From the NCBI GenBank assembly GCA_949710005.1, contig OX453277.1:2831001-2895000 (forward strand): a DNA stretch of 64,000 nucleotides. Direction: 5' to 3'. The stretch comes from Ricordea florida. Lineage: Eukaryota; Cnidaria; Anthozoa; Corallimorpharia; Ricordeidae. Positions 1-64,000 of this stretch are shown here, piece after piece. Under the pieces are notes generated by a model. That model was not told the origin of the DNA. It made no database searches and saw only the letters and a list, made by a program, of their open reading frames with translations. How positions within the stretch are numbered: position 1 is the first letter of the stretch; each line of letters starts with the position of its first letter. Both the position numbers and the translations under genes were made by a program.

Positions 1-135
1 GACATTTCTGACCCACCATCGCAATACCTTGTGAATCCATGAGACCCACGAGCTAGAAACGCAAAACATATTTTGCCACAAGCGCAGGAACCCATCACAA
101 ATGGGCTCCTACCACCTGAATAGAGGATGAGTTAC

Positions 136-1375
136 CTTGCGAAGATCAACTTTGCTTCCATCTACAAACAAGATGTAGTTGCCGTTTTGAAATCTGCATC
201 TCAATTTCACTGCTCCATTATGCGACGGTTCTTGGTAGAAATCTGTAAGGAACAAAAACACAGTGCATTGGCGACAAATTAGGATGGCGGAGAGGGGGAG
301 ATGTGGGGAGAAGAGGCACTCAAATAACCGCGGTTTTAGAGTTTGGGTTGGCCTGGTGTCCTAGTCTCCTGGTCTCTATTTCACTGAATCCCTGGCAACA
401 CCTTCTTTCCATCTATCGCTTTTCTACTGGAGGATTAATTTAACCCTGTGAATAAATGCTAAAATCGTTGTCTACGTTCGTCAACTAAAGATAATCAAGC
501 GAGCTTTGAAATTCACGAAGTGCGGTCCTTAACTTGACAAGGTGGCCTGTGATCGAACTCAATACCAAGTGAGAGCGCTGTTATTGAGTTTACTCAGTAA
601 AAATAAAGTGGATGTATAATAATTAATTTGAATAATTCAACCGCGACAGTTCCTTAACTTTGTTACCAAGAGAGTACACATGTCATATCGACACTTCCTG
701 CACTATCCTACAACATAGAAAACTAACTATAGATTTCACAGCGGGCAGAGCTATTAAAGAATAAGAGCTTGATAATAAAAACCTTGCTTTCCAAAAACAG
801 GCTGCGTAACATACAGTTTGCAGCATTGCCGAGACCGTATTGTAGTCAGTTGTAGTGATTGATCAATTTTGGACTCGATTTTTAGGCTGTTCCACTGTAC
901 AAAACGAAGTTTCCTTTGTAAAAGAGGTATAGGGGTGAACGATGAGTGATTGGACCTCAATTCTTGTAATATTTTCCCTGGTTGTTCAATACGTTTTTAA
1001 GAGTTCTCTGATTGCCGCTTCCCTAGAAAATCCTGACTCTCTTTCTATGTCACGATGTTATATATTCCTTATTTGAGATCATTCAAAAACTAAAAGTGTC
1101 ATGAGTCATACTTATTCTTTGCAATTTGTCATTAAGAAACAGAAAGAAAACGTAGTAACCGATATCCCACGGGCTTCTTTTGCTGTCAATCGACCATATT
1201 ATCGAAGTTTCTTACGTGTTTTTGGATCGAAGGGATTTGTTCCTCTGAAGTTCACGTGGATGTCATCATTTTGTGTTGTTCCAGACACTTTGACCGCAGA
1301 CAAAAGGTTTCCATCGCCAGATTCGCATGCACTCCGATATAATGATTGAATATTTATTGGAAGAATACGTTCACC
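136..1375 (-). CDS. Cytokine-like beta-trefoil paralogue, partial (gene A)
   Basis: Two minus-strand exons can be read. Exon 1216-1375 enters in phase 0 after a good acceptor (pyrimidine-rich tract ending TTTGTAG) and leaves in phase 1 at GTAAGA. Exon 136-242 enters in phase 1 after CTTACAG and leaves in phase 0 at GTAACT. The first encodes the landmarks IQSLYR, GDGNLL and NFRGTNP; the second encodes FYQEP, KLRC and NYILFVDG. Each has a matching exon with identical phases in gene B (9813-14773), so the two are tandem paralogues in the same orientation. The last exon would lie beyond the left edge, and no 5' leader exons were found. Function is inferred only through gene B: a beta-trefoil, cytokine-superfamily-like protein. 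It could instead be a relic, but neither exon shows a stop or frameshift. Confidence 0.6.
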
Positions 1376-2812
1376 CTACAAAGGAGATAAAAGCCCGGAC
1401 CTCACTGCAAAATTCAACTCACTGTAACCAGGTACAGCATTACTTTGAACTGAAGAATTTGCAGGCACCATGGTTTAAATCTTTACTATCTTTATCAATC
1501 TTACCTGACTCCTAAGCGCCTGTTGGAACATTACTCAACTCTAAAACCCTTTTTCCTGCAGTTAAATTCAGACTGATCACACATGGACTGAGTCACAAAG
1601 GAAGACATTCGTGTTACATTTCCAGCAGGATTCGGGGATTCCCGGAACTTAGTCTACTTGTAAATAAACGGAAATTGCTAGTCACGAGATTATCACTCCC
1701 GGATTCCTGGAATGTCTGCTTTTCGGTCACGTACGTAACATTTCAGTTTTTACTGCGACAAAAATGAGAATACCATTTGATTTTGGTTTACCAGATTTTT
1801 TTTTGTTGCGTAAAAAAATACGACTTCTTGCTCGGTTACCTCCGCAATTCAGTAATTTTCAGGGGGTGCCTCAACACGAATTTTTCGAGGATTTCTCAAA
1901 GTGATCACTCCAACAAAAACTTGCCCAGGTTCAGCTGAGGAAATCTCGGGGAATCCCCTGATAAACACATTGGCATTTTAAAGATACTTAAACCAAATAC
2001 AAAGTTCATTGGGATTAATAATCTTCTTTCACCTATAGACCATCTTTTGACATGTGTTAACAAGGATTGTTAATTGATGACAACGTTTGAAAAGCGTTAC
2101 ATATGTATGCCCTAGCTGCGTTCAGGTTGCGTTTGTAATTTCATTCGAGCTGAATCTTTGGACCATAAAAGCTCTCGATTATCCGAGTACTTTATCAGCA
2201 AAACGTTTTACCCCTTCCCGTGTCAGCCGGAGCAAAACTGATCTTGATTAAATCGACAATGAGCCGACTGACACAGAAATGTATACTGGAGTGTATTTAT
2301 AGTCTCCTTCGCAGCCGCCATCTGTCTCGTCACGCACAGTAGGAAACGTATGCGCCTCTTTGGCTATTTAACAATTATTCTCAGAAATCGAGGTGAATAG
2401 TGGCAGAATATTTACCGAGATTAGAGAATACTTGTGGGGAGTGGGGAGCTTAAGCAAGCATGACGACGACGAAGACGACGGCGCCGAGAACAGCGCAACC
2501 GGTGAAAAATTCAATTGAACGTACGACAAAGAGATTTACCGAACTTTGTCATATGACCCGCGCAATCCCATTTAGAACACTTTATTACCGGGGCCCAGCA
2601 TTGCATTGTTAGGGATATATCGCTGACTGAGTTACCAAGCGTACAACTAGGAGTGGCCAAAAGCTTGATATACCTCTTTTTAAAACAGCCTCAGGACAAA
2701 GAACATTTTATTACAGAACTATTGGACTTTGGAACAATTTAGACCCCTTTTTAACTCGTAGATACGCGAAGCGTATTTGCGAGTTTTTGTGGGGACTCCG
2801 ATATGCAAATTG

Positions 2813-2866
2813 TCACTCACTCACTCACTCACTCACTCACTCACTCGCTCACTCACTCACTCACTC
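2813..2866. repeat. (CACT)n microsatellite
   Basis: About thirteen CACT/TCAC units run in a row with a single interruption (one CGCT unit). Confidence 0.95.
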
Positions 2867-4799
2867 CAGTGTAGACACTCTTCGTAATTAGTCGGATAGA
2901 ACTCGGGGGCACCGATATGAAGACGACAATTGTCGTGACCGAAGTCACGGAAGTCTGTTGATGAAAGTTCACGCTGAAAGTGTATCGTACCGTTGCCAGA
3001 GTTTGTAATGATTTTGTAGCTTAAGAGGACGATTAGCGAGGCCCTGTTAGGGGTAAATTTCGACAAGCAACATGGCCTTGAAACGGCGACATAAAGGACC
3101 TGAAATGGCGACGAACGACGAGCCGCTCACGGGAAATTACGACAGCGACCTTCGACCTTCCGAAATTGCGACGTGAAAAGGTTTGAAACTCAGACGCGCG
3201 ACATAAAGAACCTCACTAACAGGGCCTCATTAGCGGTCTTACTAAAATCAAAAGGAGTTTAAATGTTTCCAGTTACGACAATGACCAAATTGGAGACTGA
3301 ATTTCATGAGCCTTTTACTCGGCCAGGCGCTAAACGTGAACAGATGATAACTATTTGCTTTTCCGACATCGACCGCCATCGACCGCCCCCAAGATTACAA
3401 GCAGTATATGAATTTCAGTTGGTTCGAAAAATGAGAAAATCTCTTGCTAATGTAGTAAGCTTTGGTGAGAACTCATAGAGCGAAATTAGCACTTGAATGA
3501 GAACTTATATGGGCGAAATGAGTACTCGTTATTGAACGAAACTACTACTGAAAACAGAATAAATTGACGAATCCATGATGTGAAACCGAAGAACTTCTGT
3601 GGCCAACCTGGATAAGAAACATCGCATGTAGGACTTTTCTACTGATTTAAGTGTTAGTACTAACAGGAATGGAGTTGTAGAAGTATTGGGACGGCCAAGA
3701 AGTATGTCAACATTTACTTGTAAATAATTATGGAGGCGGCTGCCGTGACGGAGAACCACGAAGGTTACAATGTAAGAAAGTCATTGAAGGGTTCGAAAAC
3801 AGTAAGTCATGTAGAAAATGTACGTATTAAGTATTATATTATATACAATACACCACAAGCCATTACAATGAAAAGTTTTCTGTGTATTGATTTCCGAATT
3901 TACCTTGAAGTGAACTAGATTGTGTTGAAGTAGACATGTTGGAAAAATAGGCTTACCTGTTTTGCTTACTGTTGTGTGACTCATATTTACATTGTAAAAG
4001 CAAGAAGTTATAAGGATAAAAACAAATATGTATTGCTGTATTAATGATGGCAAGTGTGATTTTTTTTAAGTGCAACGCTGAATATATATACCACTGATAA
4101 CCTAAAATGAGATGGTAATGTAAATAAACTAATTCAACTTGATAAAGGATTGAGAGTCTTAAGGATTTTAAGATCATCACTAACATACTTTGCAAAAATG
4201 CAAGAAAGATTTGTTTGGTATGATTCGTCAGCTGGGCTATCCTACATAGTTTTGTTCATTATCAGCTGCAGAATCAAGGTGGATATTTCTGTTGAATACA
4301 TTGAATAGACTTGTAGACAACAAAAACTGTAATGATGATAAAATTGACAATGTCATGGCAACAAAATTCAGACCTTATTCGAGAAGGACCCTGTTACATG
4401 TGTTAGAAACTTTGAACTCACAGACAGTGAGCAGCAGGATACCAGAACTACATTTGGTTTCGGTGCCATTTAATCCTGTACCCTTATGTTAAGTTATCAA
4501 ATTTTTTAACAACTGTATGCTTGCCACCTGCCTTATAACTGATGCCTAGTGTAGTCAAATGATTGGCGTCATGTACTCACTGTATGTTTATTTCAAAAAG
4601 CTACTCAGCTCCCTGGTCACTTTTATGTTGTGATTATAGATTATTAAAATTATCTTCAAGTTCATTCAATCACAACTCTGAAAAAACACCTCGGTAATTT
4701 TTAAATTATTTCTTTTTTCTCTGTTTTGTAAACATATCCACGAGTTCACCATAGTCCTACTTTGATTAAAATCAAGCTGTTCAGTTCAAGTTTTTAAAC

Positions 4800-5015
4800 G
4801 TATCTTAAAGAATAAGCTTTTAGACAATTTTGTAAATACTCCCTAAACTTCATTTATTTTTAGTATTTTTGGCGACTATAAAGTTTAGATGATGTTGTAA
4901 ATGTTTTTAAATTTGTTTAATTTTGATTGTGTAGTTATTAGTAACTTAGTAATTTAAGTAATTGTTCCTGAAAAGCCCCATTGGGGAGGTAACAATAAAG
5001 TATGTATGTATGTAT
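4800..5015 (+). mobile_element. LINE 3' end (AATAAAG plus TATG repeat tail)
   Basis: AT-rich sequence ends in a short hairpin (GCCCCATTGGGG), then AATAAAG and a (TATG)n tail. The same hairpin and tail recur at 32341-32398. This is the form of the 3' end of CR1-like non-LTR elements, which end in short tandem repeats. No reverse transcriptase frame is left here. Confidence 0.55.
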
Positions 5016-5054
5016 CCCTGGCCCGTTACTTTTGCTCGCTGGCTCATTGAAATC

Positions 5055-5286
5055 TTATCCGCCATTTTGAAAAGCACGAGGCATGGAGGACAGTCAAGAG
5101 AAAGATTATAGCTTTTTGTTCCTCAACCTTTACGATGCACTAGTTTATGAGCAAAAATTTTGGAGAGATTTATCCGCCATTTTGAAAAGCACGAGGCATG
5201 GAGGACAGTCAAGAGAAAGATGATAGCTTTTTTATCCCCCAACCTTTACGATGCACTAGTCAGTTATGAGCGAAAATTTAAGAGTG
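5055..5286. repeat. Tandem duplication, two units of about 115 bp
   Basis: The block starting TTATCCGCCATTTTGAAAAG at 5055 is repeated at 5170, including the following GCACGAGGCATGG and CAACCTTTACGATGCACTAG. Only a few differences and small indels separate the two units. Confidence 0.85.
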
Positions 5287-5490
5287 AATATTTGGAGAGA
5301 CAAATTTACGAGCGATCACTTTTAAAAGAGTCGTGAAACTTATCGAGAATAAGAGCGACTTATCAAGCTATCTACATTGAGTGAACCTTCCATCGTGAGA
5401 GGTGCGAGACGTTAACTATATCTATGCAATCCCGTGTCCCACTGGGCCCCGGTAGGTTCCACGCAGTGGTTCTCGTTATATCTACGGCCC

Positions 5491-6104
5491 CTGTATATGA
5501 GCAAACGCGCGCTCTGATTGGTTCCCTACTCACAGTATATTAGCTCATATACCATTAGTACGGAAAACGGCCATCATGGAGGAATGATCTCTTGAATTAG
5601 GCGGGGAGAAATGCAAGTCTTGCTTGAAAAAAATATACCAAAAAATACTATCGAAGCAAATAAATATGGCATTGACTGTTCGACTGTAAGTGAGCAAATT
5701 ATATAGCGAAATTGTTCATTACGAACGATAGTGAAACTCTTACAAGCAGCCGCCATTTTGAAAGATCTGTGGAGCCCGTAAACTGAGTTTTTATTTATTT
5801 CTACCTAATGTTCCACCTTTAATTCTCAAATTAATTTGCTAACTCGAAAAAAATTGACAAGTACATCAAAGAGATGTTTAAGAACGAGCCGGACTCGTGT
5901 TTGAAACGTTTCAGTACACATCGGTTCTACGACATGTCGGCTCGACAACAACATGGTTCTGTTCAAAAACAACGACAAAGTCAATTCTTGTCGTACAAAC
6001 TAATTCCAGTGTCTCATAAGCGAGGGTTTACTTTTAGAGATATAATAAAACAATTATTCCACGAAATCGAGTCGTATATGAGCTAATAGCCAACGAGGCG
6101 CGTA
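5491..6104 (+). repeat. Dispersed element, first arm of an inverted pair
   Basis: About 600 bp starts at TATATGAGCAAACGCGCG and ends near ATGAGCTAATAGCCAACG. Much of it recurs inverted at 7590-8205. Shared blocks include the sequence around GCCGCCATTTTG, the stretch around TCGACAACAACATGG, and the ATGAGCTAATAG end. A related end is seen again near 31130. Both copies contain a frame of 60-64 residues with the same beginning, MAA-CKSFT-VRN. It is probably a nonautonomous DNA transposon. Confidence 0.65.
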
Positions 6105-7003
6105 GTGGATAACACCCTTCCGAGATCCGCTTAATTCTTCATATCCTACGAAAGCCGAATTCATTAATTGCTTTATTATTTATCAAAATATTTTGAAATA
6201 CTTAAAGGAGAAAATGAGCTTTATTTTCACAAATTTCACACCCACCAGAAATATAACAAAACAAAAAAATAACGCAAGCTCGTCCCCAGGTCTTCTCGGT
6301 TAACGGTGCCTTAACTTGCGAAAACGCTGCATTTTTGACGTCATTTCCTCGTTAAAGTCAAAATTCTTCCAAATTTGGTCATCAGTAACTGGTTATGGTG
6401 AATTAAACGTGTGCTTTTAGCCAATCAGAATCGGGGAAATATTTTGAATGAATAACAGCGGAGCTCCACAGCGGCTCGAAGAGCCGCAGAGCGGAGCCCC
6501 ATAACTACCGTGCGAGGATAGAAATTGAGAAAACCATGCGTTTGAGTTTTCATGGTCATCGTGGCTAGCGGCATGGCTCGCGGGCGCGTGCGTCTAGCGA
6601 CGACGACGACGACGTTGCCCCAACATGGCGGCCATAGTCATCCGGAATATTTAGAAGGTCTTAAACCAAAACGAGGCTTTGTTTTTCGCGCGCTTTTCGC
6701 GGCTTGCCGCGGCTACACAACCTACAGCCAGCAGTCTACAGCAGTCTACAATGTTTTGCTGAAGAAACGGATTATTCATAGCGGTTTTGGAGGAAAAAGT
6801 TTCTTCCTACAACTTTTCAAGCGTTTTTGGAGGGACATAAGCATAAAACTCAGTTCTTTCTACAAGTTTTCAAGCATTTTTGGAGGGACTGTGTGAGGAG
6901 CTCCGCTTTTAGGTTTGCCTAAATCTATTTAATAATTGTGAAATATATGGTAAAAGCTGACGTGAGCCGGTCCGGCCCTGGTGCACTTGTTCGGCTTTGT
7001 TGC

Positions 7004-7034
7004 GAAGTAAAAATAAATAAATAAATAAATAAAA
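7004..7034. repeat. (TAAA)n microsatellite
   Basis: A run of AATA/TAAA units follows AAGTAAAAATAAATAAA. Confidence 0.8.
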
Positions 7035-7589
7035 TAACACCGAACAACAGAAATGAGAAAATCAGTCACCTTTTACGATGAATTCATTTTACGAAATTCT
7101 TGTTCTGACTCGAAAAACTAAATTAAAGGGAAGTTTTTTATTGTAGGATCTATTTTTGTGATTTTTCCCGCGCGCGCCAAGTTATCCCTTCCTATTAGGA
7201 ATAAAAGCAAATTTTTGAAATTTTCAAAACTTAGTTAGTGGTCATTTAAAAAAATGCTTCTTGACTCAGTTAGGTCGGCCGCTCGGTCCGTACGTCATGA
7301 CCTCGAGCCAAATATTTTCCCGTCAGGCCCTCCCACTAAGCCTGTGCCCAGGTAGTTTAGTTGTGTCGTACCTTTGCGCTGCCCTGGTCAACGTTTCATC
7401 GTAGTAGTGTCTTTTGCTTAATTTCCCAAGTAAAACCTCTGAAATAGCTGTAAAGCGAGAATTGACGGCAGCCATATTTCGGTACAAAAACCTAGTGGCA
7501 CAATGATTACCCAAAAGCCCCTGTTATGTTCACCTCCTGGGATGTGGATAGTACTTAACAATTATTTCACGAAATCGAGTCATACCTGT

Positions 7590-8205
7590 AAATGAGCTAA
7601 TATGCGCCTCGTTGGCTATTAGCTCATGTACGAAGAGATTGAGTGGAATAATTGTTTTATTATATCTCTAATTGTGAGAAACTGGAACTAGTTTGCACGA
7701 CAAGAATTGATTTTGTTGTTGTTTGTAAACACAACCATGTTGTTGTCGAGCCGATTTGTAAAACATGGGTTTCAAACACGAGTTCGGCTCATTCTTAAAC
7801 ATCTCTTAAATATACTTATCAAATTTTTTCGAGTTAACAAACCAGTCTGATAATTTAAAGTGGGATAAGTACGCAGAAGTAAAAAAAAAAAAATCAGTTT
7901 ACGGGCTCCACGTATGTTTCAAAATGGCGGCTGTTTGTAAGAGTTTCACTTTAGTTCGTAATAAACAATTAAAATCGTGTCAATTTGGCTATATAATTTG
8001 CTCACTTGTAACCGCCGAACAATTTCTTCCCATATTTATTTGCTTCGATAGTATTTTTTGGTATATTCTTTTCAAGCATGAGTTGCTTCGTATTCAAGAA
8101 ATCTTTCCTCCATCTTGACCGTTTTCCGTACTAATGGGATATGAGCTGATAGCCTGTGAGTAGCTATAGGGAACCAATCAGAGCGAGCGTTTGCTCATAT
8201 CCAGG
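7590..8205 (-). repeat. Dispersed element, second (inverted) arm
   Basis: This is an inverted, diverged copy of 5491-6104. It begins with GCCTCGTTGGCTATTAGCTC and ends at GCGTTTGCTCATATCC. The frame at 7924-8118 on the plus strand matches the frame at 5574-5756 on the minus strand in its first dozen residues, which shows the relationship at protein level too. Confidence 0.65.
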
Positions 8206-8280
8206 GATTGTAGATATAATAATGTTGAATACCCGAGGTGGAGAGCCAGTCAAATTGCTCAAAATGCCAAGGTTGCTGTG

Positions 8281-8324
8281 TTAGTATATACAGGAGCCCA
8301 TCATGGGCTCCTGGTATATACTAA
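8281..8324. repeat. Short palindrome (hairpin MITE)
   Basis: The arms TTAGTATATACAGGAGCCCA and their reverse complement flank a 3-nt spacer, with one mismatch. A diverged relative with the same arms (GTATATACAGGAGC / TCCTGGTATAT) is near 32283. Confidence 0.75.
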
Positions 8325-9812
8325 TAGCTCAAGTATAATTCGATTTTGTGGAATAATTGTTTTAAAATATCAGAAACAATAATTCACCAATAGGTATGTT
8401 ACACTTATTTGAGACAACTTGCGGTTGATTCATACTCGTATAACACACATCTGTCTCATGGAACTAGACTTGGGTCACAAATGCGCTTCCCGATCCCGTC
8501 TTTATTTTGAGGCGGTGCTGTAAAATGAAATAAGACAAACGATATATGAAGGATTTGCACCAAAAAACGTTCAAAATGCTCCTCAAAAATCGCTTCACTA
8601 CTTTATTAAATTGCCAACTGAAGATAATTAAAAAAGTCTAGCTGGCTAAAAATAACACTTATTATCGTTTTAATAGATGTTTTCAATAAATCAAGCAGCA
8701 TGCAACATATATAATTATTAACAGTCCACGGGCTAATGAGCTCAAGCATTTAAAATTTGTGAATCAGCTTATTTAGTTATTGTCTTATAGTTTTATACCT
8801 CTATTTGGCCGATGATCACAGTGTTGTTTCAGTTTGTGTTTTTTGCCAGTTGTTGTTGCTGTTTTTGTTGATGTGTGGAATTTTGGGATGGGGATCAGTG
8901 TGCTTCTACAACGTTAACCCAGGAACCCTTAGCCGCTGTACCAGTTCGGGGGCCCGTTTGGCAAAGGTGCAGTTTGCTGACCCCAGCAGAGCTCCATTTT
9001 TCAATCGAAGTCAATCGCACGTTTGTGTAGTTCTTGACGTACAAGCCTGCCCGACGTGCAAGTTAACTGAGAATCGCCTGACCTAAACTCAAAAACAGAC
9101 GGAATTGTAATTCCCGATTATCATTTTATCACAAAATTACTTTCCTGGCTCGGTAAGTTTCCGGGACTTTCGAGAAACGGACTCGGTCCATGGTTCGAAT
9201 TCTGCTGAATTTTGTTACCGTATGCTAGAACTAAACTCCCAAAATTTCCTGCCTTAAAGTCGCTTCTTTCCAGAAATTAGTGAGGTCACCACCACAGTCC
9301 AGCCAAAACAAAAGCTTACGTCATTACCTTTTGATACTCGATTTGGCAATTCCCGGTTTCCATAGTCTGGACTAAAATCTTCAACCAATTGATCAGTTTT
9401 CTGGAAAATGATACCATATTTTAGATCCAGACTCTCTCCGATTTCTATACCCTTTTCGATTCCAGACTAAACTGCTTGAAAACAACACCCTTCACAGCGG
9501 CACATACCTATATAGCCCATATGAGGTAGTAAACTCCCCCTAATCCCCCGCCATCCAAGGGCAGTGTCGCTAGTGGTTGCAAGTGACGATACACAATAAG
9601 AAGAAAACACGAACGTATTTTTAAGATTTATCTCGAAATGATCACGCAGTTTAGACCTCTATTCCGCTACAACTAGATCAGAGGTCTATAACATACAGCA
9701 GCAGAAACAGCATTGGCGGCAGCAACTCAGTTGTACTTCGACTTCAACTTATTGCTGTTGAAAGGTGGCATCTTCTTTTTCCTCTGCTCCAAGTTGTTGC
9801 TGTCGTAAGGTG
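8325..9812. other. No gene seen; 3' flank of gene B
   Basis: No frame here has splice sites or a recognisable domain. The part nearest 9812 is probably the 3' untranslated region of gene B, and is rich in GTTGTTG/CAACAAC triplets. Confidence 0.45.
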
Positions 9813-12800
9813 CTATTTTCTTGCACCACTGCTTCGACTTGTTGTTGTTGAACGATAGACTTTTTCATTAGTGAATTTTAACCAAGCCTTTCTATCGCTA
9901 CAACTACCATCAACATGCGATCGGCCATCCTTCTCATCACAGACCTCCTTCATAATAGCTCTGCCGTTTTCTTCACATTCAAGGTAAAGTCCCGTATGCA
10001 CAGACTTGATTGTTTCATAGTCGTGCGTTTGGCTATTTGCGGGGCTGAGTTGAAATTCGTACTTGTTGGAGCGCGGGGGAAATTTTTCACATTTCTGTCG
10101 ATTGTAAGGAAAAACAACGGTAAGTAACAGGGTTTAAAAAAAAAAAAAGCAATTCTTTGATTTCCATTGACCGCTAAAAATATCACAACTTTGTAGATAG
10201 CTATGATTTTTCCTGACCCAAACTTACTGTGTTATATAGCAATCTATTTCATGGGATCTTCTTCACATTTAGCCTTGTGCAATGGCATCAGAACCCTCGC
10301 TTTTTATAATTAAACGCCACGTTTGGCGATATTCAGCCGGCTAGGAGCGATAGCTAGGTCCCGAGTAGACTATTACAAGTCGTGGTGATAAGATCGAGGC
10401 CAACCCATCTTATTATTCACTTAACTATGATGATGATATTCTCAGAGTTGAGGTGGTGGAAACGTCAGTGAACGTCAAGAATAGCTCTTCTCTGTATTAG
10501 CTATATCCTGACGATCTAAGCCGACAAAACAAATATTAAGGGACGGACCATTAGAAAAGTGATGGGGGGGGGGGGGTGGGGAATTTTCAGCTTGCACGAA
10601 TTTTTTTTTTCGCTCACTGCTTGTGCAGGATTTTTTTTTTCAGGTGAACCCCTCTGCACGAATTTTCTTTTACTACGAGTGAAAAAGTCACAATTGGACC
10701 TTCCTTCTGCATGATTGTTTTTTAACCTTCTTCTTTGCATGAACTTTTTTTTTGGCATTTTCCCTTGCATGAAGGATTTTTTTTTGGTTCCCCCCCCCCC
10801 CATCACTTTTCTAATGGTCCGTCCCTAATAGATGGACTTAAGCAGATGCAAAAGAGGATGGATCCCACATTGCTGACGCTTTGCCCACTCCTTCCTTGGG
10901 TTCTATCTTTTAATCCTTTAAGCCCCAACAGTGTCTTTATAGACTTTACTCTGGCTAACGCCAGATGATTGTACCTGAAGAAATATTTCCTTTCCCTCTG
11001 AAAGCAAGTAATACTTTTCATTTTTTAAGTCGCAGCGTAAAGTGAAAACATCCCTCCTGCCTCCATGTTCCTCGTGTTGTCTTTCAGCGTAGAATACTGA
11101 AAAAAAAAGGAAGTGAATTAAAATGTGAAGCCGTTTCACTCCTCAGTAAAAATTCACTGTCAAGTCAAAAGGAGATTGGAACTGAACAAGTTAACTGTTA
11201 GGCAATTCAATGTATACAGAAAGAAGAATAATTACTCATCTTCAATGGAAAGCATATGCTATAAAAAACCCGTTTGCGTCAAATAATCATGTACTTAATG
11301 ATGTAAGTTAAGTCGGACCAGAGTCAGGCTCGGGTACATTTTTTTATTACCGTCAATTCATTTTTTTGTTGAATGTATTTTTCTCGTTTTTAAAAATAGG
11401 AAAAAATAACATTACAATTAAACAAAGGAAAAATGTAGTGTTTGCGTATCTATTAACTATCCATAGCAATGTCGCAATACCCTGTAATAGCCTTATATAG
11501 TAATCATGTGCTTAGTAGTTCCTAAGATCATTGTAAATACTTTAGCTCTGAATTAGTTGAATAAATTAAAGCAGTTGTGTAGAACACTTGAGAGTGGTTA
11601 CTGCGTACTTCACAGAAGTACAGGAAGCCAATACACAACAAGTCTCAAAGATGCTGGAGAATTCCAAAACATAGAGACAATCTTTCAAAATTTAAGACCT
11701 TGTTATATAGTGTTATGAATGATAATTAGAACACTATAAACACGTGTTATAACTATCTCCAGCAGTTTGGTCGCTTTCTGAGAAGGTTGCACACTCTCCT
11801 CCTCTATATACTACACGAAGAAGTATTATCAGTAGATTGGGCGAGTCACGCACCAAGAAGAAGATCGAACAGGGGTGGTGTAAGGACGAGGACAGCGTCT
11901 CAAGATCACCTGGCAGCGGACAGTGAAAGAAAGAAAGAAAGCGGATGAAAATCACATCACCTTGGTGGCAGTCCGCTATGCTGAAGTAGTAGGGACTTTA
12001 AGATTCGAGACGCGACATCTCAAAGATGCTGGACGGCTTTCCTGTCAAAACTATTATCAATGCATCATTTAAACAACAGCGTTTACCTGATATATGGAAA
12101 TGTGCTGATGTGACACCTTTGCCAAAGAAACAACCTGTTGAAAACCTAAAGAAAGATCTGAGACCTATCTCGCTAACACCATGTTTGTCAAAAGTTGCTG
12201 AGGACATTGTTGTTCGTGATTTCGTGAAGCCTGCTGTAATGAAAGTCCTTGACCCTAACCAGTACGGTGCAGTCCCGAAATCATCCACCACCATCGCTTT
12301 GCTAAGTATGATCCATGATTGGACAATTGGTACTGATGGAAATGGATCTACTGTCAGATCGATCCTTTTCGACTATCGTAAAGCGTTCGATCTTACGACC
12401 ATAGCATCCTTGTAAACAAACTATGCAACTTAGAATTACCAGCAAGTATTATCAACTGGACTATTGATTTCCTCAGTAACCGTTTCCAAAGAATTAAACT
12501 AATATATAGATGGATGTTTCTCTGAATGGGGCTCGGTCCCTTCTGGAGTCCCCCAGGGGACCAAATTAGGGCCATGGTTATTCATTATCATGATCAATGA
12601 CCTAGTTCTCAGCGACTCCCGTGTCTGGAAGTACGTGGATGATACGACGACATCAGAAGTTGTCCCTAAAGGTGGAATCAGCAGTGCACAAACTATTGCT
12701 GATAAAGTAGCTGAATGGTCACAGAACAATAGAGTCCAGTTAAATACAGATAAGTGTAAAGAACTCAGAATTTCATTTGCAAAAATGAAACAAGTATTTG

Positions 12801-14773
12801 AACCAGTTAAGGTTGACGGAAAAGAGCTAGAAGTCGTAACAAGAGCAAAGCTATTAAGTATAACCTTATCAAGTGATTTATTGTGGAACGATCACATAAA
12901 TGAAGTTATCAAGAAAGCATCAAAAAGGTTGTACTTCTTGGTTCAATTAAAAAGGGCCATGGTACCCCGTGAAGATCTGGGGTTGTTCTACATTACATGT
13001 ATAAGATCTGTATTAGACTATGCCGCGCCTGTGTTCTACTATTCTCTACCAAAGTATTTAACACACGAACTGGAACTTATACAAAAGAGGGCGCTAGCTA
13101 TTATGTGTCCCGATCTTAACTATAACGAAGCACTTACTCGCATGGATTTGGTCTCGATAAATGAACATCATAGTAACTTATGTAATAATTTTTTTAATGA
13201 AATCCTAAATGATAAAAGCCATAGGCTGCATTATTTACTCCCTCCATTACATAAATCTACTAGATACACTTTAAGGGGTACGAGAACCTTTGATGTCCCT
13301 AAAGTTAAAACGAATCGAGCTAAGAACACTTTTATTATATCGTCAAGTCTTAATGTTGATACTTTTTAGTCCATTTTTTAGAGTTTGCCTTTTTGCTTAA
13401 TCTTGTACATAATTTTAGATTTTATAGTTTGCCAAATATTAATTTATTTGTAATTAGAGTATTAACATTTTGTACATAAATACGCAATTCAGCCTAATGG
13501 CTGCCATGTATTTTCAATAAAGTCTATTCTATTCTATTCTATTCTAAGACGAGGCCGGAAGTTAATTTTTAAAGAGGTGACATATTGCGCATGCTCACGC
13601 CGTCTTCCTGATGGTATCACGTCGCGTCGAGAACGTGGGTTTGGCAATTTTGACGTTCTGTACAAAACGTGAGTATATTCCTTCCACTGCTTAACTTAAA
13701 TAATGATATATTCCTCTAAACATGAAAAATTAGCAATCTAGGATCATTGGACGTAATTTCTGGCGACATTTTAGATCGCAGCTATGGAAGGATTTTGAAT
13801 TTTTTAAATTTCTTTCAGGTGTACTAAGCTTATAAAATGGCAGTGTCTTCGAGCAAGGCTTGTAAGTAGGTCACGAGCTACAACTTCAAAAAGTGAATGC
13901 AAGAGTCTTCTGCATACATTCCTCGTCTCTTTACCGTTGCAATTCATTGCGTTCATCTGCCGCTTAACTAGCACATTAAAGCTTTGTGTGTTTTTATGAT
14001 CTCTTCTAATAGACACAAACGGAGCATTTTCATGGCTATTTCTGCGAAAGAATTGCTGAAGAATCACACTGATAAAGAGCGTTTCGCAGCCGCGTCGTCT
14101 TGCATCGCGACGGGGATCTTAACTTTACTTTTCCCGCGCAAACGACGACGTTCTAGTTCCAGTCCTTTAACTGCCACCGCGTTCTAGAAGCCGTCGCGTC
14201 TCGGATCTTAAAGCCCCTGTTATTCAAGACCTAGCGATGGACAGCAGAAGTGAAGGGACCATGTTCCTGCTGTAAGCAGACATTTGTTTTGATACTCCGA
14301 GTACGAAGCGACGGTATTCCAAAGCGGAGGTTTTATCTCTCCCTTAACGGAGGCGCCCTAACTCTCACGTAATATCTGATGCTACAGGTTCGCAATCAAG
14401 TTGATTCACATTGATATGCACCTAATCTCGTACCAAGATCTCCCACGGCCAGTCTAAAACAGAATGAGATCTGTGTACGAGATTAATATGCATCTTGCAC
14501 TGATACGTTTTCGTATCAAAAGTGTTACCGGAAAATATGATTATCTAGATTTTGGAAATGAAAGGGTGATAATTAAGGAATAGCTCATTATTCTGGCACA
14601 GTACCTGTTCCTTCAGCGCTTGGATTTGTTCCTTTGAAATTCAAATTAAAAGAGTCGTTCCTTTCTTTGTGTTTTTCTGCAGCCATCAACAAGTTTCCAT
14701 CACCTTCCTTTTGGTCGTACCGATACAGCGACTGAATTGTGAAGATGAACGGCTCGCATCTACCCTTGGAAGA
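9813..14773 (-). CDS. IL-1/FGF-like beta-trefoil protein (gene B), 3' exons
   Basis: Three minus-strand exons join in frame: 14605-14773 (phase 0 in, 1 out), 10975-11096 (1 in, 0 out; strong acceptor TTTTTTTTCAG) and 9813-10094 (0 in, TAG stop). They encode about 190 residues of beta-rich sequence with cytokine-type beta-trefoil spacing: FIFTIQSLYR, GDGNLL and LNFKGTNP in the first exon; VFTLRCDLKN, YYLL and EIFLQ in the second; KYEFQL, YETIKSVHTGLYLEC, ENGRAI and RKAWLKF in the third. The S-V...G-L-Y-L-x-C stretch partly fits the IL-1 family signature, but IKS--TG-YL is also FGF-like. The classical FGF C-x-F-x-E motif is missing. IL-1-type proteins are extracellular ligands of Ig-TIR receptors, and such a receptor lies at 36.5-43.5 kb. 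The coding assignment is fairly firm because gene A repeats it exon for exon; the family assignment is inference. Confidence 0.65.
10540..10825. mobile_element. PIF/Harbinger-type MITE, copy 1
   Basis: This is a 286-bp element with terminal inverted repeats GGGACGGACC-TTAGAAAAGT, flanked on both sides by TAA, the 3-bp target duplication usual for PIF/Harbinger elements. Inside are iterated units of about 25-30 bp, each a T tract followed by a TGCA-containing block. Copy 2 is inverted at 33238-33536. It sits in an intron of gene B. Confidence 0.8.
12000..13546 (+). mobile_element. 5'-truncated CR1-like LINE with broken reverse transcriptase
   Basis: The element is truncated at its 5' end and ends in AATAAAG followed by an (ATTCT)n tail at 13525-13546. 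It carries parts of a reverse transcriptase: an RPISL block near 12165 (frame 12026-12415), a GVPQGT block near 12545, and the YVDD active-site box in frame 12590-13369, followed by the thumb/C-terminal region. At least two frame changes separate these parts, so it is dead. It lies in the intron of gene B between exons 14605-14773 and 10975-11096, in antisense orientation. Confidence 0.85.
12590..13369 (+). pseudogene. LINE reverse transcriptase, C-terminal fragment
   Basis: The 259-codon frame starts just before the polymerase active site (YVDDTT) and runs through the conserved C-terminal part of a non-LTR reverse transcriptase (LNTDKCKELRI, SVLDYAAPVF). The N-terminal fingers and palm are in other frames upstream (12026-12415). 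It is a remnant, with no endonuclease domain in the window. Confidence 0.85.
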
Positions 14774-15356
14774 CTACGAAACAGAATTGTACATCGTCTG
14801 TTTATTAAAGGGACCAGAGAGCTCGTTATCTCCTCCTACAAGCGAAATTATCATCTGCATAAGATTACTCAGCCGCGACCCTTTATCTGACTGGAGACTA
14901 AAATTGAATTTTATCATAGTAATTTAGGCCTCAAGTAGGTTCAAAGCAGTTTCCATACCTCCCCCACCACCTTCGTGAGTATCATCTTAAGTACGTTTGA
15001 CGTCGGATATAACTGCCAACGCTTGGGCGGGGGGGGGGGGCATGTGAGTCATCACTACTGAGATTAAAGTAGGTGGTGGTTGAGCAGTGGAGATGATGGT
15101 CGTCGTTTAGGTGGCAAAATGAAACATTGGCAACATAATGATCATTTGTGGTGGCGGAACAACAAGGACCTTTTCCGATACTCTTTGTAACTTCTTACTG
15201 TCTTACGTCAGATTGCCCTGTTTGATAAGCACCCACTATTTTATTAACCCCTTCTGTAACAAGCATGTGGCAATATAATCAAATTCAATAAGCCTCCTCT
15301 CAGTTTAAAGGCTACGAGCATCAGATACGCACAAGGTCCACATGCACTCGGTAACT

Positions 15357-15425
15357 GAAAGTGCACATGCATATTAGAAGTGCACATGCATATTAGAAGT
15401 GTACATGCATGCAAATACACATAAG
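15357..15425. repeat. Tandem repeat, units of about 22 bp
   Basis: Three units of AAGTGCACATGCATATTAG follow each other, the last diverged (GTGTACATGCATGC). More GCACATGCA blocks follow up to about 15520. Confidence 0.7.
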
Positions 15426-15721
15426 CATACAAGTTCCACGTGGAACTGCAACTGCATATTCAGATTTGAGGTGCACATGCAAATGGAATGTACCTGTGCA
15501 TTCAAGTTTCACATGCATTAATTTTCAGTCATAAATTTGCTACTTGAGGGAGGGATCAATAGGTTGGTCACGGAGCTTGTTTCTGAATTATTGCAGCCCT
15601 GTATTTATACATTGAAGCAATTGTCACATTCGAACAACAATCCAACACCGGGCCATTACGCTCATTTCTTTTTTTTTTATAGTATGCGCATATCAATGTC
15701 AGCTGTTGTCAGCTGTTTTAA

Positions 15722-15767
<46 letters not shown>

Positions 15768-16808
15768 GTTATTTAGCCAGGGTTATCTCTTCAGCATAAA
15801 ATGCTGCTATCAATGAGGGCCCTGGAAAAAAAGAAAAAAATAATAATAATAATAATAAAATAAAAATATATATATATATATATATCTAAAACTAGCCTAA
15901 ATTACAAGTAACTAAAAAACTTTTGATCTATATAATTCCAAAATACGAGTTTTAAAAATCAGAACTGACTTAGTATCCTTCATTTCACTTGCAATATTAT
16001 TAAAAAGTTTAGATCCATTAAAATAAAAAGACTTCCTTGCCATTTCAGTTCTGACTTTGGGGAGCAGCAAGTTGTGCCCACTTCCTCTCGTGTTGTGAAC
16101 TGTTCTAAAAACCTTAAAATAATCTTTAAAAAACACTGGAGGGGAACCCTTCAAGCATTTAAAAGTAAAATTAATAGTGTGCATATCACGCCTCATAGCC
16201 AAGGGAAGCCACTTTAAATTCTTCTCGGCATCTGAGTCTTTGGTCTTCAAAACAATCTTAGCTGCCCTTCTTTGTGCTCGATCTAACTTATCACGTTCTA
16301 TTTTCCCAATGCTGCTCCAAGCGACATCGCAATAATCCATAACCGGCAGAACAAGAGACTGATAAACTCTATTGGCTGCATCGACAGTTAGATTGCTTCT
16401 AATTCTTCCGAGGACACCAATTTTCTTGGAAATCTTAACCAATATCTTATCCACGTGCTGTTTGAAATTGAGATTTGCATCTATTAGCACGCCAAGGTAT
16501 TTGTAATGTTGTGCTTGATTTATCGGCTTATCCCCGAGGAATAAGCTAAATGGCCCATCTGAAAGGGTAGCCGAAGCGATTCGTTGTCGGGTGCCGAAAA
16601 GAACGTATTCGGTCTTCACAGGGTGAATGCACAGCTTATTAAGATGGGTCCAGGACTGCAACTGTTTTAGATCTTTATTCAAAACGGTACTTATGTTTCC
16701 GATATTGGAGTCAGCGTAGAAAAGGACAGCATCGTCCGCATAAAGTAGGATCTTTGACTGAAGTAAACAATTGGGCAAGTCATTGATGTAAATCGAAAAC
16801 AAAATCAT
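15722..16808 (-). mobile_element. 5'-truncated LINE with TAA-repeat tail
   Basis: On the minus strand this element starts abruptly inside a reverse transcriptase gene at 16808. It passes a 3' region with a CCAGGGCC...AACCCTGGCT stem and ends in an (ATT)n tail at 15722-15765. A second TAA/TA-rich microsatellite lies at 15840-15884. It is inserted about 20 nt inside the intron that follows the candidate exon 16829-17002. Confidence 0.85.
15912..16808 (-). pseudogene. Non-LTR reverse transcriptase, C-terminal part
   Basis: The 298-codon frame has the active-site box YADDAVLF at about residue 23, then SVL-type motifs of the RT C-terminal region (KYLGVLID, VMDYCDVAWSS, LDRAQRRAAKIVL). The region before the YADD box, including most of the fingers and palm and any endonuclease, is missing through 5' truncation. 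The frame itself is open to its natural stop, so the insertion may be fairly young. Confidence 0.85.
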
Positions 16809-16828
16809 TTATACCACCAGATATATAC

Positions 16829-17002
16829 CTCGACATGCTTTAGCAAAAGTATTCTTTCTTCTGCAACGATGCATTCCTCTATTTCCACTCCAGGTCCATT
16901 TGATTCAGCAGAAGTCTGTACATACTGAACTTGTGAAAATTCTCTTACCCGATCTATGGACTGTGGACTGTCTTTGTCAGTTTGCACATCATGGCTTGTT
17001 GA
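16829..17002 (-). CDS. Candidate leader exon 2 of gene B
   Basis: An open 174-nt (58-codon) stretch lies between an acceptor (GCTAAAATCAG) and a donor (GAG|GTATAT). It enters and leaves in phase 0, which fits the exon upstream (32409-32567, leaves in phase 0) and the exon downstream (14605-14773, enters in phase 0). It encodes an acidic, polar sequence with DVQTDKDSPQ and EIEECIVAEER, with no membrane segment. If joined, it forms the second half of a leader in front of the beta-trefoil part. The Polinton target site begins only 29 nt upstream of the exon. The pyrimidine tract is weak, and RNA evidence would be needed to confirm the junctions. Confidence 0.5.
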
Positions 17003-17030
17003 CTGATTTTAGCAATAAAGTTGAATTAAT

Positions 17031-17036
17031 TACCAC
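17031..17036. repeat. Polinton target site duplication, left (TACCAC)
   Basis: The hexamer TACCAC lies immediately before the element's first bases (AGAAGTAATAATC) and is repeated exactly at 31096-31101 after its last bases. Confidence 0.9.
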
Positions 17037-17230
17037 AGAAGTAATAATCTGCTCACCTGGGACAAATTGCTCAAAAATCGGTTTTTTTTTTATCAAGTTT
17101 TTTTTGTCCTAGGAATTTGTCATGAAATTAACAGAGATTTTACCAAGGATTTTATCAAGGATTTATCAGAGATTTAAGAAAAATAAAATTAAATTATGGT
17201 TTAAAGATAAGAAATGAAATTAAAAAAAAA
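17037..17230 (+). repeat. Polinton terminal inverted repeat, left
   Basis: It begins AGAAGTAATAATCTGC and matches the reverse complement of 30903-31095 with no difference I could find apart from the extra first A. It includes the box TTTAAAGAT at 17200-17208 and ends in the A run directly before the start codon of the first gene. Confidence 0.95.
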
Positions 17231-17752
17231 ATGGAACGGCTAACATTAAAACAATTGAAAGCATTAGCTAAAGAACTAGGTGTTAAAAGATATTCTCAAA
17301 TGATTAAACATGAACTCATTCAAAAAATAAAACAAAAACAAGAACTAAACATGCATATTAATGAAGAACCTCTACCTATTATTAATTTTAACGACAAAAA
17401 ACCTATTAATCCAGTATTGAAAAACCTAAATGTAGAACAAATGAGAGCTTTGGCTAAAGAGCAGGGTATTAAAAAATATTATTGGATGACTAGACCTATG
17501 CTAATTGAAGAGTTAAATGATATAGAAATAGACACGAACAAATTATCGATTATTATTGGTAAAATAACAAAAACAACAAAAAAGTATGAGTGTATTCATG
17601 GAAGTTTTAAATATCAATGTAAAGAGTGCCACGGATCTCAAATATGTGTTCATAATAAAAGGAAAACGCGATGTATAGAATGTGGTGGTGGTAGTATTTG
17701 TGAACATAAAAGAATTAGACATAATTGTAAAGAGTGCCGAACAAAAACATAA
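17231..17752 (+). CDS. Polinton SAP-like / Cys-His repeat protein
   Basis: The product has 173 residues. Two SAP-like helical repeats (about residues 2-35, LTLKQLKALAKELG; and about 65-98, VEQMRALAKEQG) are followed by three short Cys/His units (about residues 120-170) of the form C-x-H-x(6-7)-C-x2-C. SAP-type repeats usually bind DNA, and the Cys/His units probably bind zinc. The same SAP-like start is found at the N-terminus of the polymerase protein at the other end, and both genes begin right at the inner edge of the inverted repeats. The start at 17231 is 22 nt after the TTTAAAGAT box. The role is unknown; a DNA-end or replication-associated protein is a guess. Confidence 0.7.
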   Translation: MERLTLKQLKALAKELGVKRYSQMIKHELIQKIKQKQELNMHINEEPLPIINFNDKKPINPVLKNLNVEQMRALAKEQGIKKYYWMTRPMLIEELNDIEIDTNKLSIIIGKITKTTKKYECIHGSFKYQCKECHGSQICVHNKRKTRCIECGGGSICEHKRIRHNCKECRTKT

Positions 17753-17788
17753 TGTTATATAACTCAAGTAAGTGTTACATAACAAAAT

Positions 17789-18424
17789 TTATCTAAATCT
17801 TAAACTTAAAGTTATGTGAGAACCCTTCAGATCAAGTGTTTTCCATTCAATGTCTAAGATGCTTAAATCGAAGTGGTTTATTAGACTCTCATATTTTTGA
17901 ACTGGAATTGTTGGATATTCATGTGAGGGTATGTTAGCAAGTAGGTGTGATGGTGAGAGTTTCACAAGTTCTCCATATTTGGTGTTATTCATGTATGACG
18001 ACTTATTATCCACTATACTACACATAAGTCTCAGTGGTTCCTTAATCTGTATATTTATGGGGTATAATTTACCAGGATTTATAACTTCAGGCATTCCTAA
18101 ACCAACTTGTAACCCTCTCGTAAGTTTAATGTTGAAGTTCTTATTGGAATATAGATAGTCAACAGTGTCAGTCTCAATTATTGTTATCTTTGCTCTATCA
18201 GTATCATTAAGAAAGATCGATTGAATATTACGCAGCGAATATGTACCGGGCTGTATTATTATGAGGGGCTGATTCTTATCATTGAATAATATCTGTTGAT
18301 CCTTGAAATTAATAAATCTTTTGGTTTTTATATTACAATCTAGGAGTTGTATCTCCCGAAGATTTTTCAGTGGAGGATCTAAATAAACCCTAGTTTCAGA
18401 CTCGTACATGGTAACGCTCAACAT
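17789..18424 (-). CDS. Polinton protein, candidate minor capsid (penton-like)
   Basis: The 211-residue product looks rich in beta strands and has no membrane segment. It starts MLSVTMYESE and carries blocks such as LDPPLKNLREIQLLDC and PGTYSLRNIQSIF. Length and strand-rich pattern would suit a single jelly-roll minor capsid protein, which Polintons are known to encode, but I see no diagnostic motif. The box ATCTTTAAA (18447-18455 on the plus strand) lies 22 nt upstream. It is the most distal gene of the minus-strand block. Alternative: another virion or accessory protein. Confidence 0.55.
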   Translation of the reverse strand: MLSVTMYESETRVYLDPPLKNLREIQLLDCNIKTKRFINFKDQQILFNDKNQPLIIIQPGTYSLRNIQSIFLNDTDRAKITIIETDTVDYLYSNKNFNIKLTRGLQVGLGMPEVINPGKLYPINIQIKEPLRLMCSIVDNKSSYMNNTKYGELVKLSPSHLLANIPSHEYPTIPVQKYESLINHFDLSILDIEWKTLDLKGSHITLSLRFR

Positions 18425-18676
18425 TTTGTTTGATTACTCCATATTCATCTTTAAATTTCTATAATCAACCCTTAACAAAAAAAATTTGCATTGACGTAAT
18501 CACATTCCTGAGCGACGTTAGAAACCAGCCTTTTTAAAGTAAACATAAAATCTACTTTTCAACTTCAAATCCACTTTCCATTTTGCTTGTTGCTATGTCG
18601 TAAAAGTATGCAATCTATTGTTCTACACGTGAACACTAATTTACAAACAATGATAATCACGTGAAATGGTCATGAA
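18425..18676. other. Polinton spacer between two minus-strand genes
   Basis: About 250 nt with no frame worth reporting. It includes the promoter-like box of the 17789-18424 gene at 18447-18455. Confidence 0.6.
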
Positions 18677-20227
18677 CTACCGAAATAGATACCACGCTAA
18701 TCCACCAGCGACAACTATAAATGCTAATATATTCTTTTCATGCTGCGTTGAGTCAATATTATTTTCGTGTTTCGTTGAGTATGTTTGCGTTGAGTCTGTT
18801 TTCATTGAGGGTTTTGGTTTCGTTTCAGTTCTATGTGGTAACTTTACCTTTGAAGATCCCATGTTATGACTTATTCCAACCTGTTTTGCTTCAGTGTTTA
18901 GGGAATTATTCACTCCAAAATTCATATCACTACTCGCTTTCATCAACTTGTTATTAAAACCTGTTACGCTCTCTGTATTAATTATCATATTACTAGGCAT
19001 TAACCATACACCAGGAGCAATAGCTAAATCAAGCCGTAATTTCGCTTCTTGTACAGCTAATTGATATCTTTGGATAGAGCTAGAAATGTCATTCTCAATC
19101 ACACTACTTTCAAATAGAGATAAGAATTCTTGTTGAGTCTCGATCGCTCCACCACCATTACCATAAATCGAGTTTCTTGTGTTGACTTGCGCTCCTAATA
19201 TACAGTAAACAAAAGCTTCAGCAGATCGATTCAATCTACCAAGTCCAGCTTTAGTGAGTCCATGACCACTTGTTGGGATAAACCAGGCATATTTAAAATC
19301 AGCAAAATCGTCATTACGGATGAATGAGATGAGATTACCCTTTTCCTTCTTGCCACCTTCATCAGCAAATTTACCACCTTCACCAGGCCATTGATCAGCT
19401 TCAACATCGTAATTCCTTACAATATGTACATTTTGATTTCCCCCACCTCTTCCATTGTACCCTGCACCATAATCAATAAATATATCCCCCAATCCTCCGT
19501 TTCTACCACCTTTCCATCTAAAGTCAGAATTATTGGCAATTCCAAATTCAGCACACAATCGTTGATATGCGACTTTATTATATGGATTATTATTTATTGT
19601 AAAAGGTTGCTCATCAGGTAGGGGAAGGCTTAATTCATATAATATCCTCCTTATTGTGAAATATACATGAAACTTAATGAAGCTACTCACTACTTTAGGA
19701 TAATTTAGACTCTCAAAAGGACTTATACCACAACCGGATGTCGCACACCATACTGCAAAGTTAAGTTGTTGAGGCCAATAATTCATATCGGGTGTGTTCA
19801 ACCATTTTCTACTTTGTTTACCAAATTTGAATGTCACAACTTGGGATGTAAATATGTTTCTCATCTTTGATGTGAATTTATTCTTATTTGAAACGTATAT
19901 ATCCAGTGAGGTTAGCATTTTTGTTATATCACTTGTAAAGTCATCAAAATCAATTGCAGGTATTGGATAAGATCGATTGGTTATAGTTAAACTCTTTGGG
20001 AATGAACTCAATTCATCATCATCCAATCCTAAATCTTTCCATAAAAGCCTTTTCATATAGGGTGATAGGTTATCAGTCCATGTTTTTCCGGTGGGGTCAT
20101 CATAAGACATGATTGTTGTACCATTCACTTTCCACTTAATATAACCACCATACGGATCAGCCACAACTATGAATTGGCCTGTATCAGCTTTTGGATATTT
20201 ATTTCTGAAATCATTTAGTAAGCCCAT
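18677..20227 (-). CDS. Polinton protein, 516 aa, C-terminal membrane anchor
   Basis: The family is not recognised by function. The N-terminal two thirds is globular, with FIVVADPYGGYIKWKVNG near the start and a glycine-rich loop region (GYNGRGGGNQN) around residues 265-285. The last 100 residues are Ser/Thr/Lys-rich and polar, and the extreme C-terminus is one hydrophobic helix (ILAFIVVAGGLAWYLF) with a very short tail. This layout suits a tail-anchored or virion-membrane protein. A variant of the promoter box (GCTTTTAAA, about 20252-20262) lies 24 nt upstream. Its size and place in the structural block suggest a virion component; that is inference. Confidence 0.6.
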   Translation of the reverse strand: MGLLNDFRNKYPKADTGQFIVVADPYGGYIKWKVNGTTIMSYDDPTGKTWTDNLSPYMKRLLWKDLGLDDDELSSFPKSLTITNRSYPIPAIDFDDFTSDITKMLTSLDIYVSNKNKFTSKMRNIFTSQVVTFKFGKQSRKWLNTPDMNYWPQQLNFAVWCATSGCGISPFESLNYPKVVSSFIKFHVYFTIRRILYELSLPLPDEQPFTINNNPYNKVAYQRLCAEFGIANNSDFRWKGGRNGGLGDIFIDYGAGYNGRGGGNQNVHIVRNYDVEADQWPGEGGKFADEGGKKEKGNLISFIRNDDFADFKYAWFIPTSGHGLTKAGLGRLNRSAEAFVYCILGAQVNTRNSIYGNGGGAIETQQEFLSLFESSVIENDISSSIQRYQLAVQEAKLRLDLAIAPGVWLMPSNMIINTESVTGFNNKLMKASSDMNFGVNNSLNTEAKQVGISHNMGSSKVKLPHRTETKPKPSMKTDSTQTYSTKHENNIDSTQHEKNILAFIVVAGGLAWYLFR

Positions 20228-20262
20228 CTTATTATTTACGTTGATAATGGGATGCTTTTAAA

Positions 20263-20328
20263 TCAATACCGTTCTTTTCTAATACCAGCATAACAATTCC
20301 ATCCTACAGGAGTTCTCTCAAATGACAT
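20263..20328 (-). CDS. Possible 21-aa peptide in Polinton
   Basis: A short frame starting MSFERTPVGW and ending RKERY lies between the 198-aa and 516-aa genes, starting 2 nt after the stop of the former. It has a balanced composition with Trp and Cys, but nothing else shows that it is translated. Confidence 0.25.
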   Translation of the reverse strand: MSFERTPVGWNCYAGIRKERY

Positions 20329-20330
20329 TT

Positions 20331-20927
20331 TCAACGTACGGGAGCTGTTAACTCCTTTAATATTTCCGCTCGAACCTCTGTTCTTATCTGATTCATGTTT
20401 AAGTTTTTTTCTGTATCTTTCCGGGTTTTTTGACGGATTTCGAGTTTTAGTTTTTCAAACTTGTCCACCTCTGATAAAATTAACGAAAATTCTTGGTCAG
20501 AGATAGCGTTATCTTTTAGTGCCTTTGAAACCAAGTCGTGAATGGTATTTACTTTTGCTTTTGCCAGAGAAACTGTCTGTTCATGTTTACTAACTTTATA
20601 GGAAAGTTGTTTAGAAGCCGCACCGAATCCAACCGATATTCCCCCACAAATACCACCCACAGCTCCTAATGGGATACCAACAGCAGCACCAAAACCAGTG
20701 AGGGAGGTTCCAAGTCCACTTGCAGATAAAATAACTGAAAACACCCCACTACTAACACTTATTTTTGTAAATATTCCCCTCGCTCTATTGTATTTTTTCC
20801 TAACATCCTCGTAATGTTTAATTTCCTTTTGAAGATTATGTAGTACTTCGCATGACTTTTGTAGCCTGAAATTATTTGGATCACCATTCATAGGTAATTG
20901 TGGATAAATTCTATTGTAGTCTTCCAT
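20331..20927 (-). CDS. Polinton protein, 198 aa, Gly-rich hydrophobic core
   Basis: Coiled-coil stretches (about residues 25-50 and 105-165) flank a long glycine/alanine/serine-rich hydrophobic stretch (about residues 55-103, with ASGLGTSLTGFGAAVGIPLG). The middle could form a membrane hairpin. I recall similar proteins as recurrent unnamed entries in cnidarian and fish genomes; the biochemical role is unknown. The box ATCTTTAAA (20953-20961) lies 25 nt upstream of the start. The next gene downstream is the 516-aa protein, with the small peptide between. Confidence 0.6.
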   Translation of the reverse strand: MEDYNRIYPQLPMNGDPNNFRLQKSCEVLHNLQKEIKHYEDVRKKYNRARGIFTKISVSSGVFSVILSASGLGTSLTGFGAAVGIPLGAVGGICGGISVGFGAASKQLSYKVSKHEQTVSLAKAKVNTIHDLVSKALKDNAISDQEFSLILSEVDKFEKLKLEIRQKTRKDTEKNLNMNQIRTEVRAEILKELTAPVR

Positions 20928-21020
20928 ATTGTATTTTACTGATCAACACGATATCTTTAAATAAATTCGAACAGCATAGTGATATATAGAAACGTTGTAT
21001 CATTCTTCATGTTTTTTTAC

Positions 21021-21989
21021 TTATCGTCTCTTCTTTTTAAACTGTTCCACAAAATATAGTACTACAGCCATTATCAACAACCAAGCATTCTTACCTAAAA
21101 ATCCAATAACCTCACCTGCTGTTTTGAATAGAAAGCTCACTATCGCACCAACCATTCCAGGTAATATTTCACCGAGTTTTTTACCAATAGTTTTCAAACC
21201 ATTACCAAGACCTTTACCTAATTTTGTTAGACCTTTAGAAAGATTAGAAACGATAACACCAATAACCACACCTACTGCACTTACAACTGCAAAGACAGTA
21301 AAACCATACTTTTTGAATATGTACTTTACCCGTTCTCTTAATGACATTCCATCCACCATTCTCTCAGTCTCACTCTCCAGATTGGCTTTATCATTCTCAA
21401 GCTCAGGAATTTCTCTTTTTAGATTTTCAAGTTCGATATTTTCTTCTGAGACCCTAATCGGTTTATCCTCAAGGAATTTTTGCCTTTCCTTCTTTTTGGT
21501 GAGTGATTCATCAATATTATCCATTTCAGCATAATTATCTTCAACAATTTTTTCTACTCTACGACCTAAAGCGTTTATTAATCCCTTGGGAAGTTTTTTG
21601 CTTTTACTATTAAAATTTTTTAATTCACCGCCTATAAGAACATAATCAGCTGCTTTTAAGTTTGGTAATTTAACAGCTGGTAGTATTATTCCATCTTTAT
21701 CTTTATAATATGCTGTGATTTTTGAAAAGTTGGCTTCTGGATATATCTTTTTGATTTCCTTTTCAGCTTCTTCTCGTTCTCCTATCTTTTCTAGATATTT
21801 AGGTCTGGCACCCTCCATCTCATAATTCCTATCACCGCTGGTTGTAGATGTATTTACTATGACTCTTTTTGGTAATGGCTTTCTACCAAGTAGTGGGTCA
21901 TTTTCATCAAAATAATCAGGATCTTCTTGTTCGTTTTCTTTCCCCACACCAAAGGGGTCAAATTCTGGTATATCTCCTCCTTCTGCCAT
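21021..21989 (-). CDS. Polinton protein, 322 aa, coiled coil plus membrane helices
   Basis: The N-terminus is acidic (about residues 1-40), followed by a mixed region and a charged coiled coil (about 150-212). The C-terminal 100 residues hold hydrophobic helices at about 229-247, 278-298 and 302-315, separated by a Gly/Lys amphipathic stretch (LGKGLGNGLKTIGKKLG), and end in a basic KKKRR tail. That stretch looks membrane-active; a role in a virion membrane or in entry/exit is speculation. The box AATCTTTAAA (22012-22021) is 22 nt upstream. No frame damage is seen. Confidence 0.6.
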   Translation of the reverse strand: MAEGGDIPEFDPFGVGKENEQEDPDYFDENDPLLGRKPLPKRVIVNTSTTSGDRNYEMEGARPKYLEKIGEREEAEKEIKKIYPEANFSKITAYYKDKDGIILPAVKLPNLKAADYVLIGGELKNFNSKSKKLPKGLINALGRRVEKIVEDNYAEMDNIDESLTKKKERQKFLEDKPIRVSEENIELENLKREIPELENDKANLESETERMVDGMSLRERVKYIFKKYGFTVFAVVSAVGVVIGVIVSNLSKGLTKLGKGLGNGLKTIGKKLGEILPGMVGAIVSFLFKTAGEVIGFLGKNAWLLIMAVVLYFVEQFKKKRR

Positions 21990-22039
21990 GATTTTTTACT
22001 CATCAGTAAGAAATCTTTAAACTGATCACACAATTAACT

Positions 22040-22432
22040 CTAAAAGAATTTACTAACCATATAACCCAATGCCAACATACCACCACCTACATATGCCATT
22101 TCACCCATCTTTTGATTGTCACTAGGTCTATAATAATCAGAGAATTTTGGTTCATGTGTCTGACTATAAAATTTCAAAGCTTCATCGGTAGTCGAAATAT
22201 TTTTTGAGGCCTGGTATTTAGCATCCTTCTGTTGAGAGTGCCAATCAATTAGATTCTGTCTCTTTTCCTGATATGTAGCATAATCTTTTTGATATTTTTC
22301 TAATGCCTTATCATGTCGTATTCGTTCTGCATCTGTTTTATCGCCTGAGAGATATTTTGCAAGATATGATCCGCCAACGAATGTAGTCGCATTCAAAATA
22401 GCTCCTCCAACCATCATTGCTATTGTTGCCAT
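22040..22432 (-). CDS. Polinton small protein, 130 aa
   Basis: A hydrophobic N-terminal helix (about residues 2-27) is followed by a charged helical region with Tyr/Gln (KYQKDYATYQEKRQN), then the block SDYYRPSDNQKMGEM and a hydrophobic C-terminal helix (about residues 112-130). I recall similar unnamed proteins in cnidarian genomes. It is probably membrane-associated and its function is unknown. A box variant (AATCTTTAAG, 22451-22460) lies 18 nt upstream. Confidence 0.6.
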   Translation of the reverse strand: MATIAMMVGGAILNATTFVGGSYLAKYLSGDKTDAERIRHDKALEKYQKDYATYQEKRQNLIDWHSQQKDAKYQASKNISTTDEALKFYSQTHEPKFSDYYRPSDNQKMGEMAYVGGGMLALGYMVSKFF

Positions 22433-22455
22433 TTGTTAGTCAATATGTAAAATCT

Positions 22456-22674
22456 TTAAGTTGGCAAAATCTTTTGATCCTCTAAATATGTTTTTAGGTA
22501 CATACTACCTGACAATACAGCTACCCATTTAGCATAATTTGTAATACTTGAGGATGGATCGTTCATAAATGATTCTTTCAGAGCTTTTTTAGCTACATAT
22601 CCAACTCCAGCAGCTAATCCGATAATGACGGCTGAATCAGTAACAGTTTTCACAAGTTTGTTTTCAGTTGACAT
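22456..22674 (-). CDS. Polinton small membrane protein, 72 aa
   Basis: A hydrophobic segment at about residues 13-31 (SAVIIGLAAGVGYVAKKAL) is followed by a polar stretch and a weaker hydrophobic segment (about residues 45-62). It belongs to the run of small membrane-type genes between the ATPase and the 322-aa gene. The box ACCTTTAAA (22697-22706) is 22 nt upstream. Function unknown. Confidence 0.5.
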   Translation of the reverse strand: MSTENKLVKTVTDSAVIIGLAAGVGYVAKKALKESFMNDPSSSITNYAKWVAVLSGSMYLKTYLEDQKILPT

Positions 22675-22715
22675 AATTTTTATTGATGATATAGAAAACC
22701 TTTAAACTACTTTCC

Positions 22716-23120
22716 TCATATCATTGCTATTTTCGGGGTTGGTTGAGGTGGTGGTTGGGAGGGTTGTGTGGGAATATTTGAGGGCGGAACTTTAGTCGGT
22801 ATTCTATTTTTGTAATATCTCATAAACATGTCAACTGCAGTAAACCCTATCCCAACGATAGATAACACAGTAGTAAAAGATAACTCTGGAATCCATGCTT
22901 TTGTATTTTCTTCTTCTTCATTTGAATTTTCTTTATTTTTGCTCTACGCTTGTTCCTTTTCACGTTTCATTTCCCTGGCTAACGCTTCTCTAGCTAATCT
23001 GTTTTTTTCTGCCATTGCCTTACCAGCTGCAACCTTTTTAGGATCTTTCTCTTTAACAGCTTTCTTATTTTTAGTAGTAGATGGATCCATTGTAATTTGT
23101 TCAACAACTTCTTCAGACAT
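22716..23120 (-). pseudogene. Polinton coiled-coil/membrane gene with internal stop
   Basis: One reading frame of 135 codons is interrupted only by a TAG at codon 59 (22944-22946). Before the stop it encodes a basic coiled coil (DPKKVAAGKAMAEKNR and on); after it come an acidic linker, a hydrophobic helix (LSFTTVLSIVGIGFTAVDMF) and a proline-rich tail. The box AATCTTTAAA (23145-23154) is 24 nt upstream of the start, as for intact genes. The simplest reading is a point nonsense mutation in a formerly intact gene; readthrough or a sequencing error are alternatives. Confidence 0.65.
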
Positions 23121-23198
23121 TATTATTTATTTCCAAAAGTAAAGAATCTTTAAATCAGTTGTGCTCAGTAGTATGCTCAGTTGTGTTTAGTAGTATGA

Positions 23199-23576
23199 TC
23201 AGTTGTGTTTAGTAGTATGTTCAGTTTTGTTAGAATCATCTGTAATTGTGTTTGAAACTTCTTGTATTTTGTTGATTTTAATGTGTTTAGCAACCTGGAA
23301 TAGTCCGCTGGCAAGTGCTACCAATCTTCCTCCCTTTAATGCTAATAGACCTACAAAGTTTTTTAGTTCACGATTAACCAACTCATCATTCTTCAAATCT
23401 TTACAAAGTGCTTCAATATCATCCACAGGAACCATGTAAGAAATGACTTGAGAAACTAATTGAAGAGATGAATCTACTAATCCACCATTAATTTTCTTAC
23501 CTAATACTGCCTGATATCTATTATAATATTTTTCAACATCTTTTTCTGTTAGTTTCTTTATATCACCGAGACTCAT
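23199..23576 (-). CDS. Polinton protein, 125 aa, unknown
   Basis: A mostly helical, soluble-looking protein starts MSLGDIKKLTEKDVEKYYNR and has an amphipathic second half (VALASGLFQVAKHIKI). No motif was recognised. It follows the 42-aa frame, with no promoter box directly before it, so the two may share a transcript. Confidence 0.5.
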   Translation of the reverse strand: MSLGDIKKLTEKDVEKYYNRYQAVLGKKINGGLVDSSLQLVSQVISYMVPVDDIEALCKDLKNDELVNRELKNFVGLLALKGGRLVALASGLFQVAKHIKINKIQEVSNTITDDSNKTEHTTKHN

Positions 23577-23588
23577 CTCAACACCTAA

Positions 23589-23717
23589 TTATTCCTTTGT
23601 AGTCCCAAGAACTGCGATAATAGCTAGTGATTCTTGTTTTATTTCAATATCATCATTATATTTTACCACATTTTTTACCTCTGGCTGTTCTTCTATATAA
23701 TCTTCAACTTCTGTCAT
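23589..23717 (-). CDS. Polinton small acidic protein, 42 aa
   Basis: A short frame starts MTEVEDYIEEQPEVKNVV. It has a box variant (ATTCTTTTAAA, 23743-23753) 25 nt upstream, the same spacing as the larger genes, which is the main support that it is real. It ends 12 nt before the 125-aa gene starts. No function can be given. Confidence 0.4.
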   Translation of the reverse strand: MTEVEDYIEEQPEVKNVVKYNDDIEIKQESLAIIAVLGTTKE

Positions 23718-23748
23718 CTTTTAATTTTGTAATAAAACATAGATTCTT

Positions 23749-24375
23749 TTAAATCACCGCAGGAATCTCCAAATAACATTGGAATGGATAACGTAAACAC
23801 AAACAGAGTCTAGAATATTTTTCAGTTTTCAGTAGTTCTACAAACTTTTTACATGTTTCAGAGTCTAAATCACCTCCATAATCTTCGAAAAGCATCTTCA
23901 TACCTTTCTGTGATGGATTATGAAATGAAACAACACAAGCTACATTTTCACGGAATGGTTTTGCAATGGATGTTAATTGTTGTGTTAATACCCATACTGA
24001 TAATCCATGATGTCTTCCAGAGAATGCTAAATCTATAAACTTATTCGATCGTTTCTTTAGATCATTCGAAACAGCACAATCGTCTAAAATTATTAGTGTA
24101 TTTGTACCAGAGAATAAAGTTTGACAATCAGTTAACATTTCATTAATCTCATCAATGTTACTAGCATCTGGTGAAAATACATAGAAATGTTTATCTCCAC
24201 GAGCAAAATTATGATAGGTTTTATTTTTAGAAAAAGTCGGACATATTAGAACAATGTATTGAAAAACTTTTCGGAATGGCCCTCTTAGCTGATCTATGAT
24301 GTACTTTGTCTTTCCACAATTTGTTGGACCTGTTATAATGCAATGAAAAGGAACTTTATCTCGTAATTCTTCCAT
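23749..24375 (-). CDS. Polinton A32-like genome-packaging ATPase
   Basis: The 208-residue product has a Walker A motif GPTNCGKT (residues 16-23), a hydrophobic Walker B strand ending in DD (LIILDD, 94-99) and a downstream VWVLTQQ strand (about 131-137), the pattern of the FtsK/HerA-type A32 ATPases that pump DNA into capsids in Polintons, virophages and large DNA viruses. The length is normal for the family and no key residue is missing. It starts 8 nt after the stop of the candidate capsid gene upstream, so the two may be cotranscribed. Confidence 0.88.
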   Translation of the reverse strand: MEELRDKVPFHCIITGPTNCGKTKYIIDQLRGPFRKVFQYIVLICPTFSKNKTYHNFARGDKHFYVFSPDASNIDEINEMLTDCQTLFSGTNTLIILDDCAVSNDLKKRSNKFIDLAFSGRHHGLSVWVLTQQLTSIAKPFRENVACVVSFHNPSQKGMKMLFEDYGGDLDSETCKKFVELLKTEKYSRLCLCLRYPFQCYLEIPAVI

Positions 24376-24383
24376 CTTTTTAA

Positions 24384-25619
24384 CTAATACATGATTGATC
24401 TTAAGTTTGAATTCATGATCTCCATTAACGCATCGGCTACCACAAACATGTAACAGGTCATAATACCAGATCCTCCAACTTTTCTTTTCATTTCTATTTT
24501 TACACCATCTTGTGCATTGTTTAAGGCCAGACCCCCTCCATGAATACCATTATCAGGGTGAGTTCTCAAATCGATCCACAGAGCAAACTTATTACCATAA
24601 AAATCCTTTTCCTTTACACCATCTCTTCCGAAACGTTTCTTTACCGACTCCCAAAGATCTGACGGCACCATTCCCTTAGAATATAAACGATTTGGTACAC
24701 CATTAACATCGATATTTATTGAGGTGATACCTGGATTGAAAAAATTCTCAGAGTCTCGTGCTCCTCCACCGTATGGTAATGTAAACAAACATAATATCCC
24801 TGTAATTGACCTTCTAGGTAGATTAATATGCTGGTTTATAACACTGTCAGAAGGTCTGGATATGGTGAAAGTTTTGTGTAGAGTGACATTCTCGTAAAAG
24901 AATCCTTTACCAACCTGATAAGCTGCCTGTGCCTCACGAGCTAAGTATTCGCTTGATATGCAAGAATATTCCAACTCAAGGTTTGTGATTTTATAAGTTG
25001 GTAGCTTGGTCGTATCAGAATAAACAACAATATCGTGAACTGGAGCTAGTGTAATCTCAAAGATTAGTTGATGATCTAATGCCTTTGGATAGAAAACCCC
25101 GTGATCGTTGAGAATAGGATGATTTAGTGGGATATGATACTTTGTGTTGTGTACTACTGCAAGAGCTACTTCCTTAGCATCTGTGTCTACCTTATCACCC
25201 GCATTTGTCCTAAGCTTTCTCATGTTTTCAGAAGAAATACCTTGTTTTAATCTATCCTCTCGTTCTTCATCCGTTAAGAATAAGTCATGGTAGGTTTGAA
25301 ATAGATCGTATCTTTGAGTATCCTGTAGTGTTTCACCTCCAAAAAGAACCCTGAGTCTGGATACAAGGTTACTACCTACGTTATTCACGAGGGTGTTATC
25401 AGCATGATCATCAACAGTCAAGTTAAATAGTAGAGATAAACTTCCAGGTACAAGAACTAAATTCTCGGTAAGTTTTGGAATATTTATATATAGTGTTTCT
25501 CCAGGATTAGCGGATGATGGATTTAGTGTAATTCTATTCAATGTTGATTCCGCTTTCAAACCGAGTGGCTCTCTTGGAATCCTGTTTGGGTTAATTTTTT
25601 CAGATATAGTTTGCGACAT
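24384..25619 (-). CDS. Polinton candidate major capsid protein
   Basis: The 411-residue beta-rich product has no membrane segment or coiled coil. Notable blocks are NPGETLYINIPKL (about residues 37-49), GSNLVSRLRVLFGG (about 82-95) and GDKVDTDAKE; the C-terminal half has a second strand-rich region from about 230. Two consecutive strand-rich halves would suit the double jelly-roll capsid fold that Polintons encode, but the protein is shorter than many family members. It is next to the packaging ATPase, as is usual. The box AATCTTTAAA (25645-25654) is 25 nt upstream, in the 34-nt gap before the divergent integrase. Confidence 0.65.
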   Translation of the reverse strand: MSQTISEKINPNRIPREPLGLKAESTLNRITLNPSSANPGETLYINIPKLTENLVLVPGSLSLLFNLTVDDHADNTLVNNVGSNLVSRLRVLFGGETLQDTQRYDLFQTYHDLFLTDEEREDRLKQGISSENMRKLRTNAGDKVDTDAKEVALAVVHNTKYHIPLNHPILNDHGVFYPKALDHQLIFEITLAPVHDIVVYSDTTKLPTYKITNLELEYSCISSEYLAREAQAAYQVGKGFFYENVTLHKTFTISRPSDSVINQHINLPRRSITGILCLFTLPYGGGARDSENFFNPGITSINIDVNGVPNRLYSKGMVPSDLWESVKKRFGRDGVKEKDFYGNKFALWIDLRTHPDNGIHGGGLALNNAQDGVKIEMKRKVGGSGIMTCYMFVVADALMEIMNSNLRSIMY

Positions 25620-25644
25620 ATTTTATTTTAAGGAGGGGTGGAGT

Positions 25645-25654
25645 AATCTTTAAA
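25645..25654 (-). promoter_or_regulatory. TTTAAAGAT box in capsid/integrase divergent gap
   Basis: On the plus strand AATCTTTAAA; its last A is the A of the integrase ATG, and it lies 25 nt before the capsid start on the other strand. TTTAAA is self-complementary, so the site could serve both directions. Comparable boxes are at 17200, 18447, 20252, 20953, 22012, 22451, 22697, 23145, 23743 and 30925. Confidence 0.6.
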
Positions 25655-26646
25655 TGAGTAACGAAAGCATGTTATCAAAAATATATTATTCAACTTATGG
25701 ATATTGGAAAGGATATTCTGCAATTCCTAAATTAGCTGAAAAAGCAAAAGTTAGTGAAGATGAGGCTAAAAGATGGCTTGAAAAACAGGCTCTATGGCAA
25801 ATATATCTACCAGCTCCAAAATATATCCCTAGACCTAACTGGACTGTAGATAAACCGAATCAGATTCACCAAGCGGATTTATTATTTTTACCACATGATA
25901 GAGTTGGAAGAAAGACATATCGATATGCATTGGTTGTGATTGATATAGCTAGTCGATACAAAGATGCTGAACCATTAACCTCAAAAGAAAGTCATGAGAT
26001 TTCAAAAGCCTTTACTAATATTTACTCCAGAAAGTTAAAATATCCCAAAACACTAATGGTTGATCCTGGCAAAGAATTTATGGGTGATGTGACAAAACTT
26101 ATGGATAGACATAATGTAAACATCCAGAGAAGCGAAGCTGGAAACCATAGAGCTCAAGCATTTGTTGAAAGAGCAAATAGAACATTAAGTGAAAGATTAT
26201 TTAGTCATCAATATGCTCAAGAAATGATTAGTAATGATAGGTCTAGAGTATGGGTGAAACGATTATCAGATATTTTGAAAACTTTGAATAGTGAACCAAC
26301 GAGAATAACTGGTAAAGAACCTGATAAAGCTATAAAAATGAAAGAGGTTGATATTAATCCTTCAAAGTATGGGCGAGTTGTTGGACATGATGAGGTTAGG
26401 CTACCACCTGGTGTTAAAGTTAGATATTTACTTGCTCCGGGTGAACTTGAGGGTGGTGAACGAAGACGAGCTACAGATCCCATTTGGAGTATTCAGGTTT
26501 ATGATATTTCTAGAAGTGTTGTTTCATTTAATCAACCAGTTTTGTATTATTTACTAGATGGTCTGAGACGTGGTTTTGTAAGAGAAGAACTTCAGGTTGT
26601 ACCTTATGATACTGAACTCCCACCTAATTCTGTTTTGAAACGATAA
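25654..26646 (+). CDS. Polinton retroviral-type integrase
   Basis: The 330-residue product has an rve integrase core with the catalytic triad D75 (HQADLLF), D137 (MVDPGKEF) and E172 (FVERANRT), spacing 61 and 34 residues (DD-34-E). A short helical N-terminal region (1-50) precedes it, and a C-terminal beta-barrel-like region (about 245-325, with ERRRATDPIWS) follows. It catalyses insertion of the element and makes the 6-bp target duplication. All catalytic residues are present and the frame is intact. Its last 43 nt overlap the 3' end of the convergent polymerase frame. Confidence 0.93.
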   Translation: MSNESMLSKIYYSTYGYWKGYSAIPKLAEKAKVSEDEAKRWLEKQALWQIYLPAPKYIPRPNWTVDKPNQIHQADLLFLPHDRVGRKTYRYALVVIDIASRYKDAEPLTSKESHEISKAFTNIYSRKLKYPKTLMVDPGKEFMGDVTKLMDRHNVNIQRSEAGNHRAQAFVERANRTLSERLFSHQYAQEMISNDRSRVWVKRLSDILKTLNSEPTRITGKEPDKAIKMKEVDINPSKYGRVVGHDEVRLPPGVKVRYLLAPGELEGGERRRATDPIWSIQVYDISRSVVSFNQPVLYYLLDGLRRGFVREELQVVPYDTELPPNSVLKR

Positions 26647-27788
26647 TGCCCGTATGCGAAAGTATGTATTTTATCTTCACAAATTATTCTCTTATCATCA
26701 GCAGCAGATAGTGCAACTTTATTTACAGTTTCAGTATAAACATCATGTAAGTGGCTTCTTATTACATTCATCCGTCTGTATTGTTCTTCACCACTGAATA
26801 GACATCTCTTATAATCTTCATGCTCTATTTTATTTTTTACAACTGATGACTTTACTCCTTTATTCTTTTTTATCTCTTCACCATCATCCTTCAATATAGA
26901 GTATAGCTTGGGACGGAGACCAACAAATTCAATTATCTGCCCACCACCAGCTTCATCTTTGAACATATTTATAACTTTCTTATTCACGCCAGTCTCAATA
27001 CCTGATGGATGGTTTTTAGGAAAATTACTGGTATCAAACATTTCTCTAACATCTGGACTAATATCTTTATAGAAATCTTCTGTTTGTATTGAATATACAA
27101 GACTATCCGTATCTGTAAACAACAATTTTGCTTTTTCACCATATTTGGGTTTTATATAATTATAGTGAAAGTTATACATTATTGTTTTACTTAGATCCAG
27201 AATGCACATACCCAAGTAAACAGGTTTATTGAATACTATCTCTTTTTTCTTCATGTGAACAGCAACCAGATTTTCACAAAAGATAGTACGATGTTGAAAG
27301 TTTGGATTTGATGTTAATTTTTTCGCATCTTTTTCATTTGTAACCAATCGTACATCAACCCTTTTTCTAATGTTTTCCATGGTTTTACCAAATACAGAGT
27401 TATTCATAAGTTTGAAGAAATCTTTCTCAAAGTCGTTTTTTGCAGCAGCTCTGAGTTTGGTATTCAAGTCAATGTAAGGTTTTAACCAAGCTGACTCTTC
27501 AAATTTAATACCACTATGAATTTTTGTTACTTTTAATCCAAGACTTTCATAAAGTTTTAGTGTTTCATGATGAACAACATACTTTACCTTATTGTATAGG
27601 TTTGGTATCAATTTCTCAACCTTGTTAACCACAATTCTCTCTGGTGCTAGCGGGTAATCATTGTGCAAATCGTGAAGGTGATGAGGATATTCTAAATCAA
27701 CCTCGAGTATGCAAGGAATATTCTTCCAGTTTTTAATCTCTTTATTACTCATCCATTTGAAACCGTGAGTGGGTAGTGGTTTACTCAT
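26604..27788 (-). pseudogene. Polinton DNA polymerase B, C-terminal half
   Basis: This 394-codon frame continues the polymerase from just after motif A: motif B around residues 126-135 (KLMNNSVFGK) and motif C with DTDSL at 226-230. It begins in the -1/+2 frame relative to 27785-30919, and the two overlap by 4 nt at a short G run, where one base appears to be missing. Everything on both sides is otherwise well preserved, so the break is either recent or a sequencing/assembly error. The ATG at the start of this frame is an internal methionine of the family, not a natural start. Confidence 0.85.
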
Positions 27789-30700
27789 TGCCCGCCATAT
27801 AGATTATTTGCATCTAGATATATAATATAATTTATGATTTCTATAGGATCAAAGTTTATCATGTATGGATTATTAGCTTTTGCATATCTATTAGAGATCT
27901 GAGCCACACCACCTCGCACTCCACTCTCGAACATATGTAGCATGTTTATATCAGTTAGTAACTCTAAATTCACTTTTGTCAACTTTAATGCTGCATCCCA
28001 AGCTAGACCAGGTGCTGTGAAATACCAAGCAGGGTCAAGTTTATAATTATTTAGACAAACATCTCTAAAGTTCTCAAATACATCCGCTAACAGGAGTACA
28101 TCTGTCTCAAGATATAGGTTGTGATAATCCCTCATTGTTTTCATATTAAAGATTTCCCATACCTTTTTAGCGTGTTTGTTATCATCTTCTGTTATATCTT
28201 CATCGTTTAGTAATGAATAGAATGCATCCTTTGGTGGAATTTTGGTTTCGTTTAGTTTATCAATTCCATCAAACCAATCATATGGAAATACACCCTTTCT
28301 CAACAATAACTTTAATTTCTCACCTTCATAATATCTTTTCATTAAACTTAAGTTCTTATCTGATGGTGAAATACACTTACTTCCAGATAACACACCTCTA
28401 CATGCATCACACTTTCCACATTTTGTAAGATTATCAACTAAACTGCTAAGGCTGGTTGACATAAATTTAAATGAATCCAAGAATTTGATTTTTCTCTTTA
28501 CACGTCTCAGCTTTTTTGTTTTTTCTTCTATAAATTCATCAAATACAATCTCCTTTGTAAAAGAAATATATTTTTCCTCATTATTAGGTATACAGTCTAT
28601 TTTACCCTCTGATACTCCAAGATTCTTGATAAAAAGATGAGAGTCATATCCAGCTAGATTGTGAAAGAAGACGGGGAAGAACTTAGGAATTCTATAATCT
28701 GAGTTACATTTTTTATGTGCTGCTCCTCTATACTTTCCCGTAAGATGACAGTGATCTAATACCTTTTCTTCTCCTAATTCTCCCTCGCATATATGACAGT
28801 GAGTAGCATTTTCATAGTCTTTTTTATCCATTTCTGGCATATTCTTCTTATCATAATAATAGAAATCATGATTTTTAGGTTTGATATACTTATTGTAAAC
28901 TTCTTTAATTTTTTCCTCCAATTTATCTACAAACATTTTTCCTATATCTTCGTCTGGAGATTTAGCAGTGTATTTCTCAATAATGGGGTTAAATAAGATA
29001 TCATCAACACACTTTATTAGAAAGCAATATCCGGATGGTGTATGTTTCTGATATTTTTTAGTAAAGCTTTTACTTTCATCTGGTGAGCAGGTGTGTATTT
29101 TCTCTGTAGTACATTCAAAGTCGCCATATACAACAATTGGCACTCGCATTTTTTTGAAGAAGTGTTTAAATTTAATATACATTGGATTACCATCTTCATC
29201 TTTTGGCATAACAGTCTTAACTGCATCATATTTTTTACAACGTTCCATATGTTCTTTCAATGATATTTCTGTGGGAAAATGGTTGTAACATCTATGACAA
29301 AATTTGCGATTGTGATGATTTTTATCGACTTGAGATGAAGCAAGTTTATCAAAATTCTTTATCCAACAGTAGTGATTATTTCCCTCATCATTCGATATTA
29401 AAAGTAATTCAATCAAATAACCACTTTCTTTATCACTCATTTTTAGATTGTATATTTCACCTTTATCTTTATCAAATCCGTGGACATTAATCGTATAATA
29501 GGGATTTTTCTTTTCAAACTTATTAATATCATTTAGTGAAACGGGGAACTCAATTCCTGTCCAGTCGAATTTTTTAGAATTTTCCCTCATTTCTTTATTT
29601 ACCCTCTCCGGATGAACATCTTTAGGAAATGCGCCTGCGGTTACTGCCCACTTAAAACACTCATGATCATTTTCATTCTTAACGTTAATAATTGCCTTTT
29701 TGTTTGCTAATATTTTTGGTAATGGGATATAGGAACTTCCAGAAAGAAGTTTAAATGGATCAATGTGTATATCAAAATGTTCTACATGATCGAATGCCCA
29801 ACCTGATTTGTTCTTTTTAAATTTCTCAAATTTCTCAAGTAAACAATGTATCATTATATTGAATAATTCTGATAAATCGGTTGATTCAGTAATAATTTCT
29901 TCTTCTGATTGAAAAAAGCCAGGTGTTTCATCAATTCGTTCTGATAATAGTGACTTTTTTATAAACTTACATGTTAAGATAAATTTTACCTTGAACGGTT
30001 TCTTTTGTTGATTAATAAGATCAATAACATTTTGTTTAATATTAGTGATAAACACCCTTTCATCATCACCTCTATATCCATCAATCCTGTAGGTTTTCAT
30101 AAATCCTCTCATCGCTGTTTCTCTTTCCACAGGTGTATAATCATAATTAGACGTACCAGGAGTAGGTGGGGGAGGAGGAGTAGTAGTAGTAGGTGTGCCA
30201 GGAGTGGGAGAAGGTGGAGGGGTAGTAGTAGGTGTGCCAGTAGTAGGTGAGGTGGGAGGGGTAGCAGGTGGGGGAGGAGGAGGAGGAGGGGTAGCAGGTG
30301 GAGGAGGAGGGGTAGGATTATTGAATATTCTTTTATAACTTTCCTTAACACTTTTGGCTAGTTTATCCGCTTTATTTTTTACTTTTTTAGGAATAAAGGG
30401 TTTTACAAAATTCACAAACTTTTTAAAATTTTCATTTATAGGTTTGATAACTTTTGTTGTAAAATTTTTCCTTTTCGTTTTGATTTCGCTGCTTACAAAA
30501 TTTGATATAGGTTTTTGTGATTTGCTTAGGATATTTTTTCTAGGAGTTGGTATAGGAGTAGTTTTTGATTTATTTGGAATATTTTTTCTAGGAGCTGGAA
30601 TTGGTGCAGTTTGTGGTTTATTTGGAATATTTTTTCTAGGGGTGGGAATTGGTGGAGTTTGTGGTTTATTTGGAATATTTTTTCTAGGAGTTGGGATGGG

Positions 30701-30919
30701 TCTTTGTAGTTCTTCAGTAAATATTAGTCTTGGTCTTTGACGATAATTTTCCAAATCTTCAAGGGTATAGATACCTATTTCATGTAGCGCTTCGATTTTT
30801 TGTGCTTTTCTCATTCCAGATCGTCTCTCAATACGAAGCTCTTTTACAATTTGTTTCAATTCAACATCTTTTAATTCATTCATATTTTTTAATCTACTCA
30901 TATTTTTTTTTAATTTCAT
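27785..30919 (-). pseudogene. Polinton protein-primed DNA polymerase B, N-terminal part
   Basis: The frame has 1044 codons. In order: SAP-like helices (about residues 13-45); four repeats of a P-I-P-T/A-P-R-K-N-I unit (73-130); a long Pro/Thr tract (201-256); a Cys/His finger (C541, C544, H557, C561); exonuclease motif I (D600, E602); an endonuclease VII/HNH-like Cys-His block (C708, C711, DHCH at 722-725, C738); Exo II (FHNLAGYDSH, 752-761); Exo III (YLETD, 936-940); and motif A (LDANNLYG, 1035-1042), directly before the frameshift. Such polymerases copy the element using a protein primer. The likely start is the second ATG at 30900, which is 24 nt after the TTTAAAGAT box, as in other genes here; the ATG at 30919 is only 5 nt away. 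Confidence 0.9.
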
Positions 30920-31095
30920 TTCTTATCTTTAAACCATAATTTAATTTTATTTTTCTTAAATCTCTGATAAATCCTTGATAAAATCCTTGGTAAAATCTCT
31001 GTTAATTTCATGACAAATTCCTAGGACAAAAAAAACTTGATAAAAAAAAAACCGATTTTTGAGCAATTTGTCCCAGGTGAGCAGATTATTACTTC
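30903..31095 (-). repeat. Polinton terminal inverted repeat, right
   Basis: Reverse complement of 17038-17230 over its full length, including both long T/A runs (10 and 8 bases). It contains the box at 30925-30933 and ends ...GATTATTACTTC. Confidence 0.95.
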
Positions 31096-31101
31096 TACCA
31101 C
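31096..31101. repeat. Polinton target site duplication, right (TACCAC)
   Basis: Exact copy of 17031-17036, directly after the element's terminal TTC. Confidence 0.9.
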
Positions 31102-42500: not shown

Positions 42501-43518
42501 GTCTGAACACATTTGCGACGAGTTTTACCGAACACATAATTACGACGAGTTTTCCCGATCTCGAACTTACCACGACTGTGCCCTAAGGCATTTTTACGAT
42601 GAGTCTGCCCGAACTCATTTTTAGTAACGCGGTTCTTCGACCATATATTTACGAGGACTTTTCCCGAACACAGTATTTTCGACGAGTTTTCCCGACATAT
42701 ATAGAGTATATTACACGGTGACGCGAAGATATGAATTTTATTTTCGAAGAAAGTGTTGTTTTTAACACGAGACATCCGGGACATTTGGTACATAACTTAG
42801 TGAAAATATGGAAAATACGAGTGTTCTAGTTTCCGGTAAAACACTATTTTCCATATAATAAATGATATTAACAATGATTTCGCCTCAGTGATGTTATGCA
42901 TACGCCTCTGAGATAATCATATCAACAATTTTTTTTTTCTTTTTGACAGATTACCTCCAAGATCAGCAGTTCGACAAAGATGTGTTTGTGTCCTACAGCT
43001 CAAAAGATTATGACTGGGTTGAACAGAACCTGCAGCCACTATTTGAACGGCATGGCATTCAATACCTTATACATTCTCGAGATTTTACACCCGGCAAAGC
43101 TTTTGTGGAAAATATGGCCGACAGTGTGTATCACAGCAGAAAAATCATTCTGGTTGTGTCATTAAATTACTTAAACAGTGGGTACTGCAAAGAGGAGATG
43201 CACATGGCTGTACATCGGTGCGTAGAAAAGCAGGACTCATCTTTGATACTAATACGTATCGACAACATTAAGACCAAGGAGATACCGAAAGACCTGCGTG
43301 ATAGGACATTTATCGATTTCACCAGCAAGGAAGAAACACATACATGGGAGGAGAGGGTAGTTGAGTACGTGAGATCCCAAGTTCCGCCATTTGTTAGCGA
43401 AGTTTCACAAGAAACAAACAACAAGGTCAACCTTTTAAGAAGTTTTTGCAGAGTGAAGAGAAAAGCGGACCGCAATAAACCTAATCTAAAGGAATTTGAT
43501 GACAAGGTCAACGTTTAA
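36529..43518 (+). CDS. IL-1R-like receptor: three Ig domains, TM, TIR
   Basis: Five exons, all internal junctions in phase 1: 36529-36819 (Ig1), 37636-37941 (Ig2), 39880-40215 (Ig3), 42106-42255 (transmembrane) and 42950-43518 (TIR plus tail, stop). Ig landmarks are C...W and D-x-G-x-Y-x-C (EDEGKYTCIYG, KEDQGQYICKA, PDVGTYTCSVA). The membrane helix is AVVIGAVVLSCVVVILLAVA, followed by a basic stop-transfer run. The TIR domain has box 1 (DVFVSYSSKDYDW), box 2 with RDFTPG and box 3 (RTFIDF). Three Ig domains plus TIR is the layout of IL-1 receptors, which signal through MyD88-type adaptors; such proteins are known in cnidarians. The signal peptide exon is uncertain (35761-35836 is a candidate). 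AATAAA at 43764-43769 is a plausible polyadenylation signal. No frame damage was found. Confidence 0.88.
36820..37635. other. Receptor intron 1 (after Ig1)
   Basis: Begins GTAAGT and ends TTACTTATAG. No other gene is seen in it. Confidence 0.7.
39018..39520 (+). mobile_element. tRNA-derived SINE split by a LINE 3' fragment
   Basis: The left part (39018-39070) has the tRNA-like head GGCTTAATAGCTCAGTTGG. The right part (about 39358-39520) resumes with the B-box region TTTGAATCCCATTCAAGCC and the SINE body (CATAGCTGTGATGATC, CACTTATTAAAT). Between them lies an AT-rich fragment ending in TTTAATAAAG and a (CATT)n tail, the form of a LINE 3' end. The nesting shows that the LINE came second. Confidence 0.7.
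40964..41890. mobile_element. Fold-back element, about 925 bp
   Basis: The outer arms (about 40964-41305 and 41563-41890) are inverted copies: landmarks are TTCACCACTAAATTTTCTC, TGATCACGTGACGCGATAGT and GACAATAGAGTGTTTATGTC with their reverse complements. The centre is itself palindromic around GGAAAT-TGATGTTCTTAAAAC and TTCGCTTCTCGGGCAAATAT. It lies in the receptor intron between Ig3 and the membrane exon. No frame of note. Confidence 0.8.
42360..42705. repeat. Degenerate minisatellite, about 30-bp units
   Basis: About eleven units of the form TTACGACGAGTTTTCCCGAACACAT follow one another, with many substitutions and some length variation. It is in the receptor intron, about 105 nt after the donor of the membrane exon. 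Confidence 0.85.
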
Positions 43519-44049
43519 ATAACCCGTGTCTTGGACGTGGAAAAAAACATCAAAATTCCTTCAGATTTCGGCCGTTCTCGAAAGACCCGTTTTCTGCCGC
43601 TTATATTTACACTTTAGTTTGAGAAAAAGAAGTTTCTGCCCATCAAACTTAGCCAGAACGCGAAATTTCGTATCCTTAACTGTACTAAGGATTTTAGGAT
43701 GTGTGCTTTGTACTTTTGCGATTCAATTGGGCCGGACTCAAAAACTTTTCAGATTTTTTCTTTAATAAAAGTACATCAAATTAAGCCAAAGGCATTTTAA
43801 AATTGATATTTCTAGTATTTTCAAAAGGCATTTTTTGCTGCTTTAAACAGGAAAGTCTAGTTGTTAGGATGGTGAACCTCAAATTTGCATGAAACCATCG
43901 TCTGTCATTTACGAAAGGAATTTACAGTGCGATTTTTCAAACCAATGCCACCCAGATAAATTTTCACACAAATTTTGAATGTCTGTTTTTGACGTGGAAC
44001 AACATAGTTATAGAGCAAATCATTTGTATTTTAAGGGAATATATATATT

Positions 44050-44244
44050 TAGTATAAGTACTCAGGTGATTATACAAAATCGCGCGCTGTTATTGGTTCG
44101 CTATCTCGGATTATCAGCCGACAGTCACCTCGACGAACAAAATGGCTGCCAGTCGTTCGCGCGCTTTTGATGAAATAAATTTTTTTCGTGTTGTACAATG
44201 CTTTTATTTTCTCTTTTGAAATAATCACCTGTGTATTTATACTA
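44050..44244. mobile_element. MITE with TAGTATAAATAC ends, copy 2
   Basis: Inverted relative of 31716-31904: TAGTATAAGTACTCAGGTG at one end, CACCTGTGTATTTATACTA at the other, and the shared CGACGAACAAAATGGCTGCC inside. Confidence 0.75.
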
Positions 44245-44494
44245 AAACAATTATTCGCCTCAGGCTCTGTGATTCTCGATGATTCTCGGTGAATATTCAC
44301 CGAGAATCACTTCGCCTCCGGCGAATAATTGTTAAGTAGAAATAGAGATTCTATTGTTAAGATACTGGATCGTGATTGGATAATTTGTATGAGAATTTTT
44401 TTGGGTTGCCTTGCTTTGAGTAGTCGCACAGTAATCAGTCGATGTGGCGTGAAAAACAGTGGTGAATGAACTTTTTTTATTGCCAGTATGTACG

Positions 44495-44860
44495 TTATGG
44501 AAGTAAGATTAAAATTGAAGCAATATCATTAACTCTCAAGTAATGTTCGCGGATAGTTGGTATACTTTTATGTAACAATTGCAATATCCGTTGCAGAACT
44601 TTGTTAATAGGTTCAATTAAGATGACGTTTATTTCGTCGCGTTCTGCATCTATGTCTGACGGTAAAGATAAAATAATAGGCCCGCAGTGTGTGTTTGCCA
44701 ATGGGTGAGAGACAATGTACGTTGTTTTAACAAGAAATTCCAACGCGGTACGATCTCGTATTGCCCATGGGTCTGTTTCCTTGACACAAAAGTACAAAAT
44801 AAACGGTACTTTGTAATCTTTTTTTACTGTTCTCGAGTAAAGATAAAATAAAAAGAACAA
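44495..44860 (-). CDS. Unrecognised open frame, possible terminal exon
   Basis: An open stretch of about 120 codons ends in TAA, followed within 20 nt by CAATAAAAAAAG, a plausible polyadenylation signal. The composition looks protein-like (for example KETDPWAIRDRTALEFLV and IIREHYLRV-type helical text) and there is no ATG at its start, so it could be a 3' exon whose acceptor is near the pyrimidine run TTTTTATTTTATC at about 44835-44850. No domain is recognised. It could also be part of a decayed mobile element. Confidence 0.3.
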   Translation of the reverse strand: MFFLFYLYSRTVKKDYKVPFILYFCVKETDPWAIRDRTALEFLVKTTYIVSHPLANTHCGPIILSLPSDIDAERDEINVILIEPINKVLQRILQLLHKSIPTIREHYLRVNDIASILILLP

Positions 44861-45552
44861 ATCAGAATGACCGCTTTTTTATTTTATTCCGACTTAAAAT
44901 CGTTGTTCAACCTCTGTTCGGGTAAAAAGGGATAAGTAAACAATTATTGAATTTAATTTTTGTATTGTATTGTAAATTATCAAGACCAGGAATCTGTAAT
45001 ATCCGCCTCGGCCTGAGGCTTTGTCAGATAATACATACCGTGGTCTTGATAATTTACTCTATCTTGAACAATGAATAATTGTTGATTAGTAAGCGCTCAT
45101 TATCATAGTGCAAAGGTTGACTGTTAAAACGTCAGTTACAGTCTCAAGATTTTGTACCTTACCTGCAGTTTTTTGTTAGATCTAGGGCGTGGTCTGGTGA
45201 AAATGTTAGGGGTGGTTATTACGCTGGGAAAAGAGGTTTTTTTGAGACAGTGCCGATGAAAAATTTGCTTTGTTTGTACTTGCGTCCTTTGTGTTTAGTC
45301 TTTTCTTTGTGTTACCCCACATTGGAACTCGTTTCAAAACTTGTAAACGCTTATTCATATGCACATTTGTACATACACTGCAGCACGTTTAGTTGAGTTT
45401 AGTTTTTGTTTCGTTATACCTAAGGGCACTGTATCGAGTTTGCAGTTAAGTTTGCCGGGCTCGGAGAGAGCGCCGCTACGCATTTAGCGGTGATCTCGAA
45501 AAATGATTTCTTTCTTCTATTAGTTTTGAAAACCGCATAGTGACCAGCTGTA

Positions 45553-45637
45553 AGAATTAGGCGTTCAAACAGCACAGCTGTTGAAGATGGATGTTTACGT
45601 GATCTTCAACAGCTGTGCTGTTTGAACGCCTGATTCT
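45553..45637. repeat. Near-perfect hairpin: 36-bp stem, 13-nt loop
   Basis: The left arm 45553-45588 (AGAATTAGGCGTTCAAACAG...) and the right arm 45602-45637 are reverse complements with one mismatch. The loop is GGATGTTTACGTG. Confidence 0.9.
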
Positions 45638-45667
45638 TGCGTTTGTCCTCGATCACGGAACCGTCCC

Positions 45668-45750
45668 AGTACAGTATATTCATACGTAAGTAATAATCTC
45701 TAGAGCTGTATGGTGCCTTTTCGTCGCTTTATAACACTGATCCGCACAAA
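45668..45750 (+). repeat. Dispersed repeat, copy 2
   Basis: Direct-orientation copy of 31943-32026 (AGTACAGTATATTCAT, TCTAGAGCTGTAT, CCTTTTCGTCGCTTTATAAC). Confidence 0.75.
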
Positions 45751-46055
45751 CGGATTATTTTATGTTTTATGTTTGGTAACACTGTCTCCTTATAGACAAA
45801 AGGTGCAAATATGGGTCACTCACATGACCCGTATAATCAATACATGTGCTGTGATGGTTCCTAAAAAAAGAAAATTCTAAAGAAGAAGACATTCCTATCA
45901 TGGTGGCTAGCATCATAGGCTGGTCGCTTTCATTATTCCAATCAATTTAAATCCTCACACAAACATTTAAGCTTAAAAGCTTCAAAATATTATTCACAAA
46001 GAAATCTGAATCATTTTCTCGCAGACTGTGAATCAACTGGGCCTCTTTGCCAAGT

Positions 46056-49000
46056 ATGGAAAGAGTTGTGTTTTTTGTGCCTAATTTGATAGGTTAGTAT
46101 TCTGCTTTTATGTCATATTGCGCAAAGGGTTGATGAGAAGAAGCTATTATAGAGCAGTGTAATTTTGGGGGTGTAAATATCTACAACCAAGAACAGCTGA
46201 CGCCAGGTTCAAATGTTGCGTTTTGTGGGAATACAATGATCAGGGCACACACCTTATAAATTGCCCAATCAATGCAAAGTTTACCTAATTTGTAATCAGT
46301 TGAATGATATGAAATACAATGCACTGTTCAAGGGTTACTGAGCGAAAATGCGCGACCTACCTGTTGAGGGGTCTCAAATGGTCAACCTGTGGTCATGTAG
46401 GGCCCGTCAAATGGTAAACTTCTGCTCTTCGCCCTTCAGACGTTTTCATTCAACATTCCAAACGCTTCCTTCCCTCTGTGGTCAGGTAGAGCCTCTTCTA
46501 AGCGATCATATACAGAAGCGGCAAACGAAAAAAGAGTGTGCAACGAAAAGAGGGTACTGTGGACAAGGAACTCAATACAATCTCCGGCTCCCCCCTTGTT
46601 CCTAAACATCTGCAAGACGCTAGTTAATATTTTACAGAGACGTCACTACAAAAATGCATGTATGACTGGCTGGGGGAGGAGAGGTTGGGGGAACACTTCA
46701 GTTTCTTACCTCGGTTGACAAAGTGCTCATTATGTGAAAAACATCAACTGAGATTAACTTTTTTTTCTCGGTTTTTAGGCTATGTGCGAATTATCCTGGT
46801 TTTAGCATCCTTTTACTACATGCCAAACAAACCATTTCTAGCTGTGCCATGTTTTTTAACTGGAGGAATTCTCTTGGATGTAATTGATGGAGTCGCCGCG
46901 AGACACTGTGAACAATGTAAGTGCAGGGGTTGTGCAAAAAGAATTCTTGTACGGTTAAATGTTTTATTATGTTAGGCTTCAAATGCAAACAGATTTTCAC
47001 TAGAGTTAACGAAGATGACCAACCTCGGACACTGTCCATCAAATCCCAACATTTTTACTATTTTTACTATTATTATTAGCATTTTATATTTTAGATTTTT
47101 ATAACTAGTTTTTATAATTAAATTTATCTAGGTATGAATTAACCTCAGGGCTCCAGTTGATAGCAGGGTGGCTTTTATAGCTCTCTGATTGGACGACCCT
47201 GAGTAATGTATTTCTTTTGTACATTTCTAAATAAAGGCGTCTATCTATCTATCTAACATCGATATTAATATTAACTTTATTATCAATATTACTATTATTA
47301 TTATTATTATTATTATTATTATCATTAATTCATTTATTTATTGTTTCGTTGCCTGCTTTCATCCTTAAACCTAGCTTCGAAGTATGGAGATCTTCTGGAT
47401 TACCTCACTGATCGGTAAGTTAATATCATATACGTGAACTGCGGTAGAATTAATTAATGAAAAATGCGTTGCGGGTACTTAAGCAATTGCAAAGATAAGA
47501 CCTAGAAAAAAATCAGCCTTGAACGGGATTCAAACCAAGGATCTTGCGATACCGGTGATATCACCAACTGAGCTATCAAGCCAACTTGGAGCCAGTCCCT
47601 TGCGAGTGCGTAATATACCCTTGGAGGATGAAGAAATGAACGGCCTTGTCTTGACCCCACGCTTAGTCAATAACATATACAGTGTACAATAATAGTGCCA
47701 AGTTTTACACAAAACGAATTTTTTTGCATTCCATTCTTTCCTGAAAATTAGTACAACTACACACTTCTGTTCTTTCCACGAAATCTAAATTGTAGCTGAA
47801 GGCTTATTCAGAATAAAAAATCCAAATTGTTGTTATTTTAATTTTCAGATCTGGTAGAATCGGAATGGCAATGATGCTTTGTGTGTTTTACAAAGAGTAT
47901 ATCTTTATTATACAGCTGTTGGTCTGTTTGGAAGTCTGCGGTTGCTTCTGTAGGTAACGTCATTTAAGGACAGTCAAATCTGACCTTTTAGGCACTTCAC
48001 TATAGGAACAGTTTCCTTTGGTCTGCCCCAGATCCTGGTACAAATTCCTTAGACATGACCTATATGATCGGAATCCCCTAATACTTCGCTCTTAGTAACC
48101 GGGCTGGAGGTCTTTATGGGAGAATCTTGACCGAGGTAGTGAGTACAGACCGAGGCTTTTGGCACTTGCATAAATAAATATCGTTAGAAGAAAATAGTCA
48201 TTATTTTTACATTTAGTTTACAACTTTTCGCCGCAAAATGTAACCGGTCTAGATGCCGGTCTAGATGGGAAAATCTAGACTGCTTTCAATATCGATTTCA
48301 GCCAATCAAATTCGTGAATTCTGTAGTTCCCAGTCCTTGTGAGACACAGCCCTATAATAAGGGCTCTTAGCGTCTCGAAATCTCAATTACGTTTGAACAA
48401 ATATTTCAAATTGCATTTGCCCATTTTAACCATTTTGTAGATAACATATAGCAGTCTCTCCAGGCATGACACTGAAATTACATTCTCTCAGTTTTCTAGG
48501 AATATTAATCTCCTGACCATAACACTAGGAAATTCGCTGTTCACGCATATCATTACTAATTATAAGTTTAAAGTTATCGAATAAAAGTTTTTATTATGTG
48601 CCATAAACGCATAGACGTTTTTCTTGCCACTTTATAGATATGCCACGAAGAAGGTAGACGCACACTTCGCGAAGACTCGTGCCTCAGATCCGATAGCTCT
48701 GAGGTTTTTCTTCATCGAGGTAAGCAATCAAATACATCTGGATAATGTTGTTCACACAAAGGCAAAATCATTTGTCAGTCATCTTTAACCGGCAGTAGAG
48801 GGAGGACACGAGGAGATTCCATTTGGCGAGGAAGCCACCATGTTACCGCGCGAGGAAACTCGACCAGTACAACTTCCTCTCATGGCCCTCGCAGCTCTTC
48901 GTGGACTGAATGCAAAATCAAACACAATGGGCGTCAACGTCTACTAGCCACGCTAATTTTCAATTGGATTGCTATCCGTTAATGAAAATTTCATATATTT

Positions 49001-50979
49001 GCACGGCAGTAGAAAGATATGTGGTAAATGAAAGATCCTCGCAGTAATGTAAGCAACATAGTCAGTTGCCAAGATAAAACCTGAAAAAATTCCGCAGAGT
49101 ATATATTCCGTAAATATACTTTCATTTCTTCGTCTTCTACGGGTATACCCGTAGTATAGTACGAACTCACAACTGAATGGGATCAGCTACGGGTATACCC
49201 GTAGTATAGTACGAACTCACAAATGACCAGCACTCGGTTGGCGTGACAGCTCAGTTGGTTATAACGTGGACAGCAGTATCCCAAGGTCATAGATTCGAAT
49301 CCTGTTCAAGCCGAAATTTTTTCAGATGTTATCTCGGCAACTGACTATGTTGCTTACATCACTGCGAGGATATTTCATTAGTTAAATATGAATGAATGAT
49401 TTATTTTATTTATATATTCAAGAGTTATAAGCTATAGCTAGATATATCTTTCATTGAAAATATTTAATATATTAATTAACCACTTGCCATACATGTGAAG
49501 TGCTTGTCGGCAGAACATTTTCAAATGTAATTACAACTTTGCTGCAGCTTGGCATTATGTTAGGGCTCTGTGGGCTAATTAGTTTATTACTTTGTTACAG
49601 CCTGTCTTGAGCCTCACAATTCTGGGTGAAGATTTATGTTTGTCCATGTTGTATCTTCTTCGCTTTTCCACAGGACCGTTTGGTAAGACAACGTCAAAAC
49701 TTACTTTTTATATTTTATAATTGATTCTTACAACAGCGTTCCTTTTCTCTTCACTATCCGTATCATAGTGACCGTCGGAGCCAAGAGTATACTTCCTGGT
49801 ACAATGAAAACCTTACCCACCCTAGAAAGAGGGTCTGAATTGGGGTACCTCAATAACACTAAACACTTTACTTTTTTGGCTTTGTAACATGAAACAGTTA
49901 AATTTTAGGCATTTTAACACCAACATTAAAAAATTCCATGAAACAGTAATATATATATTTTTTTTCAGAAAGAAGCAAAAGCGCCTCCAAAAATGCCAGT
50001 ATTATTTTTGTTCAGTATATCAAGGAGTTTTTGGCCATTTTACCTCAATTCCGGATTATTCCTCAAGATTTCCGAGAACCGCCAATGATTTTCGAAGACT
50101 AACAAAGATGTCCGACCTTTGCCGAAGATATCCGAAGAATCCTCCAAACACTATCTTCTTTGGAAACAGTAAACATGAAAACATTGGCCAATTTAACAGC
50201 ATACGCTAAGAATTATGGGAAAATAATCCCAAACATTAACCCCTTTCATACCCTCTCGAAAAATAGCGTGTGGAACAGGCGGTTTGTTCAGATGCTAGTG
50301 AGCGCAAAGCGAAAGCCTTTTATTCGCACTGGGATGTGCCGCAATGAACACTGGAAATGAAGTGGAAGACTTAATTCATGAATAGTTTCCCGCCGACCAT
50401 GTGCAAAAGACATGGTAGGATTAGGTTCCTAAAGAATTTAGAGGCTTAAAACCAAAATTTAATACCATAGGAAGACGACTTTTTTTACACTCTATCTTTC
50501 AAACAATTTGAGTCAACTATATTTTTTTCTTTGCTTCTAGTCAAATTACATTTTGTAAGAGGCAGATCGAAGGTGAATGCAGAATTAACAGACCCATTTG
50601 CGAGGGTGTAGAATGCCGATGGAATCCGAGACTTACCGAAAGCCCCCCCTGTAATCCGACCAAAACATATGCCTAGCTATGTACCCGAAGATTTCCCTCT
50701 CTATGTTATAAGTTACTTAGCCTACTAGACTCCAGACACGGAATGTAAAGCTAGTTCCTAGTTTTATGCCCTAAGACGTTGCACTGACGCGTTATGTCTT
50801 TTCTAGTGTGCGTCGCGGGAGTCTGTGTCAGCTTGTGGGTCATTTTAGCTTGGATCAGTGCACCGTTTCTGGTTTACAGACAAATAGTGATCTGTAGCCT
50901 CTGTACGTACTATTCGTTTGCTGAAATTGCAGAGAGCGACGAAGCGGAGAGGAAACAGGCCACTGACAAAATGAAATGA
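46056..50979 (+). CDS. CDIPT: Phosphatidylinositol synthase-like (CDP-alcohol phosphatidyltransferase)
   Basis: Seven exons join in frame: 46056-46092 (MERVVFFVPNLI), 46779-46916, 47375-47414, 47849-47953, 48638-48719, 49601-49682 and 50807-50979, giving 218 residues, close to the usual length of about 213. The full CDP-alcohol phosphatidyltransferase signature D-x2-D-G-x2-A-R-x8-G-x3-D-x3-D is built across exons 2 and 3 (LDVIDGVAAR, then YGDLLDYLTD). The enzyme joins CDP-diacylglycerol and myo-inositol in the endoplasmic reticulum membrane. Several hydrophobic helices are visible, and the C-terminus is charged (AERKQATDKMK). The first exon is short and ends in phase 1. The sequence seems rather diverged from the animal family outside the motif, so a paralogue is possible. 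Confidence 0.78.
47060..47262 (+). mobile_element. LINE 3' end with (CTAT)n tail
   Basis: AT-rich sequence, then a CTCAGGGCTCC...GACCCTGAG stem, AATAAAG and a CTATCTATCTAT tail. The stem and tail form resembles the LINE ends at 15722 and 4966. It is in an intron of the CDIPT-like gene. Confidence 0.6.
47472..47600 (-). mobile_element. tRNA-derived SINE
   Basis: On the minus strand: a tRNA-like head GGCTTGATAGCTCAGTTGGT, a B box (GGTTTGAATCC), then the SINE body (TTGCAATTGCTTAAGT). The anticodon-arm equivalent is not a working tRNA. Confidence 0.7.
49031..49375. mobile_element. SINE pair, tail to tail inverted, with tandem duplication
   Basis: At 49238-49312 lies a tRNA-like head (CAGCTCAGTTGGTTATAACG, GATTCGAATCC), followed by a body to 49375. 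The body end recurs inverted at 49031-49090. Between them a block of about 53 bp with CTACGGGTATACCCGTAG occurs twice in tandem (49137 and 49190). Confidence 0.7.
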
Positions 50980-51234
50980 CGCTGAAGAAGTTTGTCAACT
51001 AGCACAGTCCGAGACCAAAGTCCCACACGGCTTCTCTAAAAGACAGCACTTTTGATAAATCCAGATTTAGAGGGCGGTCTCATGATACAGCGTGGCTCCC
51101 AATATATCAGTAGCTGGTCACGAGGCCTTGTATAATTTAATATTATCTTCTTAAATTAAACCTTTAAATTAAATTAAAAACATGCTATATAAATCAGCCA
51201 CTTAATATAGGCTCATCCTAAGAGGCATCCTAAA

Positions 51235-51615
51235 ATGAATCATTCCAACTCTCCATAGAAGAAGATCTCAATGGGGTGATGACTTTTACGGCTAACGGTT
51301 AATAATTTTTTACTGTTTTACGGCTAACAGTTAATACTTTTGGCTGTTTTATGGCTAACGGTTAAGTTTTTACGGCTAACGTCTAAAATTTTTCAATATT
51401 TACGCCTAACGGCTAATTTTTTTTGCCCGTTTTACGGCTAATGGTTAACTCCATTGAGACCCTCATAGAATGGATCATTTTAAGACCGCTTAAAATGGAT
51501 CATTTTGAATCTCTATGGAATGGATCATTTTAAGACTCCTTAGAATGGACAGGAGCCATTTTAATTCTCCTTAGAATGGATCATTTTAAGACTTTTTAGA
51601 ATGGATGATCATTTT
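51235..51615. repeat. Two degenerate tandem repeats
   Basis: From 51285 to 51450 units of about 29 bp carry TTTTACGGCTAACGGTTAA. Around and after them, units of about 25-30 bp carry TTAGAATGGATCATTTTAAG (several between 51460 and 51610, one diverged at 51235). Confidence 0.8.
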
Positions 51616-51689
51616 AATATTTTTAACATATAAGCAAGAAAAGGAGCAGATAAAATTTGCTTCAGTAATAAGAGTATAGGGCTGCTTAA

Positions 51690-52040
51690 CAATCGCATGT
51701 TGTGATATACCTCTTATTTACCGAGTTTGAGGTCCGTACTTTAAGGTACAGACCTCGTTTTTCCGGCCTCATTGCCCAAGCGCGAAGTTACGGACCTCGT
51801 TTTTTCCATTCGGATTTATGGCCCAAGCGCTTCCTTGCGTTTGGGCCATAAAACCGAGCGAAAAAAAGAGGTCCGTAACTTACAGTGCGTACCGGGAAAA
51901 CGAGGTTTGTAAAATATTTATCATATCTCTGGAGACATTTTGGTGACCAAAACAAACTTTTGAATTTAGCGGGCCGTACAGTGAAGTACGGCGCGCTAAA
52001 TTGACCAATCACAGCGCGCGTACTAACTGAGAGATATAAT
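51690..52040. mobile_element. Inverted-repeat element around AGGTCCGTA
   Basis: Several inverted copies of GAGGTCCGTAACTT and of GCCCAAGCGC face each other, and the ends show TGATATACCTC and GAGATATAAT. No frame of note. Probably a MITE or composite of MITEs. Confidence 0.55.
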
Positions 52041-53195
52041 TAATAAAATATGATACAAAATACTCTGTGAGTATGTCCATAATCTTTTTCAGTTACAAAC
52101 AGCAACTTTTTTTTTCAGAATGTAAATCTTGCATTCATTTGATAAAGTTAGTAAAACACTTTTACAATGAATTTTTTTTGTTGAATGTAGGGAGTTAAAA
52201 CCTCCCTTAACTAAAGAAACTCTGACTGAGCCCGGTCTCAAAAACTTGTGCTTTCTTATTTGTATTTTTGTTGTGTAAATGCCAATATAATTCTAGAATG
52301 TTGAGATTAAAATATGTACGTATAAATAACCGCTGGCTATCTTTCTTTATCATCTTTGTTCTAAAAGCATTCAGGAAGGGGATGGGAACTGAGGCTTGAA
52401 CTTGGGGCTTGTTGTAAATGCAAAAAAGGATAGCGAAGATTATAATAAATCTTCAATATAATCCGAATACCTACAGTCCGTTTACTTTTCTCGCTCTTAG
52501 AACAACACAACCAACAACATGATAACAACAACAACAACAGGAAAGAGGAGTTAAGGTGCACAAAACCTTTTTGTCCGTTCCCTGTAAAACAGACGTTCTC
52601 TACAGGAGCTTTTTCCCCTGATCTTATCAGCATGTGAGTCTCGCGTCTCAAAGCCACGACCCAAAACCTCTCTCTGTGACCCAAATAACGTCTGTGTTGT
52701 ACATATACTTGTCCCAGAAGTATCTGTAAGCTCGAATTGGTTTCTAATTGCTTAGTGCGTTTCCCCGGGTGCGTTTCCCTTTTGCACGACCTTTGTCTTT
52801 AAAATCACCCAGACTCCTCCCAAGGAAAAGATCAGCCCTGTATCTTTCACTATCCCCTTATGTAGACTTCTTTAAAAGGCTTTGTCAAAGCCCTTTCATA
52901 TCTTCTGGTCCGCGATCCTTTTACAGTCGTTCAGCGGCCATACATTCATTTTAAATAGTTCACTTGAAACCTTGATATCTTTTAGGCCGAGCTTTCATTT
53001 TATCTCACAAGTGGAAGCATTCCTGGACGTTTTGTGTCAGCAAACTGGTAAACAACACACGTGGCAGTTTCTATAATTGGTTTGTGAGACAAATTTCGCC
53101 GTAGTCAGTTTATAATTTAAGTAGGTACGACAGTAGGTACAAAGTTCTGTCAAACACGTGTTGTCTTCGACGTCATCTTTTCAGCGTGCAACATC

Positions 53196-56100
53196 ATGAC
53201 AAGTCTGTGGATGGGAGACGTGAGTCTGTTTTCTTCAATCTATGAACGCCTGTCGTTAAAAGTAGCACTGTTATAGTATTTTTCGTTGTATTTCTAATGG
53301 TATTTGATTCAAACTTATTTCGTCGACAGCTTGACACATACATGAATGAGTCATTCATCACCAGTGCCTTTGCTGCTATGGGCGAAGCCGTTGTTTCTGT
53401 AAAGATGATTAAAAACAGATCTACAGGGTAAAATGTGCTATGTAATTACAACTTCACAACATTTTAAGTAGGTTTTACTCCTCGAACCATAAAAAGTCAT
53501 TACAATGAGGCAACTTATCGAACTTGGGCTCTCCTACAAGCTTGCTGATTGGCTCAAATGGCTGTACTTTATTAGAGTCCAAAGGACAGTGCTGACGAGA
53601 TTCAGCGTGGGCGCTAAAAAAAACAAAACAAACAAACAAACATGGGAAGTTTATCAAAAATAAAAGCTCGTTTTTGTGGAAAATCGCTACTTTATTATAA
53701 AACAAATAAATAAGCCTCCAATGTATGTTTCCCCCTACACTTCTTTTGTGCTCTTGTCACCTCTTTTGTGCTTTATAACAGAACAAAGCGCACTGGAGGC
53801 TTATTTATTTGTTAAATATGGCTAGCTCTAACTTTGTTTTAACTTTAAGCCAGATTTGAAGATGCAAATTCTCCGTAGTGGCTCCATACATTTCACATTA
53901 CACCAGAATGAGAAAGAGTCTTAGAATATCAAGCAGGGCTTAATACTGGGGATCATTTCCTTATGTTCTCATTACCTACCTTACAACTTTTGTAGTGATA
54001 TCTCTAGGTTAATTTTATAGTGTTTGCTATCGGACATCAGGGGCAAATGTATAGTGATAGATTATATCAAGTTTTGTGATGTTATAATGACCCTCCAACA
54101 CTTGTTTTAAATGAAATTAAATATAAGATACTGACGAAGTATGTTGTCCAGATAGCTGTGTATTGGTCCAGTTCTTTTTTTTGTTTTTACTGGTAGAGAC
54201 CCCATTGAGTCCTATCATAGTCATAACAAAGGGCTACAATGCCAGTTTACAGTCACTAAATGGAAAAAATGCAAAAAATCTTTTCTCTCTGTAAATTTAC
54301 AGAAAATACTGAGTGGTGCCACCTTGCTTTCTCTGATGACCAATCACAGTGCAATATTCGGTATATCTGATCTGATCTTAGAGCCAGGCATGACATAATA
54401 TAGGTAGCAGACTAAGACCCAGTGTTATGGGTAGATAACGGCAAAGTTTCCATGTGTATTGGTGGAGGCTCATGTGGATCTTAGCTTTGCTCTTGCTGTT
54501 TTGTTCCTTTTTACAGTTCTCCTGCTGGTTACTGCTTTGTTGACTTTGGGGACTACTCTGTATCTCAGAAAGTTATGAGCAAACTGAATGGTTTACCTAT
54601 ACCAGGAAGTAATCCAGTAAGTGACTTAGCATAGAGGAAAACATTGTTGCAGTAATAGGCTTTTTCTACAGTCCAAATGAAAGCAAGTTGGTTTATAACT
54701 TTTTGTAATGAAAGGGATGAGTAATACAAGTTTTTCTTTTTTTTTTGTAAGTGAGATTTTCAATTTATTTTGGGAACATTAAAAGTAACTCAGTTTGGTA
54801 AATGCCTTACCACTTTCAAGAACCTTCTCTCTTGCTGCACCAAAATGTTGGGACAAGACTGTGTTTATCAGTTTACCTTAACTTTAATATAGTGTGTTTT
54901 CTCAATAAGTGAAGGATCGTTGCCATTATGTTTGCCACTTGCATACAAGTTGTACATTAAACTGTGATAATCCTTCACTTATTAAATGTTTTTCCACATT
55001 TGCATATATGAAAAATCTTCATATGTTTGCATTAGTATGTTTACCAGTATGCTCTACCGGTATACTATGAACTCACACAGGACCAGCTCCTGGTTGGCTT
55101 GATAGCTCAGTTGGTTAGAGCATTGCACCAGGATTGCAAGTTTATGGGTTCAAATCCTGTTCAAGCCTGAATTTTTTCAGGTCTTTGCAACTGCTTAAAG
55201 TTACATAACTGTAAGGATCTTTTTTGAAATTAATTATTAAGTATGTTTACTATTGATTCCTTATTTGCCTTCTAGTTGAAAAGGTTCAAGTTAAATTGGG
55301 CAACATATGGCAAAGACTCTTATACACAGTATGTCTGAAATAGTTTGCTTGATTTTTGCATTTTTTTGTTACAGTTATTATGCAGGGGCCGGTTGTTTGA
55401 AGGCCGATTAGTGTTAACCCAGGGCTAAATTTTAACATGGGTTTCTTTTCCTCTTTTTAAAAAGCGTTTTCACTGATAACTTTCTCTATTATATTCAGAG
55501 CATGCAATCATCAAATTGTATTCAAAAAGAATTATACTCTCAGAATTATTAAGCTCTCATATCTGCATTTAAATTTTTTTTCCTTTTGTGCATCATACAA
55601 TAGCCACCTACCTGTATTCAATCATACACATGCTCTAAATTCTAGTGAAAACCCTGGTCACTCTGAGAAACATGTGCCATTTTATGCTATCAAGACTTAA
55701 AGGTTGATTAAAATTTCCTAATTTATAACAGCTGTTTTTGATTTCTAGGAGTCCAGAGTACTCAATATTTGTGGGTGACTTATCTCCAGATGTTAACGAC
55801 AATGCTTTACAGGTGCAACCGAATTCTGTCTTGCAGTAGTTAAACATGTAAACATTAAGATCTCCCCACTCTAGTGTAATTTCTGCACTCATGTACAAGT
55901 TTGTTTGTCTTTAGAAAGTTACCGTATTTACTCATGTATAAGTCAACCTTTTATGACCAAAAAATCATCCCAAAAAATCGCCCTTGACTTAAACACGAGT
56001 CATACACAAAGACCTGACCAAGCAATCCAAGACATTAGCGTAACAATTGCCTGAAATCCATTACGAAAACCAAGTTTACAACACCAGTTCTAATTGTGCT

Positions 56101-59100
56101 CGAGTTTTGTCAGTTTTCGGCACATTTTTCGTCAACAAAAAAGTGTGAAATTCTAAATGTTACGTGGTTTAAATGCAGACCTTCTGGAGGTGATTTCTAT
56201 TGTGTCTTTTGATCTGTAGAGCAGACATTTTTCTTAAAGCTTTGCGGGTGTTTACGGTGCTGAACTTTTGTTTTCATCAAATGATTACAGTAGCTTAGTG
56301 ACCTGGCAAATGCTGTTGCTTGCATGGTCTTGTTGTAAATTGAAGTTCTCGTGTGTGCTTAAATCATGATGATATAAACAAGTCCTAATAAACTTCACAG
56401 CACATGATTACATTTTGCTCTGCTTCTTTTAATTTACCGGGTTTTCAGTATATTCTAAGGAAGAAAAGATTAACTTTTTTGGAAGTTTCTATTGGACTGA
56501 ATTTCACTACTTTAACCAGAAATGATGAAAAATCCGATTTTTGACCTTGAGAATGGGGGGTTGACTTCTACACGAGTTCGACTTATACACGAGCAAATAC
56601 GTTACTTGTTACTTGTAGCTTTTCAAATCAAAATACGTTATTATTATAACTATTATAACTTTAGACTTACTATAGTGTGAAAGGAAGATAGAGCTAATAT
56701 CATAAATTAATACAGTGAAGTAAAACAAGCACAAGCAATGAAACAAAATAAATGAAAAGGAACTAAAGACAGAGCTAAACGGTGGATAGACTTATTGTAC
56801 AGCTTAAATTAGTGTTAATGTTGCTAAATGCGAGTAACAGATTGTGGAATAAGACTAGCATGTTACTTTTATCTATCAACAGGAATTTTTTCAAAGGAAG
56901 TTCCCAAGTTGTAAAGCTGCTAAAGGTAATTTGATATATTATGTGTACACCCTTCTTAGCCAATTATTGAATACTAGCTTTGTAAACATTCACATGTTTT
57001 GCAGAAAGATTATTGATAATATTTGATTACTGTAAATTAATAGTATTATTATTGGTATTACTAGATTTTTTTTCTCCAACATCCAAAAGACTCCAACTGA
57101 CTGCGGTTAAGATTCCTCTCTCTCTCTAGTAATGTGCTGTCTTAAATGATGTGCACATCTTCCTGATTTTGGGTACTTTTTTACCTTCAGTTGTTCTAGA
57201 TCCTGCTGGAAACTCCAGGTAAGATTTTACTCTTTACATCCTCTAAACATTTACTTTGTTAGTCGCACACTGTGGTAAAAGACAGAGCCACATACACTCT
57301 CTATACATAGTTTGATGCTATGGTGGTTAAATAAATGAATGTAGCCTGAAAAATTATTTAACCAGCTTAGTATCAGCCTTTGTCTGATTGTATATGTGGT
57401 TGCAATGTGGTCATAATTATGGACTAATTACCGCAATAACTCTACCTGTTTTCTCTCCTTTCAGAGGTTATGGTTTTGTGAGATTTTCAGATGAAATTGA
57501 GCATAGACAAGCCATGATTGACATGCAAGGGGCAATCGGGTGTGGTTCTAAACCGCTGCGAGTTAGTGCTGCAACACCAAAAAGGTACAGTAATTATCAT
57601 GTTCACTGTACAGACAATGCAGTACTTGACTTTGAAAAGTTGTGGGAGGATTGTTTCTTCAAGTCACAGTTTTGAAACAAATTTTTCATCAGCAGTCAAA
57701 AAAATCCCAATTACCGAGGAGAGCACCTCCTAAGATTTCCCAAGCAGTACAACAAAACTTTTCTTGTAAAAGATCGTTGCAGTTACGTGAGCAACTCAAG
57801 CAGTTGCAAAGATGAGATTGAACTAAAGAATTCAGGCTTGAACGGGCTTTGAACCCGTGAACTTGCGATACGGGTGCAATGCTGTAATGGGTTTGAATCC
57901 CATTCAAACCTTAATACTACTATATATGAAATTTCTGTACTTTGATTGGCTGAGAGCAGTGGTATTTCTACTTAATTTGAAATACCTACATGTGAAAATT
58001 ACAAACCTTTTGCGAGTAGTAGTATAAACAAATAATAGCATGATTTGTACGTGATATTTGGCATAAATACCCCTCGAGATATTTCAAAATTGTCTCAAAT
58101 TTCACTCGCCTACGGCTCTTGAAATTGCGTACAACAATTTTGAAATATCCCTCGTGATATTTATACCAAATATCACTACAAACCATGCTATTAACTATAC
58201 TAATTTTTTTCAAGTCTCGTCTTTGCAACTGCTTAAGCTGTTCACATAACTGTGACGATCTATTAAAATCTTTCTTCTGCAGTTGATGTATATGAAATTT
58301 TCATATATTCGCATTCAAATTTTTTTTCGTCTTCCATTCTTAATTATTACTACAGGCTTTAAATTGCTTGCTATTCTTAATCAGGCCGCAAACAACGACA
58401 GCCAACCCTGCAAGTACTTACAGCACTGCTACCACGGCAAGTCAACAGTATGTACAGCAGTACCAACAGTACCAGCAATATCTGGCTGCCTGGCAAGGAT
58501 ACCAGCACCAGCAACAACAACAACAGAACCTTCAACATCAGCAGTACTATCAGCAATACCAACACTATCAACCCTATGGACAGACTGCTTACCAGCAGCC
58601 CACAGTAAGTGTGTGTGCGTCATGTCAGGGCTGCATATTGGTCAACTCGTCCTGGTCAATAAAAACGGAAAAAAGAACGAGACCAATAAATAGCGATCGT
58701 CGAATTTTCAACTTAAATCAGAAGGTGTAATCACAGAGCACCGGTCTCTATAAGCGTTTAACTAAACTGACGTTTTGAAAACTAACAGGTTACTAAATAT
58801 AATCATGAAAATGTACCCAAACGGGGTATAAAATACATAACAGTGGTGGGATTATACTCTTTTTCAATAGAGAGTTGGAAACAATAACTAATGACAAATT
58901 ATCACATCAATATCCAGCCATCTTGACCCAACAAGCTTGGTCAATGAAGGATTTCGTTTCGATTTCTTTCGCCGGACAACGCGGGTAATCCCGAACGGGC
59001 AAGGTCTTAAAAATAAATAGAGAGGAGGGAGAAAGGACGTAAAAAAATAGGGAGACGGGAGAACCAGGAGAAGTAGCCTGAGAAGGGAGGAGAGAGAAAC

Positions 59101-60928
59101 GGTAAAAAAAATAGAGATTAGGGGAAAAGAAGGGCTAAAAAATACGGAGATAAGATAATGAATTGCTTGATCCTCTCCCATCCACCGGTTGCTTTGCCAC
59201 CGTTCCTGAATTGCCACGAAAGCCTGTGTCACTTAGTAAGAGTTCTCATTTACCCCTGCAGACTTACGAAGAAGCTGTTACAGTGGATAACACTGCGGAA
59301 GGTGATATTTTTCAATCCACTTTTCCAGCAAGTGTTTCTGTTTTGTGGGTGAACGAGTTGAAATTACAGTAGATCCTAATTATGACCTCTTACTCCCATC
59401 TCAATTTTTACCTTCGGTAGGGAGGGGCGGGGTGGTGGCACTCATTGACATTCAGTCTAGTGGAAAGGGCTAATTCCGCGTGGTGGCAACTTTTGGCGCT
59501 AAAACTTTCCGCTGTTTTTTTTACTCATTGGTAGACTGGAGGAATTGGGGCCCCACAATAATAATTAAGGGCTCGTTTAACCAGCACCACACCATAGCTC
59601 TAAAACGGAGCTATTTTACAAGGAATGAACGGAGTGGTGACTACATGAAAATTGAAAAAAATTCCTGAAAACTTGCTTGACCAAAAGAACTGTCGAATAT
59701 CGCCATATTATCTGAGGTCGGAGGAAGAAGTTGAATGTCATATCTGATTCTAGTTAACAAAGTAACACCAAACATGAACCCCCCGTGCGACTTATTTAAG
59801 TTACGTTTCGAAACCGATGGGTTGCTAGTGCGTTGCCAGGCGAAATCAGTTAACTCCCGAAGCCAAAGTAGATTCAAAACAAACACTGACCTGAAAAATT
59901 TTAAATACCCCACGTTATTATGCACAGTGGTAAAAGGGTTTCGTAGTCCCTGCGAGAAACTACATTTTTAATTTTCCTCTCTGCGTGCTCTCGTGTTGAT
60001 CATGAAACGGGATCTTCCCCCGTAGACCTTTATATTCTTGTTGAGCTTCTTGCATTTCGTTCACTTTCAAAACAGGAAATACTTGTGTAACTGAGACTCT
60101 CTTTGACTTCTCTTTGGTATCGATCGGTGGCAAGACTTTCGTGTCGTCAAATAGTTGATAAGCATCGGTGTCGCACCATCTCTTGGTAATAGCATAAATT
60201 GTATTGTTCAGCTAGGCGCTAATCTTTGTTAATGTATCTACGTATTCGTATTTCAGTAGCAATGAACTAGTACATGGTGTTACTATATTTTGCTAACACA
60301 TACACACAGGAGGGGAGATATTTCTAGATAATATATACACAAGATTATACTTCCATGACATATTTCTGAACACTTCATTGCCCGCTTTCAACCTTCTTTT
60401 CGACATGTTTGGTCCGTCTGAAGGTTTATAAACCCAATTTTCGTTTTATTTTAGACCCTAACCCACCTCTGGACATCGAAGAAGAGAACAGAGCACTAAT
60501 GGCGACCGAATCAGTAAGTTGAGCGTTCAAGATTTGCCCTCGCATTCCTACGATCCAAGTGGTAATTCTCCCTAGTGTGTGCCACACCCTTCCTTTAGGG
60601 GTGGGTCTCTCATTCGTTTTTTGCCTCTCCCTTTGAGTGTTCCGCGCATTTCTGTGGGTGCGTGATTTTTGGAATGATCCGGATTACTAAGGTCATGGTG
60701 CATCAAAAGAACCGATCAATTCTTGTCCAGAGTGGATTCATCGGTTCCTTTGATGCTTTGTGATCCGAGCGATCTCGTATCACAAATCCAAATCCAAATC
60801 ACACCAAAGAAACGCACCTGTAACTCTTGTGTGTTTATCCGTTGCAGGAGTTGTACTATGAGTTGGAACAATCAAGATGGCAGCCGGTGGAAACATCCAC
60901 TTTAGCACCTAAGCCTGTTATCTCTTAG
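53196..60928 (+). CDS. TRNAU1AP: tRNA selenocysteine 1-associated protein 1 (SECp43)
   Basis: Twelve exons join without frame error: 53196-53219, 53330-53427, 54517-54616, 55276-55328, 55749-55812, 56883-56925, 57191-57218, 57465-57584, 58385-58604, 59262-59301, 60455-60513 and 60848-60928, giving 309 residues (the human protein has 287). It starts MTSLWMGD, as the family does. Two RRM domains follow (about 3-85 with AGYCFVDF; about 93-176 with SIFVGDL and RGYGFVRF), then a Tyr/Gln-rich region (about 178-250) and the conserved C-terminal segment ending in ELYYELEQSRWQPVE. The protein binds tRNA-Sec and takes part in selenocysteine synthesis and incorporation. The Gln tract in exon 9 is longer than usual. 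Introns carry SINEs and MITEs. Confidence 0.92.
53702..53811. mobile_element. Short MITE, 110 bp
   Basis: Inverted ends CAAATAAATAAGCCTCCAA and GGAGGCTTATTTATTTG enclose a centre with CTTTTGTGCT repeated. In an intron of TRNAU1AP. Confidence 0.75.
54930..55235 (+). mobile_element. tRNA-derived SINE, best-preserved copy
   Basis: A tRNA-like head at 55097-55168 has an A box (TAGCTCAGTTGGTTAGAGC) and a B box (GGGTTCAAATCC), followed by the body (TTTTTTCAGGTCTTTGCAAC). A preceding block (about 54955-55020, CCTTCACTTATTAAATG) is body sequence from another copy. Confidence 0.75.
55923..56601. mobile_element. MITE with CGTATTT-CTC-TGTATAAGTC ends
   Basis: Inverted ends CGTATTTACTCATGTATAAG and CTTATACACGAGCAAATACG. 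The subterminal GTTGACTTCTACACGAGT matches the other end as well. About 680 bp in an intron of TRNAU1AP. Confidence 0.75.
57780..57910 (-). mobile_element. tRNA-derived SINE fragment
   Basis: On the minus strand: B-box region GGGTTCAAAGCCCG and body (TTGCAACTGCTTGAG). Head partly rearranged; another body piece lies at 58215-58320 on the plus strand. In an intron of TRNAU1AP. Confidence 0.65.
57920..58205. repeat. Inverted-repeat element around ATTTTGAAATATC
   Basis: GATATTTCAAAATTGT and ACAATTTTGAAATATC face each other, with ATATTTGGCATAAATA / TATTTATACCAAATAT outside and CATGATTTGTA / TACAAACCATG further out. Probably a MITE. Confidence 0.65.
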
Positions 60929-61751
60929 TGCGAATGTTCTTCTTGGGAATATTTTAGTCTCTATTAAAGATGCTACCATATTTATGAAGTTCCCTTTTCT
61001 TCGTATTGACTGTTTCTTGTTTGTTATATTTGTTCTTGTGTAAATAAGAACTTGGTTGGTACTCATGGACCCTTGTCCTCGGTTCCTTTTATGCATCATG
61101 ATCCGTGTAATCTCGGATCACAAATCCCAGATCCGGTTCATACCAACACACACTCTAAGAGATGGTGAAATTCTTGAAGAATATTAGTGTGCTAATGAGG
61201 CAACCTAAAATTACTAATCAAAGCAAACGAGAACAATCACAATACAGTTTTTTTATTTACATCGTCATCATTTTATCTTGTTTAAATATCAAATAGAAAC
61301 AGAAATACTGTATTACCCCACGGTGAAATGTAAACTAACTCATGATAAACCGTATATGGCAAACACTCGCCATTTTGAATCCAAACCCTGTCGATTTGTG
61401 ATCATTTTCTCTACACTACTCCGCAAGTAAATCTCTGTGGTGCTCACTGAGGAGAATTACTACAGCGATCTTGGGTTTAGCTTTAGAACTTCCGAACTTA
61501 CTGTATAACGCTAGAGCAACAAAACGGTCGAACTTTGCTCAATTATTCTCAGCTAAAATTCATAAAAGTCCTAGTACTCCGAAATTTCTGACGGCAGGTG
61601 GGGTGAAACCTCGGCATATTTTGGAAAGGAGTCACTTGCTTTGCTGAAATTGAACAGATAAATATTCTAATGCAAGGATAATTAAATATTCTTTGTATTT
61701 TTTTTTTTGCGTTGGGTACTGAGAAATTCTTTATCAAGTACGTACGAAGTT
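60929..61751. other. Convergent 3' regions, no gene seen
   Basis: Lies between the stop codons of TRNAU1AP (plus) and the coiled-coil gene (minus). GATCCGAGCGATCTC-type text near 60760 recurs in diverged inverted form near 61105, so a small inverted element overlaps the last TRNAU1AP intron and exon. Confidence 0.45.
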
Positions 61752-64000
61752 TCATAAATCGAAACGCCTTTCAGAGGGGGATAAATCTCTCAGTCGCGCT
61801 ACCTCTTCCGATGACTTTACCATATGACGGTCAACGTATTCATCAACGTTCAGTAAATATACGCCACCGATGTACTCGTTCCTCTGCGTATAACGCGAAC
61901 TGAGCGTCGTTTTTCCTGCCACAGCTGGCTCCGATCTTACTGAAGTGGGCGAGTCAATTCCACTTTCTTTAGAAGCTTTTCTTTGCAAAGGAAAAGAGTC
62001 TACAAAACGTAGTGACGCGAAGGAACTTGATGCGCTTGCACGAGGTCCTTTGCGTTTTCTTGAAGGATCGGCCTCTTTCCCTTGTAGGGTTGCACGCGAA
62101 TGCAACTCTTTGGGATAAGAGGCAGTTTGTGATTCAATGCGGGAAATGTCTGTAAAATTCAAGAGTTCAGTTCCTTTATCAATCCCGCGCGATGTTGATG
62201 TGCGTGGGTGAGTTCCACGCGTGAGCGTGTAATCAAAACCCGGTTTACGCAGCCAGTTGAAATCCAGCTTAGAAAGGTGTGGAGTATCTGTTGCGCAAGA
62301 TTTGTTGGATTTTCCGCTGAAGGATTCAAAATCGGTCGAATTCGTACCTCTGGTGTGAACTTTCCGCATGGCATCCTTCCCAGTTAGATCTGACGAAGCC
62401 ACGCCAAGCGCAGAAATCTGTTTTAGTTCTTCTTCCAACTTCATTTCCCAATCATCGTCGAAGTTTTCAAGTCCTTCAATGGACTGCGTGCCGTACAGTT
62501 CAACATCTGAATCGTCGTCATCCAAACTAACATCCAATAAGGACGAATCGTTAACAATCCCTAGATCAACATCAGAATCGTCGGAGCTGAGATCGAGCTC
62601 TGACATTTCAACATTCATACTACGATCTCCAGCCATTTTCTCCTTCTTTCGTGACGGGCGCTTGGATTTTTGACGCCATGTCTCCTTAGGCCTGGTCACT
62701 GAATTACCTTCTCGTTCCTGCCTCCCTCGAGAGAGCCATTCATCGATTGCTTTGTTGGTCGTCTTCGGTTCTTTCATTTCTGCATCCTTGGTCTGAGCGT
62801 GCAGCCGAGATATCACGCGTGGTAACTCGATCGGCTTCTCTCGCCGGTCGTTTTTGTACTGCTCTACAGGTCTAGTCGAGTGAGCTGCTTGTGGGAATTG
62901 ATTTTCCATTCTGAAGTCTGTAAAAGCTCTGTGGTCTGTTGGTCGGGGTGAAGATTGTCGTCGTAGCATCCCGTCTAACTCATCCTTCCTCTTGCTGTCC
63001 GCTAGAATTTCCTGCTCCCTCTTCAGTTCAAACTCCTTTTCTCTAAGCCTCCCGACCCACTTTCTTTGTAGGTCTCTTCTTTGTGTTGTCAACTCGGTCT
63101 CCAACTTGTCCTTTTCCTTCATTTCCATTTCAAGACTCTGTTTTTCCTTGGAATGTCTCTCAAGCGCCACTTTTTCCAGAGCGATCCTTGCGTTCAAGTC
63201 TTCCACTTGCTGTCTCTTAAGGGCCAGCAGTTCCTTTTCTCGCCGTATGTTTTCCTCAATAATACTCTCATAACATTTAGATCGTGCGCTGTCTGATGGA
63301 CTGCTCTGTGAGCTGATGTTTGCTAGCTGCCTGGAGATTTTCTCTTCTACGGCTTTGTGTTTCTCTCTGAGCTGCCAAAGTCGTTGAACCAACACTTTTC
63401 TTTGTTGCTCCAGATGATGTAACTGGCTTTGAAGCATGTCTTGAAGCCTGCGGTCCGTAAATTCAGCAGACTCTATCATTGCCTTGATCTCACTCATCAT
63501 GTTTTCTGTTTCCAGAATATGAGCTTTGATGTCTTCTTCCTGCTTTAATTTATTTTCTCGGAGATCTTGCAGCATGCCTACCACGCTGTCCTTGCTGGGG
63601 TGCCTCGTGCCGGGAGACAAGGAAACAGATAAGAGGCCGTCGTTTTCCAGCGATGTCTTGCTCGTGTCTCCTAGAAAACCGAATCTTGTCTTTAAATCGA
63701 GAATTTCTTGCCTCAGTTTTAACTCGAGAGTGTTTTTCTCTTTCACCAATTGTTCCATCAACTTGATAAGCTGTAACACATGGGAGCCTTCGCTTAGATC
63801 CGTCGATTCCTCCCGACCATTTGCGACTAGCGAAGGTCTATTGATTAGTTTCTTAAGATTTTCATTTTCTTTTTTTAACCTTTCATTTTCCATCTGGATC
63901 TGCTCAGCTGTCCTCTGACTAATACCGCCCCATGAACTTCGGCCCTTAGCAATTTCCTCTCGGAGTTTACGATAAAGTTCCGAATTTTCCCGCCGAAGGT
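61752..64000 (-). CDS. Long coiled-coil protein, 5' end outside window
   Basis: The frame is open from the right edge (about 748 codons visible) to a stop at 61752; the methionine nearest the start of the long stretch (63893) is internal, since the upstream codons continue in frame with heptad-like text (ENSELYRKLREE). No intron is needed within the window. The N-terminal half is predicted coiled coil, rich in Glu/Lys/Arg/Gln. The middle is basic and then strongly acidic (Asp/Ser-rich, around DLSSDDSDVDLG and SLDDDDSDVELYG). The C-terminal part is Ser/Thr-rich and ends in SPSERRFDL. The family is not recognised; cytoskeletal, ciliary or centrosomal scaffold proteins have this form. A single long exon is unusual next to the finely split neighbour genes. 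Confidence 0.75.
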   Translation of the reverse strand, partial: LRRENSELYRKLREEIAKGRSSWGGISQRTAEQIQMENERLKKENENLKKLINRPSLVANGREESTDLSEGSHVLQLIKLMEQLVKEKNTLELKLRQEILDLKTRFGFLGDTSKTSLENDGLLSVSLSPGTRHPSKDSVVGMLQDLRENKLKQEEDIKAHILETENMMSEIKAMIESAEFTDRRLQDMLQSQLHHLEQQRKVLVQRLWQLREKHKAVEEKISRQLANISSQSSPSDSARSKCYESIIEENIRREKELLALKRQQVEDLNARIALEKVALERHSKEKQSLEMEMKEKDKLETELTTQRRDLQRKWVGRLREKEFELKREQEILADSKRKDELDGMLRRQSSPRPTDHRAFTDFRMENQFPQAAHSTRPVEQYKNDRREKPIELPRVISRLHAQTKDAEMKEPKTTNKAIDEWLSRGRQEREGNSVTRPKETWRQKSKRPSRKKEKMAGDRSMNVEMSELDLSSDDSDVDLGIVNDSSLLDVSLDDDDSDVELYGTQSIEGLENFDDDWEMKLEEELKQISALGVASSDLTGKDAMRKVHTRGTNSTDFESFSGKSNKSCATDTPHLSKLDFNWLRKPGFDYTLTRGTHPRTSTSRGIDKGTELLNFTDISRIESQTASYPKELHSRATLQGKEADPSRKRKGPRASASSSFASLRFVDSFPLQRKASKESGIDSPTSVRSEPAVAGKTTLSSRYTQRNEYIGGVYLLNVDEYVDRHMVKSSEEVARLRDLSPSERRFDL

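Follow-up and report, generated by a model that had tools for sequence, protein, structure and literature searches.

The window analysed here, a stretch of 64,000 nucleotides from the corallimorpharian Ricordea florida, holds, together with the sequence just to its left, a tandem pair of paralogous three-exon genes (copies 1 and 2) with intact frames and splice sites. Both copies very probably encode small beta-trefoil proteins, to judge from their sequences, and the best reading of the pair, which we rate somewhat above an even chance, is a trefoil of the interleukin-1 (IL-1) type rather than another one. A divergent gene of Ig-Ig-Ig-TM-TIR architecture lies 21.8 kb from the ligand candidate.

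The exons of the two copies are:

14773-14605, minus strand: copy 1 exon A, 169 nt, starting in phase 0 and ending in phase 1
11096-10975, minus strand: copy 1 exon B, 122 nt, phase 1 to phase 0
10094-9813, minus strand: copy 1 exon C with stop, acceptor ...AATCGACAG, ending in TAG
14959-14985, minus strand: weak candidate for a first exon of copy 1 (MILTKVVGE, phase 0 donor), chosen by eye and without paralogue likeness
1375-1216, minus strand: copy 2 exon A, 160 nt, phases as in copy 1 exon A
242-136, minus strand: copy 2 exon B, 107 nt, phase 1 to 0
C6:2830125-2829844 (locus L012, outside the window), minus strand: copy 2 exon C, located by paralogue comparison and genome search
1505-1531, minus strand: weak candidate for a first exon of copy 2 (MFQQALRSQ, donor CAG/GTAAGA), chosen by eye

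Copy 1 lies on the minus strand and its predicted exons, read from the sequence, have canonical splice sites and compatible phases. Exon A is bordered by ...GTTTCGTAG ahead and GTACTG behind, and exon B by ...TTTTTTTTCAG ahead and GTACAA behind. The initial annotation had described three in-frame exons; all three are present on this strand with fitting splice sites and phases, and the motifs it quoted occur in copy 1. The predicted product has 190 residues, with junction phases 1 and 0, and is composed of the exon A peptide SSKGRCEP...NPSAEGT, the exon B peptide (V)FYAERQ...EIFLQ and the exon C peptide YETIKSVHTGLYLECEENGRA...DRKAWLKF, followed by an unconserved tail. The likeness of exon A between the paralogues starts upstream of its first ATG, so that at least one further 5' exon is likely.

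Copy 2, extending over window positions 1375-136 and the sequence just left of the window, is an old tandem paralogue with the exon order and phases of copy 1. Out of 170 aligned residues 62 are identical, with 52.5% identity over 40 residues in exon A, 12 identical residues among 34 aligned in exon B and 35.5% identity over 62 residues in exon C. Identity by codon position is 53.5, 56.5 and 36.5%; as the third positions are the most diverged, both copies are real genes with a coding sequence under constraint. Conservation runs as far as the tryptophan in DRK-[AT]-W, beyond which 3/21 aligned residues are identical. A whole-genome search with copy 2 returned five matches, all of them exons of copies 1 and 2, but it missed copy 1 exon B and might likewise overlook a third copy that is very diverged. 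The flanks, searched over 230 kb on the left side (within a 294 kb string that has 5000 N bases) and 40 kb on the right, held no further copies.

The profile, repeat and intron evidence suggests that exon A forms trefoil repeat R1, exon B with the start of exon C forms R2 and the rest of exon C forms R3, and that the last three exons would thus carry the whole trefoil, as in IL-1beta. Exon A resembles R3 of the same proteins, with 9, 7 and 65 of 2000 shuffles reaching the real score in three settings (9 in the default one). When the pair was compared with trefoil profiles in the default setting, the local score was reached by 2/1000 shuffles for IL-1, 12 for fascin, 28 for the Kunitz inhibitor and 47 for FGF, while for six non-trefoil proteins the figure was 194 to 923/1000. 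The likeness of exon A to the last repeat, the end of conservation at the inferred last strand and the trefoil profiles outscoring the six others together favour a complete trefoil, which in IL-1 ligands has 12 strands. A trefoil starting at exon B and lacking its third repeat was rejected, since the two copies end shortly past a common point and exon A shows both conservation and likeness to R3.

That these are beta-rich proteins of another fold, whose resemblance to trefoils is due to chance, appears improbable. Such a reading would agree with the lack of a significant match in any library searched and with the AlphaFold model of exon C alone, which is all strands but of low confidence (mean pLDDT 47.6). 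Single copies also separate trefoils from other folds less cleanly than the pair, and their scores mix the two: for copy 1 alone lysozyme (101/1000) beats fascin (152/1000) and the Kunitz inhibitor (305/1000). Against this, the internal repeat R1/R3 speaks for a trefoil, the profiles of trefoils are raised for the pair with the six non-trefoils at background, and length and repeat order are those of one complete trefoil.

Neither copy is recognised by the family signatures. In hmmscan with E up to 10, a threshold at which the HMMER filters drop most matches above E 0.1, Pfam IL1 (PF00340) was not matched, and the one weak Pfam hit of copy 1 was RicinB_lectin_2 (E 0.15). The PROSITE IL-1 signature, run as a regular expression, is absent from both copies. 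Compared by eye, both also fail the shorter IL-1 signature given in PMC7144542. A genome scan with PF00340 had a single match, on contig C5 (E 0.857, 17.8 bits vs a cut-off of 25), which was rejected as an IL-1 ligand, being a serine-rich stretch. The PDB sequence search had no match with one copy and seven weak matches with the pair, the best at E 0.16. Relatives were not found in the protein database with joined copy 1 and exon C of both copies as queries, nor in viral contigs with exon C; in prokaryote genome contigs exon C had a single match of 20 residues, in a Tamlana, which was taken as chance. The profile searches proposed in the initial annotation gave no Pfam IL1 or FGF match at cut-off and hhalign values of only 2.6% against IL-1 and 12.4% against FGF.

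For the pair, the real score was reached by the fewest shuffles with the IL-1 profile in six of nine settings and with FGF in the other three. FGF2 and FGF8 reach about the same level as the pair on this IL-1 profile (2 and 3/500 shuffles) and one host FGF exon outdoes it (0/300); an unrelated trefoil can thus score as well, and the score shows a trefoil more than it shows IL-1. The exon lengths of IL-1beta give intron phases that agree with the published ones. Phases of 1, 1 and 0 are reported for its last three introns in PMC4880838. The candidate agrees with IL-1beta in the last two, which are in phases 1 and 0, whereas the third-last, ahead of exon A, is in phase 0 in both copies as modelled and in phase 1 in IL-1beta. 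In alignments built without knowledge of the introns, the codon split between exons A and B fell on IL-1beta V41 (the real place is V40) and exon C opened on E83 (really S84) in 11/18 settings. This match is absent in the other 7/18, is kept in 10/12 of a second set and is lost at strict gap costs; among shuffled sequences both introns came within one residue of those of IL-1beta in 0 to 8/2000.

There is a C-terminal likeness to IL-18, whose FESSSYEGYFLACEKERD aligns by eye with YETIKSVHTGLYLECEENGR of copy 1. Like members of the IL-1 superfamily, the candidate would have a trefoil of three repeats in its last three exons, and it lies near a gene of IL-1 receptor (IL-1R) architecture. It differs in remaining below the Pfam and PROSITE thresholds, in having, by eye, a first R3 hairpin that is longer and an R1 that is shorter, and in its cnidarian host, outside the vertebrates.

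A trefoil of some other kind, such as a fascin-like actin binder, an R-type lectin or a member of an undescribed family, would share only the fold with IL-1 and have an intracellular or carbohydrate-binding role unconnected with the Ig-TIR gene. We regard this as rather unlikely. Fascin and Kunitz (STI) trefoils are above background for the pair, copy 2 alone is closer to fascin than to IL-1 (6 vs 15/1000 local, 2 vs 24/1000 glocal), and the weak Pfam match of copy 1 is to a lectin. In PMC5861070, trefoils are held able to arise independently and even IL-18 and IL-33 are argued to have an origin apart from that of IL-1, so a common fold does not have to imply common descent. However, the pair fits IL-1 better than it fits fascin or Kunitz proteins, whose likeness is at the level of the fold only; its fascin fit is the weaker one in 7/9 settings, and the intron places and phases common with IL-1beta would be left unexplained.

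The FGF family, also a beta-trefoil family, offers a further reading, in which the candidate is an FGF so diverged that the motifs of the family are gone. The best hhalign segment (35 columns) belongs to FGF, a gapless IKS..TG.YL likeness to FGF1 can be seen by eye, and R2 and R3 of the candidate show local likeness to FGF repeats one and two: for the pair, R3 fits the second third of FGF at 3/1000 and R2 the first third, at 11/1000 against 81/1000 for the middle third of IL-1. The genome itself provides the control, as its own FGFs are easily recognised. Of the 21 FGF matches in the host, eight loci were fetched, and from one open frame all of them reach z 7.2 to 14.8, compared with 1.8 to 3.0 for the whole domain of the candidate on the same profile, and this far higher score of the host FGF exons makes an FGF identity unlikely. 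None of the 21 matches is at this locus, and hmmscan of the copies gave no Pfam FGF (PF00167) match. The host matches break at the FGF intron in 18/21 cases (15 begin at profile positions 64-71 and three end at 68-70), and the three that cross it all hold stops; exon C in the FGF register lacks this intron, which lies near FGF1 residue 92. In that register both copies would also be without an FGF-type third repeat, and the C-x-F-x-E motif, reported missing in the initial annotation, is indeed absent from both. We consider a divergent FGF very improbable. The IL-1-like over FGF-like preference of that annotation holds as the better reading, on the strength of gene structure, the second copy, the R1 register of exon A and the host FGF control, but Pfam IL1 and the PROSITE signature fail and an unrelated trefoil can score as well.

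The exons of the receptor-like gene are:

36529-36819, plus strand: Ig domain 1 (Pfam Ig_3, 4.9e-7; splice sites by eye)
37636-37941, plus strand: Ig domain 2 (Pfam I-set, 1.2e-15)
39880-40215, plus strand: Ig domain 3 (Pfam ig, 1.7e-9)
42106-42255, plus strand: transmembrane exon (VVIGAVVLSCVVVILLAVAGFLVWRRNKKRR), by eye
42950-43518, plus strand: TIR (Pfam TIR_2, 4.8e-25)

Of the 21.8 kb between the two genes, 14 kb is a young Polinton-like insertion.

The Ig-TIR neighbour of the initial annotation is real and its architecture is of the IL-1R type, with Ig domains, a C-terminal TIR and, by eye, a membrane span. Its TIR is nevertheless nearest to TLR1/6/2 among solved structures (TLR1 TIR 2.8e-19, with IL-18RAP far below at 3.3e-5), and its Ig domains are nearest to titin, neurofascin and Robo among the best 60 of 136 solved-structure matches. 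The genome of 538 Mb has 29 TIR matches, giving a chance of about 0.3% that one lies this near to the ligand candidate. The cnidarian IL-1R-like receptors described in the accessible parts of PMC5094078 and PMC10236652 have the same architecture; no ligand is named for them there, whereas here a candidate ligand is found near one. Cnidarian Ig-TIR receptors are argued in PMC5094078 to have arisen independently of the vertebrate IL-1R. That the neighbouring gene is the receptor of the candidate ligand is a tentative proposal, less likely than not.

Ligands of the IL-1 superfamily lack a signal peptide and often carry a pro-domain that is cleaved. Under the IL-1 reading the candidate ligand would likewise be a small precursor that has no classical signal peptide and is set free on damage or through processing. 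It might then bind an Ig-TIR receptor, for instance the neighbour, at the Ig domains, and binding would gather the TIR domains and signal via MyD88 and NF-kB.

According to the review PMC9020223, Cnidaria have IL-1R-like genes and an IL-1-like ligand has not been found outside vertebrates; the initial annotation, too, gave such ligands as described from vertebrates only. On that account no ligand is known for the cnidarian receptors, and the origin of IL-1 is placed in the first vertebrates. Among the matches listed in searches of PMC, as judged by titles and abstract starts, a cnidarian IL-1 ligand was not found. It is possible, though doubtful, that an IL-1-type ligand and an Ig-TIR receptor stood side by side in the genomes of early animals, that cnidarian Ig-TIR receptors have ligands and that signalling by IL-1 predates its accepted vertebrate origin by hundreds of millions of years. 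For the cnidarian receptors without a known ligand, the locus provides a named ligand-receptor gene pair to test and, if the reading is true, the origin of an inflammatory cytokine would move back before the split of cnidarians and bilaterians.

The candidate gene (copy 1) is composed of three in-frame exons, A, B and C. All three exons read by the initial annotation are present, and they lie on the minus strand, with splice sites and phases that join to give 190 residues. A tandem paralogue (copy 2) has identical exon order and phases.

Exons of the two paralogues
14773-14605, minus strand: copy 1 exon A, preceded by an acceptor ...TGTTTCGTAG, followed by a GTACTG donor, ending in phase 1
11096-10975, minus strand: copy 1 exon B, phase 1 to 0
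10094-9813, minus strand: copy 1 exon C, stop at its end
1351-1232, minus strand: paralogue match of copy 2 exon A, by tblastn within the window
242-136, minus strand: copy 2 exon B, sequence reading onward from the exon A match
OX453277.1:2830125-2829844, minus strand: copy 2 exon C, in the left flank outside the window

Both copies are real genes. They share 62 identical residues over 170 aligned codons, with identities of 53.5, 56.5 and 36.5% at codon positions 1, 2 and 3; past the W of DRK-[AT]-W agreement is 3/21 residues and the codon pattern is gone. No match at E 0.01 was found by blastn between the two gene regions, and the duplication is therefore old. A search of the whole genome (538 Mb, 48 contigs) with copy 2 gave five matches, every one an exon of these two copies, copy 1 exon B not being among them. 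Since paralogue likeness in exon A starts 5' of its first ATG, the copy 1 model probably lacks at least one 5' exon. A reverse-transcriptase frame (RVT_1) is found in the A/B intron of copy 1 (12503-13369), and a second such frame at 15912-16808. By eye, the B/C intron carries a short inverted-repeat element with ends GGGACGGACCATTAGAAAAGTGATGGGGG (10540-10830; related stretch near 33.3 kb), and short ATGCATATTAGAAGTGCAC-type tandem repeats lie upstream of copy 1 (15350-15540).

In Pfam no family was recognised for either copy, the best matches being RicinB_lectin_2 for copy 1 (E 0.15) and a cadherin-like domain for copy 2 (E 0.13). By sequence, copy 1 had no match in the PDB and the two copies compared together (the pair) weak matches only. 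We infer the fold, as AlphaFold on exon C alone predicted strands at a pLDDT of 47.6. A two-sequence profile of the pair was compared, with our own script and with column shuffling as the test of significance, to family profiles built from sequences entered by hand: nine members for IL-1, five for FGF, all four domains of a single fascin, and one Kunitz inhibitor. Under default parameters the real local score was reached by 2 (IL-1), 12 (fascin), 28 (Kunitz) and 47 (FGF) of 1000 shuffles, as against 194 to 923 with six proteins that have other folds. Single copies separated trefoils from other folds less well: copy 1 gave IL-1 13, FGF 92, lysozyme 101, fascin 152 and Kunitz 305, and copy 2 fascin 6, IL-1 15, Kunitz 66, FGF 69 and transthyretin 123 per 1000.

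Comparison of segments inside the pair showed that of exon A to be similar to the last one (9, 7 and 65/2000 shuffles in three settings), with no likeness to the middle one (1601 to 1950/2000); middle and last are weakly alike (78 to 230/2000). Segment borders were picked after the alignments had been seen. As a control, the IL-1 and FGF profiles were cut into thirds and compared likewise, which gave 2 to 686/1000, two of six pairs being below 20. The likeness of exon A to the last segment, the length and the end of conservation at the inferred last strand together support a complete three-repeat trefoil, in which exon A would be the first repeat, exon B with the start of exon C the second, and the rest of exon C the third. 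The pair is very probably a beta-trefoil.

To compare IL-1 with FGF as the family of this probable trefoil, gap cost and offset were varied in nine settings. The fewest shuffles reached the real score with IL-1 in six of them and with FGF in three, among the stricter ones. The first proposed repeat matched the first and second IL-1 thirds at 39 and 3/1000, the second repeat the second IL-1 third at 81 and the first FGF third at 11, and the third repeat the third IL-1 third at 4 and the second FGF third at 3. When left out in turn, accepted IL-1 members scored far above the pair (z 10.6 to 32.4), except IL-33, missed by our IL-1 profile (80/500). Against this profile FGF2 and FGF8 score at roughly the level of the pair (2 and 3/500), and therefore the score alone argues for a trefoil, not for IL-1. 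The profile-versus-profile comparison suggested by the initial annotation (hhalign) gave FGF 12.4% over 35 columns and IL-1 2.6%, which, with the three settings, would favour a divergent FGF. However, all eight host FGF loci fetched (21 matches in the genome) score z 7.2 to 14.8 with one open frame each (best IL-1 fit among them z 4.1), none of the 21 genome-wide Pfam FGF matches falls at this locus, and a motif search bore out the earlier remark that the FGF motif is absent.

We take the coding exons of IL-1beta to measure 47, 52, 202, 165, 131 and 213 (sum 810), so that presumably one of the last two introns splits V40 and the other follows E83 of the mature protein. These lengths give phases 2,0,1,1,0, in agreement with a published account, in which phases 1, 1, 0 are given for the last three introns and the 12 strands are placed in the last three exons (PMC4880838). 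In 11 of 18 settings the alignment puts intron A/B of the pair, in phase 1, at V41 and intron B/C, in phase 0, at L82/E83; these positions are lost in seven stricter ones. Shuffled profiles placed both introns within one residue in 0 to 8/2000 and within three in 11 to 46/2000, phases uncounted. Exon lengths are alike (169/160 and 122/107 nt in the pair, 165 and 131 in IL-1beta), whereas the intron upstream of exon A has phase 0 in the pair, against phase 1 in IL-1beta. Introns of FGF1, which we assume to lie after residue 57 (phase 0) and in codon 92 (phase 2), agree with none of the pair in place and phase. An IL-1-type cytokine, as initially proposed, is thus the best single reading, to which we incline with modest confidence and more from gene structure than from sequence. 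Neither copy is recognised by the Pfam IL1 model or the PROSITE IL-1 signature, so membership in the IL-1 family is not claimed.

The neighbouring Ig-TIR receptor-like gene is real. Its exons as read lie on the plus strand from 36529 onward, in divergent orientation to the candidate ligand genes: three for Ig domains, one for the membrane span and one for the TIR domain, with phase 1 junctions by reading. Its TIR is nearest among solved structures to TLR1 (2.8e-19), with IL-18RAP far below; for its Ig domains titin, neurofascin and Robo are nearest among the best 60 of 136 matches to solved structures. Exon A and the first Ig exon are separated by 21,756 bp, and since 14,060 bp of this gap are a Polinton/adintovirus-like element (our naming; 17037-31096), the earlier spacing was about 7.7 kb. 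The element has 194 bp terminal inverted repeats, 100% identical, and by eye an apparent 5-bp target duplication, ACCAC; it seems to have inserted recently between the pair and the receptor-like gene.

Frames of the Polinton-like element
24384-25622, minus strand: capsid-like frame (Capsid_N 20.5 bits, under its cut-off)
23749-24549, minus strand: A32-like ATPase (4.7e-12)
25654-26646, plus strand: rve integrase (3.9e-8)
26604-30922: two long frames read as polymerase (Pfam only Endonuclease_7, 4.4e-5)

Elsewhere in the window, RRM_1 frames (3.8e-4) and a Q-rich stretch, perhaps one gene, lie at 57388-58730.

At least 29 TIR_2 matches are present in the genome, and another TIR model (15 matches genome-wide) added no new place. 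A random locus would lie less than 28.2 kb from a TIR match with a chance of about 0.3%, a figure uncorrected for the search of this window for neighbours of interest. One published argument is that the Ig-TIR receptors of cnidarians are independent of vertebrate IL-1R (PMC5094078); in Porites lobata such receptors are reported to be numerous (PMC10236652). That the products of the pair and of the neighbouring gene might act as ligand and receptor is a tentative hypothesis, which we consider rather doubtful.
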